A stretch of DNA of 60,660 nt from NCBI GenBank assembly GCA_018434325.1, contig JAHDPO010000047.1, forward strand, positions 1-60,660. The letters are read 5' to 3'. Made by a program: the position numbers and the translations under genes. Under the pieces are notes generated by a model that saw only the letters and a list, made by a program, of their open reading frames with translations, searched no databases and was not told the origin of the DNA. Positions 1 to 60,660 of the stretch are shown here, piece after piece; position 1 is the stretch's first letter; each line of letters opens with the position of its first letter. The stretch is from Clostridia bacterium (lineage in GTDB: Bacteria > Bacillota > Peptococcia > DRI-13 > UBA5745).

Positions 1-1
1 A

Positions 2-97
2 GACGCCGACGAGGATCTGCATACAAACGGAAAAATTGAACAGAAACTGACCTGGCTCCGGGAGGCAACTGACCCTGCAGCCAAGACCTCGGCCTGA
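2..97 (+). other. Possible 3' tail of a truncated reading frame
   Basis: An open frame enters from the left edge and ends at a TGA at 95-97, giving about 31 residues with no motif I recognise. It overlaps a copy of the dispersed intergenic repeat (14-43), so it may be chance rather than coding. Confidence 0.15.
14..43 (-). repeat. Dispersed intergenic repeat, copy A1
   Basis: Read on the minus strand this is GTTCAATTTTTCCG followed by TTTGTATGCAGATC. It shares an exact 15-base block (ATCTGCATACAAACG on the plus strand) with the copies at 28.2 kb and a close variant with the copy at 47.5 kb. A shorter related core (TGCAATTTTGCTCA) lies at 122-135. Function unknown. Confidence 0.6.
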
Positions 98-347
98 ATT
101 CACACTCTCGGTGAAGGACCTGCAATTTTGCTCATTTTTCAGTGGAGCTGGATCGGAATGGAGTAGGAATTGAAGTCGGAATGGAGCCGATCGTTCTACA
201 CAGCTTGAAATTTTGGAGCAGCCGGCCCCCTCTCCCTTCGAATCGGCGGCCAATTGCCGAAAATTGAAGGCGCGTTTAAAGAACTCCGGTTAGCGAACCC
301 CGCACTATTTCCATTCCACCGAGGCCGGATAAAGGCTCTTCTCTTGT
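98..347. other. Intergenic region downstream of uvrC
   Basis: About 250 bases with no convincing gene. It contains a short core of the dispersed repeat (122-135) and a stretch with repeated GGAATGGAG-like words (153-185). I see no clear hairpin terminator for uvrC. Confidence 0.4.
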
Positions 348-2426
348 TTATTCCAGAGGATGAAACCAGTCGTAGACGGCGTCGGCGCTTTTTTTACTGA
401 GGCCCGGCGTTGCCCGCAAAGCTTCCCGGTCGGCAGCCATGATATTTTTTAGCGATAGGTCAAATTGCTTCAATAATGACTTTTTGCCCTTGGGGCCCAG
501 GCCGGGGATTTCATCCAAAGCCGAGGTCAGATTCCGCTTGCCCCTGAGAAGGCGGTGGTAGGTAATGGCAAAGCGGTGGGCTTCATCCCGCAGCTGCTGC
601 ACCAGCAAAATAGCAGGTGATTTTTGGTTCAGGATAATAGGGTCCGATTGCTCCGGTTTATATAGCCATTCAAATTGCTTGGCTAAGCCTACGGTGGCAA
701 TGCTCCCTACGCCCAATAGCTCCATGATGGAGCGGGCAGAAGACAGCTGGCCTTTGCCGCCGTCGATGACCACTAAGTCCGGCAGCTCCCCGAAACGGCT
801 GTCTCCTTGGCGCTCCTTGCTGAAACGCCGCAAAATAACTTCCGCCATAGAGGCAAAATCGTTGTTGCCCTCGACCATCTTAATTTTAAAACGCCGGTAT
901 AAGTCGGGCCGGGGCCGGCCGTCAATAGACACCACCATGGAGGCTACTGTCTCCGTACCGGAAATATGAGATATGTCGTAACATTCCATGCGGCGGGGAG
1001 GGCCAGCCAGATCCAACGCTTCCTGCAGCTCAGCCAAGCCCTGGGCATAGCGGTCACCCTGAGCATTTTCGTGCTGCTCTTTTTGCAGCAGCAGGTCCCT
1101 GGCGTTTTTGCCCACCATCTCCAGCAATCCTTTGCGCTCGCCGCGCTTCGGCGTCCTGATCTGCACCTTGCGGCCCCGCATCTGACTGAGCCAAGCCTGG
1201 GTAATGGCCAGTTCGCCGGCTATCGATTCGCCGCCGGCAGCTTCTTCGGCGGCTGCCGCCTCAGTAGCTTCGGCCAAAACTGCAACACCCGCCAACTCCT
1301 CAGCAACGCCTGCACCATCCAGTCCGGCGTTTGCGGCTCTTCCGGCTGCGGCGCCTACGGTTTCGTCGGCGTCTGCGCTATCCGCTTCTCCGGCGTCATA
1401 CTCGCCAGCTCCCGCTGCGGCTCCGACAGCGGCCTCGCCTTCTATCGCTGCTTCCCGCTCCGGAATCAAAATCTCCGGCGGTATCACCGGCACCTGGCTG
1501 TAGTACTGCTGCAGAAAAGGCATCAGCACCTCGTCCTCACCCTGGACGCCCTCCAGGAAAAAAGCCTCCCGGCCCAAAAGCTTGCCTTCCCGGACGAAAA
1601 AGACCTGGACGCAAATCTGGCTTTTGCCCCGGGCGTAGTTGATCACGTCGTAATCATCGCCTTTGCCGGAAACGATTTTCTGCCGCTCCATGACCCGCCG
1701 GATAGCATTCAGCTGATCCCGCAGCTGGGCCGCCTCCTCAAAATTGAGAGACTCGGCAGCCTCCTCCATCTTTTCTTCGATGCGCTTGCAAAGCACCTCC
1801 TGGCGGCCTTCCAAAAACAGAATCACCTGACGGATCATCTCGCCATATTCTTCCTTGCTGACCTGACCCATACAGGGGGCCAGACAACGTCCAATATGGC
1901 GGTTGAGACAAGGGCGCTGCTGCCGGCCCCAGCCCGCGGTGGATTTGCAGCTGCGCAGAGGAAATATGCGCTTTAGCAGCTTCAGCGTATCCTTAATATC
2001 GCCGCTGGAGGTATAAGGCCCAAAATAGCGGGCCCCATCCCGGGCCATTTTGTGGACATACTCCACCCGGGGAAAATCCTCCGTGGTGATCCTTACGTAA
2101 GGATATCCCTTATCATCCATGAGGCGGATGTTATAGCGGGGCTTATATTTTTTGATCAGATTGCATTCCAGGATCAGAGCTTCCATTTCGGAATCCGTCA
2201 GAATCCATTCAAGATCCGCAATATTTTTGACGAGGGCCCTCGTCTTTTCGCTGTGACCGCCCTGGCCCAGGTTATCCTTGAAGTAAGATTTCACCCGGTT
2301 GCGCAAACTCAGGGCCTTGCCAACATAAATCACCTTGCCGGCGGCATCCTTCATCAGGTAAACCCCCGGCGCTGGTGGTAATTTGCTGAGTTTTTGTTCG
2401 ATAACAGCGTTCATCTCACATCTCAC
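348..2426 (-). CDS. uvrC: UvrABC excinuclease subunit C
   Basis: Makes both incisions around a DNA lesion once UvrB is loaded. The N-terminus carries the GIY-YIG nuclease (PGVYLMKD... VIYVGKA, residues about 19-40). A UVR UvrB-binding motif ([11 protein letters not shown]) lies near 233. The RNase H-like second nuclease starts near ECYDISH, and a C-terminal helix-hairpin-helix ([13 protein letters not shown]) follows. At 692 residues it is 80-100 longer than usual. The excess is an Ala/Glu/Gly-rich stretch at about 324-403, between the UVR and RNase H halves. The GTG at 2426 overlaps the uvrA stop; an in-frame ATG at 2414 (MNAVIEQK) may be the true start, and either implies translational coupling with uvrA. 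Last gene of uvrB-uvrA-uvrC. Confidence 0.97.
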
Positions 2427-5400
2427 ATCGCAGCTTTTTTATTGACGGAGCCCATCAGCCGCCGCTGCCGCTCCAGTATCGGCGCTAAAAACTGACCGGT
2501 ATAGCTGATATCAGCCACCGCCGCCAGCTCCTCGGGAGTGCCCGTGGCAATAATCCTGCCTCCCCGGTCGCCGCCTTCCGGGCCTAAATCGATGCAGTAA
2601 TCCGCCGTCTTGATCACATCCAGATTGTGCTCGATGACTAGCACCGTATCACCCTGCTCCACCAGGCGGTGCAGCACCTCCAGCAGCTTGGCAATATCGG
2701 CGGTATGCAGACCTGTGGTGGGCTCATCCAGAATGTATAAGGTCTTGCCGGTGGAACGGCGGGACAGTTCCGTAGCCAGCTTCACCCGCTGGGCTTCGCC
2801 GCCGGAAAGGGTGGTAGCCGGCTGTCCCAGACGGATATAGCCCAGGCCCACATCCTGCATGGTTTTCATCTTGCGGAAAATCTGAGGATGATTGACGAAA
2901 AACTCCACGGCTTCATCCACCGTCATATCCAGAACATCGGCAATGGTCTTGCCTTTATAACGAACCTCCAGGGTTTCCCGGTTGTAGCGCTTGCCCTTGC
3001 AAACCTCACAAGGCACATAGACATCCGGCAGGAAATGCATCTCGATTTTGAGTATGCCGTCGCCGGAGCAGGCTTCGCAGCGGCCGCCCTTGACATTAAA
3101 GCTGAAACGGCCGGGCTGATAGCCTCGCAGCTTAGCCTCCGGCACGCTGGCATAGACCTGGCGGATAGCGTCAAAGACGCCGGTATAAGTGGCCGGGTTG
3201 GAACGAGGCGTCCGGCCGATAGGCGATTGATCGATGTCGATAACCTTATCCAGGTACTCTATGCCTTTGATGTCGTCATGGTCGCCGGCCCTGGTTTTAG
3301 CCCGGTTTAGCTCCGCCGCCAAACGGTTGTAAATGATCTCATTGACCAGGGAGCTTTTGCCGCTGCCGGAAACGCCGGTAACACAGGTGAAAACACCCAA
3401 AGGAATTTTTGCGGTCACTTCTTTTAAATTATTCTCCCTGGCCCCCTCCACCACCAGCCATTTGCCGTTGGGCTGACGGCGGGCAGGAGGCAAAGCAATG
3501 CTTTTGGTACCTTTAAGATATTGGCCGGTGACCGACTCCTGGCAATCCATGATCTGCTGCAGACTGCCGGCACAGACCACCTGGCCGCCGTGAATGCCGG
3601 CGCCGGGACCAATATCCAGGATATGATCCGCCGCCCGCATGGTGTCTTCGTCATGCTCCACCACCAAAACCGTATTGCCGATATCCCGCAGGGATTGCAG
3701 GGTTTCGATGAGCCGGGCGTTATCTCTTTGATGAAGGCCGATGGAGGGCTCATCCAGAATATACAGTACCCCCATGAGGCTGGAACCGATCTGGGTGGCT
3801 AAGCGAATACGCTGGGCTTCACCGCCGGACAAAGTGCCGGCAGCCCGGTGCAGCGTCACATAGTCTAATCCTACATTATTCAGGAAGCCTAAACGGGCGG
3901 TGATTTCTTTTAATATCTGACGGGCAATCAGCTGCTGCCGCTCCGTCAGCTTCAGCATGGCGAAGAAATCGAGGGCCTTGCCCACAGACAAACGGGTAAG
4001 CTCGTCAATGTTTTTATCGCCTACATAGACGGACAGAGCCTCCGGTTTCAGCCGCCTGCCGCCGCAATCGGGGCAGGGCTGGGAAGTCATGTACTGCTCC
4101 GTCTCGCCGCGGGAATAATCGGACTGGGATTCCCGGTAGCGGCGCTGCAGCATATTGATAAGGCCCTCATACTTGCTTTGGTAAGTCCGTCTCTGCCCCA
4201 TGGTATTGGTATAATGGAAGGTAATATTTTCGTCGCCGGCCCCCCGCAGGATAATATTTTGCTGATCCGGCGTCAGATCCCGGAAGGGCGTATCCATGGG
4301 AATCTCATAATGATGACAGGTAGCGGCCAAAATGCCCATAAACCAGTTGGATATGCCTTTGATCCAAGGATCGATGGCGTTATCATTGAGGGATTTGCTC
4401 TTATCGGGGATCACCAGCTCCGGGTCCACCTCCAGCTTGAAGCCCAAGCCGTCGCAAGTGGGACAGGCGCCGAAGGGGTTATTAAAGGAGAACATCCGGG
4501 GCGCCGGTTCCTCAAAGCTGATGCCGCAGTCGATGCAGGCAAAATCCTGAGAAAAAATCTGCTCGAATTCTTCTTGAGGCGTCCCGAGGGCAAGCTCAGC
4601 GCTGCCTGCATCAGCAGCAATCTGACCGGCGGCTTCAAGCGACTGGCCGGCGGCTTCGCTTCCCGCCTGACCTGCCGCGTCTGCAACAGCGGCTCCTTCC
4701 TGCTTCGGCGGCTGGCAATGGACCGCCGCTATGCCGCCGGACAAAGCCATAGCCGATTCCAAAGAGCCGGCCAGGCGCTTGCCGGAATCCGGCTTTAAAA
4801 CGATTCTGTCCACCACTACTTCTATGGTATGCTTTTTATTTTTCTCCAGAACGATATCCTCGGTGGCTTCCCGCAGCTGGCCGTCTACCCGCAGCCGCAC
4901 GTAGCCCTCCCGGCGGACGTCCTCGATGATCTTGACGTGCTCGCCTTTTTTGCCCCGAACCAGGGGAGCCAAAATCTGCAGGCGGCTGCCCTGAGGCCAG
5001 GACAGAATCTGATCCACCATCTGGTCGATGGTCTGCCGCTCCACCGGCTTGCCGCACTTCCAGCAGCGAACCTGACCGATCCGGGCATAGAGCAGCCGGA
5101 GATAGTCATAGATCTCCGTCACTGTGCCTACCGTGGAACGGGGGTTGCGGCTGGTGGTCTTCTGGTCGATGGAAATGGCCGGCGACAGGCCCTCGATGTA
5201 ATCCACATCCGGCTTGTCCATCTGGCCCAAAAACTGCCGGGCGTAGGAGGATAAAGACTCCACGTAGCGCCGCTGGCCTTCGGCATAGATGGTGTCGAAA
5301 GCCAGAGAGCTTTTGCCGCTGCCGGACAAGCCGGTGACTACCACCAGCTTATCCCGGGGGATATCCACGTCGATATTTTTTAAATTATGGGAGCGGGCTC

Positions 5401-5428
5401 CCCGAATAATGATTTTATCCTTTGCCAT
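2423..5428 (-). CDS. uvrA: UvrABC excinuclease subunit A
   Basis: DNA damage-recognition ATPase of nucleotide excision repair, which loads UvrB. It is a tandem ABC ATPase: the first Walker A is [10 protein letters not shown] (about 33-42), the second [10 protein letters not shown], each with an LSGGEAQR signature and a DEP Walker B. Zinc-binding cysteines are visible in the insertion region ([16 protein letters not shown]) and near the second ABC half ([14 protein letters not shown]). At 1001 residues it is longer than the typical 930-960, because an Ala/Gly/Gln-rich stretch of about 45 residues (near 243-288) precedes the [17 protein letters not shown] segment. It lies 110 bases downstream of uvrB and overlaps the uvrC start. 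Confidence 0.98.
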
Positions 5429-5469
5429 ATTTCTGAAATTCCTCTCTTTGCTTTAACCGTTTATATGTT

Positions 5470-5523
5470 CATGACCGTACTTATGCTTATGATCGTACAC
5501 ATGCTTATGATCGCACTCATGCT
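5470..5523. repeat. Three tandem 18-bp repeats between uvrB and uvrA
   Basis: Degenerate units CATGACCGTACTTATGCT (5470-5487), TATGATCGTACACATGCT (5488-5505) and TATGATCGCACTCATGCT (5506-5523) follow each other directly in the short uvrB-uvrA gap. The period is a multiple of three, but no gene on either strand looks real here. Role unknown. Confidence 0.75.
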
Positions 5524-5538
5524 TCTGCTGTATTGTGT

Positions 5539-7518
5539 TTATAAATTGCTCTTCATCTCGATGAGCAAATCCCGCAGCTGAGCAGCCCGCTCGAAATCCA
5601 ATTCCTTGGCAGCTGCCCGCATTTCTTTTTCTATTCTGGCCGCCCAGTCCTTCAGCTCCTTCTTATTCATCTTGCTGAACTGGCGGGTATCGCTTTGGGG
5701 TTCTTCCAGGGGCCGGGTGATTTCCACCACATCCCGCACGGCTTTTTTGACGGTCTGGGGCACGATGCCGTGGGCCTCATTGTAAGCCTGCTGAATCTGG
5801 CGGCGGCGGTTGGTCTCCTCAATGGCTTTGGCCATGGAATCGGTGATCACGTCGCCGTACATGATAACCTGACCGTTGAGATTACGGGCAGCCCGGCCGG
5901 CAGTCTGGATCAGGGAACGGCTGGAACGCAGGAAGCCTTCCTTATCGGCATCCAGTACGGCGACCAGCGAGACTTCCGGCAGGTCCAAGCCTTCCCGGAG
6001 CAGGTTGATGCCGATCAGCACATCGAAGACGCCCAGCCGCAGATCACGGATGATCTCCATCCGCTCCAGAGTCTTGATCTCCGAATGGAGATAGCGCACC
6101 TTGACTCCCAATTCCCGCATGTAATCCGTCAGATCTTCGGCCATCTTCTTGGTCAGGGTGGTGACTAAAACCCGCTCCTGCCGCTCAATCCGCAGGCGGA
6201 TCTCCCCCATTAAATCATCGATCTGGTGGCGGACCGGCCGGATGATGATCTCCGGGTCCAAAAGCCCCGTGGGGCGGTTGATCTGCTCAACGACTTTATC
6301 ACCGGCTTTGGCCATCTCATAAGGGCCGGGCGTGGCGCTGACGTAGACCGCCTGATGCAGCTTCGCTTCAAACTCGGCAAACTTCAGGGGACGGTTGTCC
6401 AAGGCCGAAGGCAAACGGAAGCCGAAATCCACCAGGGTAGTCTTGCGGGAGCGGTCGCCCTCATACATGCCCCCCACCTGGGGAATGGAAACATGGGATT
6501 CATCTACAATCAGCAAAAAATCCTCGGGGAAAAAGTCTATTAAAGTATAGGGGGGCTCCCCCGGCGCATTGCCGATCAAATGGCGGGAATAGTTTTCGAT
6601 GCCGGTGCAAAAGCCTACTTCCCGCAGCATCTCCATATCATAGTTGGTGCGCTGGGTCAGCCTCTGGGCCTCCAGCAGCCGGCCCTGGGCATTGAGCTCC
6701 TTCAGCCGGTCTTCCAGCTCCGCCTCAATATCCCGCAAGGCCCGCATCAGCGTCTCCCGGGAGGTCACGTAATGGCTGGCGGGGAAAATACCGATATGCC
6801 GCCGTTCATTCAAAATCTCGGCGGTAAGGGGATCCACTTCACAAATCCGCTCGATCTCATCGCCGAAAAACTCCACCCGCACTGCGGCCTCAGCCGAAGC
6901 GGGGAATATCTCTACCACATCCCCCCGCACCCGGAAGGTACCGCGAACAAAATTCAAATCATTGCGGTCAAACTGCATATCGATGAGACGCCGCAGCAGC
7001 AGGTCCCGGTCCAGGCTCATGCCCGGCCGCAGGGAAACCATCTGCTCCCGGTACTCCTCGGGAGAACCCAAGCCGTAAATACAGCTGACGGAAGCCACCA
7101 CCACCACATCCCGCCGCTCCAGCAGAGCCGCCGTAGCGGAATGGCGCATCTTCTCAATCTCATCATTGATTGAGGAATCCTTCTCTATATACGTATCGCT
7201 GGCCGGCACATAGGCCTCCGGCTGATAGTAATCATAATAAGAAACGAAGTACTCCACGGCGTTTTCCGGAAAAAACTCCTTAAACTCGCCGTAAAGCTGG
7301 GCTGCCAGCGTCTTATTGTGAGCCAGAACCAGAGTAGGCTTCTGCACCTGGGCAATAACCTGGGCCATGGTATAGGTTTTACCTGTGCCGGTAGCCCCCA
7401 GCAAAATCTGATGAGGCAAGCCCTCTTTAACCCCCCGGCTTAAGGCCTCGATAGCCTGAGGCTGATCACCCCGGGGCTCATATTCCGATACTACCCGGAA
7501 CAATTTTTCATCTGCCAT
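5539..7518 (-). CDS. uvrB: UvrABC excinuclease subunit B
   Basis: Central ATP-dependent damage-verification subunit, bridging UvrA and UvrC. Walker A is [10 protein letters not shown] (about 41-50), and the DNA-clamping beta-hairpin is [12 protein letters not shown] (about 93-104). Helicase motifs follow: DESH, VSATPG, and an arginine-finger region QTAGRAARN. The C-terminus is a UVR coiled-coil ([14 protein letters not shown]) that binds UvrC. Length 659 residues is normal. The ATG at 7518 is preceded by GAGGAG about 9 bases upstream. First gene of the repair cluster; its promoter probably lies at 7586-7615. Confidence 0.98.
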
Positions 7519-7585
7519 AATGTACTCCTCATGAAAATAACCAAATAAGATTTGTTATTATTAATCGATAGAATTATCGTAAAAG

Positions 7586-7615
7586 GTCATATCACTATTT
7601 TACCACCGCTGTCAA
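7586..7615 (-). promoter_or_regulatory. Probable promoter of uvrBAC
   Basis: On the minus strand a perfect TTGACA (7615-7610) is followed after 18 bases by TATGAC (7591-7586). A 14-base inverted repeat (CGATA GAAT TATCG, 7566-7579) lies just downstream and could be an operator. I found no Gram-positive LexA box (GAAC-N4-GTTC) in the intergenic region. Confidence 0.45.
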
Positions 7616-7792
7616 GTTTTTAATGGCCTGACGGAAGAATAAGGCAGCATTGATTTTGACGTAAAAACAAGACTTTTCTATCCCTCTATTCATACGTTCC
7701 GGAAATTTTGTTCCGCCTCTTTAGTATATATCCAGCAGTTCCCTGACGCAAGAGGAAATCCTGATACGAATCACAAAATCCTTATTTCATTA

Positions 7793-7821
7793 TTGACAAT
7801 TAAGGGAATAGTCAGTATTCT
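7793..7821 (+). promoter_or_regulatory. Promoter of the GntR regulator gene
   Basis: A perfect -35 TTGACA (7793-7798), a 17-base spacer and TATTCT (7816-7821). Transcription would begin inside or just past the palindrome at 7824-7839, so a bound repressor would block initiation. Confidence 0.7.
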
Positions 7822-7823
7822 AT

Positions 7824-7839
7824 AAATGTCTAGACATTT
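7824..7839. promoter_or_regulatory. Perfect 16-bp palindromic operator, HutC/GntR type
   Basis: AAATGTCTAGACATTT is a perfect palindrome placed at the transcription start of the GntR-family gene. Its centre, GTCTAGAC, matches the GT-N-TA-N-AC pattern known for HutC-subfamily GntR repressors. Autoregulation is inferred from position and family. Confidence 0.75.
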
Positions 7840-7900
7840 GAACATATTGTCTGGCCAATTAATAATCAAACAGAAAACCATGAGAATAGAGGATAGGAGT

Positions 7901-8698
7901 ATGGAAAAATTAATTGCCAGCAGTCCCATCCCCCTTTATTACCAGCTTCGAGAAATTGTCCGCAATAAAATTTTGGCCGAAGAATGGCCTTATGGGATGG
8001 AAATCCCCTCGGAATTAAAGCTTTGCGAAGAGTTTAACCTTTGCCGGGCCACCATCAAGCAAGCCCTGGACGGTTTAGTCAATGAAGGGTTAATCGTGCG
8101 CAAGAAGGGCAAGGGTTCTTTTGTAGTCTACCGAAAAATGGCCGGCAATTTCTTATTGGAGCCCCAATTTTCTTTAAGGCATACTCAGGATGCTTATCGG
8201 GATTATACTTATCAGAATTATGCCGAGCTGCTCTTTGCGGATTTTATCGAGGCCAGCGCCTATTTAATTAAATCTTTTCAATTGGCGCCTGGTGAAAAAG
8301 TCTGCAAAATCATGCGCAAGCATATTGTGGGCGGCCAGCCTGTTGCTATAAGCACCAATTATATCCACCCCCAATGGACGGGGGATATCCTTTCGGAAGA
8401 TATCAAAGACGTTTCCATATATAAATATATCGAAAATCTATCAGGCAAATCCTTCACCGATTATAAGATGAATGTCCAGTCTGTGCTGTTGGACGATTAT
8501 GAAGCCGGGGAACTGGGCTTTCCGCCGGGGAAAGCCGGCCTTGATGTGGCCTGCCTTTCTTTTATCGACAAGGAGCCCGTAATGTTTGTCCGCCAGCTAT
8601 ACCGGGGAGATAAATGCGATATCCGCCTGGACTTTTCCGCCTTCGACGGCCTGCAAAAAATGGAGGCCATCGGAGCGGAAATCAAAGTACGCCCTTAA
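7901..8698 (+). CDS. GntR-family (HutC subfamily) transcriptional regulator
   Basis: A DNA-binding repressor with a ligand-sensing UTRA domain. The N-terminal winged helix (about 8-75) has the typical YYQLREIVRNKI, PSELKLCEEF and RATIKQALDGLVNEG segments and a KKGKGSFV wing. The rest (about 95-255) fits UTRA, including ICKI/ISTNYIHP-like strands. The open frame extends 25 codons upstream to 7826, but the ATG at 7901 has AGGAG at 7895-7899 and begins a normal-length protein (265 residues). It probably binds the palindrome at 7824-7839. A terminator follows, then the symporter and racemase genes, which it most likely controls. The effector is not evident; an acidic amino acid is a guess from the neighbours. 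Confidence 0.9.
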   Translation: MEKLIASSPIPLYYQLREIVRNKILAEEWPYGMEIPSELKLCEEFNLCRATIKQALDGLVNEGLIVRKKGKGSFVVYRKMAGNFLLEPQFSLRHTQDAYRDYTYQNYAELLFADFIEASAYLIKSFQLAPGEKVCKIMRKHIVGGQPVAISTNYIHPQWTGDILSEDIKDVSIYKYIENLSGKSFTDYKMNVQSVLLDDYEAGELGFPPGKAGLDVACLSFIDKEPVMFVRQLYRGDKCDIRLDFSAFDGLQKMEAIGAEIKVRP

Positions 8699-8700
8699 TT

Positions 8701-8726
8701 ACCGAAAGGCCGACCTTTCGGTTTTT
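8701..8726 (+). terminator. Intrinsic terminator or attenuator after the GntR gene
   Basis: A perfect 9-bp stem (ACCGAAAGG, 8701-8709, with CCTTTCGGT, 8714-8722) with a CCGA loop, followed by TTTTC. It begins two bases after the regulator stop. A second near-palindrome (AATAAGTGGG/CCCGCTTATT, about 8736-8755) precedes the symporter, so the downstream genes may have their own control. Confidence 0.75.
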
Positions 8727-8794
8727 CAGGAAAGAAATAAGTGGGCCCGCTTATTTCGCAAAGCATTTTTCAATATCAAAGAGGAGGCTTAATT

Positions 8795-10021
8795 ATGGCA
8801 CAGAAAAAAATGGGGCTGTCCAACAAAATTCTCATTGGTATGCTGCTGGGTGCAATTGCCGGACTCATTGTGGGACCGCAAATCTCCGTAATCTCAGTAG
8901 TAGGTGACATTTTCCTCCGGTTGCTGCGAATGGCTGTAGTTCCTCTCATCTTCGCCAACGTCGTTCTTGCTGTAGCCAGCATGGGCGATTTGCGCCGTCT
9001 CGGTAAAATCGGTATTCAAATGGGCGTTCTGTTCATGGCCACCAGCTTTATTGCCGCCGCCATCGGTCTCCTTACGGCTCTCGTTCTTAAACCGGGCCAG
9101 GGCTTCGTCATGACCGACGTCAGCGAAGTGGCGACAGCGGCGGCCCCCAGTGTGCAGCAGGTTTTGCTGGGCTTTTTCCCCGTCAATATCATGCAGTCTT
9201 TCTCTGAGGGCAATATGCTGCAGGTCATCACCTTTGCCATCTTCTCCGGCATAGCCATTTTGCTCCTCAAAGAAGAGGATCAGAAAAAAATGCTGGGGGG
9301 CGTCAGCATCGTCTCCCGTTTTCTGATGAAGGTCCTCCACTTCGTCATGGGCTTCACTCCTTACGGCGTATTTGCTTTGATGGCCAACACCACCGGTAAG
9401 TATGGCGCTCAGGTCTTCGGCCCCTTAGGAAAATTCATCATTTGTATCTATGTGGGTCTGCTGCTCCATGCCTTCGTCATCTATGGCGGGTTATATACCT
9501 TGTCTACCAGGAAAAGCGTTTTCAATTTTTATAAAAAGATTTCGCCGGTCTGGACCACCAGCTTCGCTACCTGCAGTACGGCGGCTACCCTGCCGGTTTC
9601 TCTGCGGGTCTGCGAGGAAGAGCTGGGCGTCAAGAAGGATATCGCCGGCTTTACCATTCCCGTAGGCGCCACGATGAACATGGACGGCAATGCTCTGTGG
9701 TACGGCGTCGTCGCTATTTTTGTCGGTCAGGTTATCGGCATGTCCATGAGCATCAGCCAGATGCTGATCGCTATTATCGTCGGCGTACTGATGACCCTGG
9801 GCAGCCCCGGCATTCCCGGCGGTATCTTTGTAGCCACCACCATCTTCCTGACCACCATGGGCCTGCCTATTGAGTTTGTCGGTCTTTTGGCCGGTATTTT
9901 CCGGATCATGGACATGGGCATCACCACCGTAAACGTAGTGGGTTCCGTGGTAGTAGCCAGCTCTCTTGACGCCATTGAACGCAAAAGCGAGGCCAGAGAA
10001 GCTAAAAAACTAAGCGCATAG
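8795..10021 (+). CDS. Sodium/proton:dicarboxylate (acidic amino acid) symporter
   Basis: Membrane carrier of the DAACS (GltP/DctA/SstT) family, which imports glutamate, aspartate or C4-dicarboxylates with Na+ or H+. Hallmarks: the serine-rich hairpin CSTAATLPVSL, the TM7 motif GATMNMDGN, and the HP2 loop GSPGIPGG. The TM7 motif reads NMDGN where most members have NMDGT, which could affect ion or substrate preference. The ATG at 8795 has GAGGAGG eight bases upstream; the 18 codons upstream in frame are ignored, giving 408 residues. The racemase starts 12 bases after the stop, so the two are co-transcribed and an amino acid substrate is the best inference. Exact substrate unknown. Confidence 0.93.
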   Translation: MAQKKMGLSNKILIGMLLGAIAGLIVGPQISVISVVGDIFLRLLRMAVVPLIFANVVLAVASMGDLRRLGKIGIQMGVLFMATSFIAAAIGLLTALVLKPGQGFVMTDVSEVATAAAPSVQQVLLGFFPVNIMQSFSEGNMLQVITFAIFSGIAILLLKEEDQKKMLGGVSIVSRFLMKVLHFVMGFTPYGVFALMANTTGKYGAQVFGPLGKFIICIYVGLLLHAFVIYGGLYTLSTRKSVFNFYKKISPVWTTSFATCSTAATLPVSLRVCEEELGVKKDIAGFTIPVGATMNMDGNALWYGVVAIFVGQVIGMSMSISQMLIAIIVGVLMTLGSPGIPGGIFVATTIFLTTMGLPIEFVGLLAGIFRIMDMGITTVNVVGSVVVASSLDAIERKSEAREAKKLSA

Positions 10022-10033
10022 GAGATAAATCCA

Positions 10034-10741
10034 ATGAAAGAAAAAATTGCAGGCATCATGGGGGGTATGGGACCGGAAGCCACCATCGACCTCTTTACTA
10101 AAATCGTCGAAAAAACCAAGGCTAAGACGGACAGCGATCATTTGCGGATCATTATTGACAATAATCCCAAAATGCCCAGCCGCCAGGACGCCATTATGAA
10201 AGGCACGGAAAGTCCGGTGCCGGCCATGGTGGCTACCGCGAAAAATTTAGTGAGTGCAGGAGCGGATTTCATCCTTATCGGCGCCAATACCGCCCATTAT
10301 TTTTACGATGAAGTGGCCGCTCAGGTTCCCGTTCCTTTTTTGCATATCATTGACGAAGCTATCAAGGAATTGCTGCGGCTTTTGCCGGAAGCAAAAAAAG
10401 TGGGGGTATTAGCCACCACCGCCGCTGTGCAAACCGGCCTTTACAATAAGCGCTGCGCCAAATTCGGTATTGAAGTCATCGATGCTCCCAAGGAAATCCA
10501 GGATAGAGTCCACAAATCTATCTTTGATTTCAAGTATAACGGCCTCAGCGACAGCGTCAAAGAGGATATGCTGGCCGGGGCCAATTACTTCCTGGAGCAG
10601 GGGGCTCAAGCTTTGCTGATGGGCTGTACGGAAATTCCGGTGATCCTGGCAGGCAGCCATTTTGCCGTTCCGCTTATCGATCCTAATGAAATTATTGCGC
10701 AAGTGGTGGTAGATTACGCAAAAAACAGGTATAATCTATAG
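10034..10741 (+). CDS. Aspartate/glutamate racemase-family protein lacking the first catalytic Cys
   Basis: Belongs to the PLP-independent Asp/Glu racemase superfamily, which interconverts L- and D-amino acids with two cysteines as acid/base pair. The N-terminal GIMGGMGPEAT, the DNNPKMPSRQ segment and the C-terminal GCTEIPVIL with PLIDP are typical. The second cysteine (GCTE) is present. The first, normally in a CNTAH or CANTPH motif, is absent: the sequence reads GANTAH (ggc gcc aat acc gcc cat). Length 235 residues is normal and the rest is well conserved. The enzyme may therefore be one-directional, catalyse another reaction (lyase, isomerase), or be inactive. Directly downstream of the symporter, with GGAG ahead of the ATG. 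Confidence 0.88.
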   Translation: MKEKIAGIMGGMGPEATIDLFTKIVEKTKAKTDSDHLRIIIDNNPKMPSRQDAIMKGTESPVPAMVATAKNLVSAGADFILIGANTAHYFYDEVAAQVPVPFLHIIDEAIKELLRLLPEAKKVGVLATTAAVQTGLYNKRCAKFGIEVIDAPKEIQDRVHKSIFDFKYNGLSDSVKEDMLAGANYFLEQGAQALLMGCTEIPVILAGSHFAVPLIDPNEIIAQVVVDYAKNRYNL

Positions 10742-10821
10742 ATGCAACGAATTTTATAGGAGTAGATTGATTAAGTACTCTTAAGTCCGCTGCCAATTTT
10801 CTATAATTCAAGGAGAATCCT

Positions 10822-11619
10822 ATGTTAGCTATCTTTCTTCTCATCAGTTTCCTCGCTTCCATTGTCGGCTCTATTTGTGGAATTGGCGGCGGCATCTTTA
10901 TCAAACCTATCTTTGAAGCTTTTAATCTAATGGGTATTGTGGAGATCAATTTCTTATCGGGATCCATGGTTCTGGCCATGTCGGCCGTCAACAGTTTCCG
11001 CTCATTAAAAACGGCCAACGAGCTGGAGCTCAAGCTCACCGTACCTTTGGCTTTGGGAGCTGTGGTCGGAGGAATAACGGGCAAAGCGATTTTCAGCCAG
11101 GCTGCTTTGCTCTTTAGCTCCAGCGTTATCTTAAGCCTCATTCAATCCACACTGGTCTTACTAATGGCAATTTTCTCATTAGCTTACACCTTTAATAAGG
11201 ATAAGATAGAGACCCGGCGCATCGAGAAAACCGGCTTTTGCCTGTTTATCGGCCTCTTCCTGGGCTTCCTCTCCGCTTTCCTGGGCATCGGCGGCGGCCC
11301 TATCAATCTGGTGGCTCTCAGCTACTTTTTCTCAATGGATGATAAGAAGGCCGCCAGCAACTCTTTGCTGATCATCTTATTATCCCAGGCTGCCAGCCTC
11401 AGCCAAATCATGATCAGCGGCAGCATTCCTCCCGTTTCCATGGCTCAATTATGGATCATGGTTATCGGCGGTATTTTAGGCGGGCAGGCCGGATTTCAGA
11501 TCAAAAAACGCATGGATGGCCAGGCCGTGCGCAAGGGTTTCACCGGCGTCATGATTTTTCTCATCCTGATGTCGCTGTACGGCATCGGCGCCGGCCTTTA
11601 TGCCCTTTTGGGCGCTTAG
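10822..11619 (+). CDS. TauE/SafE-family sulfite/anion permease
   Basis: An eight-helix membrane protein of 265 residues with the duplicated TauE/SafE motif: GIGGGIFIKP near the N-terminus and GIGGGPINLV near the middle. Members export sulfite, sulfoacetate or other small anions, though many are uncharacterised. AAGGAGAA sits just upstream of the ATG. The gap from the racemase (80 bases) holds a small inverted repeat (TTAAG-TACT-CTTAA, 10771-10784), and no strong terminator separates them, so it may be the last gene of the GntR-controlled unit. Substrate unknown. Confidence 0.88.
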   Translation: MLAIFLLISFLASIVGSICGIGGGIFIKPIFEAFNLMGIVEINFLSGSMVLAMSAVNSFRSLKTANELELKLTVPLALGAVVGGITGKAIFSQAALLFSSSVILSLIQSTLVLLMAIFSLAYTFNKDKIETRRIEKTGFCLFIGLFLGFLSAFLGIGGGPINLVALSYFFSMDDKKAASNSLLIILLSQAASLSQIMISGSIPPVSMAQLWIMVIGGILGGQAGFQIKKRMDGQAVRKGFTGVMIFLILMSLYGIGAGLYALLGA

Positions 11620-11644
11620 ACGGGTGATAATAAAACCGCTTTAA

Positions 11645-11697
11645 AAAACAGAGCCTTTGTGCCTGCTTTTGCAGTCACTTTAGGTTCTGTTTTTTGA
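11645..11697 (+). terminator. Intrinsic terminator after the TauE gene
   Basis: AAAACAGAGCCT and AGGTTCTGTTTT form a stem with a long loop, ending in TTTTTTG. It closes the 7.9-11.6 kb unit. Confidence 0.6.
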
Positions 11698-11739
11698 TAC
11701 AAGCCCTACTGAGGGAGAGGCAGCCGAACATTAGATTTT

Positions 11740-11838
11740 AAAATCTTTCGGATTAATAATCTAAAATTTCCTTGGTTAAATATTTAAAATATATATGGTT
11801 GAAATCATAAAATCCGTCGGATTGATATTGTATAATTT
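11740..11838. repeat. Pair of 30-bp imperfect direct repeats upstream of the ATPase gene
   Basis: AAAATCTTTCGGATTAATAA plus TCTAAAATTT (11740-11769) recurs as AAAATCCGTCGGATTGATAT plus TGTATAATTT (11809-11838). The second copy ends in TATAAT (11831-11836), a possible -10 box, so these may be paired operators for the downstream gene. Confidence 0.55.
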
Positions 11839-11875
11839 AAAAAATTAGCATATACTACAGGCGGAGGTGAAATCC

Positions 11876-13153
11876 ATGGATAAACGTAAATACCGCCCCC
11901 GCATCATTGACAAGCAAATTGACAAATATCTGTCCACATTTGGTGCTCTTTGTATAGAGGGGCCGAAATGGTGCGGCAAAACCTGGACGTCATCTTTTCA
12001 CAGCAAAAGCCAGTTCTTTCTCGGTGACCCGGCGGGTAATTTCCAGAGCCGGGAACTGGCCAGGCTGTCTCCGGCTTTAGTACTGGAAGGTGAAACACCC
12101 CGTTTGATTGATGAATGGCAAGAGGTGCCGCCTCTTTGGGACGCCGTGCGGCACAAGGTTGACCAGACAACCGAAAAGGGCCAATTTATTCTGACCGGTT
12201 CTGCAACGCCAAATCACAAGGGCATTCTTCATAGCGGCGCGGGTCGAATCGCCAAGCTGCGTATGCGTCCTATGTCCTTGTATGAATCCGGTGATTCCTC
12301 CGGCAAAGTATCCTTGGAGGCGTTATGTAACAACCGGTTAACACCGGTGATGACCGGCGAAGCAGATTTAAAAAAGCTTATCGCGCTTATCATCCGCGGC
12401 GGCTGGCCCGGTAGTCTGGAGCTGCCTGTAGATAAGGCCGCTCTACTGCCCATCGAATATTTGAACGCAGTCATTGACGATGATGTTTACCGAATTGACG
12501 GCATAAAAAGGGACACCCAGAAAATGCGCTTACTTCTACGCTCTCTTGCACGTAACGAGAGTACCACCGCCACCAACAGAGCCTTGAAAAACGATATAAA
12601 GTCCGTTGACGATGAAGACATTGACATTGAAACAGTCGCTTCTTATCTAGATATTTTTGCGCGGTTGTTCATCACAGACAATCTGCCACCCTTTTCCGCC
12701 AATATCCGCTCTCCCCTCCGCATAAAACAGGCAGAAAAACGTCACTTCTCGGACCCTTCGCTAGCCTGCGCACTACTGAAAGCAACGCCGGCCAGCCTGC
12801 TCTCTGACCTTGAAACCTTTGGCTTTCTATTTGAAGCCCTGTGCGAAAGGGATCTGAAAATTTACGCGGAAGCCTTTGGCGCTCATGTATATCATTATCA
12901 AGATTACCGCAGCCGGGAAATTGACGCCATAGTCCAGCTGCCCGATGGGCGTTGGTCTGCCTTTGAGATCAAACTCGGTGCAAATCAAATCGACAAGGCT
13001 GCCGATAACCTGAAAAAAATTCAAGACGAACTGGCGAAGGAGGAAAGAGCCGTCCTGCCCTCGGCACTATGCGTCATTTGCGGAATGTCAAATGCCGCTT
13101 ATCAGCGTGAGGATGGTGTTTACGTTATACCGCCGACAGCACTAAGAGATTGA
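11876..13153 (+). CDS. AAA ATPase with DUF4143 nuclease-like C-terminus
   Basis: A member of the AAA_14/DUF4143 family, common accessory proteins of unsettled function. Walker A is GPKWCGKT (residues about 31-38) and Walker B is PRLIDEWQE; the C-terminus has the PD-(D/E)XK-like pattern REIDAIVQL...AFEIKLG. The ATG at 11876 follows GGCGGAGGTG; the GTG at 11867 overlaps that ribosome site and is less likely. Divergent from the other two family members in this window (45.9 and 53.5 kb), which resemble each other more. It stands alone between a terminator upstream and the convergent D-aminoacylase gene downstream. Confidence 0.85.
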   Translation: MDKRKYRPRIIDKQIDKYLSTFGALCIEGPKWCGKTWTSSFHSKSQFFLGDPAGNFQSRELARLSPALVLEGETPRLIDEWQEVPPLWDAVRHKVDQTTEKGQFILTGSATPNHKGILHSGAGRIAKLRMRPMSLYESGDSSGKVSLEALCNNRLTPVMTGEADLKKLIALIIRGGWPGSLELPVDKAALLPIEYLNAVIDDDVYRIDGIKRDTQKMRLLLRSLARNESTTATNRALKNDIKSVDDEDIDIETVASYLDIFARLFITDNLPPFSANIRSPLRIKQAEKRHFSDPSLACALLKATPASLLSDLETFGFLFEALCERDLKIYAEAFGAHVYHYQDYRSREIDAIVQLPDGRWSAFEIKLGANQIDKAADNLKKIQDELAKEERAVLPSALCVICGMSNAAYQREDGVYVIPPTALRD

Positions 13154-13242
13154 TTGACTGCTCTGAGGCACTGACGCCGAGGATGCCATTGGGTTTAGAC
13201 CCCCGATTTGCTAAGAATCCATAGTGAGCATACTGCTAAAAA

Positions 13243-13285
13243 GGGAGCCCTATATGAACTTTCTTCAGGTTCATGCAAGGCTCCC
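13243..13285 (-). terminator. Terminator of the hydantoin/D-amino acid operon
   Basis: GGGAGCC (13243-13249) pairs with GGCTCCC (13279-13285), and internally ATGAAC with GTTCAT. On the minus strand the stem runs into TTTTTAGC. It ends the operon transcribed from 19.2 kb; read from the plus strand it may also help end the ATPase gene. Confidence 0.75.
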
Positions 13286-13313
13286 TTCGCTTTGCTGCTG
13301 CTATTGAATTCTT

Positions 13314-14672
13314 TTAGTACACCTTTTTAATGAACCGGCCCAGATAGGGATTGACGATCTCGTCATCTTCCACCGCCAGCTGGCCGCCGATCAGGACGTA
13401 ACGGAAGCCCTCAGCCAGAAGGTCCGGCTCGGCGAAGGTGGCCTTATCCCGGACTTGCGCCAAATCAAAGACTGCGATGTCCGCATCCCAGCCGGGGCTC
13501 AGACAGCCCTTGCGCAGGCCGAAACGGCTGGCCCCGGTCCAGGTCATTTTGGCAATGGCGTCATACAGGCTTAAGGCCTTTTTCTCCCGCACATAAAGGC
13601 GCAGGAAACGGGCAAAGGCGCCGGCAGCCCGGGGATGTCCGGCTCCCTTCAGCAGGATGCCGTCGCTGCCCAGTACTACCCTGGGATGAAGCAGCGCCAT
13701 CTCCACCTCTTCCGGCAGCATCACATGGCCGATGGTCAGATAATCCGGGTGCTCTTCCCGGATTTTTTGGAATACCTCCATGGAAGGTATGGGCCCTTTG
13801 AATTCGCCGTCGGTCATCTCGATTTTGCGGATGTCGCCGCCGTAACGGGACAAAAAATCCCCGTCATAGGTGGTGGCGCCGATATAGGTACTGAAAGCGT
13901 CATAAGGATAGCAGTCGATGAGGATATCCGGGCCCTCCGCCGCCGCTCCGTCCAGCAGAGCCAGCACTTGCTCCATTTGGCCGTAGCCCGACATGCTGCC
14001 GATATGAGAAACCTGAAGCCGGGCGCCGGTTTGCCGGCCCACTTCAATAAATTCCTCCATAGCAGCAATGGAAGGCTCACAATCCTCCCGGACGTGGGCG
14101 GCCAATATGCCGCCGAAGCTGCGGACGATACGGCCCAGGGCCAGCATTTCCCGCATGTCGATGCCGGGAATGTAACGAATGCCGAAGGACAAGCCATGGC
14201 TGCCTGCCACCAGCCGCTTTTTTAATTCCTGCCCCATTTTTCGCAGCTGCTCATCGCTTACCCCTGCGTATTTGTCAGTGGCGCCGACTAACTCCCTCAG
14301 TTCGCCGTGGCCGGTGAGCAAAGCGCAGTTTACAGGCTGGCCCTGCCGGTCGTATTGGCGGCTATATTCCTCTTCATCCCGGGGCCCTACACCACATTGG
14401 CCGCCGATAAAGGTGGTCACGCCCATTCGCAAGAGCCGCCGGGTAATCACCGGCTGCAAGGCGCCCTCTTCATTCAGAAGATCTTCATGGGCGTGAACAT
14501 CCACAAAGCCGGGGGTCACCACCAGTCCCTGACAGTCATAGACCTTTTTGCCTTCGATGGCTTTAGCGGTGATACAGGCTATACGGCTGCCGTTGATGCC
14601 GACATTAAGCCGGCTGCAAATTTTATTGCCGGGGTCCACCACCAGCCCGTCTTTCAACAGGATATCATACAT
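13314..14672 (-). CDS. N-acyl-D-amino-acid deacylase-family amidohydrolase
   Basis: A metal-dependent amidohydrolase of the D-aminoacylase group, removing acyl or carbamoyl groups from D-amino acids. Diagnostic parts: the HxH metal site in GFVDVHAHEDL (about 56-66), a GVTTFIGGQCGVGP segment with the cysteine ligand of this subgroup, LQVSHIGSMSGYG with a histidine ligand, and the catalytic Asp in GSDGILLKGAGHPR. The C-terminal beta-sandwich motif PGWDADIAVFD is present. Length 452 residues is slightly short for the group. AAGGAG precedes the ATG. Last gene of the sigma-54 unit; with HyuA upstream it suggests hydantoin or N-carbamoyl/N-acyl D-amino acid breakdown. Confidence 0.9.
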   Translation of the reverse strand: MYDILLKDGLVVDPGNKICSRLNVGINGSRIACITAKAIEGKKVYDCQGLVVTPGFVDVHAHEDLLNEEGALQPVITRRLLRMGVTTFIGGQCGVGPRDEEEYSRQYDRQGQPVNCALLTGHGELRELVGATDKYAGVSDEQLRKMGQELKKRLVAGSHGLSFGIRYIPGIDMREMLALGRIVRSFGGILAAHVREDCEPSIAAMEEFIEVGRQTGARLQVSHIGSMSGYGQMEQVLALLDGAAAEGPDILIDCYPYDAFSTYIGATTYDGDFLSRYGGDIRKIEMTDGEFKGPIPSMEVFQKIREEHPDYLTIGHVMLPEEVEMALLHPRVVLGSDGILLKGAGHPRAAGAFARFLRLYVREKKALSLYDAIAKMTWTGASRFGLRKGCLSPGWDADIAVFDLAQVRDKATFAEPDLLAEGFRYVLIGGQLAVEDDEIVNPYLGRFIKKVY

Positions 14673-14715
14673 CGGTTTCGCTCCTTTGCTAATATATTTT
14701 TACGGCTAAGACCGG

Positions 14716-15492
14716 TCACAGCATGGCTGGCTGCCGCCGAAAGTCCTCCAGCACCTGCTCCTGGGGCACATGGATATCTAGCTGGCCGGGAAAGAACGGC
14801 AGCAGCAAAAAGCATTGCGCAAAGCTGTGGGCGGCCACTTCCGATAAACTGCGCAGCCGGATGCGCCTTTTCAGCCATTGCCATTGCCTTTTTCCTAGCC
14901 CTTGCCCTTGCACTTGCACCAGCTCCCGAGCAGTTTGCGGGTTCCGGGCCGGGTCCTGCCGCTCATAATAATGAAATAGCTCATGGGCCAGGATCATTTC
15001 CATAATCAAGGCTTCCAAGGGGACCGGGGCTGAGGCTGCCGGGGTTGGGGCAGCCGGGGCTGGGGCCGGGGCTGCCGCTGCCATGGTTACTGCTTCCGCA
15101 TCTGCACGCGCCGCCACTGCCATTGTCACTGGCGCCATTGCTTGCCGCCCTTGCTGCAGCTCCAGAAGTTGTCCCACTTGCTCCGCCAACACCGGCAGGC
15201 AATCCTGATTGACCTTGATTTCCAGAGGCTGGTTCGTATATACGGCCCTGATCAGCCGTCCCGGCAAAACCAGCTTAGCTTGCTCCACCGCTATGTCCAG
15301 CCGGCAACAGAGTTCCTGAGCGCTGACCATACCATGCTGCCGCCGAATCTCCAATGCCAGCCGGGCGCCGGAATCCAATGCCAGATCCAGCAGCTGCCGA
15401 GCCAGCTTCTCATCAACACGGCTAAAACAGCTATCCTGCTTCATCATTGCCCAGCCGTAAGCCCTAGCCAACTCTTGCGCCGACTCCTTCAT
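14716..15492 (-). CDS. Unrecognised HExxH protein with Ala-rich insert
   Basis: I cannot assign a family. The second half contains ILAHELFHYYER, a zinc-metallopeptidase-type HExxH, followed about 45 residues later by SEVAAHSFAQCFLL, which resembles the third-ligand helix of ImmA/IrrE (M78-like) proteins. The first half (about 1-115) is helical with no signal peptide. Between them lies an Ala/Pro-rich low-complexity stretch (about 118-160). The gene sits between hyuA (15 bases away) and the D-aminoacylase in one operon, so it may process or regulate enzymes of that pathway, but this is inference. 258 residues; ATG start with AAAGGGG upstream. Confidence 0.7.
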   Translation of the reverse strand: MKESAQELARAYGWAMMKQDSCFSRVDEKLARQLLDLALDSGARLALEIRRQHGMVSAQELCCRLDIAVEQAKLVLPGRLIRAVYTNQPLEIKVNQDCLPVLAEQVGQLLELQQGRQAMAPVTMAVAARADAEAVTMAAAAPAPAPAAPTPAASAPVPLEALIMEMILAHELFHYYERQDPARNPQTARELVQVQGQGLGKRQWQWLKRRIRLRSLSEVAAHSFAQCFLLLPFFPGQLDIHVPQEQVLEDFRRQPAML

Positions 15493-15507
15493 TTTTAGCC
15501 CCTTTCC

Positions 15508-17649
15508 TTACACATCTTTCATGCCCATCACCACAACAATTTCCTCGCCATCTTCATAACCGGCCAGTTCCACCCCGGCCAAGGCCTTGATCTGGTCGGC
15601 GTCGGCCATGCCGGAGAAATTGATAATCTTGCCGCCGGCCAGCAAATAAACGTCAGGCACCGATTGGCCGCCGTCGCCAAACTTGCTGCTCAGGTGCATC
15701 AGCTGGGGCAGCTTTTCCAGCAGCCCGCCCTTTGGCTCCACAAAAACTTTGCCGTCGGGGTTGCTGAGCCGGACAATGCCGTCTTCGTCCACCACCCGGA
15801 CAGGAAAACGCACCGTTTTCATCAGGCCAAAGAGCCGTTTTTTCGTCTGGGTAGCGCCGAAAGCGGCCAGCAAAGAGGTAGCGCCTTTTAATTCCACTTC
15901 GGCGGGAGACATATGCATATTTTCGGCCGCTATGGTCCGCCGCTCCTCGTGGGATAAGGCGTGGGCATGGTCCTTCTTCCGCATGGCCAAGGCCCCGATA
16001 GCAATGGCCCGGACAATATTTTTCTTCGCCTCAATCTCGATCTGCACCTCCACGGAAGCCGGGTCAGCCCCCATGTGGATCACCCGGGACTCCGCTTCTT
16101 TGCGAATGCGCAGAATATCCTCCGGCGCCGGGTCGATAATGGATTTCTCCAGCATATCCCTGACCATGGCCAGGGCTACGCCGATGGAGGAAATCACGTC
16201 GGCATTGGCCGCCATTTTAAAAGGCAGCCCCAGCTTTTGGGCCGTATAAGGCACAATCGCCGCCGCTCCGCCGCCGCCCCCTACCAGCAGCAGGGCCTGA
16301 GGGTCCATTTTGTATTTGCTCCAAAGCGCTTTCACCACCGGCATCACTTTAGCCGCCGCTTGGTCTAATATCGCTGTGGCCGCCCCCTCCACGCTGACCC
16401 CCAGATGATCGGCCAGGGCTTGGAAAGCCTGCCGGGCCCGCTGGGGATGACCATAAGCCGTATCGCCTTCAACGGCTACGCCTATGATATTGGCGGCGCA
16501 AGTCAGCGTAAGGGCATATCGCTTGCCGTCCCGGGTCTCCACCGCCGCATATTCCGGGTCGCCCTCCTTGGGAGAAAGGAAATAAAGCTTTGGCTCGATC
16601 AGATCTTCTTCGGCAAATACGGCATAAGGCAAACCGGCAATATGGGCGCTTCTGGGCCCCACATCGCTGATTTTGCCGTTTCTCACGGCGATCATGGAGC
16701 CGCCGGCCAAACCGATGGTTCTGGTATCCAGAGAGCGCAGGTACGTGCGGTGACCGCCCACCTCGGCGTATTCCACCATGACATTGCCGTCTTTAATCGC
16801 CGACATGTCGGTGCTGGTGCCCCCTACCTCCAGGAAAATGCCGTAAGACACCCGTTCATACATCAGAGCGCCGGCCACGCCGGCGGCAGGGCCGGAAAGC
16901 ATGGTGAGAATAGGCCGTTGCCGCATGTCGTTGATAGTCATGGCGCCGCCGTCGCCCCGCATGATCATCAGCGGGGCCCGGATACCGGAGGCGATGACGC
17001 TGCTCTCCGTGGTATTGGCCGTAGCCATCATCCTGGGCAAGATGCTGGAATTGATCACCGCCGTGGTGGTTCTGGTTTTCAGCCCGTAAAGCTTGGAAAT
17101 TTCGTGGCTGCCGGTGCCGATAATGCCTTGCTCCTTGGCCACCGCCAGCACCTTCTCCTCATTGGCGGAATTATCTACGGAAAAAGCCTCCGCTGCTACG
17201 ATGACCTCGGCCCCCTGGGCTTGCAGCTGGTCAATGCCGCCGGCGATGGCTGCCGCCGTCAATTTCGTGCTGTCCACAAAAGCGTGGCAGGTACGGATAT
17301 ATTTGCCGGGAGCCAGCTCGATATCGTTGATGGCCGTATCCTGTTTGGCCTTCACTCCTTCTATTCCCCCGCCCATGCCAAAAACGCCTACCTTGGAAAC
17401 ATCGCCTTCCAGTAGAGCATTGGTGGCCTGGGTAGTGCTGTGGGCAATGAATACAACGTCTTCGGCCCTGATGCTCCCTTCCCCCAAAAGAATATGGATG
17501 GAGTCAATGATTCCTCTGGCCACGCCTTCCGGCGCCTGATGGGTAGTGTGCACCTTGACTTTGCCCAGAAGCTTCATGGAATCATGGTCCACCGCCACTG
17601 CATGGGTGAAGGTGCCGCCTACGTCAATACCTACCCGAATTTTAGTCAA
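15508..17649 (-). CDS. hyuA: Hydantoinase/oxoprolinase-family protein (HyuA type)
   Basis: ATP-dependent ring-opening enzyme of the HyuA/5-oxoprolinase/acetone carboxylase family. The actin-like fold begins at once with IRVGIDVGGTFTHA (Hydant_A_N), and the phosphate motif GGTSTDMSAI lies in the central hydantoinase A domain. The C-terminal GGGGGAAAIVPY segment is typical. The frame is open to 18138, but the extra 163 codons show no homology-like character and run into the permease gene. The TTG at 17649, with AGGAGGGGG nine bases upstream, gives 713 residues, normal for HyuA. The usual partner HyuB is not in this window. The substrate may be a hydantoin or oxoproline-like ring. Confidence 0.9.
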   Translation of the reverse strand: MTKIRVGIDVGGTFTHAVAVDHDSMKLLGKVKVHTTHQAPEGVARGIIDSIHILLGEGSIRAEDVVFIAHSTTQATNALLEGDVSKVGVFGMGGGIEGVKAKQDTAINDIELAPGKYIRTCHAFVDSTKLTAAAIAGGIDQLQAQGAEVIVAAEAFSVDNSANEEKVLAVAKEQGIIGTGSHEISKLYGLKTRTTTAVINSSILPRMMATANTTESSVIASGIRAPLMIMRGDGGAMTINDMRQRPILTMLSGPAAGVAGALMYERVSYGIFLEVGGTSTDMSAIKDGNVMVEYAEVGGHRTYLRSLDTRTIGLAGGSMIAVRNGKISDVGPRSAHIAGLPYAVFAEEDLIEPKLYFLSPKEGDPEYAAVETRDGKRYALTLTCAANIIGVAVEGDTAYGHPQRARQAFQALADHLGVSVEGAATAILDQAAAKVMPVVKALWSKYKMDPQALLLVGGGGGAAAIVPYTAQKLGLPFKMAANADVISSIGVALAMVRDMLEKSIIDPAPEDILRIRKEAESRVIHMGADPASVEVQIEIEAKKNIVRAIAIGALAMRKKDHAHALSHEERRTIAAENMHMSPAEVELKGATSLLAAFGATQTKKRLFGLMKTVRFPVRVVDEDGIVRLSNPDGKVFVEPKGGLLEKLPQLMHLSSKFGDGGQSVPDVYLLAGGKIINFSGMADADQIKALAGVELAGYEDGEEIVVVMGMKDV

Positions 17650-17786
17650 TGTCGGATTCCCCCTCCTGTTGTATGTTGTTGCCCGGGCCGGGCGAGAAAA
17701 AGGGGGCGGCGCCAACCGCCAAACCGCCAAGAGCCGATTCAGCGGCGGTCGTTTACCGACCGGCGGGCTGCCCCCCGGCGTTTCTA

Positions 17787-19046
17787 TCAGAACAGATAAA
17801 TAGCGGTGCCGATCATGGAAAGTAAGACCACCACCCAGGTATAAGGAATCAGCTTTTTCATAATATCGTTGACGTCGCAGCCCACAAAGGTGCTGCCCCA
17901 GACGTTGTAGGTTAATGTGGGATCGGCAGCCATGAACCTGTCGAGAATAACCAAAGCACAGGCCACCTGAACGGGAGTAAGCAGACCGCTGCCGGCCATC
18001 AATGCGCCTAAGCCGGCGCCCATGCCCCAGAGGCTCATGGGGCCCCGGTAGAGCTGCAGGGGAGCCAGAATGGCAAAGAAGGCGATATAGCCGATCATCG
18101 TTGTGGGCAGCACCACATTGATAATCGGATTGATGCATTCCGCCACCATGGTGTGCCTTACGGCAGTGACCAGCATAGCAATGCCGAAGTTCAGCACAAA
18201 GGAAGCCCGGCCTTCCACCAAGCCCTCAAACATAGACTCGGTGAGGCAGCTGATGGTGTTCCGCCATTTCGTGGTAGCGCAGGCGTAGACCATGCCGAGG
18301 ATCATGGCGGTAATGGCCTGCATTTTAAAAACCCCTACCAAAATCAAGGGCAGAATCGGGGTGATCAGGCTGTACCAAGGGGCGTTTTCCACCTGGGGCT
18401 GGGCCTCCCTGGCTTCGGCCATGGCCGCCCATTGAGCCGGGTCCACTCGTTTAGCCTGAATAATAATGAAGGCCAGACCTACACAGGAGTAAACCACTGT
18501 GGTAATAGCCGCCGGCACGATGCACTGATCGAGATTGACCCCCAGCAGGGATTCAAAATAAGCCCAGTTGGATACGCTCCAGATGCTGCCTACATGAGAG
18601 GCCAGGGCCAGGGTGGATTGAGCAATAACCCCGGGAATGCCTACGGTCATCATGATCGGCAGGGCGATGGTGGCCATCATAATGTAAGTGCCTAACTGGC
18701 CGGCGCCTACAAATACGATGGCAATAGCGGCAAACATGGATACAGAAATAAGGACGGGCTTATCGCCGCCCAGCTCCGCTGCCTTGCGGATAATGGTCTG
18801 GGTAATGTTGCATTTTTTCATCACCATTCCCAGCATTACGCCGAAAATAATGGCGATCAGCGAGCTGGCCATGGAATAGGAGCCTTTGGCAATGATTTCG
18901 TTGCTGGTTTCCATAAAGCTTACGCCGGCAATCAGAGGGATAATAAAAGCAGCTAAAGGCAGAGCCAGCATTACCGGGAGTTTGCGCAGGACGATCAATG
19001 CAACGATGCCAAAAAATACCGCCATGATCAGAATACCTTGTAACAT
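17787..19046 (-). CDS. Polytopic permease (ion-transporter superfamily type)
   Basis: A 419-residue membrane protein with about 11-12 hydrophobic segments, starting VFFGIVALIVLRKLPVMLALPLA, a pattern seen in GntP/DcuC/CitM-like carriers. No soluble domain. AAAGGAGAT precedes the ATG. It is the first gene of the sigma-54 unit, so it probably imports the hydantoin, acyl-amino acid or related acid consumed by HyuA and the deacylase. The 137-base gap before hyuA holds a GC-rich stretch with a small hairpin (CGGTC...GACCG) that could balance expression. Family placement is from general character, not a specific motif. Confidence 0.75.
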   Translation of the reverse strand: MLQGILIMAVFFGIVALIVLRKLPVMLALPLAAFIIPLIAGVSFMETSNEIIAKGSYSMASSLIAIIFGVMLGMVMKKCNITQTIIRKAAELGGDKPVLISVSMFAAIAIVFVGAGQLGTYIMMATIALPIMMTVGIPGVIAQSTLALASHVGSIWSVSNWAYFESLLGVNLDQCIVPAAITTVVYSCVGLAFIIIQAKRVDPAQWAAMAEAREAQPQVENAPWYSLITPILPLILVGVFKMQAITAMILGMVYACATTKWRNTISCLTESMFEGLVEGRASFVLNFGIAMLVTAVRHTMVAECINPIINVVLPTTMIGYIAFFAILAPLQLYRGPMSLWGMGAGLGALMAGSGLLTPVQVACALVILDRFMAADPTLTYNVWGSTFVGCDVNDIMKKLIPYTWVVVLLSMIGTAIYLF

Positions 19047-19193
19047 GGGTAATCTCCTTTCTCCTACGATGATTCAATATTGCCAATTATTTCGCCGAAA
19101 ATATTGCCGCATATCCCCCCTTTCTTCAGGTCTGCCCGCCCCTTCCCCTTCATAAAATCAGTACAGGCCATTTGTCTTCCATTATATTCCATT

Positions 19194-19210
19194 AGCATTT
19201 CTTATGCCAG
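19194..19210 (-). promoter_or_regulatory. Sigma-54 (-24/-12) promoter
   Basis: On the minus strand CTGGCATAAGAAATGCT matches the consensus YTGGCACGRNNNTTGCW at all but three positions, with the invariant GG and GC exactly ten bases apart. It points at the permease gene, whose ATG is about 148 bases downstream. The divergent gene encodes a sigma-54 activator, which strongly supports the call. Confidence 0.85.
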
Positions 19211-19336
19211 GACCGTCCCTTATTTTCCTCTCTATCATTACCATCTTGTTTCTTGCTTTTTGATCGTCAACTGGTTATGATTGATTTGAATTTAGTTATT
19301 ATTTAGTTAATAATGCATGCTTAAAAGGGGGAATAT

Positions 19337-21541
19337 TTGGCTGTGACGTACCATATTACCCAAATCTCCTCTGATCCCCGGGCCTTATTGGAGATCCCCC
19401 GCCAATTAAAAAATCTGCTGGGGGACTCTTTTGCAATAAAGGCCTTGCTTTATAATGAACTGGAGGGCTTGCCGCCCATCAAGGATGATCTGGTACTGAT
19501 CACCGCACCATCCTTTACTTCCTGGGTTGTGCCTTTCCTCCAGCCCGATACGAAATATATCGTATTGCAGCGCACGCTTAATCCCCAGCATCTCAACAGA
19601 ATGCTGGAGCTGCCTCCGGGCAGCGAGGTGCTGGTAGTCAACAGCTTCCTCCCCTCTGCTTACGAATTAATTCTGGAGCTGCTGGAGCTGGATTTGCCGC
19701 CCAATATCTATTTCCCCTATGATCCCTTGGCTCCGTCACCGCCTTACCGGCTGGCCGCTGCTCCGGAGCTGGATTATTGCGCAGACCTGAAAGAAATACT
19801 CAGCCCCCGGACGCTGGAGCAATATGAAAAGCGTTATCCTACGCCTCCCTATTCGGGCAGGCCTTTTCGCTATGCCATTACGGCCGGCGACGCCGCCATG
19901 GTGCCGCCGGGTATTCCCAACATCGTCGATCTGGGTCAGCGCTCTATCAGCATTTTGACGGTGGCTGAAATCCTCCATCATTTCACCGGCAGCGCCACCA
20001 CCGATGATCTTCTGATGAGCCGTTATCACCGGGACATTATTAAGGTCAATATGGAGCTGCACAAGCAGGTCCGGCTTAATAAGGAGCTGCATCAGCAGCT
20101 GGCCGATCTTCTGGATAATACGGACAGGGGCCTGATGGTGGTGGATCAGTACGGCATCATTACCCTGGCCAATCAGTTGGCTCTGGAGTATACGGAGCGC
20201 AAAGAGCTGGTAGGCCTGGAAATCAAAGATATTCTGCCGGCGGAGACTGCCGCCTGCCCCGCTTTCATTGCCATCAACAACAGGGAGTTCTATCTGGATA
20301 AAAGCATTCTTTCCCAGATTACGGACCGCTCCTTTTACCTGATCAGCCTGGAATCGGTAATGAAAATCCAGGATATTGACCATCAATACCGCTTGCAGCA
20401 AAAAGCCACCGGTTCCCGGGCTAAGTACACTTTGCACCATATTGTCCACCGCAGCGGGGAAATGAAGCAGTTGATCAAGAAAGCCATGACTTTTGCGGCC
20501 TCCGACGCCACTATCCTGATCTCCGGCGAAAGCGGCACCGGCAAAGAGCTGCTGGCCCAAGCCATCCACAACGCCTCTCCCCGCCGCCAGTCGCCCTTTG
20601 TGGCCGTCAATTGCAGCGCCTTGACGGAAAGCCTGCTGGAAAGCGAGCTTTTCGGCTACGAGGAGGGGGCTTTTACCGGCGCCAAAAAAGGCGGCAAAAA
20701 AGGCCTTTTGGAGCTGGCCCACACCGGCACTTTATTTCTCGACGAGATCGGCGACGCTTCAGCGGCTATTCAGATGAAGCTTCTCCGCTCCCTTCAGGAG
20801 AAGGAGGTTCTCCGGGTGGGCGGTGACAGAACCATCCCCGTCAATCTGCGGATTATTGCCGCCAGCCATCAAAATCTCTATACTTTAGTGGCCGAAGGCA
20901 AGTTTCGCCAGGACCTGTATTACCGGCTCAGCGTCCTGCCTCTGCATGTGCCGCCCCTGCGCCGCCGTAAAGGCGATATCCTGCCTTTGCTTAGATATTT
21001 TATGAATCAATCCCGCAATAAGAACAATTCCCTTTTTCGCCTTTCCCCGGAAATAGAGGAATTACTCCAGGAGTACGCCTGGCCCGGCAATGTGCGGGAG
21101 CTGGAAAACGTGGTGGAATACATGGTAAATACCCCGGTTTCCTCGGAGGAAATGGCGGGGGAATTATATCGCTTGCTTTATGGCAATGCTAATGCCGATA
21201 TCGCGGCTACGGACTCATCTTATAGCGACGGCAGCGCAGGCAGCTCTGCCAGCCCTCATCTCTCCCCTTCGCCGGCCTTTCCCAGCATCGCCGCCAAAGA
21301 GCAATGTTATTTGCTTCTGAGCCTGCTTTACCATGCTCATCAGGAAGGGATCCGGCAGCTTTCCCGGCAGCAGCTGGGCGTCTTGCTGGCGGCAAAGGGC
21401 CTCAGCCTCAGCCCTCAGCAAATCAAAAGCCGGGTGGCTATTTTGACCGATTGCGCTTTCGTGGAATCCAAGGTAGGCCGCGGCACCTGGATCAGCGAAA
21501 AAGGCCTGGGCTTTTGCCGTCAGGAATTAGGGCACAGCTGA
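19337..21541 (+). CDS. Sigma-54-dependent transcriptional activator
   Basis: Enhancer-binding protein that opens sigma-54 promoters by ATP hydrolysis. The N-terminal sensor (about 1-230) is unrecognised. A PAS domain follows (about 255-350: [22 protein letters not shown]). The AAA+ core has Walker A GESGTGKE (about 396-403), the sigma-contact loop GAFTGA (about 444) and Walker [10 protein letters not shown]. After a Ser/Ala/Pro-rich linker the C-terminus (about 655-734) is not a Fis-type helix-turn-helix but looks like a winged helix ([14 protein letters not shown]...[10 protein letters not shown]). Starts are TTG (19337) or GTG (19343), both after AAAGGGGG. Divergent from the operon it should control. 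Confidence 0.93.
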
Positions 21542-21584
21542 TTTAAAGAAAAACAAAAGCTGAAAAGTTGAAAGGAGCATCTTA

Positions 21585-21935
21585 ATGAAAAAACCAAGAG
21601 CTTATACCCTGTCCTTTGCCAAGATTTACCCGCTGCTCATCGCCAAGGCGGAGAAAAAGGGCAGAACAAAAGATGAAGTGGATACAGTTATTTTTTGGCT
21701 TACCGGCTATGATCCGGCTTCCCTGCAACAGCAAATTGACGCCGGGGCAGACATGGAAAGTTTTTTTGAACAGGCGCCGCAAATCAACCCAAAGGCCGCA
21801 CTGATTAAAGGCGTTATTTGCGGCTATCGCGTGGAAGAAATTGAAGATGAGGTTATGCGGAAAATCCGCTATCTGGACAAGCTGATCGATGAACTGGCCA
21901 AAGGCAAGTCAATGGAGCAGATATTAAGAAAATAG
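21585..21935 (+). CDS. DUF2200-family protein
   Basis: A 116-residue soluble protein whose layout ([20 protein letters not shown], then [14 protein letters not shown] and [17 protein letters not shown]) I recognise as DUF2200. Its biochemical role is unknown. AAAGGAG precedes the ATG. The next gene begins 11 bases later, so they are co-transcribed. The pair sits between the catabolic block and the cell-division cluster and seems unrelated to either. Confidence 0.8.
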
Positions 21936-21946
21936 GAGGGGCCGCC

Positions 21947-22567
21947 GTGAAGCCAGCGTATGAGTTTGAGGCAGAAATAAAGAAAAACCCTGACATGGAC
22001 GCCGCCTATGTGGAAATACCGTTTGATGTCAAGGCCGCTTTTGGCAAAGGCCGGGTGCTTGTTCATGCCACTTTCGACGGCGAGCCCTACGACGGGCAGC
22101 TCGTTAAAATGGCAACGCCCTGCCACATCATCGGCCCGCGCAAGGATATCCGGTCAAAAATCGGCAAGCAGCCCGGCGACCTGGTCCATGTTACACTGAA
22201 AGAAAGAAGCGCCTCAAAACCGGACTATACCACCGTGGACGAATATATTGCCGGCTACGGCGGCGAGGCTCGCAGCCGCATGGAAAAGCTGCGGGCGCTG
22301 ATACTGGATTGCTCACCCGACATTACCGAAAAAATATCCTGGGGCATGGCTACCTTTGTTCTCAACGGAAACCTGGTGCATTTTTCCGGCCAAAAACGCC
22401 ATCTGGGCTTTTATCCCACCCCCAGCGCCGTCGCAGCCTTTGCGGAGCAGCTGGGCGAATACGGCCATTCCAAGGGAGCAGTGCAATTTCCCTATGACCG
22501 GCCGATGCCCTATGATTTGATCCGCAAGATGGTGTTGTTTCGGGTGCGGGAGCAGAGTGGAAAATAG
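21947..22567 (+). CDS. DUF1905-DUF1801 two-domain protein
   Basis: The N-terminal half (about 1-88: FEAEIKK...[16 protein letters not shown], with [19 protein letters not shown]) fits DUF1905, a small beta-barrel. The C-terminal half (about 92-200: [36 protein letters not shown]) fits the DUF1801/YdhG fold, proposed in related proteins to bind iron or act in stress. Function unproven. Start is GTG after AGGAGGGG. The last 58 bases overlap, tail to tail, the convergent membrane protein gene. Confidence 0.82.
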
Positions 22568-23751
22568 CCGGCAATCCACTCATGGCCAAGAATTCCCCAT
22601 AGCGGCGGCAAAGCTTCCAGTAAATACCGGAGGCTTAGCCTTAAGGTTGCCGGCGGCTGGGCTGCCAGCCAGGAAAGAGCGAAGAGTATCAGACTATAAA
22701 TGAGCAAACTGAAAGCCGAATGGCGCAAACCCTTATGGATAGTTGCGGCCCCTTCTCCCCTTACCCCGGCGCCTTTTCCCGACGGCCGTATTGCCTTTCC
22801 TGATTCCCTTACCCTCGCTCCACCGCCCGCTGCTGCCGCCAGGGTATCATCCCCTCTGTCAGCAGAAGGCAGCTTTGTCTTGCCTTGAGGCCGGCGGCTT
22901 TTGCCAAAATACACCCGCTCCGTGGTGAAGCGCTGGCTATAGCCCAGCATGGCGACAAAAGGGCTGAGGGCAAAAATCAAGCTGCGGCCTTGGGCCTGGG
23001 CCTCCAGGCTCAGCGCCTTGGCGCCGGAATCCAGCAGGGGCCACCAGTCCGGCATTTCCGCCAGTCCCGGCGGCAGCTGGCCCTGGGGCATAAAGGCGGC
23101 AGTGACGGCCACCATAGGCAAAGGCCAGAGCCGCAGCAGGTCATAATGCTTCCGCCAAGCTGACGAGCCAACGTCGCCAGGGCCGGCAGACCCCGGGGCA
23201 AGGCCGGCAGGGCTGACAGGGCCGGCAAGTCCCGGTGTCAAAGCCGGGCGGGCGCCCCGGCTGCTGCTTAAAGCCACCAAAAGGCTTTCCACCAAATGCA
23301 GAATAGCCACCAGACCCATGACCTGGGGTACCTCCAGAGCCGGCCAGCCAAAGAGCAGGCTGCTGAAGCAAAGCAGGCTGCCGGAATAAGCCAGGCAGAT
23401 GAAGCGGGGCCGCACCAGGGCCAGCACCATGGTCAAGGCCAGCATATATCCTGCCGGCAAGGCCTCGGCCCGAATACCGGTCAGCACCAATAGCAGGCTG
23501 CCCAAAAGACCCGCCGGCAAAGACAACAACAGCACAAAAAAAGAAAGGAGCCCGGCTTGTACCGGCTCCTTATATATTTTCCAATGAATCAGCAACAGGG
23601 CTGCTATCAATATGGCGTAGGGCCAATCCAGCAAGGCTTCCGTGTAAGCCTGGAAAAACAACCTGCCAAAGGCCGGCCAGACCGCCGCAGCTCCTACCAT
23701 CCGCCAAACCCCGCCCTTTCTATCCGCTTTTCTCCGCCCTGCCAGGCCCAT
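22510..23751 (-). CDS. MinJ-like polytopic membrane protein, apparently lacking its PDZ domain
   Basis: About eight hydrophobic segments and two low-complexity cytoplasmic-type loops (Pro/Gly/Ala-rich near 170-200, Gly/Ala/Arg-rich near 285-340). It lies directly downstream of the S41 peptidase and the ftsEX-M23 genes, where Bacillota often carry a MinJ/YvjD-type protein: multiple membrane helices followed by a PDZ domain. Here the frame ends shortly after [11 protein letters not shown], with a tail read through the 3' end of the convergent DUF1905 gene, and no PDZ is present. The ATG at 23751 (MGLAGRR) has GAGGTG five bases upstream and is preferred to 23775. Probably a C-terminally truncated division-site protein; the family assignment rests mostly on context. 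Confidence 0.6.
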
Positions 23752-23787
23752 CTTCTCACCTCGGCAGGGCTTCATCCGCTTTCGCCT

Positions 23788-25044
23788 TTACTTCGTTACC
23801 GCCGCAGCCTCATCCTTGAGCAAGCCCTGCTTCAGCGGCGAATTGGCCAGCAGCGTATCCATCGTCTCCTTGCCCTCAAACACATCCTTCAATAAGGATA
23901 GGGCCTTTTGCAGCTGGCGGTCCTCTTCTAAAACGGGATCATTCTCCACAAGATAATCAGGCAAAATGCCTTCACCGTCGATGCAGCGGCCGCCGGGCAG
24001 ATAATAGCGCCCTTCCGTGACCCGCAGCCCGCTGCCGGAAAGCAGGGTGTATACGCTCTGCACAGAACCCTTGCCGTAAGTACGGGTGCCCACCAAAACG
24101 CCGCCCTCCCGGTCCTGGACAGCGCCGGCCAAAATCTCCGAAGCACTGGCGCTACCGCCGTTGACCAAAATGATGTAAGGTATCTTGATGGGATTGGCCC
24201 CTTGAATAGTGAACCGTTGTTCGGCATCCCGCATAGCTAATTTCATGACCTCGCCGTCAGGCAAAAGCCGGCCGGCAATTTGTACCGTGGCCCCGACGTC
24301 GCCGCCGCCATTGTAGCGCAAGTCGATGATCAGCGCCTCCGCCCCTTCGTCCAGCAATTCATCCAGCAATTCATTGAACATTTCGCCGGAATTGCGGGCA
24401 AAATAGTCGATGAGCATATAGGCTATTTTATGGCCGGGCATATAGTCTTCTTTCAAAAAGCCGGCCTGCACCGTATCCACCGTTATGGTATTGGTGCGCT
24501 TGACGCTGTATTCTTTATTTTCTTCGTCTTTTCTGGCAATCAGCAAACGAACATGGGTTTCCGGCTCTCCCCGGACCATGGCGATAGCTTCATCCACCGT
24601 CAAATCCTTCACGAGAGTATCGTCGATGCGCAATATGGCATCATCAGCTCGCAACCCGGCGGCGGCGGCGCCAGAATCGGCCCGCACCTCCCGGATCACC
24701 AGACGATCCTCTTCTTCTTTGACGCCATTGACGGTTACGCCGATGGCCCCCGTCAGGCCCTGGGCCGACATGGCCACTTTCTTATTACGCTCCGGCGTCA
24801 AATAGTAGGTATATTTGTCTTCAGTGGCAACCGCCAAGCCGGCAATGGCCCCATCCAGCATTTTGCCGGTGTCCATAGGCTCCCGAAAATCCTGCTTGAC
24901 CAGGAACAGAACCTGGATAAAATCCGACCATTCCCGAGGGTGCATAATAAACAAAGTGCCGAAGGCCAAGGTTACCAGCACGCAAAAGGTTAAGCCCAGG
25001 CTGACCAGGCTTTTTGCCCATTTCCTCAAATTACCCACATCCAT
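23788..25044 (-). CDS. ctpA: S41-family carboxyl-terminal processing peptidase
   Basis: Membrane-anchored serine protease with a PDZ domain. One N-terminal transmembrane helix (about 12-34), then a PDZ domain (about 93-172, with the GLRADDAILRIDD turn), then the S41 core. The catalytic Ser is in VNGGSASASEI and the Lys, two dozen residues on, in RTYGKGSVQ. 418 residues, normal. AAGGA lies four bases before the ATG. In Bacillota such proteases cleave exported cell-wall or sporulation proteins. Placement after ftsEX and the M23 peptidase suggests envelope maturation or division. Confidence 0.93.
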   Translation of the reverse strand: MDVGNLRKWAKSLVSLGLTFCVLVTLAFGTLFIMHPREWSDFIQVLFLVKQDFREPMDTGKMLDGAIAGLAVATEDKYTYYLTPERNKKVAMSAQGLTGAIGVTVNGVKEEEDRLVIREVRADSGAAAAGLRADDAILRIDDTLVKDLTVDEAIAMVRGEPETHVRLLIARKDEENKEYSVKRTNTITVDTVQAGFLKEDYMPGHKIAYMLIDYFARNSGEMFNELLDELLDEGAEALIIDLRYNGGGDVGATVQIAGRLLPDGEVMKLAMRDAEQRFTIQGANPIKIPYIILVNGGSASASEILAGAVQDREGGVLVGTRTYGKGSVQSVYTLLSGSGLRVTEGRYYLPGGRCIDGEGILPDYLVENDPVLEEDRQLQKALSLLKDVFEGKETMDTLLANSPLKQGLLKDEAAAVTK

Positions 25045-25171
25045 TCCTTAGGATTGGTTCCCCGCAAGCATACAAACGCTGCAGATCATCCGCCTTTCAG
25101 TTTATGCCGCAAAGACGCAGTTCATTCGCTATTGCTGACCATGATACTTTTGTTCAGCTTATGGCGCAAGC

Positions 25172-26431
25172 TTATTTCGGGCTGACGAAATATTTGCCGC
25201 CTTTGTCGAGGGGATCCACGGTCTTGCCGTTGATCATGATCTGATAATGCAAATGGTTGCCGGTAGACACGCCGGTGGTGCCCACGCCTCCTACTTTTGC
25301 ACCTTTGGGAACGATATCGCCCATGGATACGTTAATCGACACCAAATGGGAATACTGGGTAGCCACGCCGCCGCCATGATCAAGAATGACGGTTTTGCCA
25401 AAGCCGCCATAGGTGGTAGCCATGATCACCTTGCCGGTATCCGAGGCCACGGCCGGTGTGCCGGAAGGAGCAGGAATATCAATACCGGTATGGAATTTTT
25501 TCGTCTTATAAATCGGATGGATCCGATAGCCATAGGGAGAGCTGACCTTGGTACGGCCCGGCACCGGCCAGCCTAAGGTACCGCTGCCCATATAAGAAGT
25601 GGGGTATTTGGCCTGAATGCTGGCAATGAATTTCACCAGCTTATCCGACAGGGCATTAAGCTCATCCTCGGCGGCCTCGCTCATGGCCAGATCCTGGGCC
25701 AGATCCTGGGACATTTTATTCTGCTTGGCCCACTGTCCGCTTAACTCCGTATTTTTTAGGTCCAGAACAGCTTTTCTTTCCTCAAGAGCTATTTTTGCCG
25801 TTTCCAAAGCCAGCTTCTGTTCTTCCAGCTCCGCCTTGGCCTGGCGTAAACCATTTAGCAGGTCGGCGTCGTTTTCCACCACTTTTTCCATCAGGTCGTA
25901 GCGGGTCAGGAAATCCGTCAAGCTGGTGGATTCAAAAAGTACGTCCAATAAGCTCAAATCACCGTCCGTGTAAATCTGGTTCAGACGCTGATCCATATAG
26001 TCGTTGCGCTGGTTGACTTCCGCCGTCTTTACTTCAATATCTCCGGTCAAAACCTCGATATTCTCTAATTTCTCCTTGATTTGCCCGTTCAGATCATCGA
26101 TCTCTTTTTCCAAATCTTCAATCTGATTGGAGAGCTGCTTCATCTCTCCCAAAACCGTCTTTTGCTCGGAGGCAATCCGCCGCTGCTCTTTAGCCAACTC
26201 CTCTGTCTGCCTGTTTAAATCCTGCCGCTGGGCCTCTGCCCGGGCAATGGCGTCTTTATCCTCTTGGGTCATTTCCGTCGGGTTGGCCGCCAGGCTCTGG
26301 AGGGGCAATAACGCCAGACCCATAAAACAGACCAGCAGCAGGGCCAAAAACCGGCGGGCCAAGGGCTGTCCTGCATACCCGCCCTGCCCCAGGCGCTGCT
26401 TCTCATTCTTACTATTGGTAAAATACTGCAT
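25172..26431 (-). CDS. M23 murein hydrolase with coiled-coil (EnvC/PcsB type)
   Basis: Secreted peptidoglycan hydrolase or amidase activator, likely driven by FtsEX. A signal peptide is visible (FLALLLVCFMGLALLPLQSLAA, about 28-50). A long coiled coil (about 55-255), rich in heptads of Glu, Gln and Lys, follows. The C-terminal LytM domain keeps the zinc site: HTGIDIPAP, YSHL and HLHYQI. All metal ligands appear present, so it may be an active endopeptidase rather than a degenerate activator. AAGGAGG precedes the ATG. It lies 45 bases after ftsX, matching the ftsE-ftsX-pcsB order in Firmicutes. Confidence 0.93.
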   Translation of the reverse strand: MQYFTNSKNEKQRLGQGGYAGQPLARRFLALLLVCFMGLALLPLQSLAANPTEMTQEDKDAIARAEAQRQDLNRQTEELAKEQRRIASEQKTVLGEMKQLSNQIEDLEKEIDDLNGQIKEKLENIEVLTGDIEVKTAEVNQRNDYMDQRLNQIYTDGDLSLLDVLFESTSLTDFLTRYDLMEKVVENDADLLNGLRQAKAELEEQKLALETAKIALEERKAVLDLKNTELSGQWAKQNKMSQDLAQDLAMSEAAEDELNALSDKLVKFIASIQAKYPTSYMGSGTLGWPVPGRTKVSSPYGYRIHPIYKTKKFHTGIDIPAPSGTPAVASDTGKVIMATTYGGFGKTVILDHGGGVATQYSHLVSINVSMGDIVPKGAKVGGVGTTGVSTGNHLHYQIMINGKTVDPLDKGGKYFVSPK

Positions 26432-26476
26432 GCTATTCTTAACCTCCTTATCACCAATCCATCTTGGCCTCTCCGC

Positions 26477-27364
26477 TCAGACCCGCAAATACCGGAAGAC
26501 GCTGAGGAAGCTGCCGATCAGACCCAGGCCGCTGCCGTAAGCCAGGATATTGCCGCCCATAGTGAGAAGCACTTCCCGGTCAGTCAAAAGGGGGATAAAG
26601 GTCAAATTGACCGTCAGATATTTCGCTAATTGCATATAACCGAAATAGAGTATGGCGCAGGCCATAAACGAGCCGAAAAGGCCGATAAATATGCCCTCCA
26701 CCAGAAAGGGCCAGCGAATATACCAATTGGTGGCCCCCACCAGCCGCATAATCGTGATTTCTTCCCGGCGGGAATAAACCGTCAGCCGGATGGAAGTGGA
26801 AATCAGGAATATGGCGGCCACACTAATGCCGATTAAGCCCACAAAGCCGGCCCGTTCCACCCAGTCGGCAGTCTGCAGCAGCCGCTCCACGGTGCCTTGA
26901 CCGTAACGGACCGTTTCGATGCCTATGGTGTTTTCCAGTTTCTTGGCCAGATCCGGCACCAGCTCAGGGCGGCTGGCCTTGATTTTGATAAGATCCGGTA
27001 AAGGATTATATTCGCCCACGGTCTCCGCCAGATTGGCTTCGGGGCCAAAGCGGCCGTTCAAAATCAGCAGAGCCTCTTCCTTCGTCACGTAGCTGACCAG
27101 GGCTATTCCCGGCAGCCGGCTGATCTGCTGCATCAGCTCTTCCCCTTGATCCCTTGTATAGGTTTTATCGATGTAGGCATTGATCTCCAGCTCTGATTCC
27201 ACCTTGGTCACCATGTGGTTGACGTTGGAAATGAAGAGCCAGACCACTCCCAGCAAGAATAAACTGATGGCTACCGTGGAAATGGAAGCCACGCTCATGA
27301 CTTTGTTGCGCCAGACGTTGCGAAAACCGTCCCGGACGACATAGCCTAGGCTGCTCACCTTCAT
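26477..27364 (-). CDS. ftsX: Cell division protein FtsX
   Basis: Permease-like partner of FtsE, which transmits ATP hydrolysis to extracellular murein hydrolases. Four membrane helices: one at about 22-42 (MSVASISTVAISLFLLGVVWL) and three near the C-terminus (about 175-290), with an extracellular domain in between. The FtsX-type loop VGATNWYIRWPFLVEG is present. 295 residues, normal. Its start overlaps the ftsE stop by four bases (ATGA), and the M23 gene follows, so one operon. Confidence 0.96.
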   Translation of the reverse strand: MKVSSLGYVVRDGFRNVWRNKVMSVASISTVAISLFLLGVVWLFISNVNHMVTKVESELEINAYIDKTYTRDQGEELMQQISRLPGIALVSYVTKEEALLILNGRFGPEANLAETVGEYNPLPDLIKIKASRPELVPDLAKKLENTIGIETVRYGQGTVERLLQTADWVERAGFVGLIGISVAAIFLISTSIRLTVYSRREEITIMRLVGATNWYIRWPFLVEGIFIGLFGSFMACAILYFGYMQLAKYLTVNLTFIPLLTDREVLLTMGGNILAYGSGLGLIGSFLSVFRYLRV

Positions 27365-28047
27365 TCCGCATAACCCCCGTTCTTCTGATCTCTGACCACG
27401 AAGCCGCCCCGCAGCTGGATTACCCGCTGCCTCAGCTTATCCACCATGGCCTTATCATGAGTGGCGATCATCACGGTAGTGCCCCGGCGATTAATGGCCT
27501 GAAAAATCTGCATAATCTCGCTGGATGTCTCAGGGTCCAGGTTGCCGGTAGGTTCGTCGGCAATGATCATGGTGGGGTTATTAACCATGGCCCGGGCAAT
27601 GCCCAGTCTTTGCTGCTGGCCGCCGGAGAGCTGATGGGGAAAGGCGTTGCGCTTTTGATCAAGGCCCATCATCTCCAGAACCATCGGCACCCGCTGACGG
27701 ATCTGGGTTCTGGTCATTTCTACGGATTCGGCGGCAAAAGCCACGTTTTCGTAAACGGTTCTCGTCATTAAAAGCCGGAAGTCCTGAAAAACGAAACCGA
27801 TATTGCGCCGGTAATAAGGGATTTCCCGCTGTTTCATCCTGGCCAGGCTCTTGCCATCCACCATAACCTGGCCGTTGGTGGCGATCTCTTCCCGGATAAT
27901 CAGTTTGGTCAACGTAGATTTGCCGGCGCCGGAGGGGCCTACCAGAAAGATAAATTCGCCTTTTTCTATGGTCAGGTTGACGTCTTCCAATGCCGTAACT
28001 TTGACTTCACCTGCATATATTTTACTTACGTTAAAAAATTGGATCAC
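27361..28047 (-). CDS. ftsE: Cell division ATP-binding protein FtsE
   Basis: ABC ATPase of the FtsEX complex. Walker [10 protein letters not shown], signature [14 protein letters not shown], Walker [15 protein letters not shown] and the H-loop ATHD are all intact. The frame is open to 28086, but the GTG at 28047 is preceded by AAGGAGGG and gives the usual 228 residues beginning VIQFFNVSK. The four-base overlap with ftsX supports translational coupling. Upstream lies the repeat-rich region 28.1-28.4 kb. Confidence 0.97.
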
Positions 28048-28146
28048 CGCTATAAATCCCTCCTTAGGGCAAGTGTATTGTGCCACTACCCGAGCCGTCT
28101 ATTCTGACATTTATGGGGCAGCTACTTGTTTCGGGCCAGATTTGTT

Positions 28147-28256
28147 CAAAATTTTCGTTTGTGTGTAGATTCCTACTGCAGCCTGAGCAAAATTTTCGTT
28201 TGTATGCAGATTCCTACTTCAGCCTGAGCAAAATTTTCGTTTGTATGCAGATTGCA
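28147..28256 (+). repeat. Tandem array of a 41-bp repeat (about 2.7 copies) upstream of ftsE
   Basis: Units start at 28147, 28188 and 28229, exactly 41 bases apart. Each begins CAAAATTTTCGTTTGTRTG(C/T)AGATT; the first two continue TCCTACT(G/T)CAGCCTGAG. They belong to the dispersed intergenic repeat family also seen at 14-43, 47485-47512 and 47620-47646. Confidence 0.9.
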
Positions 28257-28287
28257 GGGGCAAAAAAGCCAATTTGCGGCCTCTTCT

Positions 28288-28394
28288 GTGCAATTTTTAC
28301 GGTTGTGTGTACATATTTTCCTTGCATTTTACCCATAACCGTAATTTTTGCTCACTTGGCCTCAATCACTTACACATAACCGAAAATTTTGCAC
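28288..28394. repeat. Diverged direct and inverted copies of the dispersed repeat
   Basis: One diverged forward copy (28288-28314: GTGCAATTTTTACGGTTGTG) is followed by two inverted copies (28331-28354 and 28372-28394, whose reverse complements read TGAGCAAAAATTACGGTTAT and GTGCAAAATTTTCGGTTATG). Forward and inverted copies can pair, so a transcript through here could fold into a long hairpin. Confidence 0.75.
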
Positions 28395-28451
28395 ACTTCT
28401 GGGCTGCCATGGGTCACCGGCCCAACAGCCCCCCTGCTGCCTATCGCCGTA

Positions 28452-30509
28452 TTAGCGTTGCTTCCTGGCTATGGCTTCTTTAGCCAAAGCTGCTACATTG
28501 TCTTTGTCCAGGCCGTAAAGCTGGAGCAGCTGGCCGGGCTGGCCGGATTGACCGAATTGGTCCTGCACGCCCAGCCGCAAAACAGGCACAGGGCAAGCCT
28601 CCGCCAGAACCTCGGCGACAGCGCCGCCTAAGCCCCCCAATACGGAATGCTCTTCGCAGGTAACTAGGCAGCCGGTTTCCCGGGCAGCCGCAATCAAGGC
28701 GGCCCGATCCAGGGGCTTGATGCTGGATACATTAAGCACCCGGGCGCTGACGCCTTCTTTGGCCAGATCGGCTGCCGCTTCCAAAGCCACCGCCGTCATG
28801 ATGCCGCAAGCCGCCAGGGTAACGTCGCCGCCCTGCCGCAGCACTTGTATCTTGCCGGGCTCGTAAGCCATTTGCTCCGCAAAAATAACAGGAGACTTAG
28901 CCCGGCCCAGCCGGATATAGACGGGACCTTGGCAATGGGCGGCATAACGAACCATGGCTGCCGTTTCGGCGGCGTCCGCCGGCACCAGCACTTGCAGGCC
29001 CGGTATGGAACGCATCAAAGCAATGTCCGCCAGCATTTGATGGGACATGCCGTCTTCACCGACGGTGAGGCCGGCGTGAGTGGCGGCGATTTTTACATTG
29101 AGACCGGAGCTGCAAATCGTGGTGAGGATTTGCTCATAGGCACGGCCGGCGGCAAAAACGGCAAAGGTGCTGAAAAACACGGTTTTACCGCAGGTGGCCA
29201 GGCCCCCTGCCATACAGGCCATGTTGGTCTCGGCAATGCCGGCATTAATGAAGCGCTCCGGCGCCACACTTTTGAAATCGGCGGTCATGGTGGATTTGGA
29301 AAGGTCGGCGTCCAAAACTACCAGCTCAGGCATTTCTCCTGCCAGAGCCGCCAGGGTTTTGCCGTAGGCTTCCCGGGTGGCAGGACCTTGCTCAGCCTTG
29401 CCTTCTTTGGCATAGATGAGGTTGGCAGGCAGACTCGCCGCAGCAGCGGCAGTACCGGCGGTCGCAGCAGTGGCAGCACCAGCACCCGAGGCGGCATCGG
29501 CGGCGGCATCAGCAGTGGCAGCACCAGCACCCGAGGCGGCATCGGCGGCTGCTGCCGCCTCATAGGCCTCCCGGGCCGTATGCACGGCATGGCCGCCGTG
29601 CTGCCGCTGCCAAGCCGCAATTAATGCCTGGCGGGTCTCCGGGCTTTGCAGCTGCGCCTGGCCGCCCAGCTCCTCCATAGCCTGACGCCACTGTTTCTCG
29701 TCGGGAGCCTTGCCGTGCCAGCCGGCCTGACCTTCCATGAAGGACACGCCCTTGCCTTTGACGGTTTTGCACAAAAGCAAGCTGGGCTTGCCCTTGATGG
29801 TTTTCACTTTCTCCAGAGCCTGGCAGATGGCCTGAATATCGTGGCCGTCCACCAGTTCCACATGCCAGCCGAAGGCGGCAAACTTGGCGTCGATGGGCTC
29901 CGGATTCATCACTTCAGTGATGTCGCCGTCGATTTGCAGGCCATTCCAATCCACGATGCCCGTCAGATTGTCCAGCTGGTAATGGCCGGCAGCCATCGCC
30001 GCCTCCCAGACCAACCCTTCATCCAGCTCGCCGTCGCCCCACAGGGTATAAACCCGGTAATCCTTGCCGTCCAGCTTGCCGGCCAAGGCCATGCCTACGG
30101 CAGCGCTGCCTCCCTGACCCAGGGAGCCGGTGCTGGTCTCGACACCCGGCAAGGAGCCGTAATGAGGATGACCCTGCAAAGGGCTGCCCAACTGCCGGAA
30201 AGTAGGCAGCATAGCCGGATCAAAGTAACCCCGGCGGGCTAAGGTGCTGTAAAGCAGCGGGGACGCGTGCCCTTTGGACAGGACAAACCGATCCCGGTCA
30301 GGCCATTGGGGCCGGCTGGGATCGATGCGCATTTCTTTAAAATAGAGACAGGCTAGGATATCCGCCCCCGACAGCGAACCGCCGGGATGGCCGGATTTGC
30401 CGTGCCATACCATATCAATACTGTCTTGTCTGATCTGCCGGGCAATACCGGACAATTCTTCCTGACCCACCGGGCCGATCCATTGTTTGTTTTGTGCTTC
30501 TGCTGCCAA
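28452..30509 (-). CDS. tkt: Transketolase (fused N- and C-terminal halves)
   Basis: Thiamine-diphosphate enzyme of the non-oxidative pentose phosphate pathway. The N-terminal half (about 15-300) carries the TPP site (GDGELDEGLVWEA, then a downstream Asn in VDWNGLQI); the C-terminal half (about 375-685) carries the pyrimidine and transketolase-C domains (GIAETNMACMAGG, GLTVGEDGMSHQ). The halves resemble the separate two-subunit transketolases common in Clostridia, joined by an Ala/Gly-rich linker (about 312-366) whose DNA is a 45-bp tandem repeat. Frame is intact throughout. 685 residues; the starting ATG follows AAAAGGGGGCG. Confidence 0.93.
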   Translation of the reverse strand: MAAEAQNKQWIGPVGQEELSGIARQIRQDSIDMVWHGKSGHPGGSLSGADILACLYFKEMRIDPSRPQWPDRDRFVLSKGHASPLLYSTLARRGYFDPAMLPTFRQLGSPLQGHPHYGSLPGVETSTGSLGQGGSAAVGMALAGKLDGKDYRVYTLWGDGELDEGLVWEAAMAAGHYQLDNLTGIVDWNGLQIDGDITEVMNPEPIDAKFAAFGWHVELVDGHDIQAICQALEKVKTIKGKPSLLLCKTVKGKGVSFMEGQAGWHGKAPDEKQWRQAMEELGGQAQLQSPETRQALIAAWQRQHGGHAVHTAREAYEAAAAADAASGAGAATADAAADAASGAGAATAATAGTAAAAASLPANLIYAKEGKAEQGPATREAYGKTLAALAGEMPELVVLDADLSKSTMTADFKSVAPERFINAGIAETNMACMAGGLATCGKTVFFSTFAVFAAGRAYEQILTTICSSGLNVKIAATHAGLTVGEDGMSHQMLADIALMRSIPGLQVLVPADAAETAAMVRYAAHCQGPVYIRLGRAKSPVIFAEQMAYEPGKIQVLRQGGDVTLAACGIMTAVALEAAADLAKEGVSARVLNVSSIKPLDRAALIAAARETGCLVTCEEHSVLGGLGGAVAEVLAEACPVPVLRLGVQDQFGQSGQPGQLLQLYGLDKDNVAALAKEAIARKQR
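29466..29549. repeat. 45-bp-period tandem repeat inside the transketolase linker
   Basis: Bases 29466-29504 and 29511-29549 are identical over 39 bases, offset by 45 (15 codons). They encode the repeated DAASGAGAATA unit of the linker. The recent duplication keeps the reading frame. Confidence 0.92.
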
Positions 30510-30550
30510 GGCCGACGCCCCCTTTTATTGTCTTTGCTATTTGAACAGTT

Positions 30551-31682
30551 TTACATGTCTTCGTTTTCTACGGAGAGATTGACGCCGGCTGCTCTGGCCT
30601 TCAGCCAGGCTTCCATAAAGCCGGTAATATCGCCGTCCATAACGGCCTGGACGTTGCCCGTCTCGAACTTTGTCCGGTGATCCTTCACCATGCTGTAAGG
30701 GTGAAAAACATAGGAACGGATCTGGCTGCCCCAGCCGATATCCTGCTGATCCCCCCGCAAGCTGGCCAAAGCCTGTTCCTGCTCCTGGCGTTTCAAATCC
30801 AGCAGCTTGGCTTTCAAAATCCGCTCCGCCGAAGCCCGGTTGGAAATCTGGGAGCGCTCGCTTTGGCACTGCACCACGGTACCCGTGGGAATATGGGTGA
30901 TCCGCACCGCCGAGTCCGTCTTATTGACGTGCTGGCCGCCGGCGCCGCCGCTGCGGTAGGTGTCCACCTTCAGATCATCGGGATTAAGGACGATATCGTT
31001 TTCACTGCCGTCATCCAGCTCCGGCAGCACATCCACTGCCGAAAAGGAAGTGTGGCGGCGGCCGGAGGAATCAAAGGGAGAAATCCGCACCAGCCGGTGG
31101 ATGCCTTTTTCCGCCTTCAGATAGCCGTAAGCCTTATCGCCTTTAATCAGCAGAGTGACGCTTTTGACGCCGGCTTCGTCGCCGGGCAGATAATCCAAGG
31201 TCTCTACACTAAAGCCCTGGCGTTCCCCCCAGCGCACGTACATGCGCAGCAGCATCTCCGTCCAGTCCTGAGACTCGGTGCCGCCGGCGCCGGGGTGAAG
31301 GGAAATGATGGCATTGCCATTATCGTAAGCGTCGGAAAACAGCACCTGGATCTCCATTTGATCCAGCTTGGCTGTCAGCTCCTCCAAAAGGTCAGAGCAT
31401 TCCTCCAAATAATCCGGTTCTTCTTCACTGAGCTCATAAGCCGCCTGGGCATCCTGCCATAACGTCTCCAAAGAATTCATGCTCTCCAGCGTCTTTTTTA
31501 AAGGGGCCAGCTTTTGGGCCATTTTCTGAGCGGCGGCCATGTCGTTCCAAAAGTCGGGAGCACTCATCTTTTTTTCCAGCTCTGCTGCTATAGCCTTTTT
31601 GCCGGCTACGTCAAAGAGACCTCCTAAGGTCGGCAATTTGTTTTTTGCTGGTGTCCAGATCTCGTCTGATTTCCGCAGTCAT
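30551..31682 (-). CDS. prfB: Peptide chain release factor 2 with programmed +1 frameshift
   Basis: Recognises UGA and UAA and releases the peptide. The gene is in two frames. The first runs from the ATG at 31682 (AGGAGG upstream at 31694-31689) for 23 codons, ending CTT TGA. A +1 slip at CTT (31616-31614) resumes at GAC (31612), giving [14 protein letters not shown] and so on, 376 residues in total. The peptidyl-hydrolase GGQ loop is present ([12 protein letters not shown]), as is the RF2 SPFDS region. A start at 31636 in the second frame, which a simple gene finder would choose, is artefactual. It lies downstream of secA, an arrangement common in Bacillota. Confidence 0.96.
31610..31625 (-). 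promoter_or_regulatory. Programmed frameshift signal of prfB
   Basis: AGGAGG (31625-31620), a three-base spacer TCT, then CTTTGAC (31616-31610). The internal Shine-Dalgarno, the CTT slippery codon, the in-frame TGA and the following C all match the classical RF2 autoregulatory site: low RF2 favours the slip. Confidence 0.97.
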
Positions 31683-31807
31683 GTTTTTCCTCCTGTTCAA
31701 TTCGCCGCCTCATTAAAAGAGCCGCCGATATCTAATCTACAGCTTCACTGTATCCGATTTGTATAAGAATGCTAAATGGCAAAAATTACTTATCCAGGCG
31801 TCTTTAC

Positions 31808-34555
<2,748 letters not shown>

Positions 34556-34653
34556 TGATTGCACCTGCTTTCTTTTGATTTAAAGAGAGAAACCGGCTGC
34601 TTGCCAGTTGACAATACATCGTCAGGACCTGTTGGACAGTCCTTAACTTTTAT

Positions 34654-34682
34654 ATTGTATCACTGAAAGAGCCGGTTATCAA
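34654..34682 (-). promoter_or_regulatory. Promoter of secA
   Basis: On the minus strand TTGATA (34682-34677), a 17-base spacer and TACAAT (34659-34654), about 100 bases before the secA start. A short hairpin (AGGAC...GTCCT) lies in the leader. Confidence 0.75.
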
Positions 34683-34768
34683 ATGGCATTCGGTGGAGTT
34701 TTTGTGAACATAAAATGCGTGTAAAATGCGGTGCCGGAGCTGCCTGACCCCTGGATTCCAAAGCGCAA

Positions 34769-34781
34769 CGAATTTTGCTCA
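34769..34781 (-). repeat. Short core of the dispersed repeat upstream of secA
   Basis: Read on the minus strand TGAGCAAAATTCG, the start of the repeat family core, without the TTTGTATG half. It could be a decayed copy or chance. Confidence 0.35.
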
Positions 34782-34834
34782 AAAATTCAACTTTTATTTG
34801 AAGCTCCTTGAAATACAGCTTCTCTTCATGGTTT

Positions 34835-35464
34835 CTAATACTTTCTATAATGTCTTAAATATTCTTGACATAAATCCTTTGTCGTAATCATTTTATTCGT
34901 CAGTAATCCACAAACGACAGACGTATACTCTGGGAGAACCCCTGATTTGTACCACAATAAAGGTCTGTCAAAATAGGCATTTACTAATTGCCCTACATCT
35001 ATACCCAAGGATTCAAAGCTGAAAGTCATCCTATTTGGATGGGCACAGGGCAGCCCTGATTTACACTTGCAGGGTTTGCAAAGCCTGCAGCTGCCGGTAG
35101 AAATATAGCCCCCGTATTCTGAAGCTATCTGGCATAAAAATTTATCTGCCCTTGCTTTCAGCATCATATTGGCAGCCTTGATTTTTAAGTAATTATTTTT
35201 TATATACGAAAACTGCAGCATATTTATATGCAGATAAAAAAGGAACAGTTTCTTCTTTCCTTTTGTAAAATCATCGTATACCGGTGAGAAAGGCGGGCAA
35301 GACCACTTCTTATTGTAGTTAGGACAACCCTGCATACATAGCTGTTCAAAGTATTTTTTATCAATATAGCTTTCTAATAATTGTGGCTGAGTCTCCACTA
35401 TTTCAACGGTATAGCTTTTCTCTCCGCTTTTTGATAATGCAGAGCATTCAAAAACCGCCTTCAT
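34835..35464 (-). CDS. DUF2284 cysteine-rich (iron-sulfur type) protein
   Basis: About 209 residues of the DUF2284 family of predicted metal-binding proteins. Two cysteine clusters: CMQGCPNYNKKWSCPPF near the N-terminus and a ferredoxin-like CRLCKPCKC...LPC near 135-150, so probably one or more Fe-S centres. Function unknown; family members are often seen as redox helpers. The ATG at 35464 lies one base after the stop of the HD gene; an alternative ATG at 35482 would overlap it. Last gene of the four-gene XRE/ImmA operon, where it could supply electrons to the radical SAM enzyme. AT-rich compared with secA. Confidence 0.78.
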   Translation of the reverse strand: MKAVFECSALSKSGEKSYTVEIVETQPQLLESYIDKKYFEQLCMQGCPNYNKKWSCPPFSPVYDDFTKGKKKLFLFYLHINMLQFSYIKNNYLKIKAANMMLKARADKFLCQIASEYGGYISTGSCRLCKPCKCKSGLPCAHPNRMTFSFESLGIDVGQLVNAYFDRPLLWYKSGVLPEYTSVVCGLLTNKMITTKDLCQEYLRHYRKY

Positions 35465-35465
35465 A

Positions 35466-37058
35466 TCAGCTGCCCAAATCATTGGCTAAATCAATTGAAA
35501 TTTTACCTTTACGCCAAGTGGCAGGATCATTTTTATTGACCGGCTTATCCTCATCATCATATATTTCCCAAGTAACAGACAGCTCCAGACTATCATGTAA
35601 TCCGTTAATAAAATTTTGATTAAATATCTCATTTTTTATTTTATTGCTGGAATACTTAATATCACCGGTTAAGGACGAGGCTTTATCATTGGCAATGGTT
35701 AAGGTCATATCAAAAGAAATGTTAGGTGAGCTTTCGTATTCAATTACATATTTCCTAATAAATGAGAAATCCCGTTTAATTGTATCCTGGCCATCCCTGA
35801 AAATCGTGACGTAATTTAACGCCTGATCCTTAAGTCTTTTCATTAACCGGATGACAGACTCAGGCCCTTTCCTTTCGGGAATAACCATTTTTTCTGAGAT
35901 CTTGCAATAATGGGGATCTAACTTAGAATCCTCAGAATCAGATTTTTTGGCAATCGTTAAATCTATTTCCCCCGGTTCATATTTATCACCGGAGGATGTA
36001 TATAACTCTGAAATATATTTGCGGCCCCACTCCTGAGTATCATCCGTTATAATAAGTAAGAAGGCAAATGTCCCCATATACAAATGATAAACATCTGTAC
36101 AGGTATGTGAAGCAATTGACCTCAATATCTCACGCCTAATATAGAATTGGCGGCAATCCTCCGGGTCAAATTTGTAGTCCTCATTTATATTGTAATCAGA
36201 CTCCAGAAAATAGGTCAGCAGCTTATATATAATGAGGGTGCTGATAATTCCATGGTTCGTTCTTTCAAGGGATTTTTGAAATTTAAAATAGTATTTCGGC
36301 TGCAGCCTGGCCACATACTTTCTGATCTTTTTCCCCGCTTCTTCCTCTGTTCCCGCATACACCATTTTTGAGCTCATCAGGCGAACTACAAAATCGTTCA
36401 TGTAATTTTGGACACCGTGGAAGGACAAATCCATAGAAATATTTGGGTTTGCAACAAATGTAGAAACCATTGAGTGAGTGGTATCAATAATTTTTTTTGC
36501 TTTCTCCAAAGGATATCCCAAATCATGGGTCAAAGCAATGATTGTCCAAATGCTTATTTTTTCAGCTCTATTTAACTCTATTAGTTCGCTGTCCAAAATG
36601 GAAATAAAATTAAGGTAGTCTCCGTCATTTTTGACCATGCACTCAACTCCGGAAAACCATGTTCTCAATACATGCACCACATGATCACGGTAATATTGAC
36701 CAGAGCCATAGAGCATACTTTCAAATTCCTTATATTTCATATAATATTCATTTAATTCATCCAGACCATAGGCTTTTGGTTTTTTTTCGGTATTCTCTTT
36801 ATTAAAAGGTTCGCGTTTATCAAAAAATCTAAGGCAGCGAATAGCTTTCGACAGCAATAAACGCCATAATTGATCAGTCTTCGCCGAATGGCGAAAAATC
36901 TCGTAATCATCGTCATTGTCGCGGATTAACTGATGGAGTTCTTTGATTTTTTTCATAACCGCAGCATCCAGGGGATGATCACAGGAGAAGCCGGTGAATA
37001 ATTGTGCAGTTTCTTCAGCAATACAAATCGCCATCATACTTTTATCTTTATTGCTCAT
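35466..37058 (-). CDS. HD-domain hydrolase of unknown function
   Basis: A large protein (about 530 residues) with the ordered histidine/aspartate pattern of HD metal-dependent phosphohydrolases: DHVVHVLRTW (about 125-135), ALTHDLGYP (HD pair, about 178-183), then TNHGIIST and IASHTC. Such enzymes cleave nucleotides, cyclic nucleotides or dNTPs. The C-terminal 150 residues look beta-rich (ISFDMTLTI, KISIDLA) and are unrecognised. The ATG at 37058 follows GAGGATG; earlier ATGs (37067, 37064, 37073) are possible. All overlap the end of the radical SAM gene. No known system comes to mind with this partner set. Confidence 0.75.
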   Translation of the reverse strand: MSNKDKSMMAICIAEETAQLFTGFSCDHPLDAAVMKKIKELHQLIRDNDDDYEIFRHSAKTDQLWRLLLSKAIRCLRFFDKREPFNKENTEKKPKAYGLDELNEYYMKYKEFESMLYGSGQYYRDHVVHVLRTWFSGVECMVKNDGDYLNFISILDSELIELNRAEKISIWTIIALTHDLGYPLEKAKKIIDTTHSMVSTFVANPNISMDLSFHGVQNYMNDFVVRLMSSKMVYAGTEEEAGKKIRKYVARLQPKYYFKFQKSLERTNHGIISTLIIYKLLTYFLESDYNINEDYKFDPEDCRQFYIRREILRSIASHTCTDVYHLYMGTFAFLLIITDDTQEWGRKYISELYTSSGDKYEPGEIDLTIAKKSDSEDSKLDPHYCKISEKMVIPERKGPESVIRLMKRLKDQALNYVTIFRDGQDTIKRDFSFIRKYVIEYESSPNISFDMTLTIANDKASSLTGDIKYSSNKIKNEIFNQNFINGLHDSLELSVTWEIYDDEDKPVNKNDPATWRKGKISIDLANDLGS

Positions 37059-38025
37059 CGTCATCATCCTCATTATTCATTAAATATTGTCCGATGCAAG
37101 TCTCGCAATGGCCGTTACCGGAGAATCGCTGTGACAATTCCCTTATAAGGTTTAAATAAGGGGAGTGATTGTAAATATCCAGCAATGATTTATCATAAAT
37201 GCTTTCCGGCCGCATTTCCCTTAAGCACTGGGATATGCGGTCATTTTTGAAAACCTCGCAGGGGAAAACATAGCCATCGTATTTTATGTTGAGCTTACCC
37301 TGAGCAGCCTCACACTTATGGCAAAAGGGATCGGCAGAAAGAGGAACGCCGATACGAACATCGATCTCTGATTTTGTTTTTAATGCCTTTAGCCTGATCT
37401 TAAACTCTGCCAGCTCATCTGCTGTCATAGCAATTCGAGATTCATTGTGCAGGGCTCTGCCATGGGAAACCAGCCGCAGGAAGCTAACTTTGGAAACATT
37501 AAGATCTTTACACAAAGCAATCACGTCTTCAGCCTCATTGGCATTCAATTTCATGGGAACAAAATGAGCCTCGGTAATAATTGAAAATTTATGGGCAGAA
37601 GCTATGGACTGCTTCATCTTTTCAAAGCATCCTTCTGTTCCCATAATTTCATCATAAGTACTTGGTTTTGCAGCCTCAATATTAAAGATTAATTTGGTGA
37701 CATGCTTCGAAATGGCTTTGAGAATATCTTGATCAAGGGATGCTCGGTTATTATATTTATCAAAGGCAATCCCGCTGGTATAGACATAGGATTGCAGACC
37801 GGCAGCTGCAATCAGCTCTATCATGTCTGCAATTTCATGATGGAGGAAGGGCTCTCCGCCGGAAAGGCAGATTGTTTTGGCGCCCAGCTTTGCCGCATCT
37901 CCAACAATAGCAGCAAAGCAGTTAACATCCAAAATCTCTTTGCAGCTCTCATCAGACATAGAAGAGCAATGAAGGCAGTGATTGGGACATCTTCTTATGA
38001 TTTCTATGGAAACTTCTTTAAGCAT
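37048..38025 (-). CDS. Radical SAM enzyme with auxiliary cysteine cluster
   Basis: Generates a 5'-deoxyadenosyl radical to modify an unknown substrate. The [4Fe-4S] motif CPNHCLHC (C-x3-C-x2-C) is at residues about 13-20, followed by SGGEPFLH, the SAM-binding GGE motif. The C-terminus has extra cysteines (FCHKC, FPCEVF, CETC) resembling a SPASM/twitch domain, found in peptide- or protein-modifying members. 325 residues. The ATG at 38025 has GGAGG nine bases upstream and overlaps the XRE/ImmA stop by eight bases. No small precursor peptide gene is evident nearby. It lacks the viperin-specific sequence context, so I do not call it a viperin. Confidence 0.88.
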   Translation of the reverse strand: MLKEVSIEIIRRCPNHCLHCSSMSDESCKEILDVNCFAAIVGDAAKLGAKTICLSGGEPFLHHEIADMIELIAAAGLQSYVYTSGIAFDKYNNRASLDQDILKAISKHVTKLIFNIEAAKPSTYDEIMGTEGCFEKMKQSIASAHKFSIITEAHFVPMKLNANEAEDVIALCKDLNVSKVSFLRLVSHGRALHNESRIAMTADELAEFKIRLKALKTKSEIDVRIGVPLSADPFCHKCEAAQGKLNIKYDGYVFPCEVFKNDRISQCLREMRPESIYDKSLLDIYNHSPYLNLIRELSQRFSGNGHCETCIGQYLMNNEDDDDEQ

Positions 38026-39160
38026 TATTCTCGCCTCCAAGCTGGAATAGCGTCAACTGCTCAGCCTCTCTCTGATTATGCCTATTTTTAACTATATCCG
38101 TTTCAAAAGCAGATAAATACGCTGCTGGCAAAGAACAAATACGCTCAATCTCGTCTAAAGGTAAACAGACCTTGTCATAGAATGAGTTGAAGGATTCATC
38201 GCTTATTACCTGCATAAGAATGCTATTTATTATTTTATGCGGTCTTTCCATTTCAAACCTGTCATCAAGAGGCTCGTTTTTCTTCCAGCCCTGGGAGCTC
38301 ATTTGTATTTTCAATGAGTGCTCTCTGCGGCAGTCAATAATCCCTAATTCCTTGCAATAGCATAGGATTGAATCCACGGGAACCTTCCAAACTTCTTTCA
38401 GGAAAAGTATATCTTTAAGCTTAAGGGAAACAATCATATCCTTAAATATTGTTTCAGACATTAAGAAATACTGAGCAAAAATATCGGCTTCCCGCTCAAA
38501 CCTTTTATACTCATTTTGAAAATCTTCGTCAGACAGTCCACTATGCAGCACCAAATGACCAAGCTCGTGAGCCAAATTATAACGCCATTTAACAACCGTC
38601 ATCTTATTTTTGTTTATTATGATAATTGGAATTCCATTAATAATCCGGGAATATGCCTCTGTTCCAAGCTGAGCAGAGTCTATTACAAAAACATAAAAAC
38701 CCTGTTGTTCCAATAATTCCGTTAAGTTTTTGACAGGCTCATTTCCTATAGACCATTGATTTCTTAATTGCATCACATTTTCAGCAATAGATAAATTCTT
38801 TTCCGCTAAAAAATCAGGGGAACCTGCCGTCTTATTCTCAATAGCAAAAATAATTTCATAAGCCCACTGAGAAATTATATCTGCATAATCTATATGTGAT
38901 TTTGTGGTAATATTAGATTTCTTAAAAAAAAGAGGTGAGCAATTGTCGCTAAAATCAATATTATTTTTACAAACATACTGCCTCGATATTCCAAATACAT
39001 TTAATATTCTATCAATTATTATAGTCGACGGCACGCTTTTGCCATGCTCATATTTAGACACAGCTTGCTTGGTTATGCCTAAATTTGCCGCCAATTGTTC
39101 CAATTTTATATTACGTACTATGCGTATTTGACGAAGCCGAATCGGGTTTATCCCATGCAT
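38018..39160 (-). CDS. XRE regulator fused to ImmA/IrrE metallopeptidase
   Basis: N-terminal helix-turn-helix (about 5-60: LRQIRIVRNIKLEQLAANLGI, KQAVSKYEHGKSVPS) joined to an M78-type peptidase with HELGH (about 197-201) and the downstream EREADIFAQYFL ligand helix. Such proteins are stress- or phage-responsive: the peptidase cleaves a repressor, or itself, to switch on neighbours. The ATG at 39160 follows AGGGGA; the GTG at 39178 is an alternative. First gene of a four-gene operon with overlapping ends, behind a near-consensus promoter with duplicated sites. It is the likely sensor and regulator of that operon. Confidence 0.9.
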   Translation of the reverse strand: MHGINPIRLRQIRIVRNIKLEQLAANLGITKQAVSKYEHGKSVPSTIIIDRILNVFGISRQYVCKNNIDFSDNCSPLFFKKSNITTKSHIDYADIISQWAYEIIFAIENKTAGSPDFLAEKNLSIAENVMQLRNQWSIGNEPVKNLTELLEQQGFYVFVIDSAQLGTEAYSRIINGIPIIIINKNKMTVVKWRYNLAHELGHLVLHSGLSDEDFQNEYKRFEREADIFAQYFLMSETIFKDMIVSLKLKDILFLKEVWKVPVDSILCYCKELGIIDCRREHSLKIQMSSQGWKKNEPLDDRFEMERPHKIINSILMQVISDESFNSFYDKVCLPLDEIERICSLPAAYLSAFETDIVKNRHNQREAEQLTLFQLGGENNA

Positions 39161-39193
39161 AGCTATCCCCTGCAACACTTTTTATTCAACTTC

Positions 39194-39222
39194 ATAATAT
39201 GAAATTTCCATGGATTTGTCAA
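39194..39222 (-). promoter_or_regulatory. Strong promoter of the XRE/ImmA operon
   Basis: On the minus strand TTGACA (39222-39217), a 17-base spacer and TATTAT (39199-39194), about 35 bases before the start codon. Only one base departs from the sigma-A consensus. Confidence 0.85.
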
Positions 39223-39254
39223 CCAAACATTAGTTTTCCTGAAACTTGTCAACC
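39214..39254. repeat. Direct repeats at the XRE/ImmA promoter (possible operators)
   Basis: The word TTGTCAACC occurs at 39216-39224 and 39246-39254, 30 bases apart (about three helical turns). One copy covers the -35 box. This is the layout expected for cooperative autorepression by an XRE-type protein. Confidence 0.6.
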
Positions 39255-39395
39255 GAAAAAGAGCCATCTTGTATGCCGGCTTATCTAAAACCCACCGGCA
39301 CAAGGCTTCTCTATAATCAGCACTATTCAAGCGCTCTCGATCAAAGTATAATTAATTCAGAGAATTATTGATTATTTGTGGAAAGAAGGAATAAC

Positions 39396-41114
39396 ATGAA
39401 TCTCCACAACTTTGAAATCCACATCGATAAAAAGATCCTTGCCCGTGGCTATGATTACTACGAAGATCACTGTGTAACATCAATAAAAGAAACAGGGAAA
39501 AATGTCTATGCGGCAAAGGTTGAAGGCAGTGAGTTGTACACGGTGGAAGTTGAGCTTGATGATCAAGCGGATATCGTTGGCAGTCAATGTGATTGTCCTT
39601 ATGATTGGGGAGAATATTGCAAGCACCAGGCAGCGGTATTTTTTGCTTTACGAGATATCAAGAACAAGACGGGCTTAAGCAAGCAAGATGCGGAAACCGC
39701 GCCTAAATCTACCGTTCCTAAATCTGCCTCTCCCCAAAAGAGAAAAACGCTTGATATAAGGAAGATACTCTCTGAACGAACCAAAGATGAACTCATTGAA
39801 TTCCTCATGACGATTGCAGCCGAGTATGAAGAAATCAAGCGGCAGATAGAACTGGATTTTAATGCTGGAAACGATGATGAGGAAATACGTCAATCCATGA
39901 CGCTTATACGCACCTTCATCAAAAAGAATTCGGACCGGCATGGATTTATCGCCTACAGAGATACCTGGGCGGCGGTCAAGGGCGCTGATTTGGTATTGGA
40001 AAAAGCCCGCGCCGCTTTGGCAAAAAATAAAATCAAACATTCTTTGGAGCTTGCCCTCTGTGTTATCCATGAAATGATGGATCTGCTTGAGAGTGCAGAT
40101 GACTCCAACGGGGTAGTCGGCGGCAAAATTGAAGAAAGCTTAGCTCTCATCCGTGAGCTGGCTGAGAATAAAGGGTTAAGCCCAGCTAATAAAGAAAGTA
40201 TTTTTCAGAAACTGATAGAAGAAGCGGCCCATAGACGATTTGAAGGCTGGAGTGCCTGGAGACTGGATCTTCTTGGCAGTTGTTCGGGACTTGCAGTCAC
40301 TGCAGATTTACGGAATAAATTAGAAAATTACTTGCTATCCATCATAAGAAACGGAAGCGAGGATTCCTGGCACAGCCGTTACTTGGCAGAAAGAATTAAT
40401 CTTATCCGATACCGTGCGATTGAACAGTATGACGGACAGAAAAAGGCGCAGGAATTTATTGAACAGAATCTTCGCTATTCGGGGTTCAGGAAAATGGCCA
40501 TAGAAAATGCCCTGATGAAAAAGGATTATGACCTGGTAATTAATCTGACACTTGATGGCCAAGAGCAGGATAAGAATAGTCCCGGGCTGGTAACTCAATG
40601 GAAGAAATACCGGTACAAAGCCTTTCAGCTTTCCGGCAAGCTTGATGATTTGCGCGAAATTGCCATGGAATTTATTCTGGATGGCAGCTTTGAGTATTAC
40701 AAAGAATTGAAAAGAACCTATGATTCCGGTGAGTGGCTTTTTGTTTATCCCAGAATTATTCATCTATTGGAAAATCAGAAGAAAATATATCATGACGTAT
40801 ATACCCGTATTCTTATAGAAGAAGGAGAAAAACAAAAGCTTCTTGTCTATGTTAAAACAAGGCCTTCAACGATAGAAGATTTTTATCAGCAGCTTATGCC
40901 TGAATTTAAGGAAGAGGTTTATACCCTGTTTCTACAGTGCATTGAACAGGCCGCTGCCGGGGCAGGCAGCAGGAAAGATTATCAAGGAGTATGCGCTATT
41001 ATTCGCACTCTTAGAAAAGCAGGCGGGCAAGAACAAGCCTTAGAAATCCAGCAAAAGCTATTTAACAAATACCCCAACAAATCTGCGTTCAAAGATGAAT
41101 TATCAAAATTGTAA
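39396..41114 (+). CDS. SWIM zinc-finger protein
   Basis: A SWIM domain near the N-terminus shows the CxCx(n)CxH ligands in CDCPYDWGEYCKH (about 65-77). The remaining 490 residues are helical and repeat-like, as in other bacterial SWIM proteins of unknown role, which often pair with SNF2-type helicases; no helicase is present here. The ATG at 39396 follows AGAAGGA; the GTG at 39378 is less likely. Divergent from the XRE/ImmA operon with a shared 235-base control region. Could bind DNA or protein; not further assignable. Confidence 0.85.
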   Translation: MNLHNFEIHIDKKILARGYDYYEDHCVTSIKETGKNVYAAKVEGSELYTVEVELDDQADIVGSQCDCPYDWGEYCKHQAAVFFALRDIKNKTGLSKQDAETAPKSTVPKSASPQKRKTLDIRKILSERTKDELIEFLMTIAAEYEEIKRQIELDFNAGNDDEEIRQSMTLIRTFIKKNSDRHGFIAYRDTWAAVKGADLVLEKARAALAKNKIKHSLELALCVIHEMMDLLESADDSNGVVGGKIEESLALIRELAENKGLSPANKESIFQKLIEEAAHRRFEGWSAWRLDLLGSCSGLAVTADLRNKLENYLLSIIRNGSEDSWHSRYLAERINLIRYRAIEQYDGQKKAQEFIEQNLRYSGFRKMAIENALMKKDYDLVINLTLDGQEQDKNSPGLVTQWKKYRYKAFQLSGKLDDLREIAMEFILDGSFEYYKELKRTYDSGEWLFVYPRIIHLLENQKKIYHDVYTRILIEEGEKQKLLVYVKTRPSTIEDFYQQLMPEFKEEVYTLFLQCIEQAAAGAGSRKDYQGVCAIIRTLRKAGGQEQALEIQQKLFNKYPNKSAFKDELSKL

Positions 41115-41527
41115 GTAAATGCTAACTGTACAAAATTTGAGGTAGTGCACGACTAATAGGAATCAATTTTAATTAAAATGAGTGCTTTTGGGTAAACGGT
41201 GCATAGAAATTGACTTATCATGTAAAAAGTGCATTTTATTAAACCTTATTCATTTTGACTCAGGCACAAGTTCGTTTTTTGTACAACTGGCCTTTTTGTA
41301 CCAGGATCTCTTCAGGCGTTGAACGGAAGTCAGTCTCCGCTTACATAAAAAAGGAAACTCCCATACAATCACAGTGCAAGCGGGATCTAAGTCCTCATTA
41401 GTACGCACATTAGGATTGATGGGAGTTTCTATAATTATTTTAGCTCAAAATAGGCAGGCTCGTCAAGCACCAAAAAATCGCAGGCGGGGGGCGCAGCATT
41501 GGGCGCCTGCTTTTGATCTCCTAGCTC
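41115..41527. other. Non-coding region with a long hairpin
   Basis: No gene is seen. GAAACTCCCAT (41354-41364) and ATGGGAGTTTC (41419-41429) pair, extended by CAATC/GATTG with one bulge, followed on the plus strand by a T-rich tract. It could terminate the SWIM gene or be the end of a lost mobile element. GTACAA...TTGTAC (about 41283-41303) forms a smaller inverted repeat. Confidence 0.5.
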
Positions 41528-43993
41528 CTAGATAAACAAATTGACGTTTGATTCCTCGGCATCGGCCAGATAGGTCCCAACGCCGGCATAGTCAATGCCG
41601 TCGATCAGTTCTTCCTCTTTTATGCCCATGACGTCCATGCTCATGGTGCAGGCTACGATTTTGACGCCGTTTTCCTGAGCCTTTTTGATGAGCTCTTCCA
41701 GCGAAGAAACATTTTTCTTCTTCATGATCCCCTTCATCATAGCGGTGCCCATACCCAGCATATTCATCTTGGAAAGCTTAAGTTTGGAAGCGCCGCGGGG
41801 CATCATCGTGCCGAACATTGACTCAATAAAGGTTTTGTCCACCTTTGCTTTATTGTTCTTGCGCAGCACATTGAGCCCCCAGAAGGTGAAAAACATGGTT
41901 ACCGGCCGTCCCATGGAAGCCGCGCCGTTGGCGATAATGAAGGAGGCCAGCACTTTGTCGAGATCGCCGGAGAAAACGATAATCGTTTTTCCCGCGTTAT
42001 CGGCGTGGGATTGGGCGGATTTTAAGGCGCCGCCACCCTTTTGGACGAGGGCCACGTATTCATTGTTTTGCTTTTCGTTTGATACCAATGTATTGCCGGT
42101 GCGCCGGGCCCAGGAGGCGATATCCCGGGCAAAACCGGGGTCGGAAGCGGCGACCTCAATCGTTTCGCCGTCCTTGATATCTTTCATGGCGTCGAAGACC
42201 TTCATAATCGGGCCGGGACACTGCATGCCGCTGCAATCAAGGCGCATACGGGCCGCTACCTGCGCTGCCTGAGGCACGGCCACATTGCCGCTGTCATCTA
42301 CCGGGGCTGCGTTCATGGTCGTCACTTCGCTTTCTTTATAGTGTACAGACTGGTAAAACCGCGTGCCCCCCGGATAAACCTTGACATTGCGAAAGCCATT
42401 TTCCATAAGAATGCGGGCGGCATTGTAGGAACGAACTCCAATGGCGCAAAAAGTGATGATTTCCCTGTCACGGTCAAGCTCTCCCAGACGCTGCCGCAGC
42501 TCTCCCAGAGGGATGTGCTGGTATTTGGGCAGCGCGTAGGCTTCGATTTCAGCGGCCTCCCGCACGTCCAGCGCCACAATATCCGGGGCTGTCACGTCCG
42601 CGTCCCAGGAGGCGAAAACGGCTTTGCCCGACAAAATATTCTCAGCCACAAACCCCACCATATTGGCCGGATCCTTGGCCGACGAGAAGGGAGGCGCGTA
42701 AGCCAGCTCCAAATTTTTGAGATCGCGGACAGTCCCGCCCAGCCGTATGGCCACAGCAAGCGTGTCAATGCGCTTGTCGACGGAATCGCCGCCGACGATC
42801 TGAGCGCCGTAAATCTTTTTGCCGTCCGTTGAGAAGATCAGCTTGATATTTATCGACACGGCGCCGGGATAATAGGAGGCATGAGAGTTCTGCGCAATAA
42901 TCAGCGTCTCATAATCCCTGCCCTTGACAAGGCCGTTTTTCATCAGGGTTTTTTCGTTCTGGCCCGTGGAGGCCGCCGTCATCTCGAAAACCTTGGCCAC
43001 AGACGTGCCCTGGGTGCCTTCATATGTCTCGCTGCCCCCGGCAATATTATCCGCGGCAATACGGCCTTGCTTATTGGCGGGACCGGCCAGCGGTATCATT
43101 GTCGAGCGCTTGTCAATAAAGTCCTGAACCTCAATCACGTCGCCGACGGCGTAGATATCCGGATCGGAGGTCAGCATCCCGCTGCTAACCACGACGCCGC
43201 CCCTGGCATTGACATCCAGCCCCGCCGCCTTGGCCAGTTCACCGTTGGGGCGCACGCCTATTGACAGGATGACGAGGTCGGCCTGGATTTTCGTTCCGCT
43301 TTTTAGGGTGACGCTAACTGCCTCGGCAACCTCCTCGAAGGAGGCGACGCCATCGCCAAGCTGCAGCCGGACGCCCTGCTGCACCAGATGCTCATGCAGG
43401 AGCTGGGCCATTTCGAAATCAAGGGGCGCCATTACCTGCTCCAGAGCCTCCACCAGCGTTACGTTAAGGCCGGCGTGGTGCAGGTTTTCAGCCATTTCCA
43501 GGCCGATGAACCCGCCGCCCACGACGACGGCGCTTTTGACCTTGTTTTCTTTGATGTAATTGCGAATGCGGTCCGTATCCGGCACCGTCCAAAGGGTCAT
43601 GATGCATGAGGAATCGATGCCCGGAATCGGGGGCTTTAGCGGCGATGAACCGGTGGCTAATACCAGCGTATCGTAGCTCTCCGTATATAATTCGCCAGTC
43701 GCCGCCTTTTTGACCGCAACGGTTTTGGCCGCCCGGTCGATGGCAATGACCTCCTGGCGGGTGCGCACATCGATATTATACTTGGCGCCCATGGCTTCCG
43801 GAGTCACCAGCAACAGCGAGCTTCTCTGCTTGATGACGTCTCCCACATGATAGGGCAGACCGCAGTTGGCATAGGAGATATATTCGCCCCGCTCAAAAAG
43901 AATAATTTCCGCGGTTTCATCCAAGCGGCGCAGGCGGGCGGCACAACTGGCTCCCCCGGCAACGCCTCCGACAATCAATACCTTTTTACCCAT
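41528..43993 (-). CDS. CoA-disulfide reductase-type oxidoreductase fused to rhodanese, TusA and DsrE domains
   Basis: A cytosolic sulfur-trafficking fusion of about 821 residues. The N-terminus is a FAD/NAD(P)H pyridine nucleotide-disulfide reductase (VGGVAGGASCAARLR, the SYANCGLPY active-site Cys of CoADR, second Rossmann VVVGGGFIGLE). A rhodanese domain follows (Cys in ITFCAIGVRS), then TusA (CSGMQCPGPIM) and a C-terminal DsrE domain (IIVFSGDLDKVLASF, with KIVACTMSMDVMG). Such fusions reduce CoA persulfides or polysulfide and relay sulfane sulfur. The ATG at 43993 has AGAGGATG upstream; the TTG at 43999 is the longer alternative. Single-gene unit. Confidence 0.93.
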   Translation of the reverse strand: MGKKVLIVGGVAGGASCAARLRRLDETAEIILFERGEYISYANCGLPYHVGDVIKQRSSLLLVTPEAMGAKYNIDVRTRQEVIAIDRAAKTVAVKKAATGELYTESYDTLVLATGSSPLKPPIPGIDSSCIMTLWTVPDTDRIRNYIKENKVKSAVVVGGGFIGLEMAENLHHAGLNVTLVEALEQVMAPLDFEMAQLLHEHLVQQGVRLQLGDGVASFEEVAEAVSVTLKSGTKIQADLVILSIGVRPNGELAKAAGLDVNARGGVVVSSGMLTSDPDIYAVGDVIEVQDFIDKRSTMIPLAGPANKQGRIAADNIAGGSETYEGTQGTSVAKVFEMTAASTGQNEKTLMKNGLVKGRDYETLIIAQNSHASYYPGAVSINIKLIFSTDGKKIYGAQIVGGDSVDKRIDTLAVAIRLGGTVRDLKNLELAYAPPFSSAKDPANMVGFVAENILSGKAVFASWDADVTAPDIVALDVREAAEIEAYALPKYQHIPLGELRQRLGELDRDREIITFCAIGVRSYNAARILMENGFRNVKVYPGGTRFYQSVHYKESEVTTMNAAPVDDSGNVAVPQAAQVAARMRLDCSGMQCPGPIMKVFDAMKDIKDGETIEVAASDPGFARDIASWARRTGNTLVSNEKQNNEYVALVQKGGGALKSAQSHADNAGKTIIVFSGDLDKVLASFIIANGAASMGRPVTMFFTFWGLNVLRKNNKAKVDKTFIESMFGTMMPRGASKLKLSKMNMLGMGTAMMKGIMKKKNVSSLEELIKKAQENGVKIVACTMSMDVMGIKEEELIDGIDYAGVGTYLADAEESNVNLFI

Positions 43994-44123
43994 GATCAAT
44001 CATCCTCTCATCTTTTATGAATCACCGGGCGCTGAGAAATTATCCTTTTTTGAGATCGCCTCCTTGAGGAAGGTGGGAATTGCCGTCATTTATGGTTTTG
44101 GGGCAAGCATTGATAACCGGATT

Positions 44124-45935
44124 CTATAGTAATCGATAAATAGGATAATCAGTTATGCTCCTTCTTTCCTCTTCAGACAATTCGTTTAGTAACTTTCTAG
44201 CATCATGGTCTTCGTCTAATAGGATTGAAATACCGCATCTTATTAGTTTACTGTCGCAGTGTTTACGCCGCAAAACCACTAAGTCAGCAATTTCATCAGA
44301 TGTTAAATTACGCATACGTCGAATTACTTGATATTTGTTAATAACAGTCACTGCAGCATCACTTTCAACTACCTCGGCTATATCAAGCGCAAACTGTAAT
44401 AATTCGTTACTTTTTTTAACTTGCGAATCGTAGGCGTTGATAACTTCCAGCAGCATAGAGTTCACACTGATGGTCTTCTCTGTTTCAGGAATTCTAATTT
44501 CAATTTCTTTTCCTCTGCCATCCATCGTTTTTATTGAATTTAATATTACAGCATAATTCACGTTTGAACACAAAAAATCATCCGCCGTCATATACAAGAA
44601 CAATGACCACGGATCAATAATAACTTTTTCACCGTCTTCCTTTTCAAATTCGTATCGAACATGAGCATTGTCTGAAAAGGCATTAAAAAGACGATAAGCA
44701 TCGCTTCTTTCTTCTTGCTTGGCAAGGATTCGGATAACTACATTCCCGATCCTTTTATTAGAGTAAAATAAGCGAGGCAGGTTTTTTTCTTCGAATTTGA
44801 GGGGCTCTCCAGCTGCTCCTCGGATAAGAGCATCAATAGCATGATTCTCCTCTGCCGATAGATTGCTCATCTCCAAATCCGTATGCACCCCAAAATATTC
44901 AAGGGCAGCTTGCGTTTTTTTAAGAACGTCATTGATACCTTGCAGATTCAATATATCCTTTGGGTTGTCCAAATCGATATTAAGCACTGGCTTTGTACTG
45001 TCTGCACCAAGCCTCGCCCATTTATATTCTGATAAGGCCAGGAGGAAATTGCTGTCGGTAATTCGGTTCTTTAGGGTTCCCTTAAGCGAAAACTTAAAAT
45101 TGTGCTTTTGAAGGGTTTCTCCTGCTGCTGCAAAGGGGAGTTTCAGAACTTGTCCGATATACAGGTAAGCCCTGCCGTTCTCATAGCCGTAAGAAATGCT
45201 ATCGTAGAACTTTTCGCCATTGACATATACGGGTATGTCCTTTTCCATCATGGCTACAGAAGAAACGCTATCCTCAATTTTTGCGAAGGGAAATTCTACG
45301 CCGTCTTTTGTTTCCACATACATATAAAAATCTTGTGTTGTTGCTTCTTTCATCATATCGTAATCGTTTTTGGGCTGGGTCCTTGGAAGAATATGAAACT
45401 TAAGTGTTCCTCCATCTTTGACAGCCCTTAGGGCTTGCTCCTCAGACCAGACGATCTGAGTGGCCTGCCGTTTTTTGTCTTGGAGAAATGCTATGAACAG
45501 TTGCCGGATAGAATCGTCATCCTCCGGTAATTTCTGAAGATTAATTGTCATTTCCTTTTTATTTGCAGAACTTGTAATAGCTCGTTGCAAATCAAAGGGC
45601 AACAGGATTTTATAAAATATAGTTTTAGTTCTATTCTTTTCAAAGGCAACAACGAAATAAATTATGCCTCCGTCTTGCAGGTATTTTTGGAGAGCAGTTA
45701 CTTCCACGCTGTAGCTAAGCTTGGTGGTCTTTTTATTAACGGCTTTTTCCTTTCCTTTTATCTGAACAGGTACCCGGCCAATTAGTTTTTCCTTGCTGTT
45801 GGTACCTTTGGGGAACACATAAATATGCCCATCCCAGAGCGGTTCTTTATCCCGCTCGTTGATATAGGATTGGAGGCCGTCGCAAAAGGCGAGGCGCTCT
45901 TTGACTGCAGTTGTTGCAATTACTTCAGTATCCAT
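44124..45935 (-). CDS. DUF4365 nuclease-like protein
   Basis: The N-terminus (about 1-150) fits DUF4365, a PD-(D/E)XK-like nuclease fold: LWDGHIYVFP... then VPVQIKGKE gives the D...QxK catalytic pattern. The remaining 450 residues are unrecognised. DUF4365 proteins are frequent in accessory and defence-like islands. It lies 27 bases after a DUF4143 ATPase gene on the same strand, so they may be co-transcribed. An internally deleted copy of this gene lies at 49117-49495. AT-rich. 603 residues, ATG start. Confidence 0.75.
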   Translation of the reverse strand: MDTEVIATTAVKERLAFCDGLQSYINERDKEPLWDGHIYVFPKGTNSKEKLIGRVPVQIKGKEKAVNKKTTKLSYSVEVTALQKYLQDGGIIYFVVAFEKNRTKTIFYKILLPFDLQRAITSSANKKEMTINLQKLPEDDDSIRQLFIAFLQDKKRQATQIVWSEEQALRAVKDGGTLKFHILPRTQPKNDYDMMKEATTQDFYMYVETKDGVEFPFAKIEDSVSSVAMMEKDIPVYVNGEKFYDSISYGYENGRAYLYIGQVLKLPFAAAGETLQKHNFKFSLKGTLKNRITDSNFLLALSEYKWARLGADSTKPVLNIDLDNPKDILNLQGINDVLKKTQAALEYFGVHTDLEMSNLSAEENHAIDALIRGAAGEPLKFEEKNLPRLFYSNKRIGNVVIRILAKQEERSDAYRLFNAFSDNAHVRYEFEKEDGEKVIIDPWSLFLYMTADDFLCSNVNYAVILNSIKTMDGRGKEIEIRIPETEKTISVNSMLLEVINAYDSQVKKSNELLQFALDIAEVVESDAAVTVINKYQVIRRMRNLTSDEIADLVVLRRKHCDSKLIRCGISILLDEDHDARKLLNELSEEERRSITDYPIYRLL

Positions 45936-45962
45936 ATTTTTCGTCCTGCCTATTCATTATGC

Positions 45963-47309
45963 TTAATCTAACCGCTCCAAGGCGATCCCAATAATTTTAT
46001 CCGCATAATCCGCCATAAACAGCGGAATATTCAGCAGGTCATCATCCATGCACAGGTTATTCAGTGAAAAACGAACACGAAGCTTTACCTTATCTCCGTA
46101 TTTTTCCTTGTACTTTTTCAAGCTACGGCTCTCTACATTGCTCTCTGATTTAACCTCTACCGGTAAAATGTCATTTTCTCTTTGGATAAGAAAATCAACC
46201 TCATATCTGGGATTGTCCACCGCCCAATAGCGGGGCATGGCCTCAAATTGGTTTTGCAGTGCTTGCAAAACATAATTCTCGCTTAAAGCCCCCTTAAACT
46301 CTACAAACAGTCTGTTCCCTTCGCCAAAAGCGGAAGGAGCCAGGAGAGATAGTCGGCGCAATAATCCTACATCTGCCATATATAACTTGAATGCAGACAA
46401 ATCATCGTAGGCTGAAATAGGCAGGCCCGGTGCAGTACTGCGGTATATCTTATAAGTCAGGTTCGCATCGCAAAGCCATTGCAAGGCATCTTCATATTCC
46501 CTTGCTCTGGCCCCTTCCTTGACAACCTTATAGATGAACTTCTTATTTTCCCTTGCTAGTTGGGAGGGGATTGATTTCCATATCATTGATATTTTTGGAA
46601 AATCCTTAGGGTCGGGGTGTTTGGCAAAATCACGCTCGTAGGCTCCCAAAATATTAGACAGAACCTGCTGCATCAATTCCACATCCCGTTCCTGGGCCCA
46701 GGAACGAACAGACTCCGGCATACCGCCTGTTACAAAATACATTTTAAGTTTTTCATATAATGGATTGAAAAAAGCTTCCGGAATCGGCTCAATTTTTTCG
46801 ACACTTTTCATATAATCGGCGAGGTTACCATCGCCATTGGCCATCAAAAATTCCGTAAAAGTCATTGGCATAATTTCCAAGAAGTCTACCTTGCCTACAG
46901 GAAAGGATGCGGGCTTAGATAATGCTATACCCAAAAGGGATCCTGCACAGGCCACATGATAATGGGGCGCATTTTCGCAGAAGTATTTCAATGTGTTTAA
47001 TGCGTTGGGACATTCCTGTATCTCATCAAAAGCGATAAGCGTATCCCCCGGATTATCTCGTTTGATGACTTCCCCGCTTGCCATCATCAGATTTTGCAGA
47101 ATACGCTCTACGTCCTTGGTGCTTTCAAAAAACTGTTTATATTCCGGGTGTTCGTCAAAGTTGAAATAAGCCATATTTCCATAATAGCGTTTTGCAAATT
47201 CCTTGAGAAGCCACGTTTTGCCGACCTGGCGCACTCCTTTTAAAATAAGGGGTTTTCTATATTTGGAACTTTTCCAGTCCAGCAGTTTTTTCATCACCAG
47301 TCTTTCCAC
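45963..47309 (-). CDS. AAA ATPase with DUF4143 nuclease-like C-terminus
   Basis: Walker A GVRQVGKTW, Walker B LIAFDEIQECP and sensor AGSLLGIAL in the AAA_14 core. The C-terminal DUF4143 domain ends with YEVDFLIQ...LPVEVKSE, the PD-(D/E)XK pattern. Close in layout to the 53.5 kb gene, which starts MERLNKW; by comparison the GTG at 47309 (VERLVMKK) is the likely start, with GGGGGCG upstream. The 33 codons of the longer frame before it include a likely -10 (TATAAT). Role unknown; these proteins are often strain-specific. Confidence 0.85.
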   Translation of the reverse strand: MERLVMKKLLDWKSSKYRKPLILKGVRQVGKTWLLKEFAKRYYGNMAYFNFDEHPEYKQFFESTKDVERILQNLMMASGEVIKRDNPGDTLIAFDEIQECPNALNTLKYFCENAPHYHVACAGSLLGIALSKPASFPVGKVDFLEIMPMTFTEFLMANGDGNLADYMKSVEKIEPIPEAFFNPLYEKLKMYFVTGGMPESVRSWAQERDVELMQQVLSNILGAYERDFAKHPDPKDFPKISMIWKSIPSQLARENKKFIYKVVKEGARAREYEDALQWLCDANLTYKIYRSTAPGLPISAYDDLSAFKLYMADVGLLRRLSLLAPSAFGEGNRLFVEFKGALSENYVLQALQNQFEAMPRYWAVDNPRYEVDFLIQRENDILPVEVKSESNVESRSLKKYKEKYGDKVKLRVRFSLNNLCMDDDLLNIPLFMADYADKIIGIALERLD

Positions 47310-47484
47310 ACTATCGCCCCCAGCCAACACATTATAATACACATTTAGTGCTTTATAATCACATTCTTATTTATAAGTATAGCCAGCATTCCACGATCAG
47401 TCAAGGGAAATCCCATTATTATTGAGGCCGGAATTGGAAGCGCTAATTGGAAGTTCTATACGCCATGACTTCTTTGGCCTTTTC

Positions 47485-47512
47485 TGAGCAAAAATTCCGT
47501 TTGTATGGGGAT
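47485..47512 (+). repeat. Dispersed intergenic repeat, forward copy
   Basis: TGAGCAAAAATTCC then GTTTGTATGGGGAT, matching the 28.2 kb units. An inverted partner lies 107 bases away (47620-47646), so the two could pair in RNA. Confidence 0.75.
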
Positions 47513-47619
47513 AGCGTTTTTATGATAGCGTCTTTAAGCCTCCCCGCGCACTGGATATAGAGCAAAAGCAGCATTGTTCATTGCAAAACTCAAAATTTTA
47601 AGCAGTTAGCCAGAGTAAA

Positions 47620-47646
47620 CAGCCAAACAATCGAATTTTTTGCTCA
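47620..47646 (-). repeat. Dispersed intergenic repeat, inverted copy
   Basis: On the minus strand TGAGCAAAAAATTCG then ATTGTTTGGCTGT. It is followed by a weaker related word (CATCGATTTTTGCATC, 47668-47683). The 47310-47705 gap holds no gene. Confidence 0.6.
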
Positions 47647-47705
47647 TTTTTCAGCGTTCTAACCGAACATCGATTTTTGCATCTCCCGACGAAGGGCTGA
47701 ATGAT

Positions 47706-49025
47706 TCAAATAGCCGGCCTCCATACCATTGTGTTATATAAGGGCAGAAGAATTTCCATTACCCTCAGTATCTCGGCACAGGTGGTAGCCTGCGTTTTAA
47801 GGATATCATCATCAGGCTCATAAAATTTCCTTAAATACGATTCCCTCCCATCCTGATCATTTTCTCTGAAATAATCACAGAATGTTTCAGGATCTTCATT
47901 GTCAATATCAAAAGTAAACCAGTCTCCCTGGGCGCTATCCCAGATAACCCACTCCATGCCCTGACCTTGAAGTTCCTGCAGTCTGGACTCTATTTTAGGT
48001 TTTAGTTTTGTTAAATGCTGATGAAGATAAGCCCGGTCAATAGCACCACGCCTTACCGCTAAAAAAAGGTTGATGTCGAAGCCCTCAGATCCGATGCTAT
48101 ATTGCAAACATCCGTGCTTTTGAAAGCCATAAATATCGTCGTCTTTGTCTTTCCCCATATTTAGGACATCCACTTCAGGCGGCGTCTTGCCATAACGTAC
48201 ACCCAGCCACCCGACAGAGTACTGGTTTATCGGGTGGGGGACAATCAGAGAGGTTATATTCTCTTTTCTTTTGTGGTGAGCGATGCCTAATTTCTTAATA
48301 CTCGGATATATCTGCTGATGTATGCTGAGCATTTTTATTTGTACTCTTTTACGCTTATCTGCAATAGCAGAACCTATCCCTCTTTGATTTCTCGGAAAAA
48401 ATGTTTCGTAATCTTCATAAGTAAAATAGTAATCAGCAATATCATAATCATCCGGTGCAAAGGGATCATCCTTATGAGTAAAGCCGCTCAATTTTGCCGA
48501 CAGCTTTTGCTGAACCTTGTGAAGCTCCTCGATTTCACTTTGAATATCTTTATAATACTTAACAACTTCAGCATCCACTAATTGAGCGATGTGTTCGCAA
48601 GTATCGAAAAAGGAAGTGACTGATTTAATATCATCGGGCGACGGAGTACCGATAAAATCAAACTCTATATTGCGGAATACTCCTCCCCCAGTAAAATTGG
48701 ATGAACCATATATCAATTTGTCAGGATTTCCACGGAAGAGATATACCTTGGCATGAAAGCTATGGTCAAAAATGATTTTCGTATTGCATAGTCCGGATAA
48801 TTGCTCAAGAATTTCGCCGGGCTTATCTGATGAAAAACTTGCCGAAAGAAATAAGGTGATGTCTTCCTTTTGCAGCAGATATCTATCCTTGATCTGCCGA
48901 AGCATTCTGACGCCCTCTGCAGATAAAAATGCCGAAGCGATGGTTACCTTAGACACTGATTTGCACGACAGAAACTCACCCTCCAGTGTTGTACCGGCTT
49001 CAGTTTTATGTTTCCAGTAATACAC
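47706..49025 (-). CDS. Phospholipase D-like nuclease-family protein
   Basis: The N-terminal third fits a PLDc_2 domain: FHAKVYLF with the HxK pair at about 91-93 and GSSNFTGGG about 15 residues on, as in BfiI/NucT-like nucleases and DNA-repair or restriction-associated proteins. The rest (about 150-439) is unrecognised. Start GTG with GAGGTGAT upstream. It sits alone between the repeat region and a pseudogene in an island rich in nuclease-like genes, so a DNA-directed or defence role is plausible but unproven. Confidence 0.75.
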   Translation of the reverse strand: MYYWKHKTEAGTTLEGEFLSCKSVSKVTIASAFLSAEGVRMLRQIKDRYLLQKEDITLFLSASFSSDKPGEILEQLSGLCNTKIIFDHSFHAKVYLFRGNPDKLIYGSSNFTGGGVFRNIEFDFIGTPSPDDIKSVTSFFDTCEHIAQLVDAEVVKYYKDIQSEIEELHKVQQKLSAKLSGFTHKDDPFAPDDYDIADYYFTYEDYETFFPRNQRGIGSAIADKRKRVQIKMLSIHQQIYPSIKKLGIAHHKRKENITSLIVPHPINQYSVGWLGVRYGKTPPEVDVLNMGKDKDDDIYGFQKHGCLQYSIGSEGFDINLFLAVRRGAIDRAYLHQHLTKLKPKIESRLQELQGQGMEWVIWDSAQGDWFTFDIDNEDPETFCDYFRENDQDGRESYLRKFYEPDDDILKTQATTCAEILRVMEILLPLYNTMVWRPAI

Positions 49026-49116
49026 GATATCACCTCAATACCATCGATAACTCCATAAATACGACAGAAATCATAGGCCTGGCTTTCTTTGGAGGAAGCT
49101 GCCTACATTATCGTTG

Positions 49117-49495
49117 AACGATAGTAATCGATAAATAGGATAATCCGTTATCCCCCTTTTTTCCTCTTCCGGCAATTTCATCAGCTGTTAAACTGTGCAT
49201 ACGGCGGATTGCTTGATATTTATTCATAATGGTCACTGCGGTATTACTTTCAATGGTCTCGGCTATATCAAAGGCAGATTGTAATAATTCTTCACAGCCC
49301 TTACCGCTTGCTCCTCAGACCAAACGTTCTGGGTGGCCTGCCGTTTTTTATCTTGGAGAAAGGCTATAAACAATTGACGGATAGAGTCATCATCCTCCGG
49401 TAATCAAGGTAACGACGAAATAAATTATGCCTCCGTTAATATAGGATTGGAGACCGTCGCAAAATGCTAGGCATTCTTTGATGGCAACTGTCTTC
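49117..49495 (-). pseudogene. Internally deleted copy of the DUF4365 gene
   Basis: Blocks of this stretch match separated parts of the 44124-45935 gene in order: its 3' end (GTAATCGATAAATAGGATAA at 44125 and 49122), a block near 44290-44404, a block near 45420-45530, one near 45641-45674 and one near its 5' end (45857-45912). The parts between are missing, and substitutions and frameshifts have accumulated. It cannot encode a protein. Confidence 0.88.
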
Positions 49496-49503
49496 CCATG
49501 GGT

Positions 49504-50919
49504 TTAGTTTATTACAGCAAATAAAATACTGAATATCACCATGCAGACAAGGGAAAATCGGCCATTGACGCTTAATGACAAATGCCAGGAGGAGCACCCT
49601 GCCAGACCTGCCGCTAAGAGATTGACTCCGGAAAAGGGCGATGCTAAAACCGAAAGCAGCCAGCCGGCAAGTATGGTGAGAGCAAAGATCAGGGGATGCA
49701 GTCCCAGAAGTACCGGATCGAGTGCCAGCACCAGTGCGGAGCCGGTGACAATAGCGTGCACCCCAGCCAAAGAGGGTAAGATGATAAGCAGCATCAATAC
49801 CATGCAGAGAAATACCGTATGATTCGTTAACCAGACCGGCATCCAGGCTGCAATCAGCTTTCCGATACCGGCGGCAGACAGAGCTACTCCCAAGAAACCT
49901 GCCGCTGTATATAAGTTGACCTGATTGAAAATCTTCATTATGCCGTGTTTATAATAGCGTATGATGGCTTCTTTATAAACCGGCAGCTTCTTCTGAAATA
50001 AGGCGCAGACAAAAGGGAAAGCCAGAGATACCAAAGGAATGACCAGAGGCAATGGCCAATCGGTGAAAAAGGCCAGCAGCATAATAGAGCCAATCAGCCC
50101 TACCGCAAGGCCCAGCATCGTCCATAGCTTTTTAACATCCACTTCCTCACCGGCTTCTTCTGCCAATTGGCGGAATCGCTGGGGATGGCGTTTCATGGTA
50201 AAGGCCAGCTGGGATAGATTGATAGCATTAATGAAAACGCTCAGCGACACCCCACAGACCACCAAAGTCAGCCAGGAGATACCCATGGCAGAGGTAATTA
50301 ATATCACCGATGCCCAAGACGGGCCCCAAAAGCCGCCGAGGCAATAACTGCGCAGCAAGACGGCGGAGAAATAATCTTCATCGGTGTAGAGCTTGCCCTG
50401 GTCACTGAACACCCCATGCACCAGATTTAGGGCGCCCATACTGATCAACACCCCTAAGAAATGGCTGCAAACAGAAATTAAGACACTAAAGGACAAGAAG
50501 CTGCGCAGGTAACGGCGGGAAAAACGCAGCAGCTGCTCCTGGTAATCATCATAAAAAAAGGGCATGGCCATCAGCGGCGCACAGATAAAAATCAGGACCA
50601 GACCGGCATTCGTCAGCAGACCGTTCATCCAAAGGCCCAGATTTGCCTTCTGCCAGACAAACAAGAGGATACCGGCTAAAAACAATCCGCTGCTAACTGC
50701 CCGGGAGACGCCGGATATCTCGCGGAAGCCAATGAACATTACTAAAATCAGAATGAGGCAGCAGGCCTTGGCCAAGACTGGCGCCGGCGTAAACTGGCTG
50801 AGTAAATATACAATGACAAAGGCTAAAACGATCATGCGTTTGCCATGGGCCAACTGCGATAGCCGCTGCGGTACTGCCGGCAGGCTTGCTTTTTTATTCT
50901 GAAAATCCCCTTGGGCCAT
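49504..50919 (-). CDS. Polytopic membrane protein, unrecognised carrier
   Basis: About 470 residues with 11-12 hydrophobic segments and one soluble loop near 225-245 (KRHPQRFRQLAEEAGEEVD). Motif-like stretches CLGGFWGPSWAS and SPFSGVNLLAAGL suggest ion-transporter-superfamily hairpins, but I cannot name a family. The ATG at 50919 (MAQGDFQ) or GTG at 50931 could start it. No functional neighbour: a pseudogene lies downstream and toxin and transposase fragments lie upstream. Confidence 0.65.
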   Translation of the reverse strand: MAQGDFQNKKASLPAVPQRLSQLAHGKRMIVLAFVIVYLLSQFTPAPVLAKACCLILILVMFIGFREISGVSRAVSSGLFLAGILLFVWQKANLGLWMNGLLTNAGLVLIFICAPLMAMPFFYDDYQEQLLRFSRRYLRSFLSFSVLISVCSHFLGVLISMGALNLVHGVFSDQGKLYTDEDYFSAVLLRSYCLGGFWGPSWASVILITSAMGISWLTLVVCGVSLSVFINAINLSQLAFTMKRHPQRFRQLAEEAGEEVDVKKLWTMLGLAVGLIGSIMLLAFFTDWPLPLVIPLVSLAFPFVCALFQKKLPVYKEAIIRYYKHGIMKIFNQVNLYTAAGFLGVALSAAGIGKLIAAWMPVWLTNHTVFLCMVLMLLIILPSLAGVHAIVTGSALVLALDPVLLGLHPLIFALTILAGWLLSVLASPFSGVNLLAAGLAGCSSWHLSLSVNGRFSLVCMVIFSILFAVIN

Positions 50920-50992
50920 CTCTGCGATCACACCTTCCGCATATTATGAATAAGCTTCTACAGCCTGAGCCCATGATAACTTTAGCCTTTTC

Positions 50993-51085
50993 TTAAATCC
51001 AGTTTTCCAGCAAGAGACCATCCACAGATTCAAATTCATGCATGTTATTGGTCACAAGTGCCAGCTTGCTCGGAATATTGTCCAT
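50993..51085 (-). pseudogene. C-terminal fragment of a VapC-type PIN toxin
   Basis: The minus strand encodes KLALVTNNMHEFESVDGLLL followed by ENWI and a stop, which is the conserved end of VapC toxins (LVTNN..EF..V.GL.LENW). The N-terminal catalytic part is missing and the fragment abuts the IS66 remnant. No antitoxin gene is present. Confidence 0.75.
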
Positions 51086-51112
51086 ATTATACTCTCTTTC
51101 TCTCCCCCCATC

Positions 51113-51486
51113 AATGGAGATATTGGGTGGCTTACCCCTTGCCTTTTCCAATCCTGCTCCTACCGATACAGTGGCACATACATCATGTATTTCTGGGTCA
51201 TGATGTGGGCCGCAGCAGAAGGGGAAGCCAGGCTGCCCTTGATCAGGGCGGCAGGCATGGCTGCTTTTATCACCGATACAGCATCACCGGCTTTCTCGCA
51301 TTGCCGGCAAGCATAGACAGCACGCCGGTGCTCCACCACCTTAACCTGGGCGGGAATAATCTTCAATTCCCGGCGGACATCGTGCCCCATCTCATGCAAA
51401 GCACCGCCGCATTCCGGGCAGAATTGTTCTTCCTGGGCAAGCTTGTCTTCGACGGTTTCTACCGGCAAGACCGACAGGCCATCTTT
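51113..51486 (-). mobile_element. IS66-family transposase remnant
   Basis: The minus strand encodes the zinc-finger region of an IS66 TnpC: EEQFCPECGGALHEMG, RRELKIIPAQVKVVEH, YACRQCEK, SLASPSAAAHIMTQKY and VPLYR. An in-frame TAG follows where the element normally has CAG (reading on gives EQDWKRQGV), and the sequence then loses homology. Both ends of the element are gone. It interrupts the RecQ-like gene on one side and abuts the VapC fragment on the other. Confidence 0.88.
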
Positions 51487-53479
51487 ACCGGATAGGCGCT
51501 ATCCGCCGTAAGCTTATGCCGACATTTTCCAGAGCGGCGATGGCCGTCTTAACCCTCGTCTCAACTTCCCCAAGGGAATCATTCCAGCCCGCCTGCCGGG
51601 CAATTTCAAGAGCGGAGCAGCAGACCTTCGGCCGCAGCCGGGTCAGATCCTTGACGGCCTTCCAGACCTGTTGAATCTCACTGATGCTGAGCTTCGTCTG
51701 GTTCAGCAAAAGGAAATGCTTATCCAGATCATTGTCGCTGAAAAGCACATAGCATTCCGCCTGCTGGGAAGGCTCCCGGCCCGCCCGGCCGGCCTCCTGC
51801 ACGTAATTTTCCAGGGAATCCGATATATCATAATGCACCACCAGCCTGACGTCTTTCTTATCAACGCCCATGCCAAAGGCGGGGGTGGCCACAATCACCT
51901 GTATCTCATTGCGGATAAAGGCCTCCTGATTGGCAATCTTATCTCGCGGATCCATTTTCCCATTGAAAGGCCTGGCCAAAAAGCCGTCGCTGATCAGTTT
52001 TTCCGCCAGTTCCGCTGTCCTTTTGGTGCGGGAAACATAGACGATGGTTGGGCAGCTCTTTTGTTGAATCAGCTCCCGCAAAGTACTGTATTTCTCTTCC
52101 GGGGTTTCCTTATAGAGAACCATATAATGCAGATTCTCCCTGGCCGCAGCGGTCGCATATAATTCCAGATCGAGATCCAGCTTTTTCTTGAAATAATCCC
52201 GGATATCGCTGATCACCTTCTGCTTGGCGGTGGCGGTAAAGCAGGAAACCGGAATGGTCGCTTTATTGCCCTTGGCTTTCTGAAGCTCCCGAATAAAATC
52301 CCCGATATACAGATAATCCACACGGAAATCTTGGCCCCATGCGGAAAAGCAATGAGCCTCATCGATGACAAATCTGACTATATTGCGGGAAAAAAGCAGC
52401 TTCTCGATGGTCCGGGAGCGCAATTGCTCCGGAGATATATACAGCAAAGTAGCCAGGCCGCTTTCTACCCGCTGCAGGGCTTCCGCACGCTCAAGGGGGC
52501 TCAACAAACCATTGACGGTGACGGCATCGGCAATGCCGATTTGCTCCAGATTATCCACCTGATCCTTCATCAGCGATTGCAGCGGCGAAATCACCACCGT
52601 TAAGCCATGAGCAGCTTCGCCGGCCATCAGCGCCGGCAACTGGAAGGTAATAGATTTGCCGCCGCCGGTGGGGAAAACTGCCAGCAGAGACTTGCCCCGA
52701 ATAGCCGCCTCCGCCGCCGCTTCCTGCAGATTCTCGCCATTATATTTGCGAAAGCTTTCATAGCCGAATATGCGTTTCAGCCCGGCATGCACATCCAAAG
52801 TCTTTTCACAATAGCTGCAGCCGGCGGAGCAGGGGGTATTGAGCAGAAGCTTGATGACATTTTCCACCCTGGGGAAATTCCTCAGCACCCAAGGCGGCGT
52901 GATGGAGTAGCTATCGCCGGCGGCAATCATCGCCAATGTGTAGGCCAACTCAACGGGATAATATTTGATGAGGGCCGCCAGATCGGCATAGGAGCAGATC
53001 TCCTCCGCAAACTCTGCTTGAATAACATCGCCCGAAAGAGGATAAGGGCTAAAACCATTGAACTTAAAAAAACCCTGGAATTCGGGGAAGGGATAAAGCA
53101 AAGAGCAAAAAATCCTCTTGAGCCTGGCCGGCAGCTCCTTGAAGGCATTGACTTCGTCGTAAAAAAGCTGCATGGCCTTGATGGAGTCGTTCAGCGGGTT
53201 ATTGAGCTCCTCCGTCTGCAATTTATCGTCTTTTAGTAAAGCATGATAAGGTTTCCGGGGAAAAAGCAAAGGCGATAGATACAAGGTATCGATCGCCAAA
53301 GGCCGGTTATTTTCGTCGAGAAGATGACCCAAGTACTTCAGATCATGGGCAATAATATTATGGCCGCAAATAAAATCGGCGCCGGAAATAAAGCCGGCGA
53401 AATCCTTTTGGGAGGCGGAGTGAAATTGCGAGCCCTCCGGCTTTACGGCGCCCAGGTCTAATATTTTTTCAGATTCTAT
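51485..53479 (-). pseudogene. Exonuclease-RecQ helicase gene truncated at both ends
   Basis: A DnaQ-like exonuclease part (GHNIIAHDLKYLG, AIDTLYLSPLLFP) is fused to a RecQ-type helicase (Walker A PTGGGKS, DEAHCFSAWGQDFR, SCFTATA, GMGVDKKDVR, QEAGRAGRE). The frame is open back to 53479 (IESEKILDLGAV), but a TAA precedes it and the first residues, including the Exo I DxE acid motif, are missing. The next gene ends 46 bases away. At the other end the helicase stops near AIAALENVGI, where the IS66 remnant starts. A TTG at 53332 could start a 615-residue helicase-like protein without a full exonuclease. Probably dead, though the helicase core is intact. Confidence 0.8.
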
Positions 53480-53525
53480 TTATAATATTGTCGTATGATT
53501 TTTAAATATGGTCCCGACAATCGTA

Positions 53526-54818
53526 TCAATTTACCATCTCCATCATCCACAGCGGCAGATTCAACAGCCAATCTTCCTGCTTATAATCCGCCATGCTCGT
53601 TCTTATCGCTGCCTTAGGCTGATACTTCTCAGCGAATGTCTTAAGGCTCTTCGCTTTCAAATTCGTCTCTGCCTTGACCTCGATAGGGATAACCCTTATT
53701 CCGTTATCTATCAAAAAATCAATTTCTGCACTGCCACGATCGTTTGTCCAGTAATAGGTTTCTAAGCCCTTGAGCGTCTTAAGCTGTTGAAGTACATATT
53801 GCTCTGTAAGCGCCCCCTTGAATTCCTTGAAAAGCTCGTTTCTGTCAAGCAAAACAGACTGATTCAGCCGCACCATACAACTGAGCAGCCCGACGTCCAC
53901 CAGAAAGAGCTTAAAGGCTTTCGGATCCTCATAGGCCTTTAACGGAATATTAGGTGCAGTCACTCGATGCACCTTGTGAATCAGTCCGCAGTCGGCAAGC
54001 CACATCAAAGCAAGCTCGTAATCCTTGGCTCGTGCCCCCTCTTTGATAATTCCATAGATGAACTTCTTATTCTCTTTCGTAAGCTGTGCGGGAATGCTAT
54101 TCCAAAGCATACGAATACGAGGGACAATTTCATTTGGTGCATGTTTGGAAAAATCCTGTTCATAAGCGTCAAGTATACGCTGCTGAATCTCTCTGGCTTC
54201 ATTGAAATCCTTATTTTCAGAAAAGCTCTTAACGACTTCCGGCATACCCCCCACATAGTAGTAATATTTTAGAAGGTCAATATACTCCTGCTTGAAGGTA
54301 GCCGCCATATCAAAATCCCGTTTTTCTAAAAGCTCAACAAACTGCCCTTTTCCCATTGCTCTCATGAATTCGGTAAAGGACAGTGGATACAAGTCTAAAA
54401 ACTCAACCTTGCCCACTGGAAACGATGTGCCTTGATGAAGAGCTACACCCAAAAGCGAGCCTGCACATATAATCTGATATTCAGGCGCAAGCTCATTGAA
54501 ATATTTCAGAGAAGCCAAAGCTTGCGGCACTTCCTGTATTTCATCAAAAACAAGCAACGTATTGGACGAGTCGATTTTATGCCCAGCATAGAGTTCAAGT
54601 CCTGTTATAATACGCTCGATGCGCATATCAACGGAAAACAGCTCTTTCATTTGACTATTGTTGTCAAAGTTGATATACACCATTTCATCATAAGCACCCT
54701 TAGCAAACTCCTTCATGAGCCACGTTTTACCTACCTGACGCGCTCCCCGGATAATAAGGGGCTTTTTATTGCTTTTTTGCTTCCATTTATTCAGCCGCTC
54801 CATGGCGCCGCGATACAT
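53526..54818 (-). CDS. AAA ATPase with DUF4143 nuclease-like C-terminus
   Basis: Walker A GARQVGKTW (about 21-29), Walker B LLVFDEIQEVP, AGSLLGVAL, and a C-terminal DUF4143/PD-(D/E)XK end with AEIDFLID...IPIEVKAE. Very similar in layout to the 45.9 kb paralogue. The ATG at 54818 follows GAGGTGAT; an ATG at 54803 is possible. AT-rich. It ends just where the exonuclease-RecQ gene loses its start, so its arrival may have broken that gene. Confidence 0.87.
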   Translation of the reverse strand: MYRGAMERLNKWKQKSNKKPLIIRGARQVGKTWLMKEFAKGAYDEMVYINFDNNSQMKELFSVDMRIERIITGLELYAGHKIDSSNTLLVFDEIQEVPQALASLKYFNELAPEYQIICAGSLLGVALHQGTSFPVGKVEFLDLYPLSFTEFMRAMGKGQFVELLEKRDFDMAATFKQEYIDLLKYYYYVGGMPEVVKSFSENKDFNEAREIQQRILDAYEQDFSKHAPNEIVPRIRMLWNSIPAQLTKENKKFIYGIIKEGARAKDYELALMWLADCGLIHKVHRVTAPNIPLKAYEDPKAFKLFLVDVGLLSCMVRLNQSVLLDRNELFKEFKGALTEQYVLQQLKTLKGLETYYWTNDRGSAEIDFLIDNGIRVIPIEVKAETNLKAKSLKTFAEKYQPKAAIRTSMADYKQEDWLLNLPLWMMEMVN

Positions 54819-55109
54819 AAAGCATCACCTCGGAATATAGCATATCCCATTCCATCACTTTTTACAACGATAATTATTTATTAATTAACATTAATTACGA
54901 CGAAACAAGGCAAGCGTCAAACAGTTCTGCAATTTAAAAACCTGGGCTTAATACCATGTTGAACAATAAGCGTTAAGCGGAGATAACCGCAAAAACGGTA
55001 CAGAATCGGCTTGAATTTGGCTTAAAAGCCTTTGCAAATCACTGCAATCGAAGAAATTGTACAAACTGCAGAGGTATCGGACGCGGCAATCCGAGGCAGC
55101 CTGGTGTCT
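54819..55109. other. Intergenic region, nothing recognised
   Basis: About 290 bases with stops in all frames and no clear terminator, promoter or repeat-family copy. It may contain decayed coding sequence, but I could not identify any. Confidence 0.4.
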
Positions 55110-56501
55110 CTACGATGCTAACTGATATTCGTTATCCAGGCGGTAAAACAGCTTGTACAGTTCGTTCATAAACAAAAACCGGCGTAACGAATTAGCTTCC
55201 GTTTCCTTCGCTGTTGCATGCCCATGTGCGATTTTATGGCGAGAAGAGTTCGGACAATTGTCGGGATTAGTCGGTGAGAAATTAGCGTTAAACGCTGCAT
55301 CAATACATTCCAAAATAAATGAACATATCATCCAATCCGTAAATTTCATAACTTCCATTGGCAAATCATTTGCTAATTCGCTTATACTGCTCAAGGCATT
55401 CTTGCATCTTAACTGTTTATCTATTTCCTTTTCTTCGTTAGGGTTAGTTGGACGTGGAAGCCTCGCTCGTACAAAGTCGGTTATTACACCTTCAAAGTGG
55501 ATTGATACCAGCGTTGTAGACGCATTAAATGTTCTACGAGAATGGCAAACTTGTGCTTGGTGAAAGACCTCTTTTCTTGATTCAAAGCAAGGAATATCTA
55601 CCCAATTATTTACAATTTGTTTCAAAGCAGAGCATTGCTTTTCTCTGAAATACCGTACAATAAGCGAATCCACTTCCTCTTGGGTGATTTCATCGCGGCG
55701 TTCGTAAATAGCATCTACTATATCCTCCGGTAACTCCGATATCAAATACCAGCCAAAACTTTTTAACAACTCATTCCTTTCCTTAAAGTCACTAATATAA
55801 TTAAACGAGTTGACAAAATGATCATAGTTGGGAATTCTTATTCTTTCAAGGGCGTCAAAAAGTGAGGATAAACTGGACTGCATTGACAAAGATATTGCCC
55901 CTATTGAATTTGCAGTTTGCCGTGCAAACGATGTAACAGCGTAACCAATCTGAGGGATTGAGTCTCCAAGCTTATATGCTATTTCGCCTATGACGGTAAA
56001 CTGGGGCAGCGATCGTTCAAGTGCTTGGGTCAGATTAGCAGCCATCTCATTACATTTTGGAATGCATGCTTCCAGTGATTTCCCCATAGTCATTGCTAAA
56101 TCATGCACACGATTTTCAAAAGCAAAGGTAACAGATGATGAAATCGATGGGGACAAACTATTCAATTGAGAAAGATTGATATTTTCTGCAAATGTTTTGC
56201 TGAATGACAGCCCCTGTTCAGCAATAAGATTCTGATAAGCTATGGCAGCCTCAATCATTGGAGATGAAATGGCTGGCAACAAACGATTCTGCTGTCCCAC
56301 AAGGGTTGAAAATACCGCAGGGGGCTCAATCATGTGCATTAATTGCTCTCTTTGCCTGAGTATAGCAGAAACAGACAGTGCAGGTTCAAGCATTCTTCTT
56401 ATGTTTTCCTGCTGTTGTAAAGCGTTATTTATTGCAGGAGATGAGAATCTTGCCCCAATACCGCTAATATCGACACCGAAGGAGTTTTTGTTAAGGCCCA
56501 T
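55110..56501 (-). CDS. Unrecognised protein with HEPN-like C-terminal motif
   Basis: About 463 residues. The N-terminal 270 are helical with Ser/Gln/Asn-rich repeats reminiscent of phage tail or structural proteins (NALQQQENIRRML, LRQREQLMHMI, VGQQNRLLPAI). Near the C-terminus SSRHKIAHGHA contains the R-x4-H pattern of HEPN ribonucleases, with the following helix ANSLRRFLFMNELYKLFYRL. HEPN proteins with this NRH/SRH..HG form are often abortive-infection or toxin-type RNases. The ATG at 56501 follows AGAGGA; the GTG at 56534 is an alternative. No antitoxin-type partner is apparent. Confidence 0.6.
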   Translation of the reverse strand: MGLNKNSFGVDISGIGARFSSPAINNALQQQENIRRMLEPALSVSAILRQREQLMHMIEPPAVFSTLVGQQNRLLPAISSPMIEAAIAYQNLIAEQGLSFSKTFAENINLSQLNSLSPSISSSVTFAFENRVHDLAMTMGKSLEACIPKCNEMAANLTQALERSLPQFTVIGEIAYKLGDSIPQIGYAVTSFARQTANSIGAISLSMQSSLSSLFDALERIRIPNYDHFVNSFNYISDFKERNELLKSFGWYLISELPEDIVDAIYERRDEITQEEVDSLIVRYFREKQCSALKQIVNNWVDIPCFESRKEVFHQAQVCHSRRTFNASTTLVSIHFEGVITDFVRARLPRPTNPNEEKEIDKQLRCKNALSSISELANDLPMEVMKFTDWMICSFILECIDAAFNANFSPTNPDNCPNSSRHKIAHGHATAKETEANSLRRFLFMNELYKLFYRLDNEYQLAS

Positions 56502-56759
56502 AAATTGATCCGTCCTCTGATTTATGTATTCCACGTAGAATATACGATATGTATTATTACAGACATCATGCCGTAATTTATAGTTAATTGCAAGCCGTAT
56601 TTATACGCTACCTTTCTTTCTAACAAATATATTGTTTAAATAACGTTAAATTGATAGCTTCCGCACCCTTGTCAATTCAGAGGAACGCTTGATTTTTAAA
56701 GGATTAAGCAAACCCTAACTAAAAGCTTTTTTAAAATTATCTTCCATCAGTTAATTTAT

Positions 56760-57071
56760 TCAAAAACCTAATTCTTTTACAATATAGGTATGCCATTCAT
56801 CATTTTCCTTAACAAATTTAATATACCCTAGATCTCTAAGCGTTCTTTTAAAATCATTGACCATCTCATATCCCATATGATCTGAGCTTCCTTCATAAAC
56901 ATATTTTAACATTTGGCGGGTATTTGCTTTACTCCATCCTTTGCCATTTGCTTTTGCATCATTTAGAATAAAATTATATGTATTAACTAAATATCTTCTG
57001 TAGTTTCCAGTAGGATTTTCTTTTTGTTCTTTAAGATAATTTATCTTCTTATTTTTTTGTTCCTCATTCAT
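56760..57071 (-). CDS. Small hypothetical protein
   Basis: 103 residues, very Lys/Asn/Tyr-rich, starting NEEQKNKKINYLKEQKENP and continuing with helices and a winged-helix-like end (VNDFKRTLRDLGYIKFVKEN). I do not recognise it. The ATG at 57071 follows GGTGTGG; the GTG at 57086 is an alternative. Strongly AT-rich. It lies immediately downstream of the membrane protein gene with the palindrome. Confidence 0.6.
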   Translation of the reverse strand: MNEEQKNKKINYLKEQKENPTGNYRRYLVNTYNFILNDAKANGKGWSKANTRQMLKYVYEGSSDHMGYEMVNDFKRTLRDLGYIKFVKENDEWHTYIVKELGF

Positions 57072-57076
57072 ATAAT

Positions 57077-57691
57077 TTATCCACACCTTTTACAAAATTC
57101 ATAAAAGCACTTGGGCCTCAGGATTTCTTTGTAGTTAGTCATAATCTGACCTCCTTCGTGAATTTGCATCTTAAAGATGCTAAATTCACGAAGGAGGTCA
57201 GAAAAACTATGCACCATGCATGCGGGGTCATCACGCACCGTTTTGGGTGGCGTATTCACATACTCCTTAATACCGTTTTTGGTGCCCAATTCGTAAAAAG
57301 GGTAACCAAAAACAAACAACAAGGGATGGGGGCTGGCTGAGTTAACAAATGGTATGAAGACCACAATGGCAAGTGCAATCATGAGACTAATCCGAATATC
57401 AAAATCCTTCAGTGCAATATTCATAAACGGAATCAAATATGAGATTACGTACCCAATAAGCCAATTATCTTTGGGAGAAGCTTCTATCACGTTGATTCGT
57501 ACCGGAGCTATATGCCGTTTTCCGAATAAAAATGAAACCGCAAAAACCCCTGCAGTTACCAACCCAATTCCAGCACAAACAACGGGGACTATCAGAGTTC
57601 CTTTTTGATAATACCAGACAACTGCAAAAACCAATCCTAGCGGCGACAATGCGGATAGCCTATATATAAATAGCTGTAGCTTGTTTGCCAT
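57077..57691 (-). CDS. Small membrane protein with an abnormal C-terminus
   Basis: Four hydrophobic helices in the first 130 residues (LSALSPLGLVFAVVW, VCAGIGLVTAGVFAV, GYVISYLIPFMNIAL, MIALAIVVFIPFV), then FVFGYPFYELGTKNG, which looks like the start of a cytoplasmic domain. The frame then runs through the large palindrome (57145-57202) and ends CFYEFCKRCG. The tail is probably not native: a ribosome site AAGGAGGTC and an ATG (57142) inside it could start a separate 21-codon peptide. It looks like a gene rearranged at its 3' end. Family unknown. Confidence 0.55.
   Translation of the reverse strand: MANKLQLFIYRLSALSPLGLVFAVVWYYQKGTLIVPVVCAGIGLVTAGVFAVSFLFGKRHIAPVRINVIEASPKDNWLIGYVISYLIPFMNIALKDFDIRISLMIALAIVVFIPFVNSASPHPLLFVFGYPFYELGTKNGIKEYVNTPPKTVRDDPACMVHSFSDLLREFSIFKMQIHEGGQIMTNYKEILRPKCFYEFCKRCG
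57145..57202. repeat. Near-perfect 28-bp inverted repeat
   Basis: Left arm 57145-57172 (begins TCTGACCTCCTTCG, ends GCATCTT) pairs with right arm 57174-57202 over 28 bases, with one extra T at 57181 and a one-base loop. Each arm contains AAGGAGGTCAGA reading outward, a Shine-Dalgarno-like sequence in both directions. No U-tract follows, so it is not a simple terminator. Confidence 0.92.
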
Positions 57692-57830
57692 TACACCCTC
57701 TCATTCTGATTAGCATACTTCTTAAAATGCTCGACCTGATTCCAGTTTTTTCTGAACGTTCCATCATTTGTGATAGGGTACCTTTCTTTTCATGATAAAG
57801 CAAATGGCAACAGCTTTTTTATAGCTTGTA

Positions 57831-58889
57831 CTACTCCCCCACCGCATACATCCTATCATAATACTCCAGATAGCTGCCGCTGGTCACCTGCTCCATCCAC
57901 TGGCCATTCTTTAAGTACCACTCAATAGTTTCCGCTATTCCTTGCTCAAAGGTATAGCTAGGGCTCCAGCCAAGCTCAGTGGTAATTTTCGTATTATCAA
58001 TGGCATAGCGGCGGTCGTGGCCAGGACGGTCCTGCACATAGCTGATCAGGCTCTCGTTTTTGCCCATTGCCTGGATAATCAGCTTAACAATCTCAATATT
58101 AGCCTTCTCGTTATTGCCGCCAATATTATAGACTTCCCCTATCTGTCCTTTTTCGAGAACGGTATAAATGGCAGAGCAATGGTCCCTGACATGGAGCCAA
58201 TCCCTGATCTGCATACCGTCGCCGTAGACAGGCAGGCTTTTACCCTGCTGGCAGTTATTGATCATCAAAGGGATCAGCTTTTCCGGAAACTGATAAGGCC
58301 CGTAATTATTGGAGCAGCGAGTGATGTTAACCGGCAAGCCGAAAGTTTCATGGTAAGCCCGAACAATCATATCTGCACCAGCCTTCGATGCAGAATAGGG
58401 ACTGTTGGGAGCCAAGGGAGTGGCCTCGGTGAACATCCCGGTTTGTCCCAGAGCGCCATATACTTCATCGGTGGAAACCTGCAAAAACTTTACGCCGGCA
58501 GCATATTGCCGGCTATATTTATCATTTGGCTCGACCTTCCAATGTTTCTTGGCAATATCCAGCAAATTCTGGGTGCCGATTATATTCGTTGTCAAAAATA
58601 TTTCAGGTTCGGTGATGCTGCGGTCAACATGGCTTTCGGCCGCAAAATTAATGACCGTGTCAATAAAATATCTACGGAATAAATCATCAATTAAATCTCT
58701 ATCCCGAATATCCCCTTTGTAAAATTCATAGCGGGGATTCTCCGCCACCTCGGACAAGTTTTGAAGATTTCCCGCATAGGTTAGTAGGTCCACATTAATG
58801 ACAGTACAGCTGTCATTAATGTTAAGTATATACTTAACGAAGTTCGAGCCTATAAAACCGGCGCCACCGGTAACGAGAATATTTTTCAT
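57831..58889 (-). CDS. rfbB: dTDP-glucose 4,6-dehydratase
   Basis: Second step of dTDP-L-rhamnose and related sugar synthesis, making dTDP-4-keto-6-deoxyglucose. NAD-binding [10 protein letters not shown], the SDR catalytic YSASKAG, and STDEVYG plus RCSNNYGP are all present. 352 residues. Its ATG overlaps the rfbA stop by four bases (ATGA). rfbC and rfbD are not in the window. Confidence 0.96.
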
Positions 58890-59764
58890 CGGTTTTCCTC
58901 CGCAAGCCGCAGCAGATACTGGCCATAGTCCGTCATTTTTAGTTCCGTACCCAGCTTTTCCAATTGCTCTGTTGTGATAAAGCCCTTACGCCAAGCCAGC
59001 TCCTCAATACAGGAAATATAGAAGCCCTGCATATCCTGAACTGTCTGCACAAACTGGGCGGCCTTCAGCATCCCTTTGGGTGATCCGGTATCCAACCAGG
59101 CCATGCCCCGGCCCATCAAGCCTACTTTAAGCTTGTCCATTTCCAGATAAGCATTGTTAACAGCAGTGATCTCAATCTCGCCCCGGGCAGAGGGTTTAAC
59201 GGATTTGGCAATTCGTATCACTTCATTATCGTAGAAGTAAAGACCCGGTACCGCATAGCTGGATTTGGGATGCTGGGGCTTTTCCTCAATGGAAAGCACA
59301 CGGTTGTTCTCATCAAATTCAACCACACCAAACTCCCGGGGATTGGCTACGGGATAACCAAAAATGACGGCGCCCCCCTCTGCCATTTGCTCCTGAGAGT
59401 CACTAAGAAGCTGGGAAAAATACTGGCCGTAAAACACATTGTCGCCAAGAACCAAGCAAACACTATCGTCGCCAATAAAATCTTCCCCCAGAATAAAGGC
59501 GTCGGCTAAGCCTCGGGGAGTATCCTGAATTTTATAGCTAATCTCTATCCCTAAATGAGAACCGTCGCCAAAAAGCTCCTGATAATCGGGAGTATCCTCT
59601 GGCGTGGAAATAATTAAAATCTCTCTGATTCTTGCCAACAACAGCACCGACAAGGGGTAGTAAATCAGCGGTTTATCATAGATGGGTAACAATTGCTTGG
59701 AAACAACCTTAGTGTTGGGATATAACCGGGTACCTCTGCCGCCGGCTAAAATAATACCTTTCAT
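58886..59764 (-). CDS. rfbA: Glucose-1-phosphate thymidylyltransferase
   Basis: First step of dTDP-sugar synthesis, forming dTDP-glucose. The nucleotidyltransferase signature [20 protein letters not shown], the [22 protein letters not shown] segment and the WLDTGSP motif are intact. 292 residues. GGAAGGGAAG precedes the ATG. Translationally coupled to rfbB. Products probably feed cell-surface polysaccharide. Confidence 0.96.
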
Positions 59765-59833
59765 TCTGAGCTTCCCTTCCTCCGAAAATAAACATCCATT
59801 TGTTTCAACAATCCAATTTTAATAATAAATTGG

Positions 59834-60325
59834 TTATTTTTTCAGCTTATTTTTATTTTCATTTGTTTTAGGAAATATTGATGATATCGCATTTGTACAA
59901 AGCTGAGTAAGGGGCTCTCCTATAGCTGACTTATAGTTAAATCCTAATAACTGAAGTGTTTTTAAAGCATCTATGCTAATCAATGCCTTAAACTTTTCAA
60001 ATGATTCAATGGATGTCTCCGGACTCATCTCTTTTATAATCTCCAGAATCCTCTCAACTGTATTATGAAGATGCTGTATATCTTCATCACTAATGATTAT
60101 TCTGTCTAATTCACCTTTATATACTTGAGCAATTTGGATTGCCTCTTCCCGTTCTAAAATCAACTCATTTATAATTCCATCATAAGTTGCACGAACCTTC
60201 TCTGTGTTTTTCTCATCACGTATTGATTTAATTTTGGCATTTATGGCAGAAGTAGTGCCCTTTATTGCCAGAGTAGCAAGGGATGTTCCCAGTTCCATTA
60301 AATTGTCTGAGTATATAGTATCCAT
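59834..60325 (-). CDS. Hypothetical protein
   Basis: 163 residues, mostly helical with charged heptads (ILEREEAIQIAQVYKGELD, LHNTVERILEIIKEM). No membrane segment and no motif I recognise. The ATG at 60325 follows GGAGGG; the ATG at 60337 is the longer alternative. AT-rich, upstream of and on the same strand as rfbA, with a 70-base gap. Confidence 0.6.
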   Translation of the reverse strand: MDTIYSDNLMELGTSLATLAIKGTTSAINAKIKSIRDEKNTEKVRATYDGIINELILEREEAIQIAQVYKGELDRIIISDEDIQHLHNTVERILEIIKEMSPETSIESFEKFKALISIDALKTLQLLGFNYKSAIGEPLTQLCTNAISSIFPKTNENKNKLKK

Positions 60326-60397
60326 AATGCCCTCCATCCTGATCGCACATTATATTCTAGAAATAGGCTATATGAGAATTAATTATTATCTATAGCG

Positions 60398-60496
60398 TTA
60401 GTCATTCTCTACTCTTAAAAGTTCTTTTTCCAATACATTTAACTTGCGTTGAGCTATCTCAACTTCATATTTATCTATCCTATGCCTTAGATCCAT
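60398..60496 (-). CDS. Possible small coiled-coil peptide or gene tail
   Basis: 32 codons from ATG (MDLRHRIDKYEVEIAQRKLN, then a Leu/Glu/Lys-rich end). The frame stays open about 20 codons upstream with a hydrophobic stretch (LIYSFYCL) until a TGA. The periodic charged pattern looks like real coding, but there is no ribosome site, so it may be the remnant of a longer gene. Confidence 0.3.
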   Translation of the reverse strand: MDLRHRIDKYEVEIAQRKLNVLEKELLRVEND

Positions 60497-60583
60497 GAGG
60501 CAATAAAATGAATAGATTAATCGTAAGCGTAAAATCGGGCATCACCTGTAAACAGGCATGAGGGTATGTTAAACTAAAGGAAA

Positions 60584-60660
60584 TTAAAAAAGGCCATCCT
60601 CCATGGCAGCCTTGAATTCGTTGAACTGCTTACGAATCAGCTTTTTATGCTGGCCGTCGG
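60584..60660 (-). CDS. Partial gene at the right edge (C-terminal end)
   Basis: The last 24 codons of a minus-strand frame that continues beyond the window, ending FNEFKAAMEDGLF and TAA. The GC-rich codon style is unlike the AT-rich neighbours. Too short to identify. Confidence 0.4.
   Translation of the reverse strand, partial: DGQHKKLIRKQFNEFKAAMEDGLF

What the first reader, a model, noticed from the sequence alone, without database searches (positions are those of the whole stretch)
34835..39252. Four-gene XRE/ImmA - radical SAM - HD hydrolase - DUF2284 operon, a candidate undescribed system
Seen: four minus-strand genes with ends overlapping by 8 and about 11 bases or separated by 1 base, behind one near-consensus promoter with duplicated sites, AT-richer than flanking secA. 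Known: XRE-ImmA proteins relieve repression on stress or phage signals; radical SAM enzymes modify peptides, proteins or nucleotides; HD enzymes hydrolyse nucleotides; DUF2284 proteins carry Fe-S-type cysteines. Inference: a sensor (ImmA), a radical chemistry enzyme with its redox partner (DUF2284), and a nucleotide-acting HD effector, perhaps a stress or anti-phage module or one making a modified nucleotide signal. I recall no named system with this set.
Basis: partly seen in the sequence, partly recalled or inferred. Interest (0 to 1): 0.78.

Follow-up and report, generated by a model that had tools for sequence, protein, structure and literature searches.

The report
Mobile radical-SAM/HD/DUF2284 cassette with repressor
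Four bacterial genes that travel together between distant species encode a self-repressing stress-type regulator and three enzymes that probably remake a nucleotide; the set looks like an undescribed relative of known antiviral nucleotide-chemistry systems, but nobody has yet tested what it does.

Summary
Four tightly packed minus-strand genes (XRE-ImmA, radical SAM, a Pfam-orphan HD protein, DUF2284) lie behind a sigma-70-type promoter whose -35 box is one of two GGTTGAC direct repeats. A scan with the HD protein alone returned 17 genome loci: radical SAM lies directly upstream in 15 of 16 readable ones, DUF2284 downstream in 13. The full four-gene order, with the same repeat, recurs in Desulfosporosinus, Defluviitaleaceae and Eggerthellaceae; the repeat is absent from 13 loci without that regulator. 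HD, radical-SAM and DUF2284 trees agree: a rare cassette moving as a unit, even between phyla. Elsewhere DUF2284 is replaced by HMUDK_hel or a uracil-DNA-glycosylase relative, and Bacteroidota versions add TIR and Nmad2, which points to nucleotides and conflict. The HD protein keeps R..H..HD..H..H..D; the DUF2284 model ranks cobalamin-linked folds first, at modest scores. Best reading: a repressor-controlled module whose radical enzyme remakes a nucleotide that the HD enzyme dephosphorylates, in logic like oxetanocin OxsB/OxsA and viperins. Substrate, trigger and anti-phage activity are untested. It is neither a viperin nor a proven RosmerTA; no described system was found in what I could search.

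The parts
39218..39254 (-). Two direct GGTTGAC repeats 30 bases apart: putative XRE operator
   Evidence: same repeat upstream of XRE-ImmA in L017, L029, L030 and absent from 13 other cassettes
39194..39222 (-). Sigma-70-type promoter TTGACA-N17-TATTAT; its -35 box lies inside the proximal repeat
   Evidence: sequence
38018..39160 (-). XRE-ImmA regulator (ATG 39160; ORF extends to GTG 39178)
   Evidence: PF01381 47.2 bits, PF06114 62.1 bits; PADLOC RmrA E 1.6e-72; NCBIfam spr1629 antitoxin 152.6 bits, below its cut-off of 335
37048..38025 (-). Radical SAM enzyme with reduced SPASM/twitch-like C-terminus
   Evidence: PF04055 55.9 bits, PF13186 28.9 bits; C13, C17, C20, C238, C256, C310 invariant in 16 relatives
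35466..37058 (-). HD-type metalloprotein (ATG 37058; longest ORF from 37073). Residue numbers in this report count from 37073
   Evidence: R129, H131, H134, H183-D184, H274, D344 invariant in 20 relatives, H323 in the 17 core members
34835..35464 (-). DUF2284 Cys-rich protein (ATG 35464; longest ORF from 35482)
   Evidence: PF10050 80.1 bits against a cut-off of 25; 7 invariant Cys in 14 relatives; model m69d0765da6b2 pTM 0.86
34712..34713 (.). Point where similarity to the sister genome G023 (which lacks the cassette) ends

Best explanation
A horizontally moving, repressor-controlled nucleotide-chemistry module of the conflict or stress type. XRE-ImmA binds the GGTTGAC repeats over the -35 box and silences its own operon (inferred from the conserved operator). 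An inducing event, plausibly phage infection or DNA stress, relieves repression through the ImmA metalloprotease domain (inferred from the family). The radical SAM enzyme, helped in this version by the Cys-rich DUF2284 protein, radically modifies a (deoxy)nucleotide or base (inferred). The HD protein, with its R..H..HD..H..H..D site, removes phosphates from substrate or product (inferred). The logic resembles OxsB (cobalamin radical SAM) with OxsA (HD phosphohydrolase), which make the antiviral nucleoside oxetanocin-A, and viperins, which make chain terminators. Shown here: the cassette, its recurrence, the operator, the exchangeable partners and the conserved residues. Not shown: substrate, product, inducer, phage resistance.
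For: HD used alone as bait brings radical SAM in 15 of 16 readable loci and DUF2284 in 13. Three trees agree on one clade for the four-gene type, spanning Bacillota and Actinomycetota. Operator repeat in all 4 XRE-ImmA loci and in none of 13 others. Partners that replace DUF2284 or join the core are base/nucleotide families: HMUDK_hel, UDG, thymidylate synthase, Nmad2. Conflict neighbours: ThsB-type TIR, TIR-SLOG, PDC-M03B, PDC-M28, HipA-like kinase. HD residues match the dinuclear-HD and phosphatase signatures of PMC8177086. OxsA/OxsB precedent (PMC8177086, PMC13331322). Systems with 5-hmdU-kinase, thymidylate synthase and NMAD domains validated against phages (PMC13092281).
Against: No assay. 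Most cassettes lack XRE-ImmA. Four Lachnospiraceae copies lie next to spmA and may be inherited vertically there. The radical SAM lacks an N-terminal cobalamin domain and scores far below the viperin cut-off. Structural matches are weak (Z at most 7.5). The scan used two short motifs, so partner frequencies are for near relatives only.
Confidence: 0.45

Rival explanations
1. RosmerTA-like toxin-antitoxin: XRE-ImmA is the antitoxin (RmrA) and the radical SAM/HD/DUF2284 set is an unusual toxin released on infection.
For: RmrA models match strongly (E 1.6e-72); NCBIfam names the relatives repressor/antitoxin; RosmerTA pairs RmrA with very different toxins (PMC10440598); tight overlap of the first two genes.
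Against: 13 of the 16 readable genome loci carry the enzymes without this XRE-ImmA, so no antitoxin seems to be needed; no RmrT model matches the enzymes.
Confidence: 0.17
2. A small biosynthetic operon: it makes a nucleoside antibiotic or cofactor, with the HD protein for release or self-protection, comparable to oxetanocin or 4'-thiothymidine clusters, and not a defence system.
For: OxsB/OxsA and thmA-C precedents (PMC13331322, PMC12691670); no effector gene in the three-gene form.
Against: TIR, SLOG and PADLOC-candidate neighbours in some forms; an ImmA-type repressor; no exporter or dedicated kinase in the cassette.
Confidence: 0.2
3. Signal clean-up or signalling module: the HD protein is a phosphodiesterase for a cyclic or ADP-ribose-type nucleotide and the radical SAM modifies that signal.
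For: H..HD..H..H..D is also found in dinuclear phosphodiesterases (PMC8177086); distant HD siblings carry RyR domains and adjoin TIR genes.
Against: TIR genes are absent from the DUF2284 form; the HH pair of characterised polynuclear phosphodiesterases is not seen.
Confidence: 0.1
4. Peptide (RiPP) or protein maturation operon.
For: Nearest solved relatives include PqqE, SkfB and YydG; Pfam SPASM hit of 28.9 bits.
Against: No conserved small precursor ORF next to the cassettes, only a TIGR04540 protein shared by L021/L022 and an excisionase-like one shared by L024/L044. SPASM-type cysteines are reduced.
Confidence: 0.07

Closest known systems
OxsB/OxsA of oxetanocin-A biosynthesis
   Same: A radical SAM enzyme paired with an HD phosphohydrolase on a deoxynucleotide; cobalamin involved (PMC8177086, PMC13331322)
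   Different: OxsB carries its own cobalamin domain, here the radical SAM has none; OxsA uses H..HD..D while this HD has two more conserved His; no DUF2284, no ImmA repressor
Prokaryotic viperins (pVip)
   Same: Radical SAM in an antiviral nucleotide-chemistry setting; weak pVip profile match (46 bits)
   Different: Far below the viperin cut-off (32.7 against 180 bits); has a SPASM/twitch-like C-terminus; HD partner
RosmerTA
   Same: HTH-ImmA regulator of the RmrA type as first gene
   Different: Downstream genes are a radical SAM/HD/DUF2284 set with no RmrT match and are usually found without RmrA
HMUDK_hel/Nmad/thymidylate-synthase defence candidates (DefensePredictor systems)
   Same: Some forms of this cassette carry HMUDK_hel, Nmad2 or thymidylate synthase
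   Different: The window form has none of these; radical SAM and HD are not mentioned in the main text of that paper
4'-thiothymidine cluster thmA-C
   Same: Mobile three-gene radical SAM + nucleotide-acting set in which a hydrolase gives self-protection (PMC12691670)
   Different: Has a nucleoside kinase and no DUF2284; homology not tested here

Membership tests
RosmerTA | HTH-ImmA antitoxin RmrA | tested here: met
   PADLOC RmrA E 1.6e-72 over residues 9-366
RosmerTA | Adjacent toxin matching a known RmrT | tested here: not met
   No RmrT model among the matches of the three enzymes
RosmerTA | Enzymes toxic unless the antitoxin is present | not testable with these tools
   Needs expression; 13 of 16 loci lacking this XRE-ImmA argue against it
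Prokaryotic viperin | Score above the NCBIfam viperin cut-off | tested here: not met
   32.7 bits against 180
OxsB-type cobalamin radical SAM | N-terminal cobalamin-binding domain | tested here: not met
   CxxxCxxC starts at residue 13; Pfam finds no further N-terminal domain
SPASM peptide maturases | Full seven-Cys SPASM pattern | tested here: not met
   Only C238, C256, C310 invariant after the barrel, C307 in 75%
HD-domain superfamily | H..HD..D metal ligands | tested here: met
   H131, H183-D184, D344 invariant in 20 relatives
HD-domain superfamily | HD fold or profile match | tested here: inconclusive
   No Pfam hit for the window protein; PF01966 only below cut-off in relative L052; VIA Z 7.5 to the exopolyphosphatase C-terminal part, SpoT Z 4.3
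DUF2284 (PF10050) | Pfam gathering score | tested here: met
   80.1 bits against 25
Cobalamin-linked CblD / MetH-activation / QueG folds (for DUF2284) | Same fold | tested here: inconclusive
   CblD Z 7.1-7.5 over 118-126 residues; MetH activation domain and QueG Z 4.5; Foldseek gave nothing below E 0.001

The most novel reading that the evidence does not exclude
A new class of bacterial immune module in which an exchangeable set built on a radical SAM/HD pair makes a modified nucleotide, with DUF2284, HMUDK_hel or a UDG relative as interchangeable third enzyme and XRE-ImmA or TIR proteins as interchangeable sensor or effector.
Probability: 0.3. Interest if true: 0.88.

Novelty: new variant of a known kind. 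Interest (0 to 1): 0.66.

Why it matters
If right, it adds a second radical-chemistry route to bacterial immunity beside viperin, gives DUF2284 and an unnamed HD family a functional context, and ties radical SAM nucleotide chemistry to the HMUDK/Nmad/TIR world. The four-gene form with its clean operator is small enough to express and test directly.

Tried and rejected
RiPP reading: small ORFs upstream of radical SAM were compared across loci and no conserved precursor was found. Phage origin: no HD match among phage records, no DUF2284 relative in viral contigs, and only one HD relative there, which is the Bacteroidota island. Foldseek of both models against the PDB gave nothing below E 0.001; no HD relative by sequence in the PDB. 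Pattern QPKYYFK on viral contigs hit mostly unrelated phage genes. Membership in viperins and in full SPASM enzymes rejected. A chance neighbourhood is rejected by recurrence and tree congruence. Insertion ends could not be defined: the sister genome keeps the secA side up to 34712 but not the region to the right. Using G000's sister family search to find more copies gave none.

Full report
What is there. Window 34835-39254 (minus strand) holds a promoter and four genes in one tight operon. G+C is 0.381 against 0.559 for the adjoining prfB-secA stretch. Pfam gives HTH_3 + Peptidase_M78, Radical_SAM + SPASM, nothing above cut-off for the third protein, and DUF2284 for the fourth. The third protein is recognisable as HD-type from motifs alone.

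Recurrence. The HD protein was used alone as bait, so its partners were not selected for. A plasmid of Parabacteroides distasonis encodes an HD relative (45% identity) directly after a related radical SAM, preceded by a 166-aa protein of no known family, a ThsB-type TIR protein, Nmad2 and HMUDK_hel. A scan of one genome for each of 84,980 species (patterns QPKYYFK and NEDY[KM]FD, confirmed by tblastn) gave 17 loci. Sixteen can be read upstream of HD. Radical SAM is directly upstream in 15 and DUF2284 directly downstream in 13. The full four-gene order occurs in three further lineages: Desulfosporosinus (L017), Defluviitaleaceae (L029) and Eggerthellaceae, Actinomycetota (L030). The scan is biased to near relatives, so the counts are minima. 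Sampling shows rarity: among 398 genomes of the window's phylum, 348 of the family of L026's genome, 344 of the order of L031's, 398 of the class of L030's and 226 of the order of L028's, only one core member (G644) was found beyond those already known. The sister genome G023 (SecA 97% identical) lacks the cassette and its similarity ends at window position 34712.

A unit. HD, radical-SAM and DUF2284 trees each group the four XRE-ImmA-bearing loci with four spmA-linked loci, mostly Lachnospiraceae (support 100/100, 88/80 and 99/97), and the Actinomycetota copy falls among Bacillota copies or at the base of that clade. The genes therefore move together, and the spmA-linked branch probably lost XRE-ImmA. 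Mobile context: integrase and Mob_Pre in L030 and an integrase in L003.

Operator. All four XRE-ImmA loci carry 2-4 direct copies of GGTTGA[CT] 44-103 bases upstream of the start, overlapping the -35 box in the window. Two or more copies arise in 1 to 58 of 20000 dinucleotide shuffles, depending on the locus. None occurs on the coding strand within 300 bases upstream of 13 cassettes without this XRE-ImmA. This is comparative evidence that XRE-ImmA represses its own operon. That ImmA relieves repression on stress is family knowledge, not shown here.

Exchangeable parts. L022 has HMUDK_hel in place of DUF2284. L044 (G644) has a uracil-DNA-glycosylase-superfamily protein there. L016 lacks radical SAM and has XRE, ImmA fused to a chagasin-type inhibitor, a papain-family protease, a phosphopantetheinyl transferase, thymidylate synthase-like proteins (one above the Pfam cut-off, one below) and HMUDK_hel. 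L003/L009/L031 have TIR, Nmad2 and HMUDK_hel. Most of these partner families act on bases or nucleotides, or are named for it. Neighbours in L026 match PADLOC PDC-M03B (E 1.7e-104) and PDC-M28; L031 adds ThsB-type and TIR-SLOG proteins. Distant HD siblings carry RyR domains and adjoin a TIR-LRR gene or an AlwI-type restriction enzyme.

HD protein. R129, H131, H134, H183-D184, H274 and D344 are invariant in 20 relatives, and H323 in the 17 core members. A review (PMC8177086) gives H..HD..H..H..D as diagnostic of a dinuclear site and a conserved Arg shortly before the first His as a mark of phosphatases. The AlphaFold model (pTM 0.81) has low confidence around the site, so its geometry was not judged. 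VIA-align puts the exopolyphosphatase C-terminal part first (Z 7.5, 182 residues, 4.2 A), with SpoT lower (Z 4.3); this is suggestive only.

DUF2284. Seven Cys are invariant, enough for one or two Fe-S clusters (inference). The model (pTM 0.86) gives CblD as the four top rows (Z 7.1-7.5) and the methionine synthase activation domain and epoxyqueuosine reductase at about Z 4.5. All three are cobalamin-linked, which is an interesting convergence, but aspartyl-tRNA synthetase rows at Z 5-5.8 show the noise level.

Mechanism. The closest worked precedent is OxsB/OxsA: a cobalamin radical SAM enzyme remodels dATP and needs OxsA present, and OxsA, an HD phosphohydrolase, strips phosphates (PMC8177086, PMC13331322). 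The 4'-thiothymidine cluster repeats the theme (PMC12691670). Systems with 5-hmdU-kinase, thymidylate-synthase and NMAD domains stop phages in E. coli (PMC13092281). I therefore favour a repressor-controlled module that makes or processes a modified nucleotide, most likely in conflict with phages: roughly 0.6 for a conflict role, 0.55 for nucleotide chemistry, 0.45 for the statement as a whole.

Limits. Trigger, substrate and phenotype are untested. Key theoretical papers on nucleotide-centric conflict systems were not held, so an earlier in-silico mention of a radical SAM/HD pair cannot be excluded. Full-text searches for DUF2284, alone and with radical SAM, found nothing relevant.

Noticed in passing
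window 41528-60337: The region to the right of the cassette is not found beside secA in the sister genome and holds two DUF4143-like AAA ATPases (45963-47342, 53526-54818), a PLD-like protein with a weak ZacB match (47706-49025) and a RecQ-like helicase (51485-53332): perhaps a genomic island.
   Followed up: partly
L073, L074, L075: Large viral contigs (75-250 kb) encode a radical SAM about 30% identical to the cassette's enzyme, next to anaerobic ribonucleotide reductase-like genes and without HD or DUF2284.
   Followed up: no
L016:1207-2843: ImmA-type metalloprotease fused to a chagasin-family protease inhibitor, beside a papain-family protease, in an HMUDK/HD island of Paenibacillus.
   Followed up: no
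L018, L020, L023, L026: In four related loci the three-gene cassette lies just after spmA, with candidate defence genes between them in L026: a possible defence hotspot at the spore-maturation genes.
   Followed up: partly
L050, L052, L104: Distant HD siblings fused to or beside RyR domains and next to TIR genes or an AlwI-type restriction enzyme.
   Followed up: partly
L045-L049, L103, L106-L108: A sister family of solitary HD proteins (505-535 aa) is fairly common in Clostridium-like genomes, without radical SAM or DUF2284 neighbours.
   Followed up: partly
L021:356-616 and upstream of radical SAM in L022: A TIGR04540 small protein (54% identical between the two) precedes radical SAM in both loci; role unknown.
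   Followed up: no
L109:4719-5300 (G000 contig C22): The window's genome has a second, more typical DUF2284 gene that stands alone.
   Followed up: no
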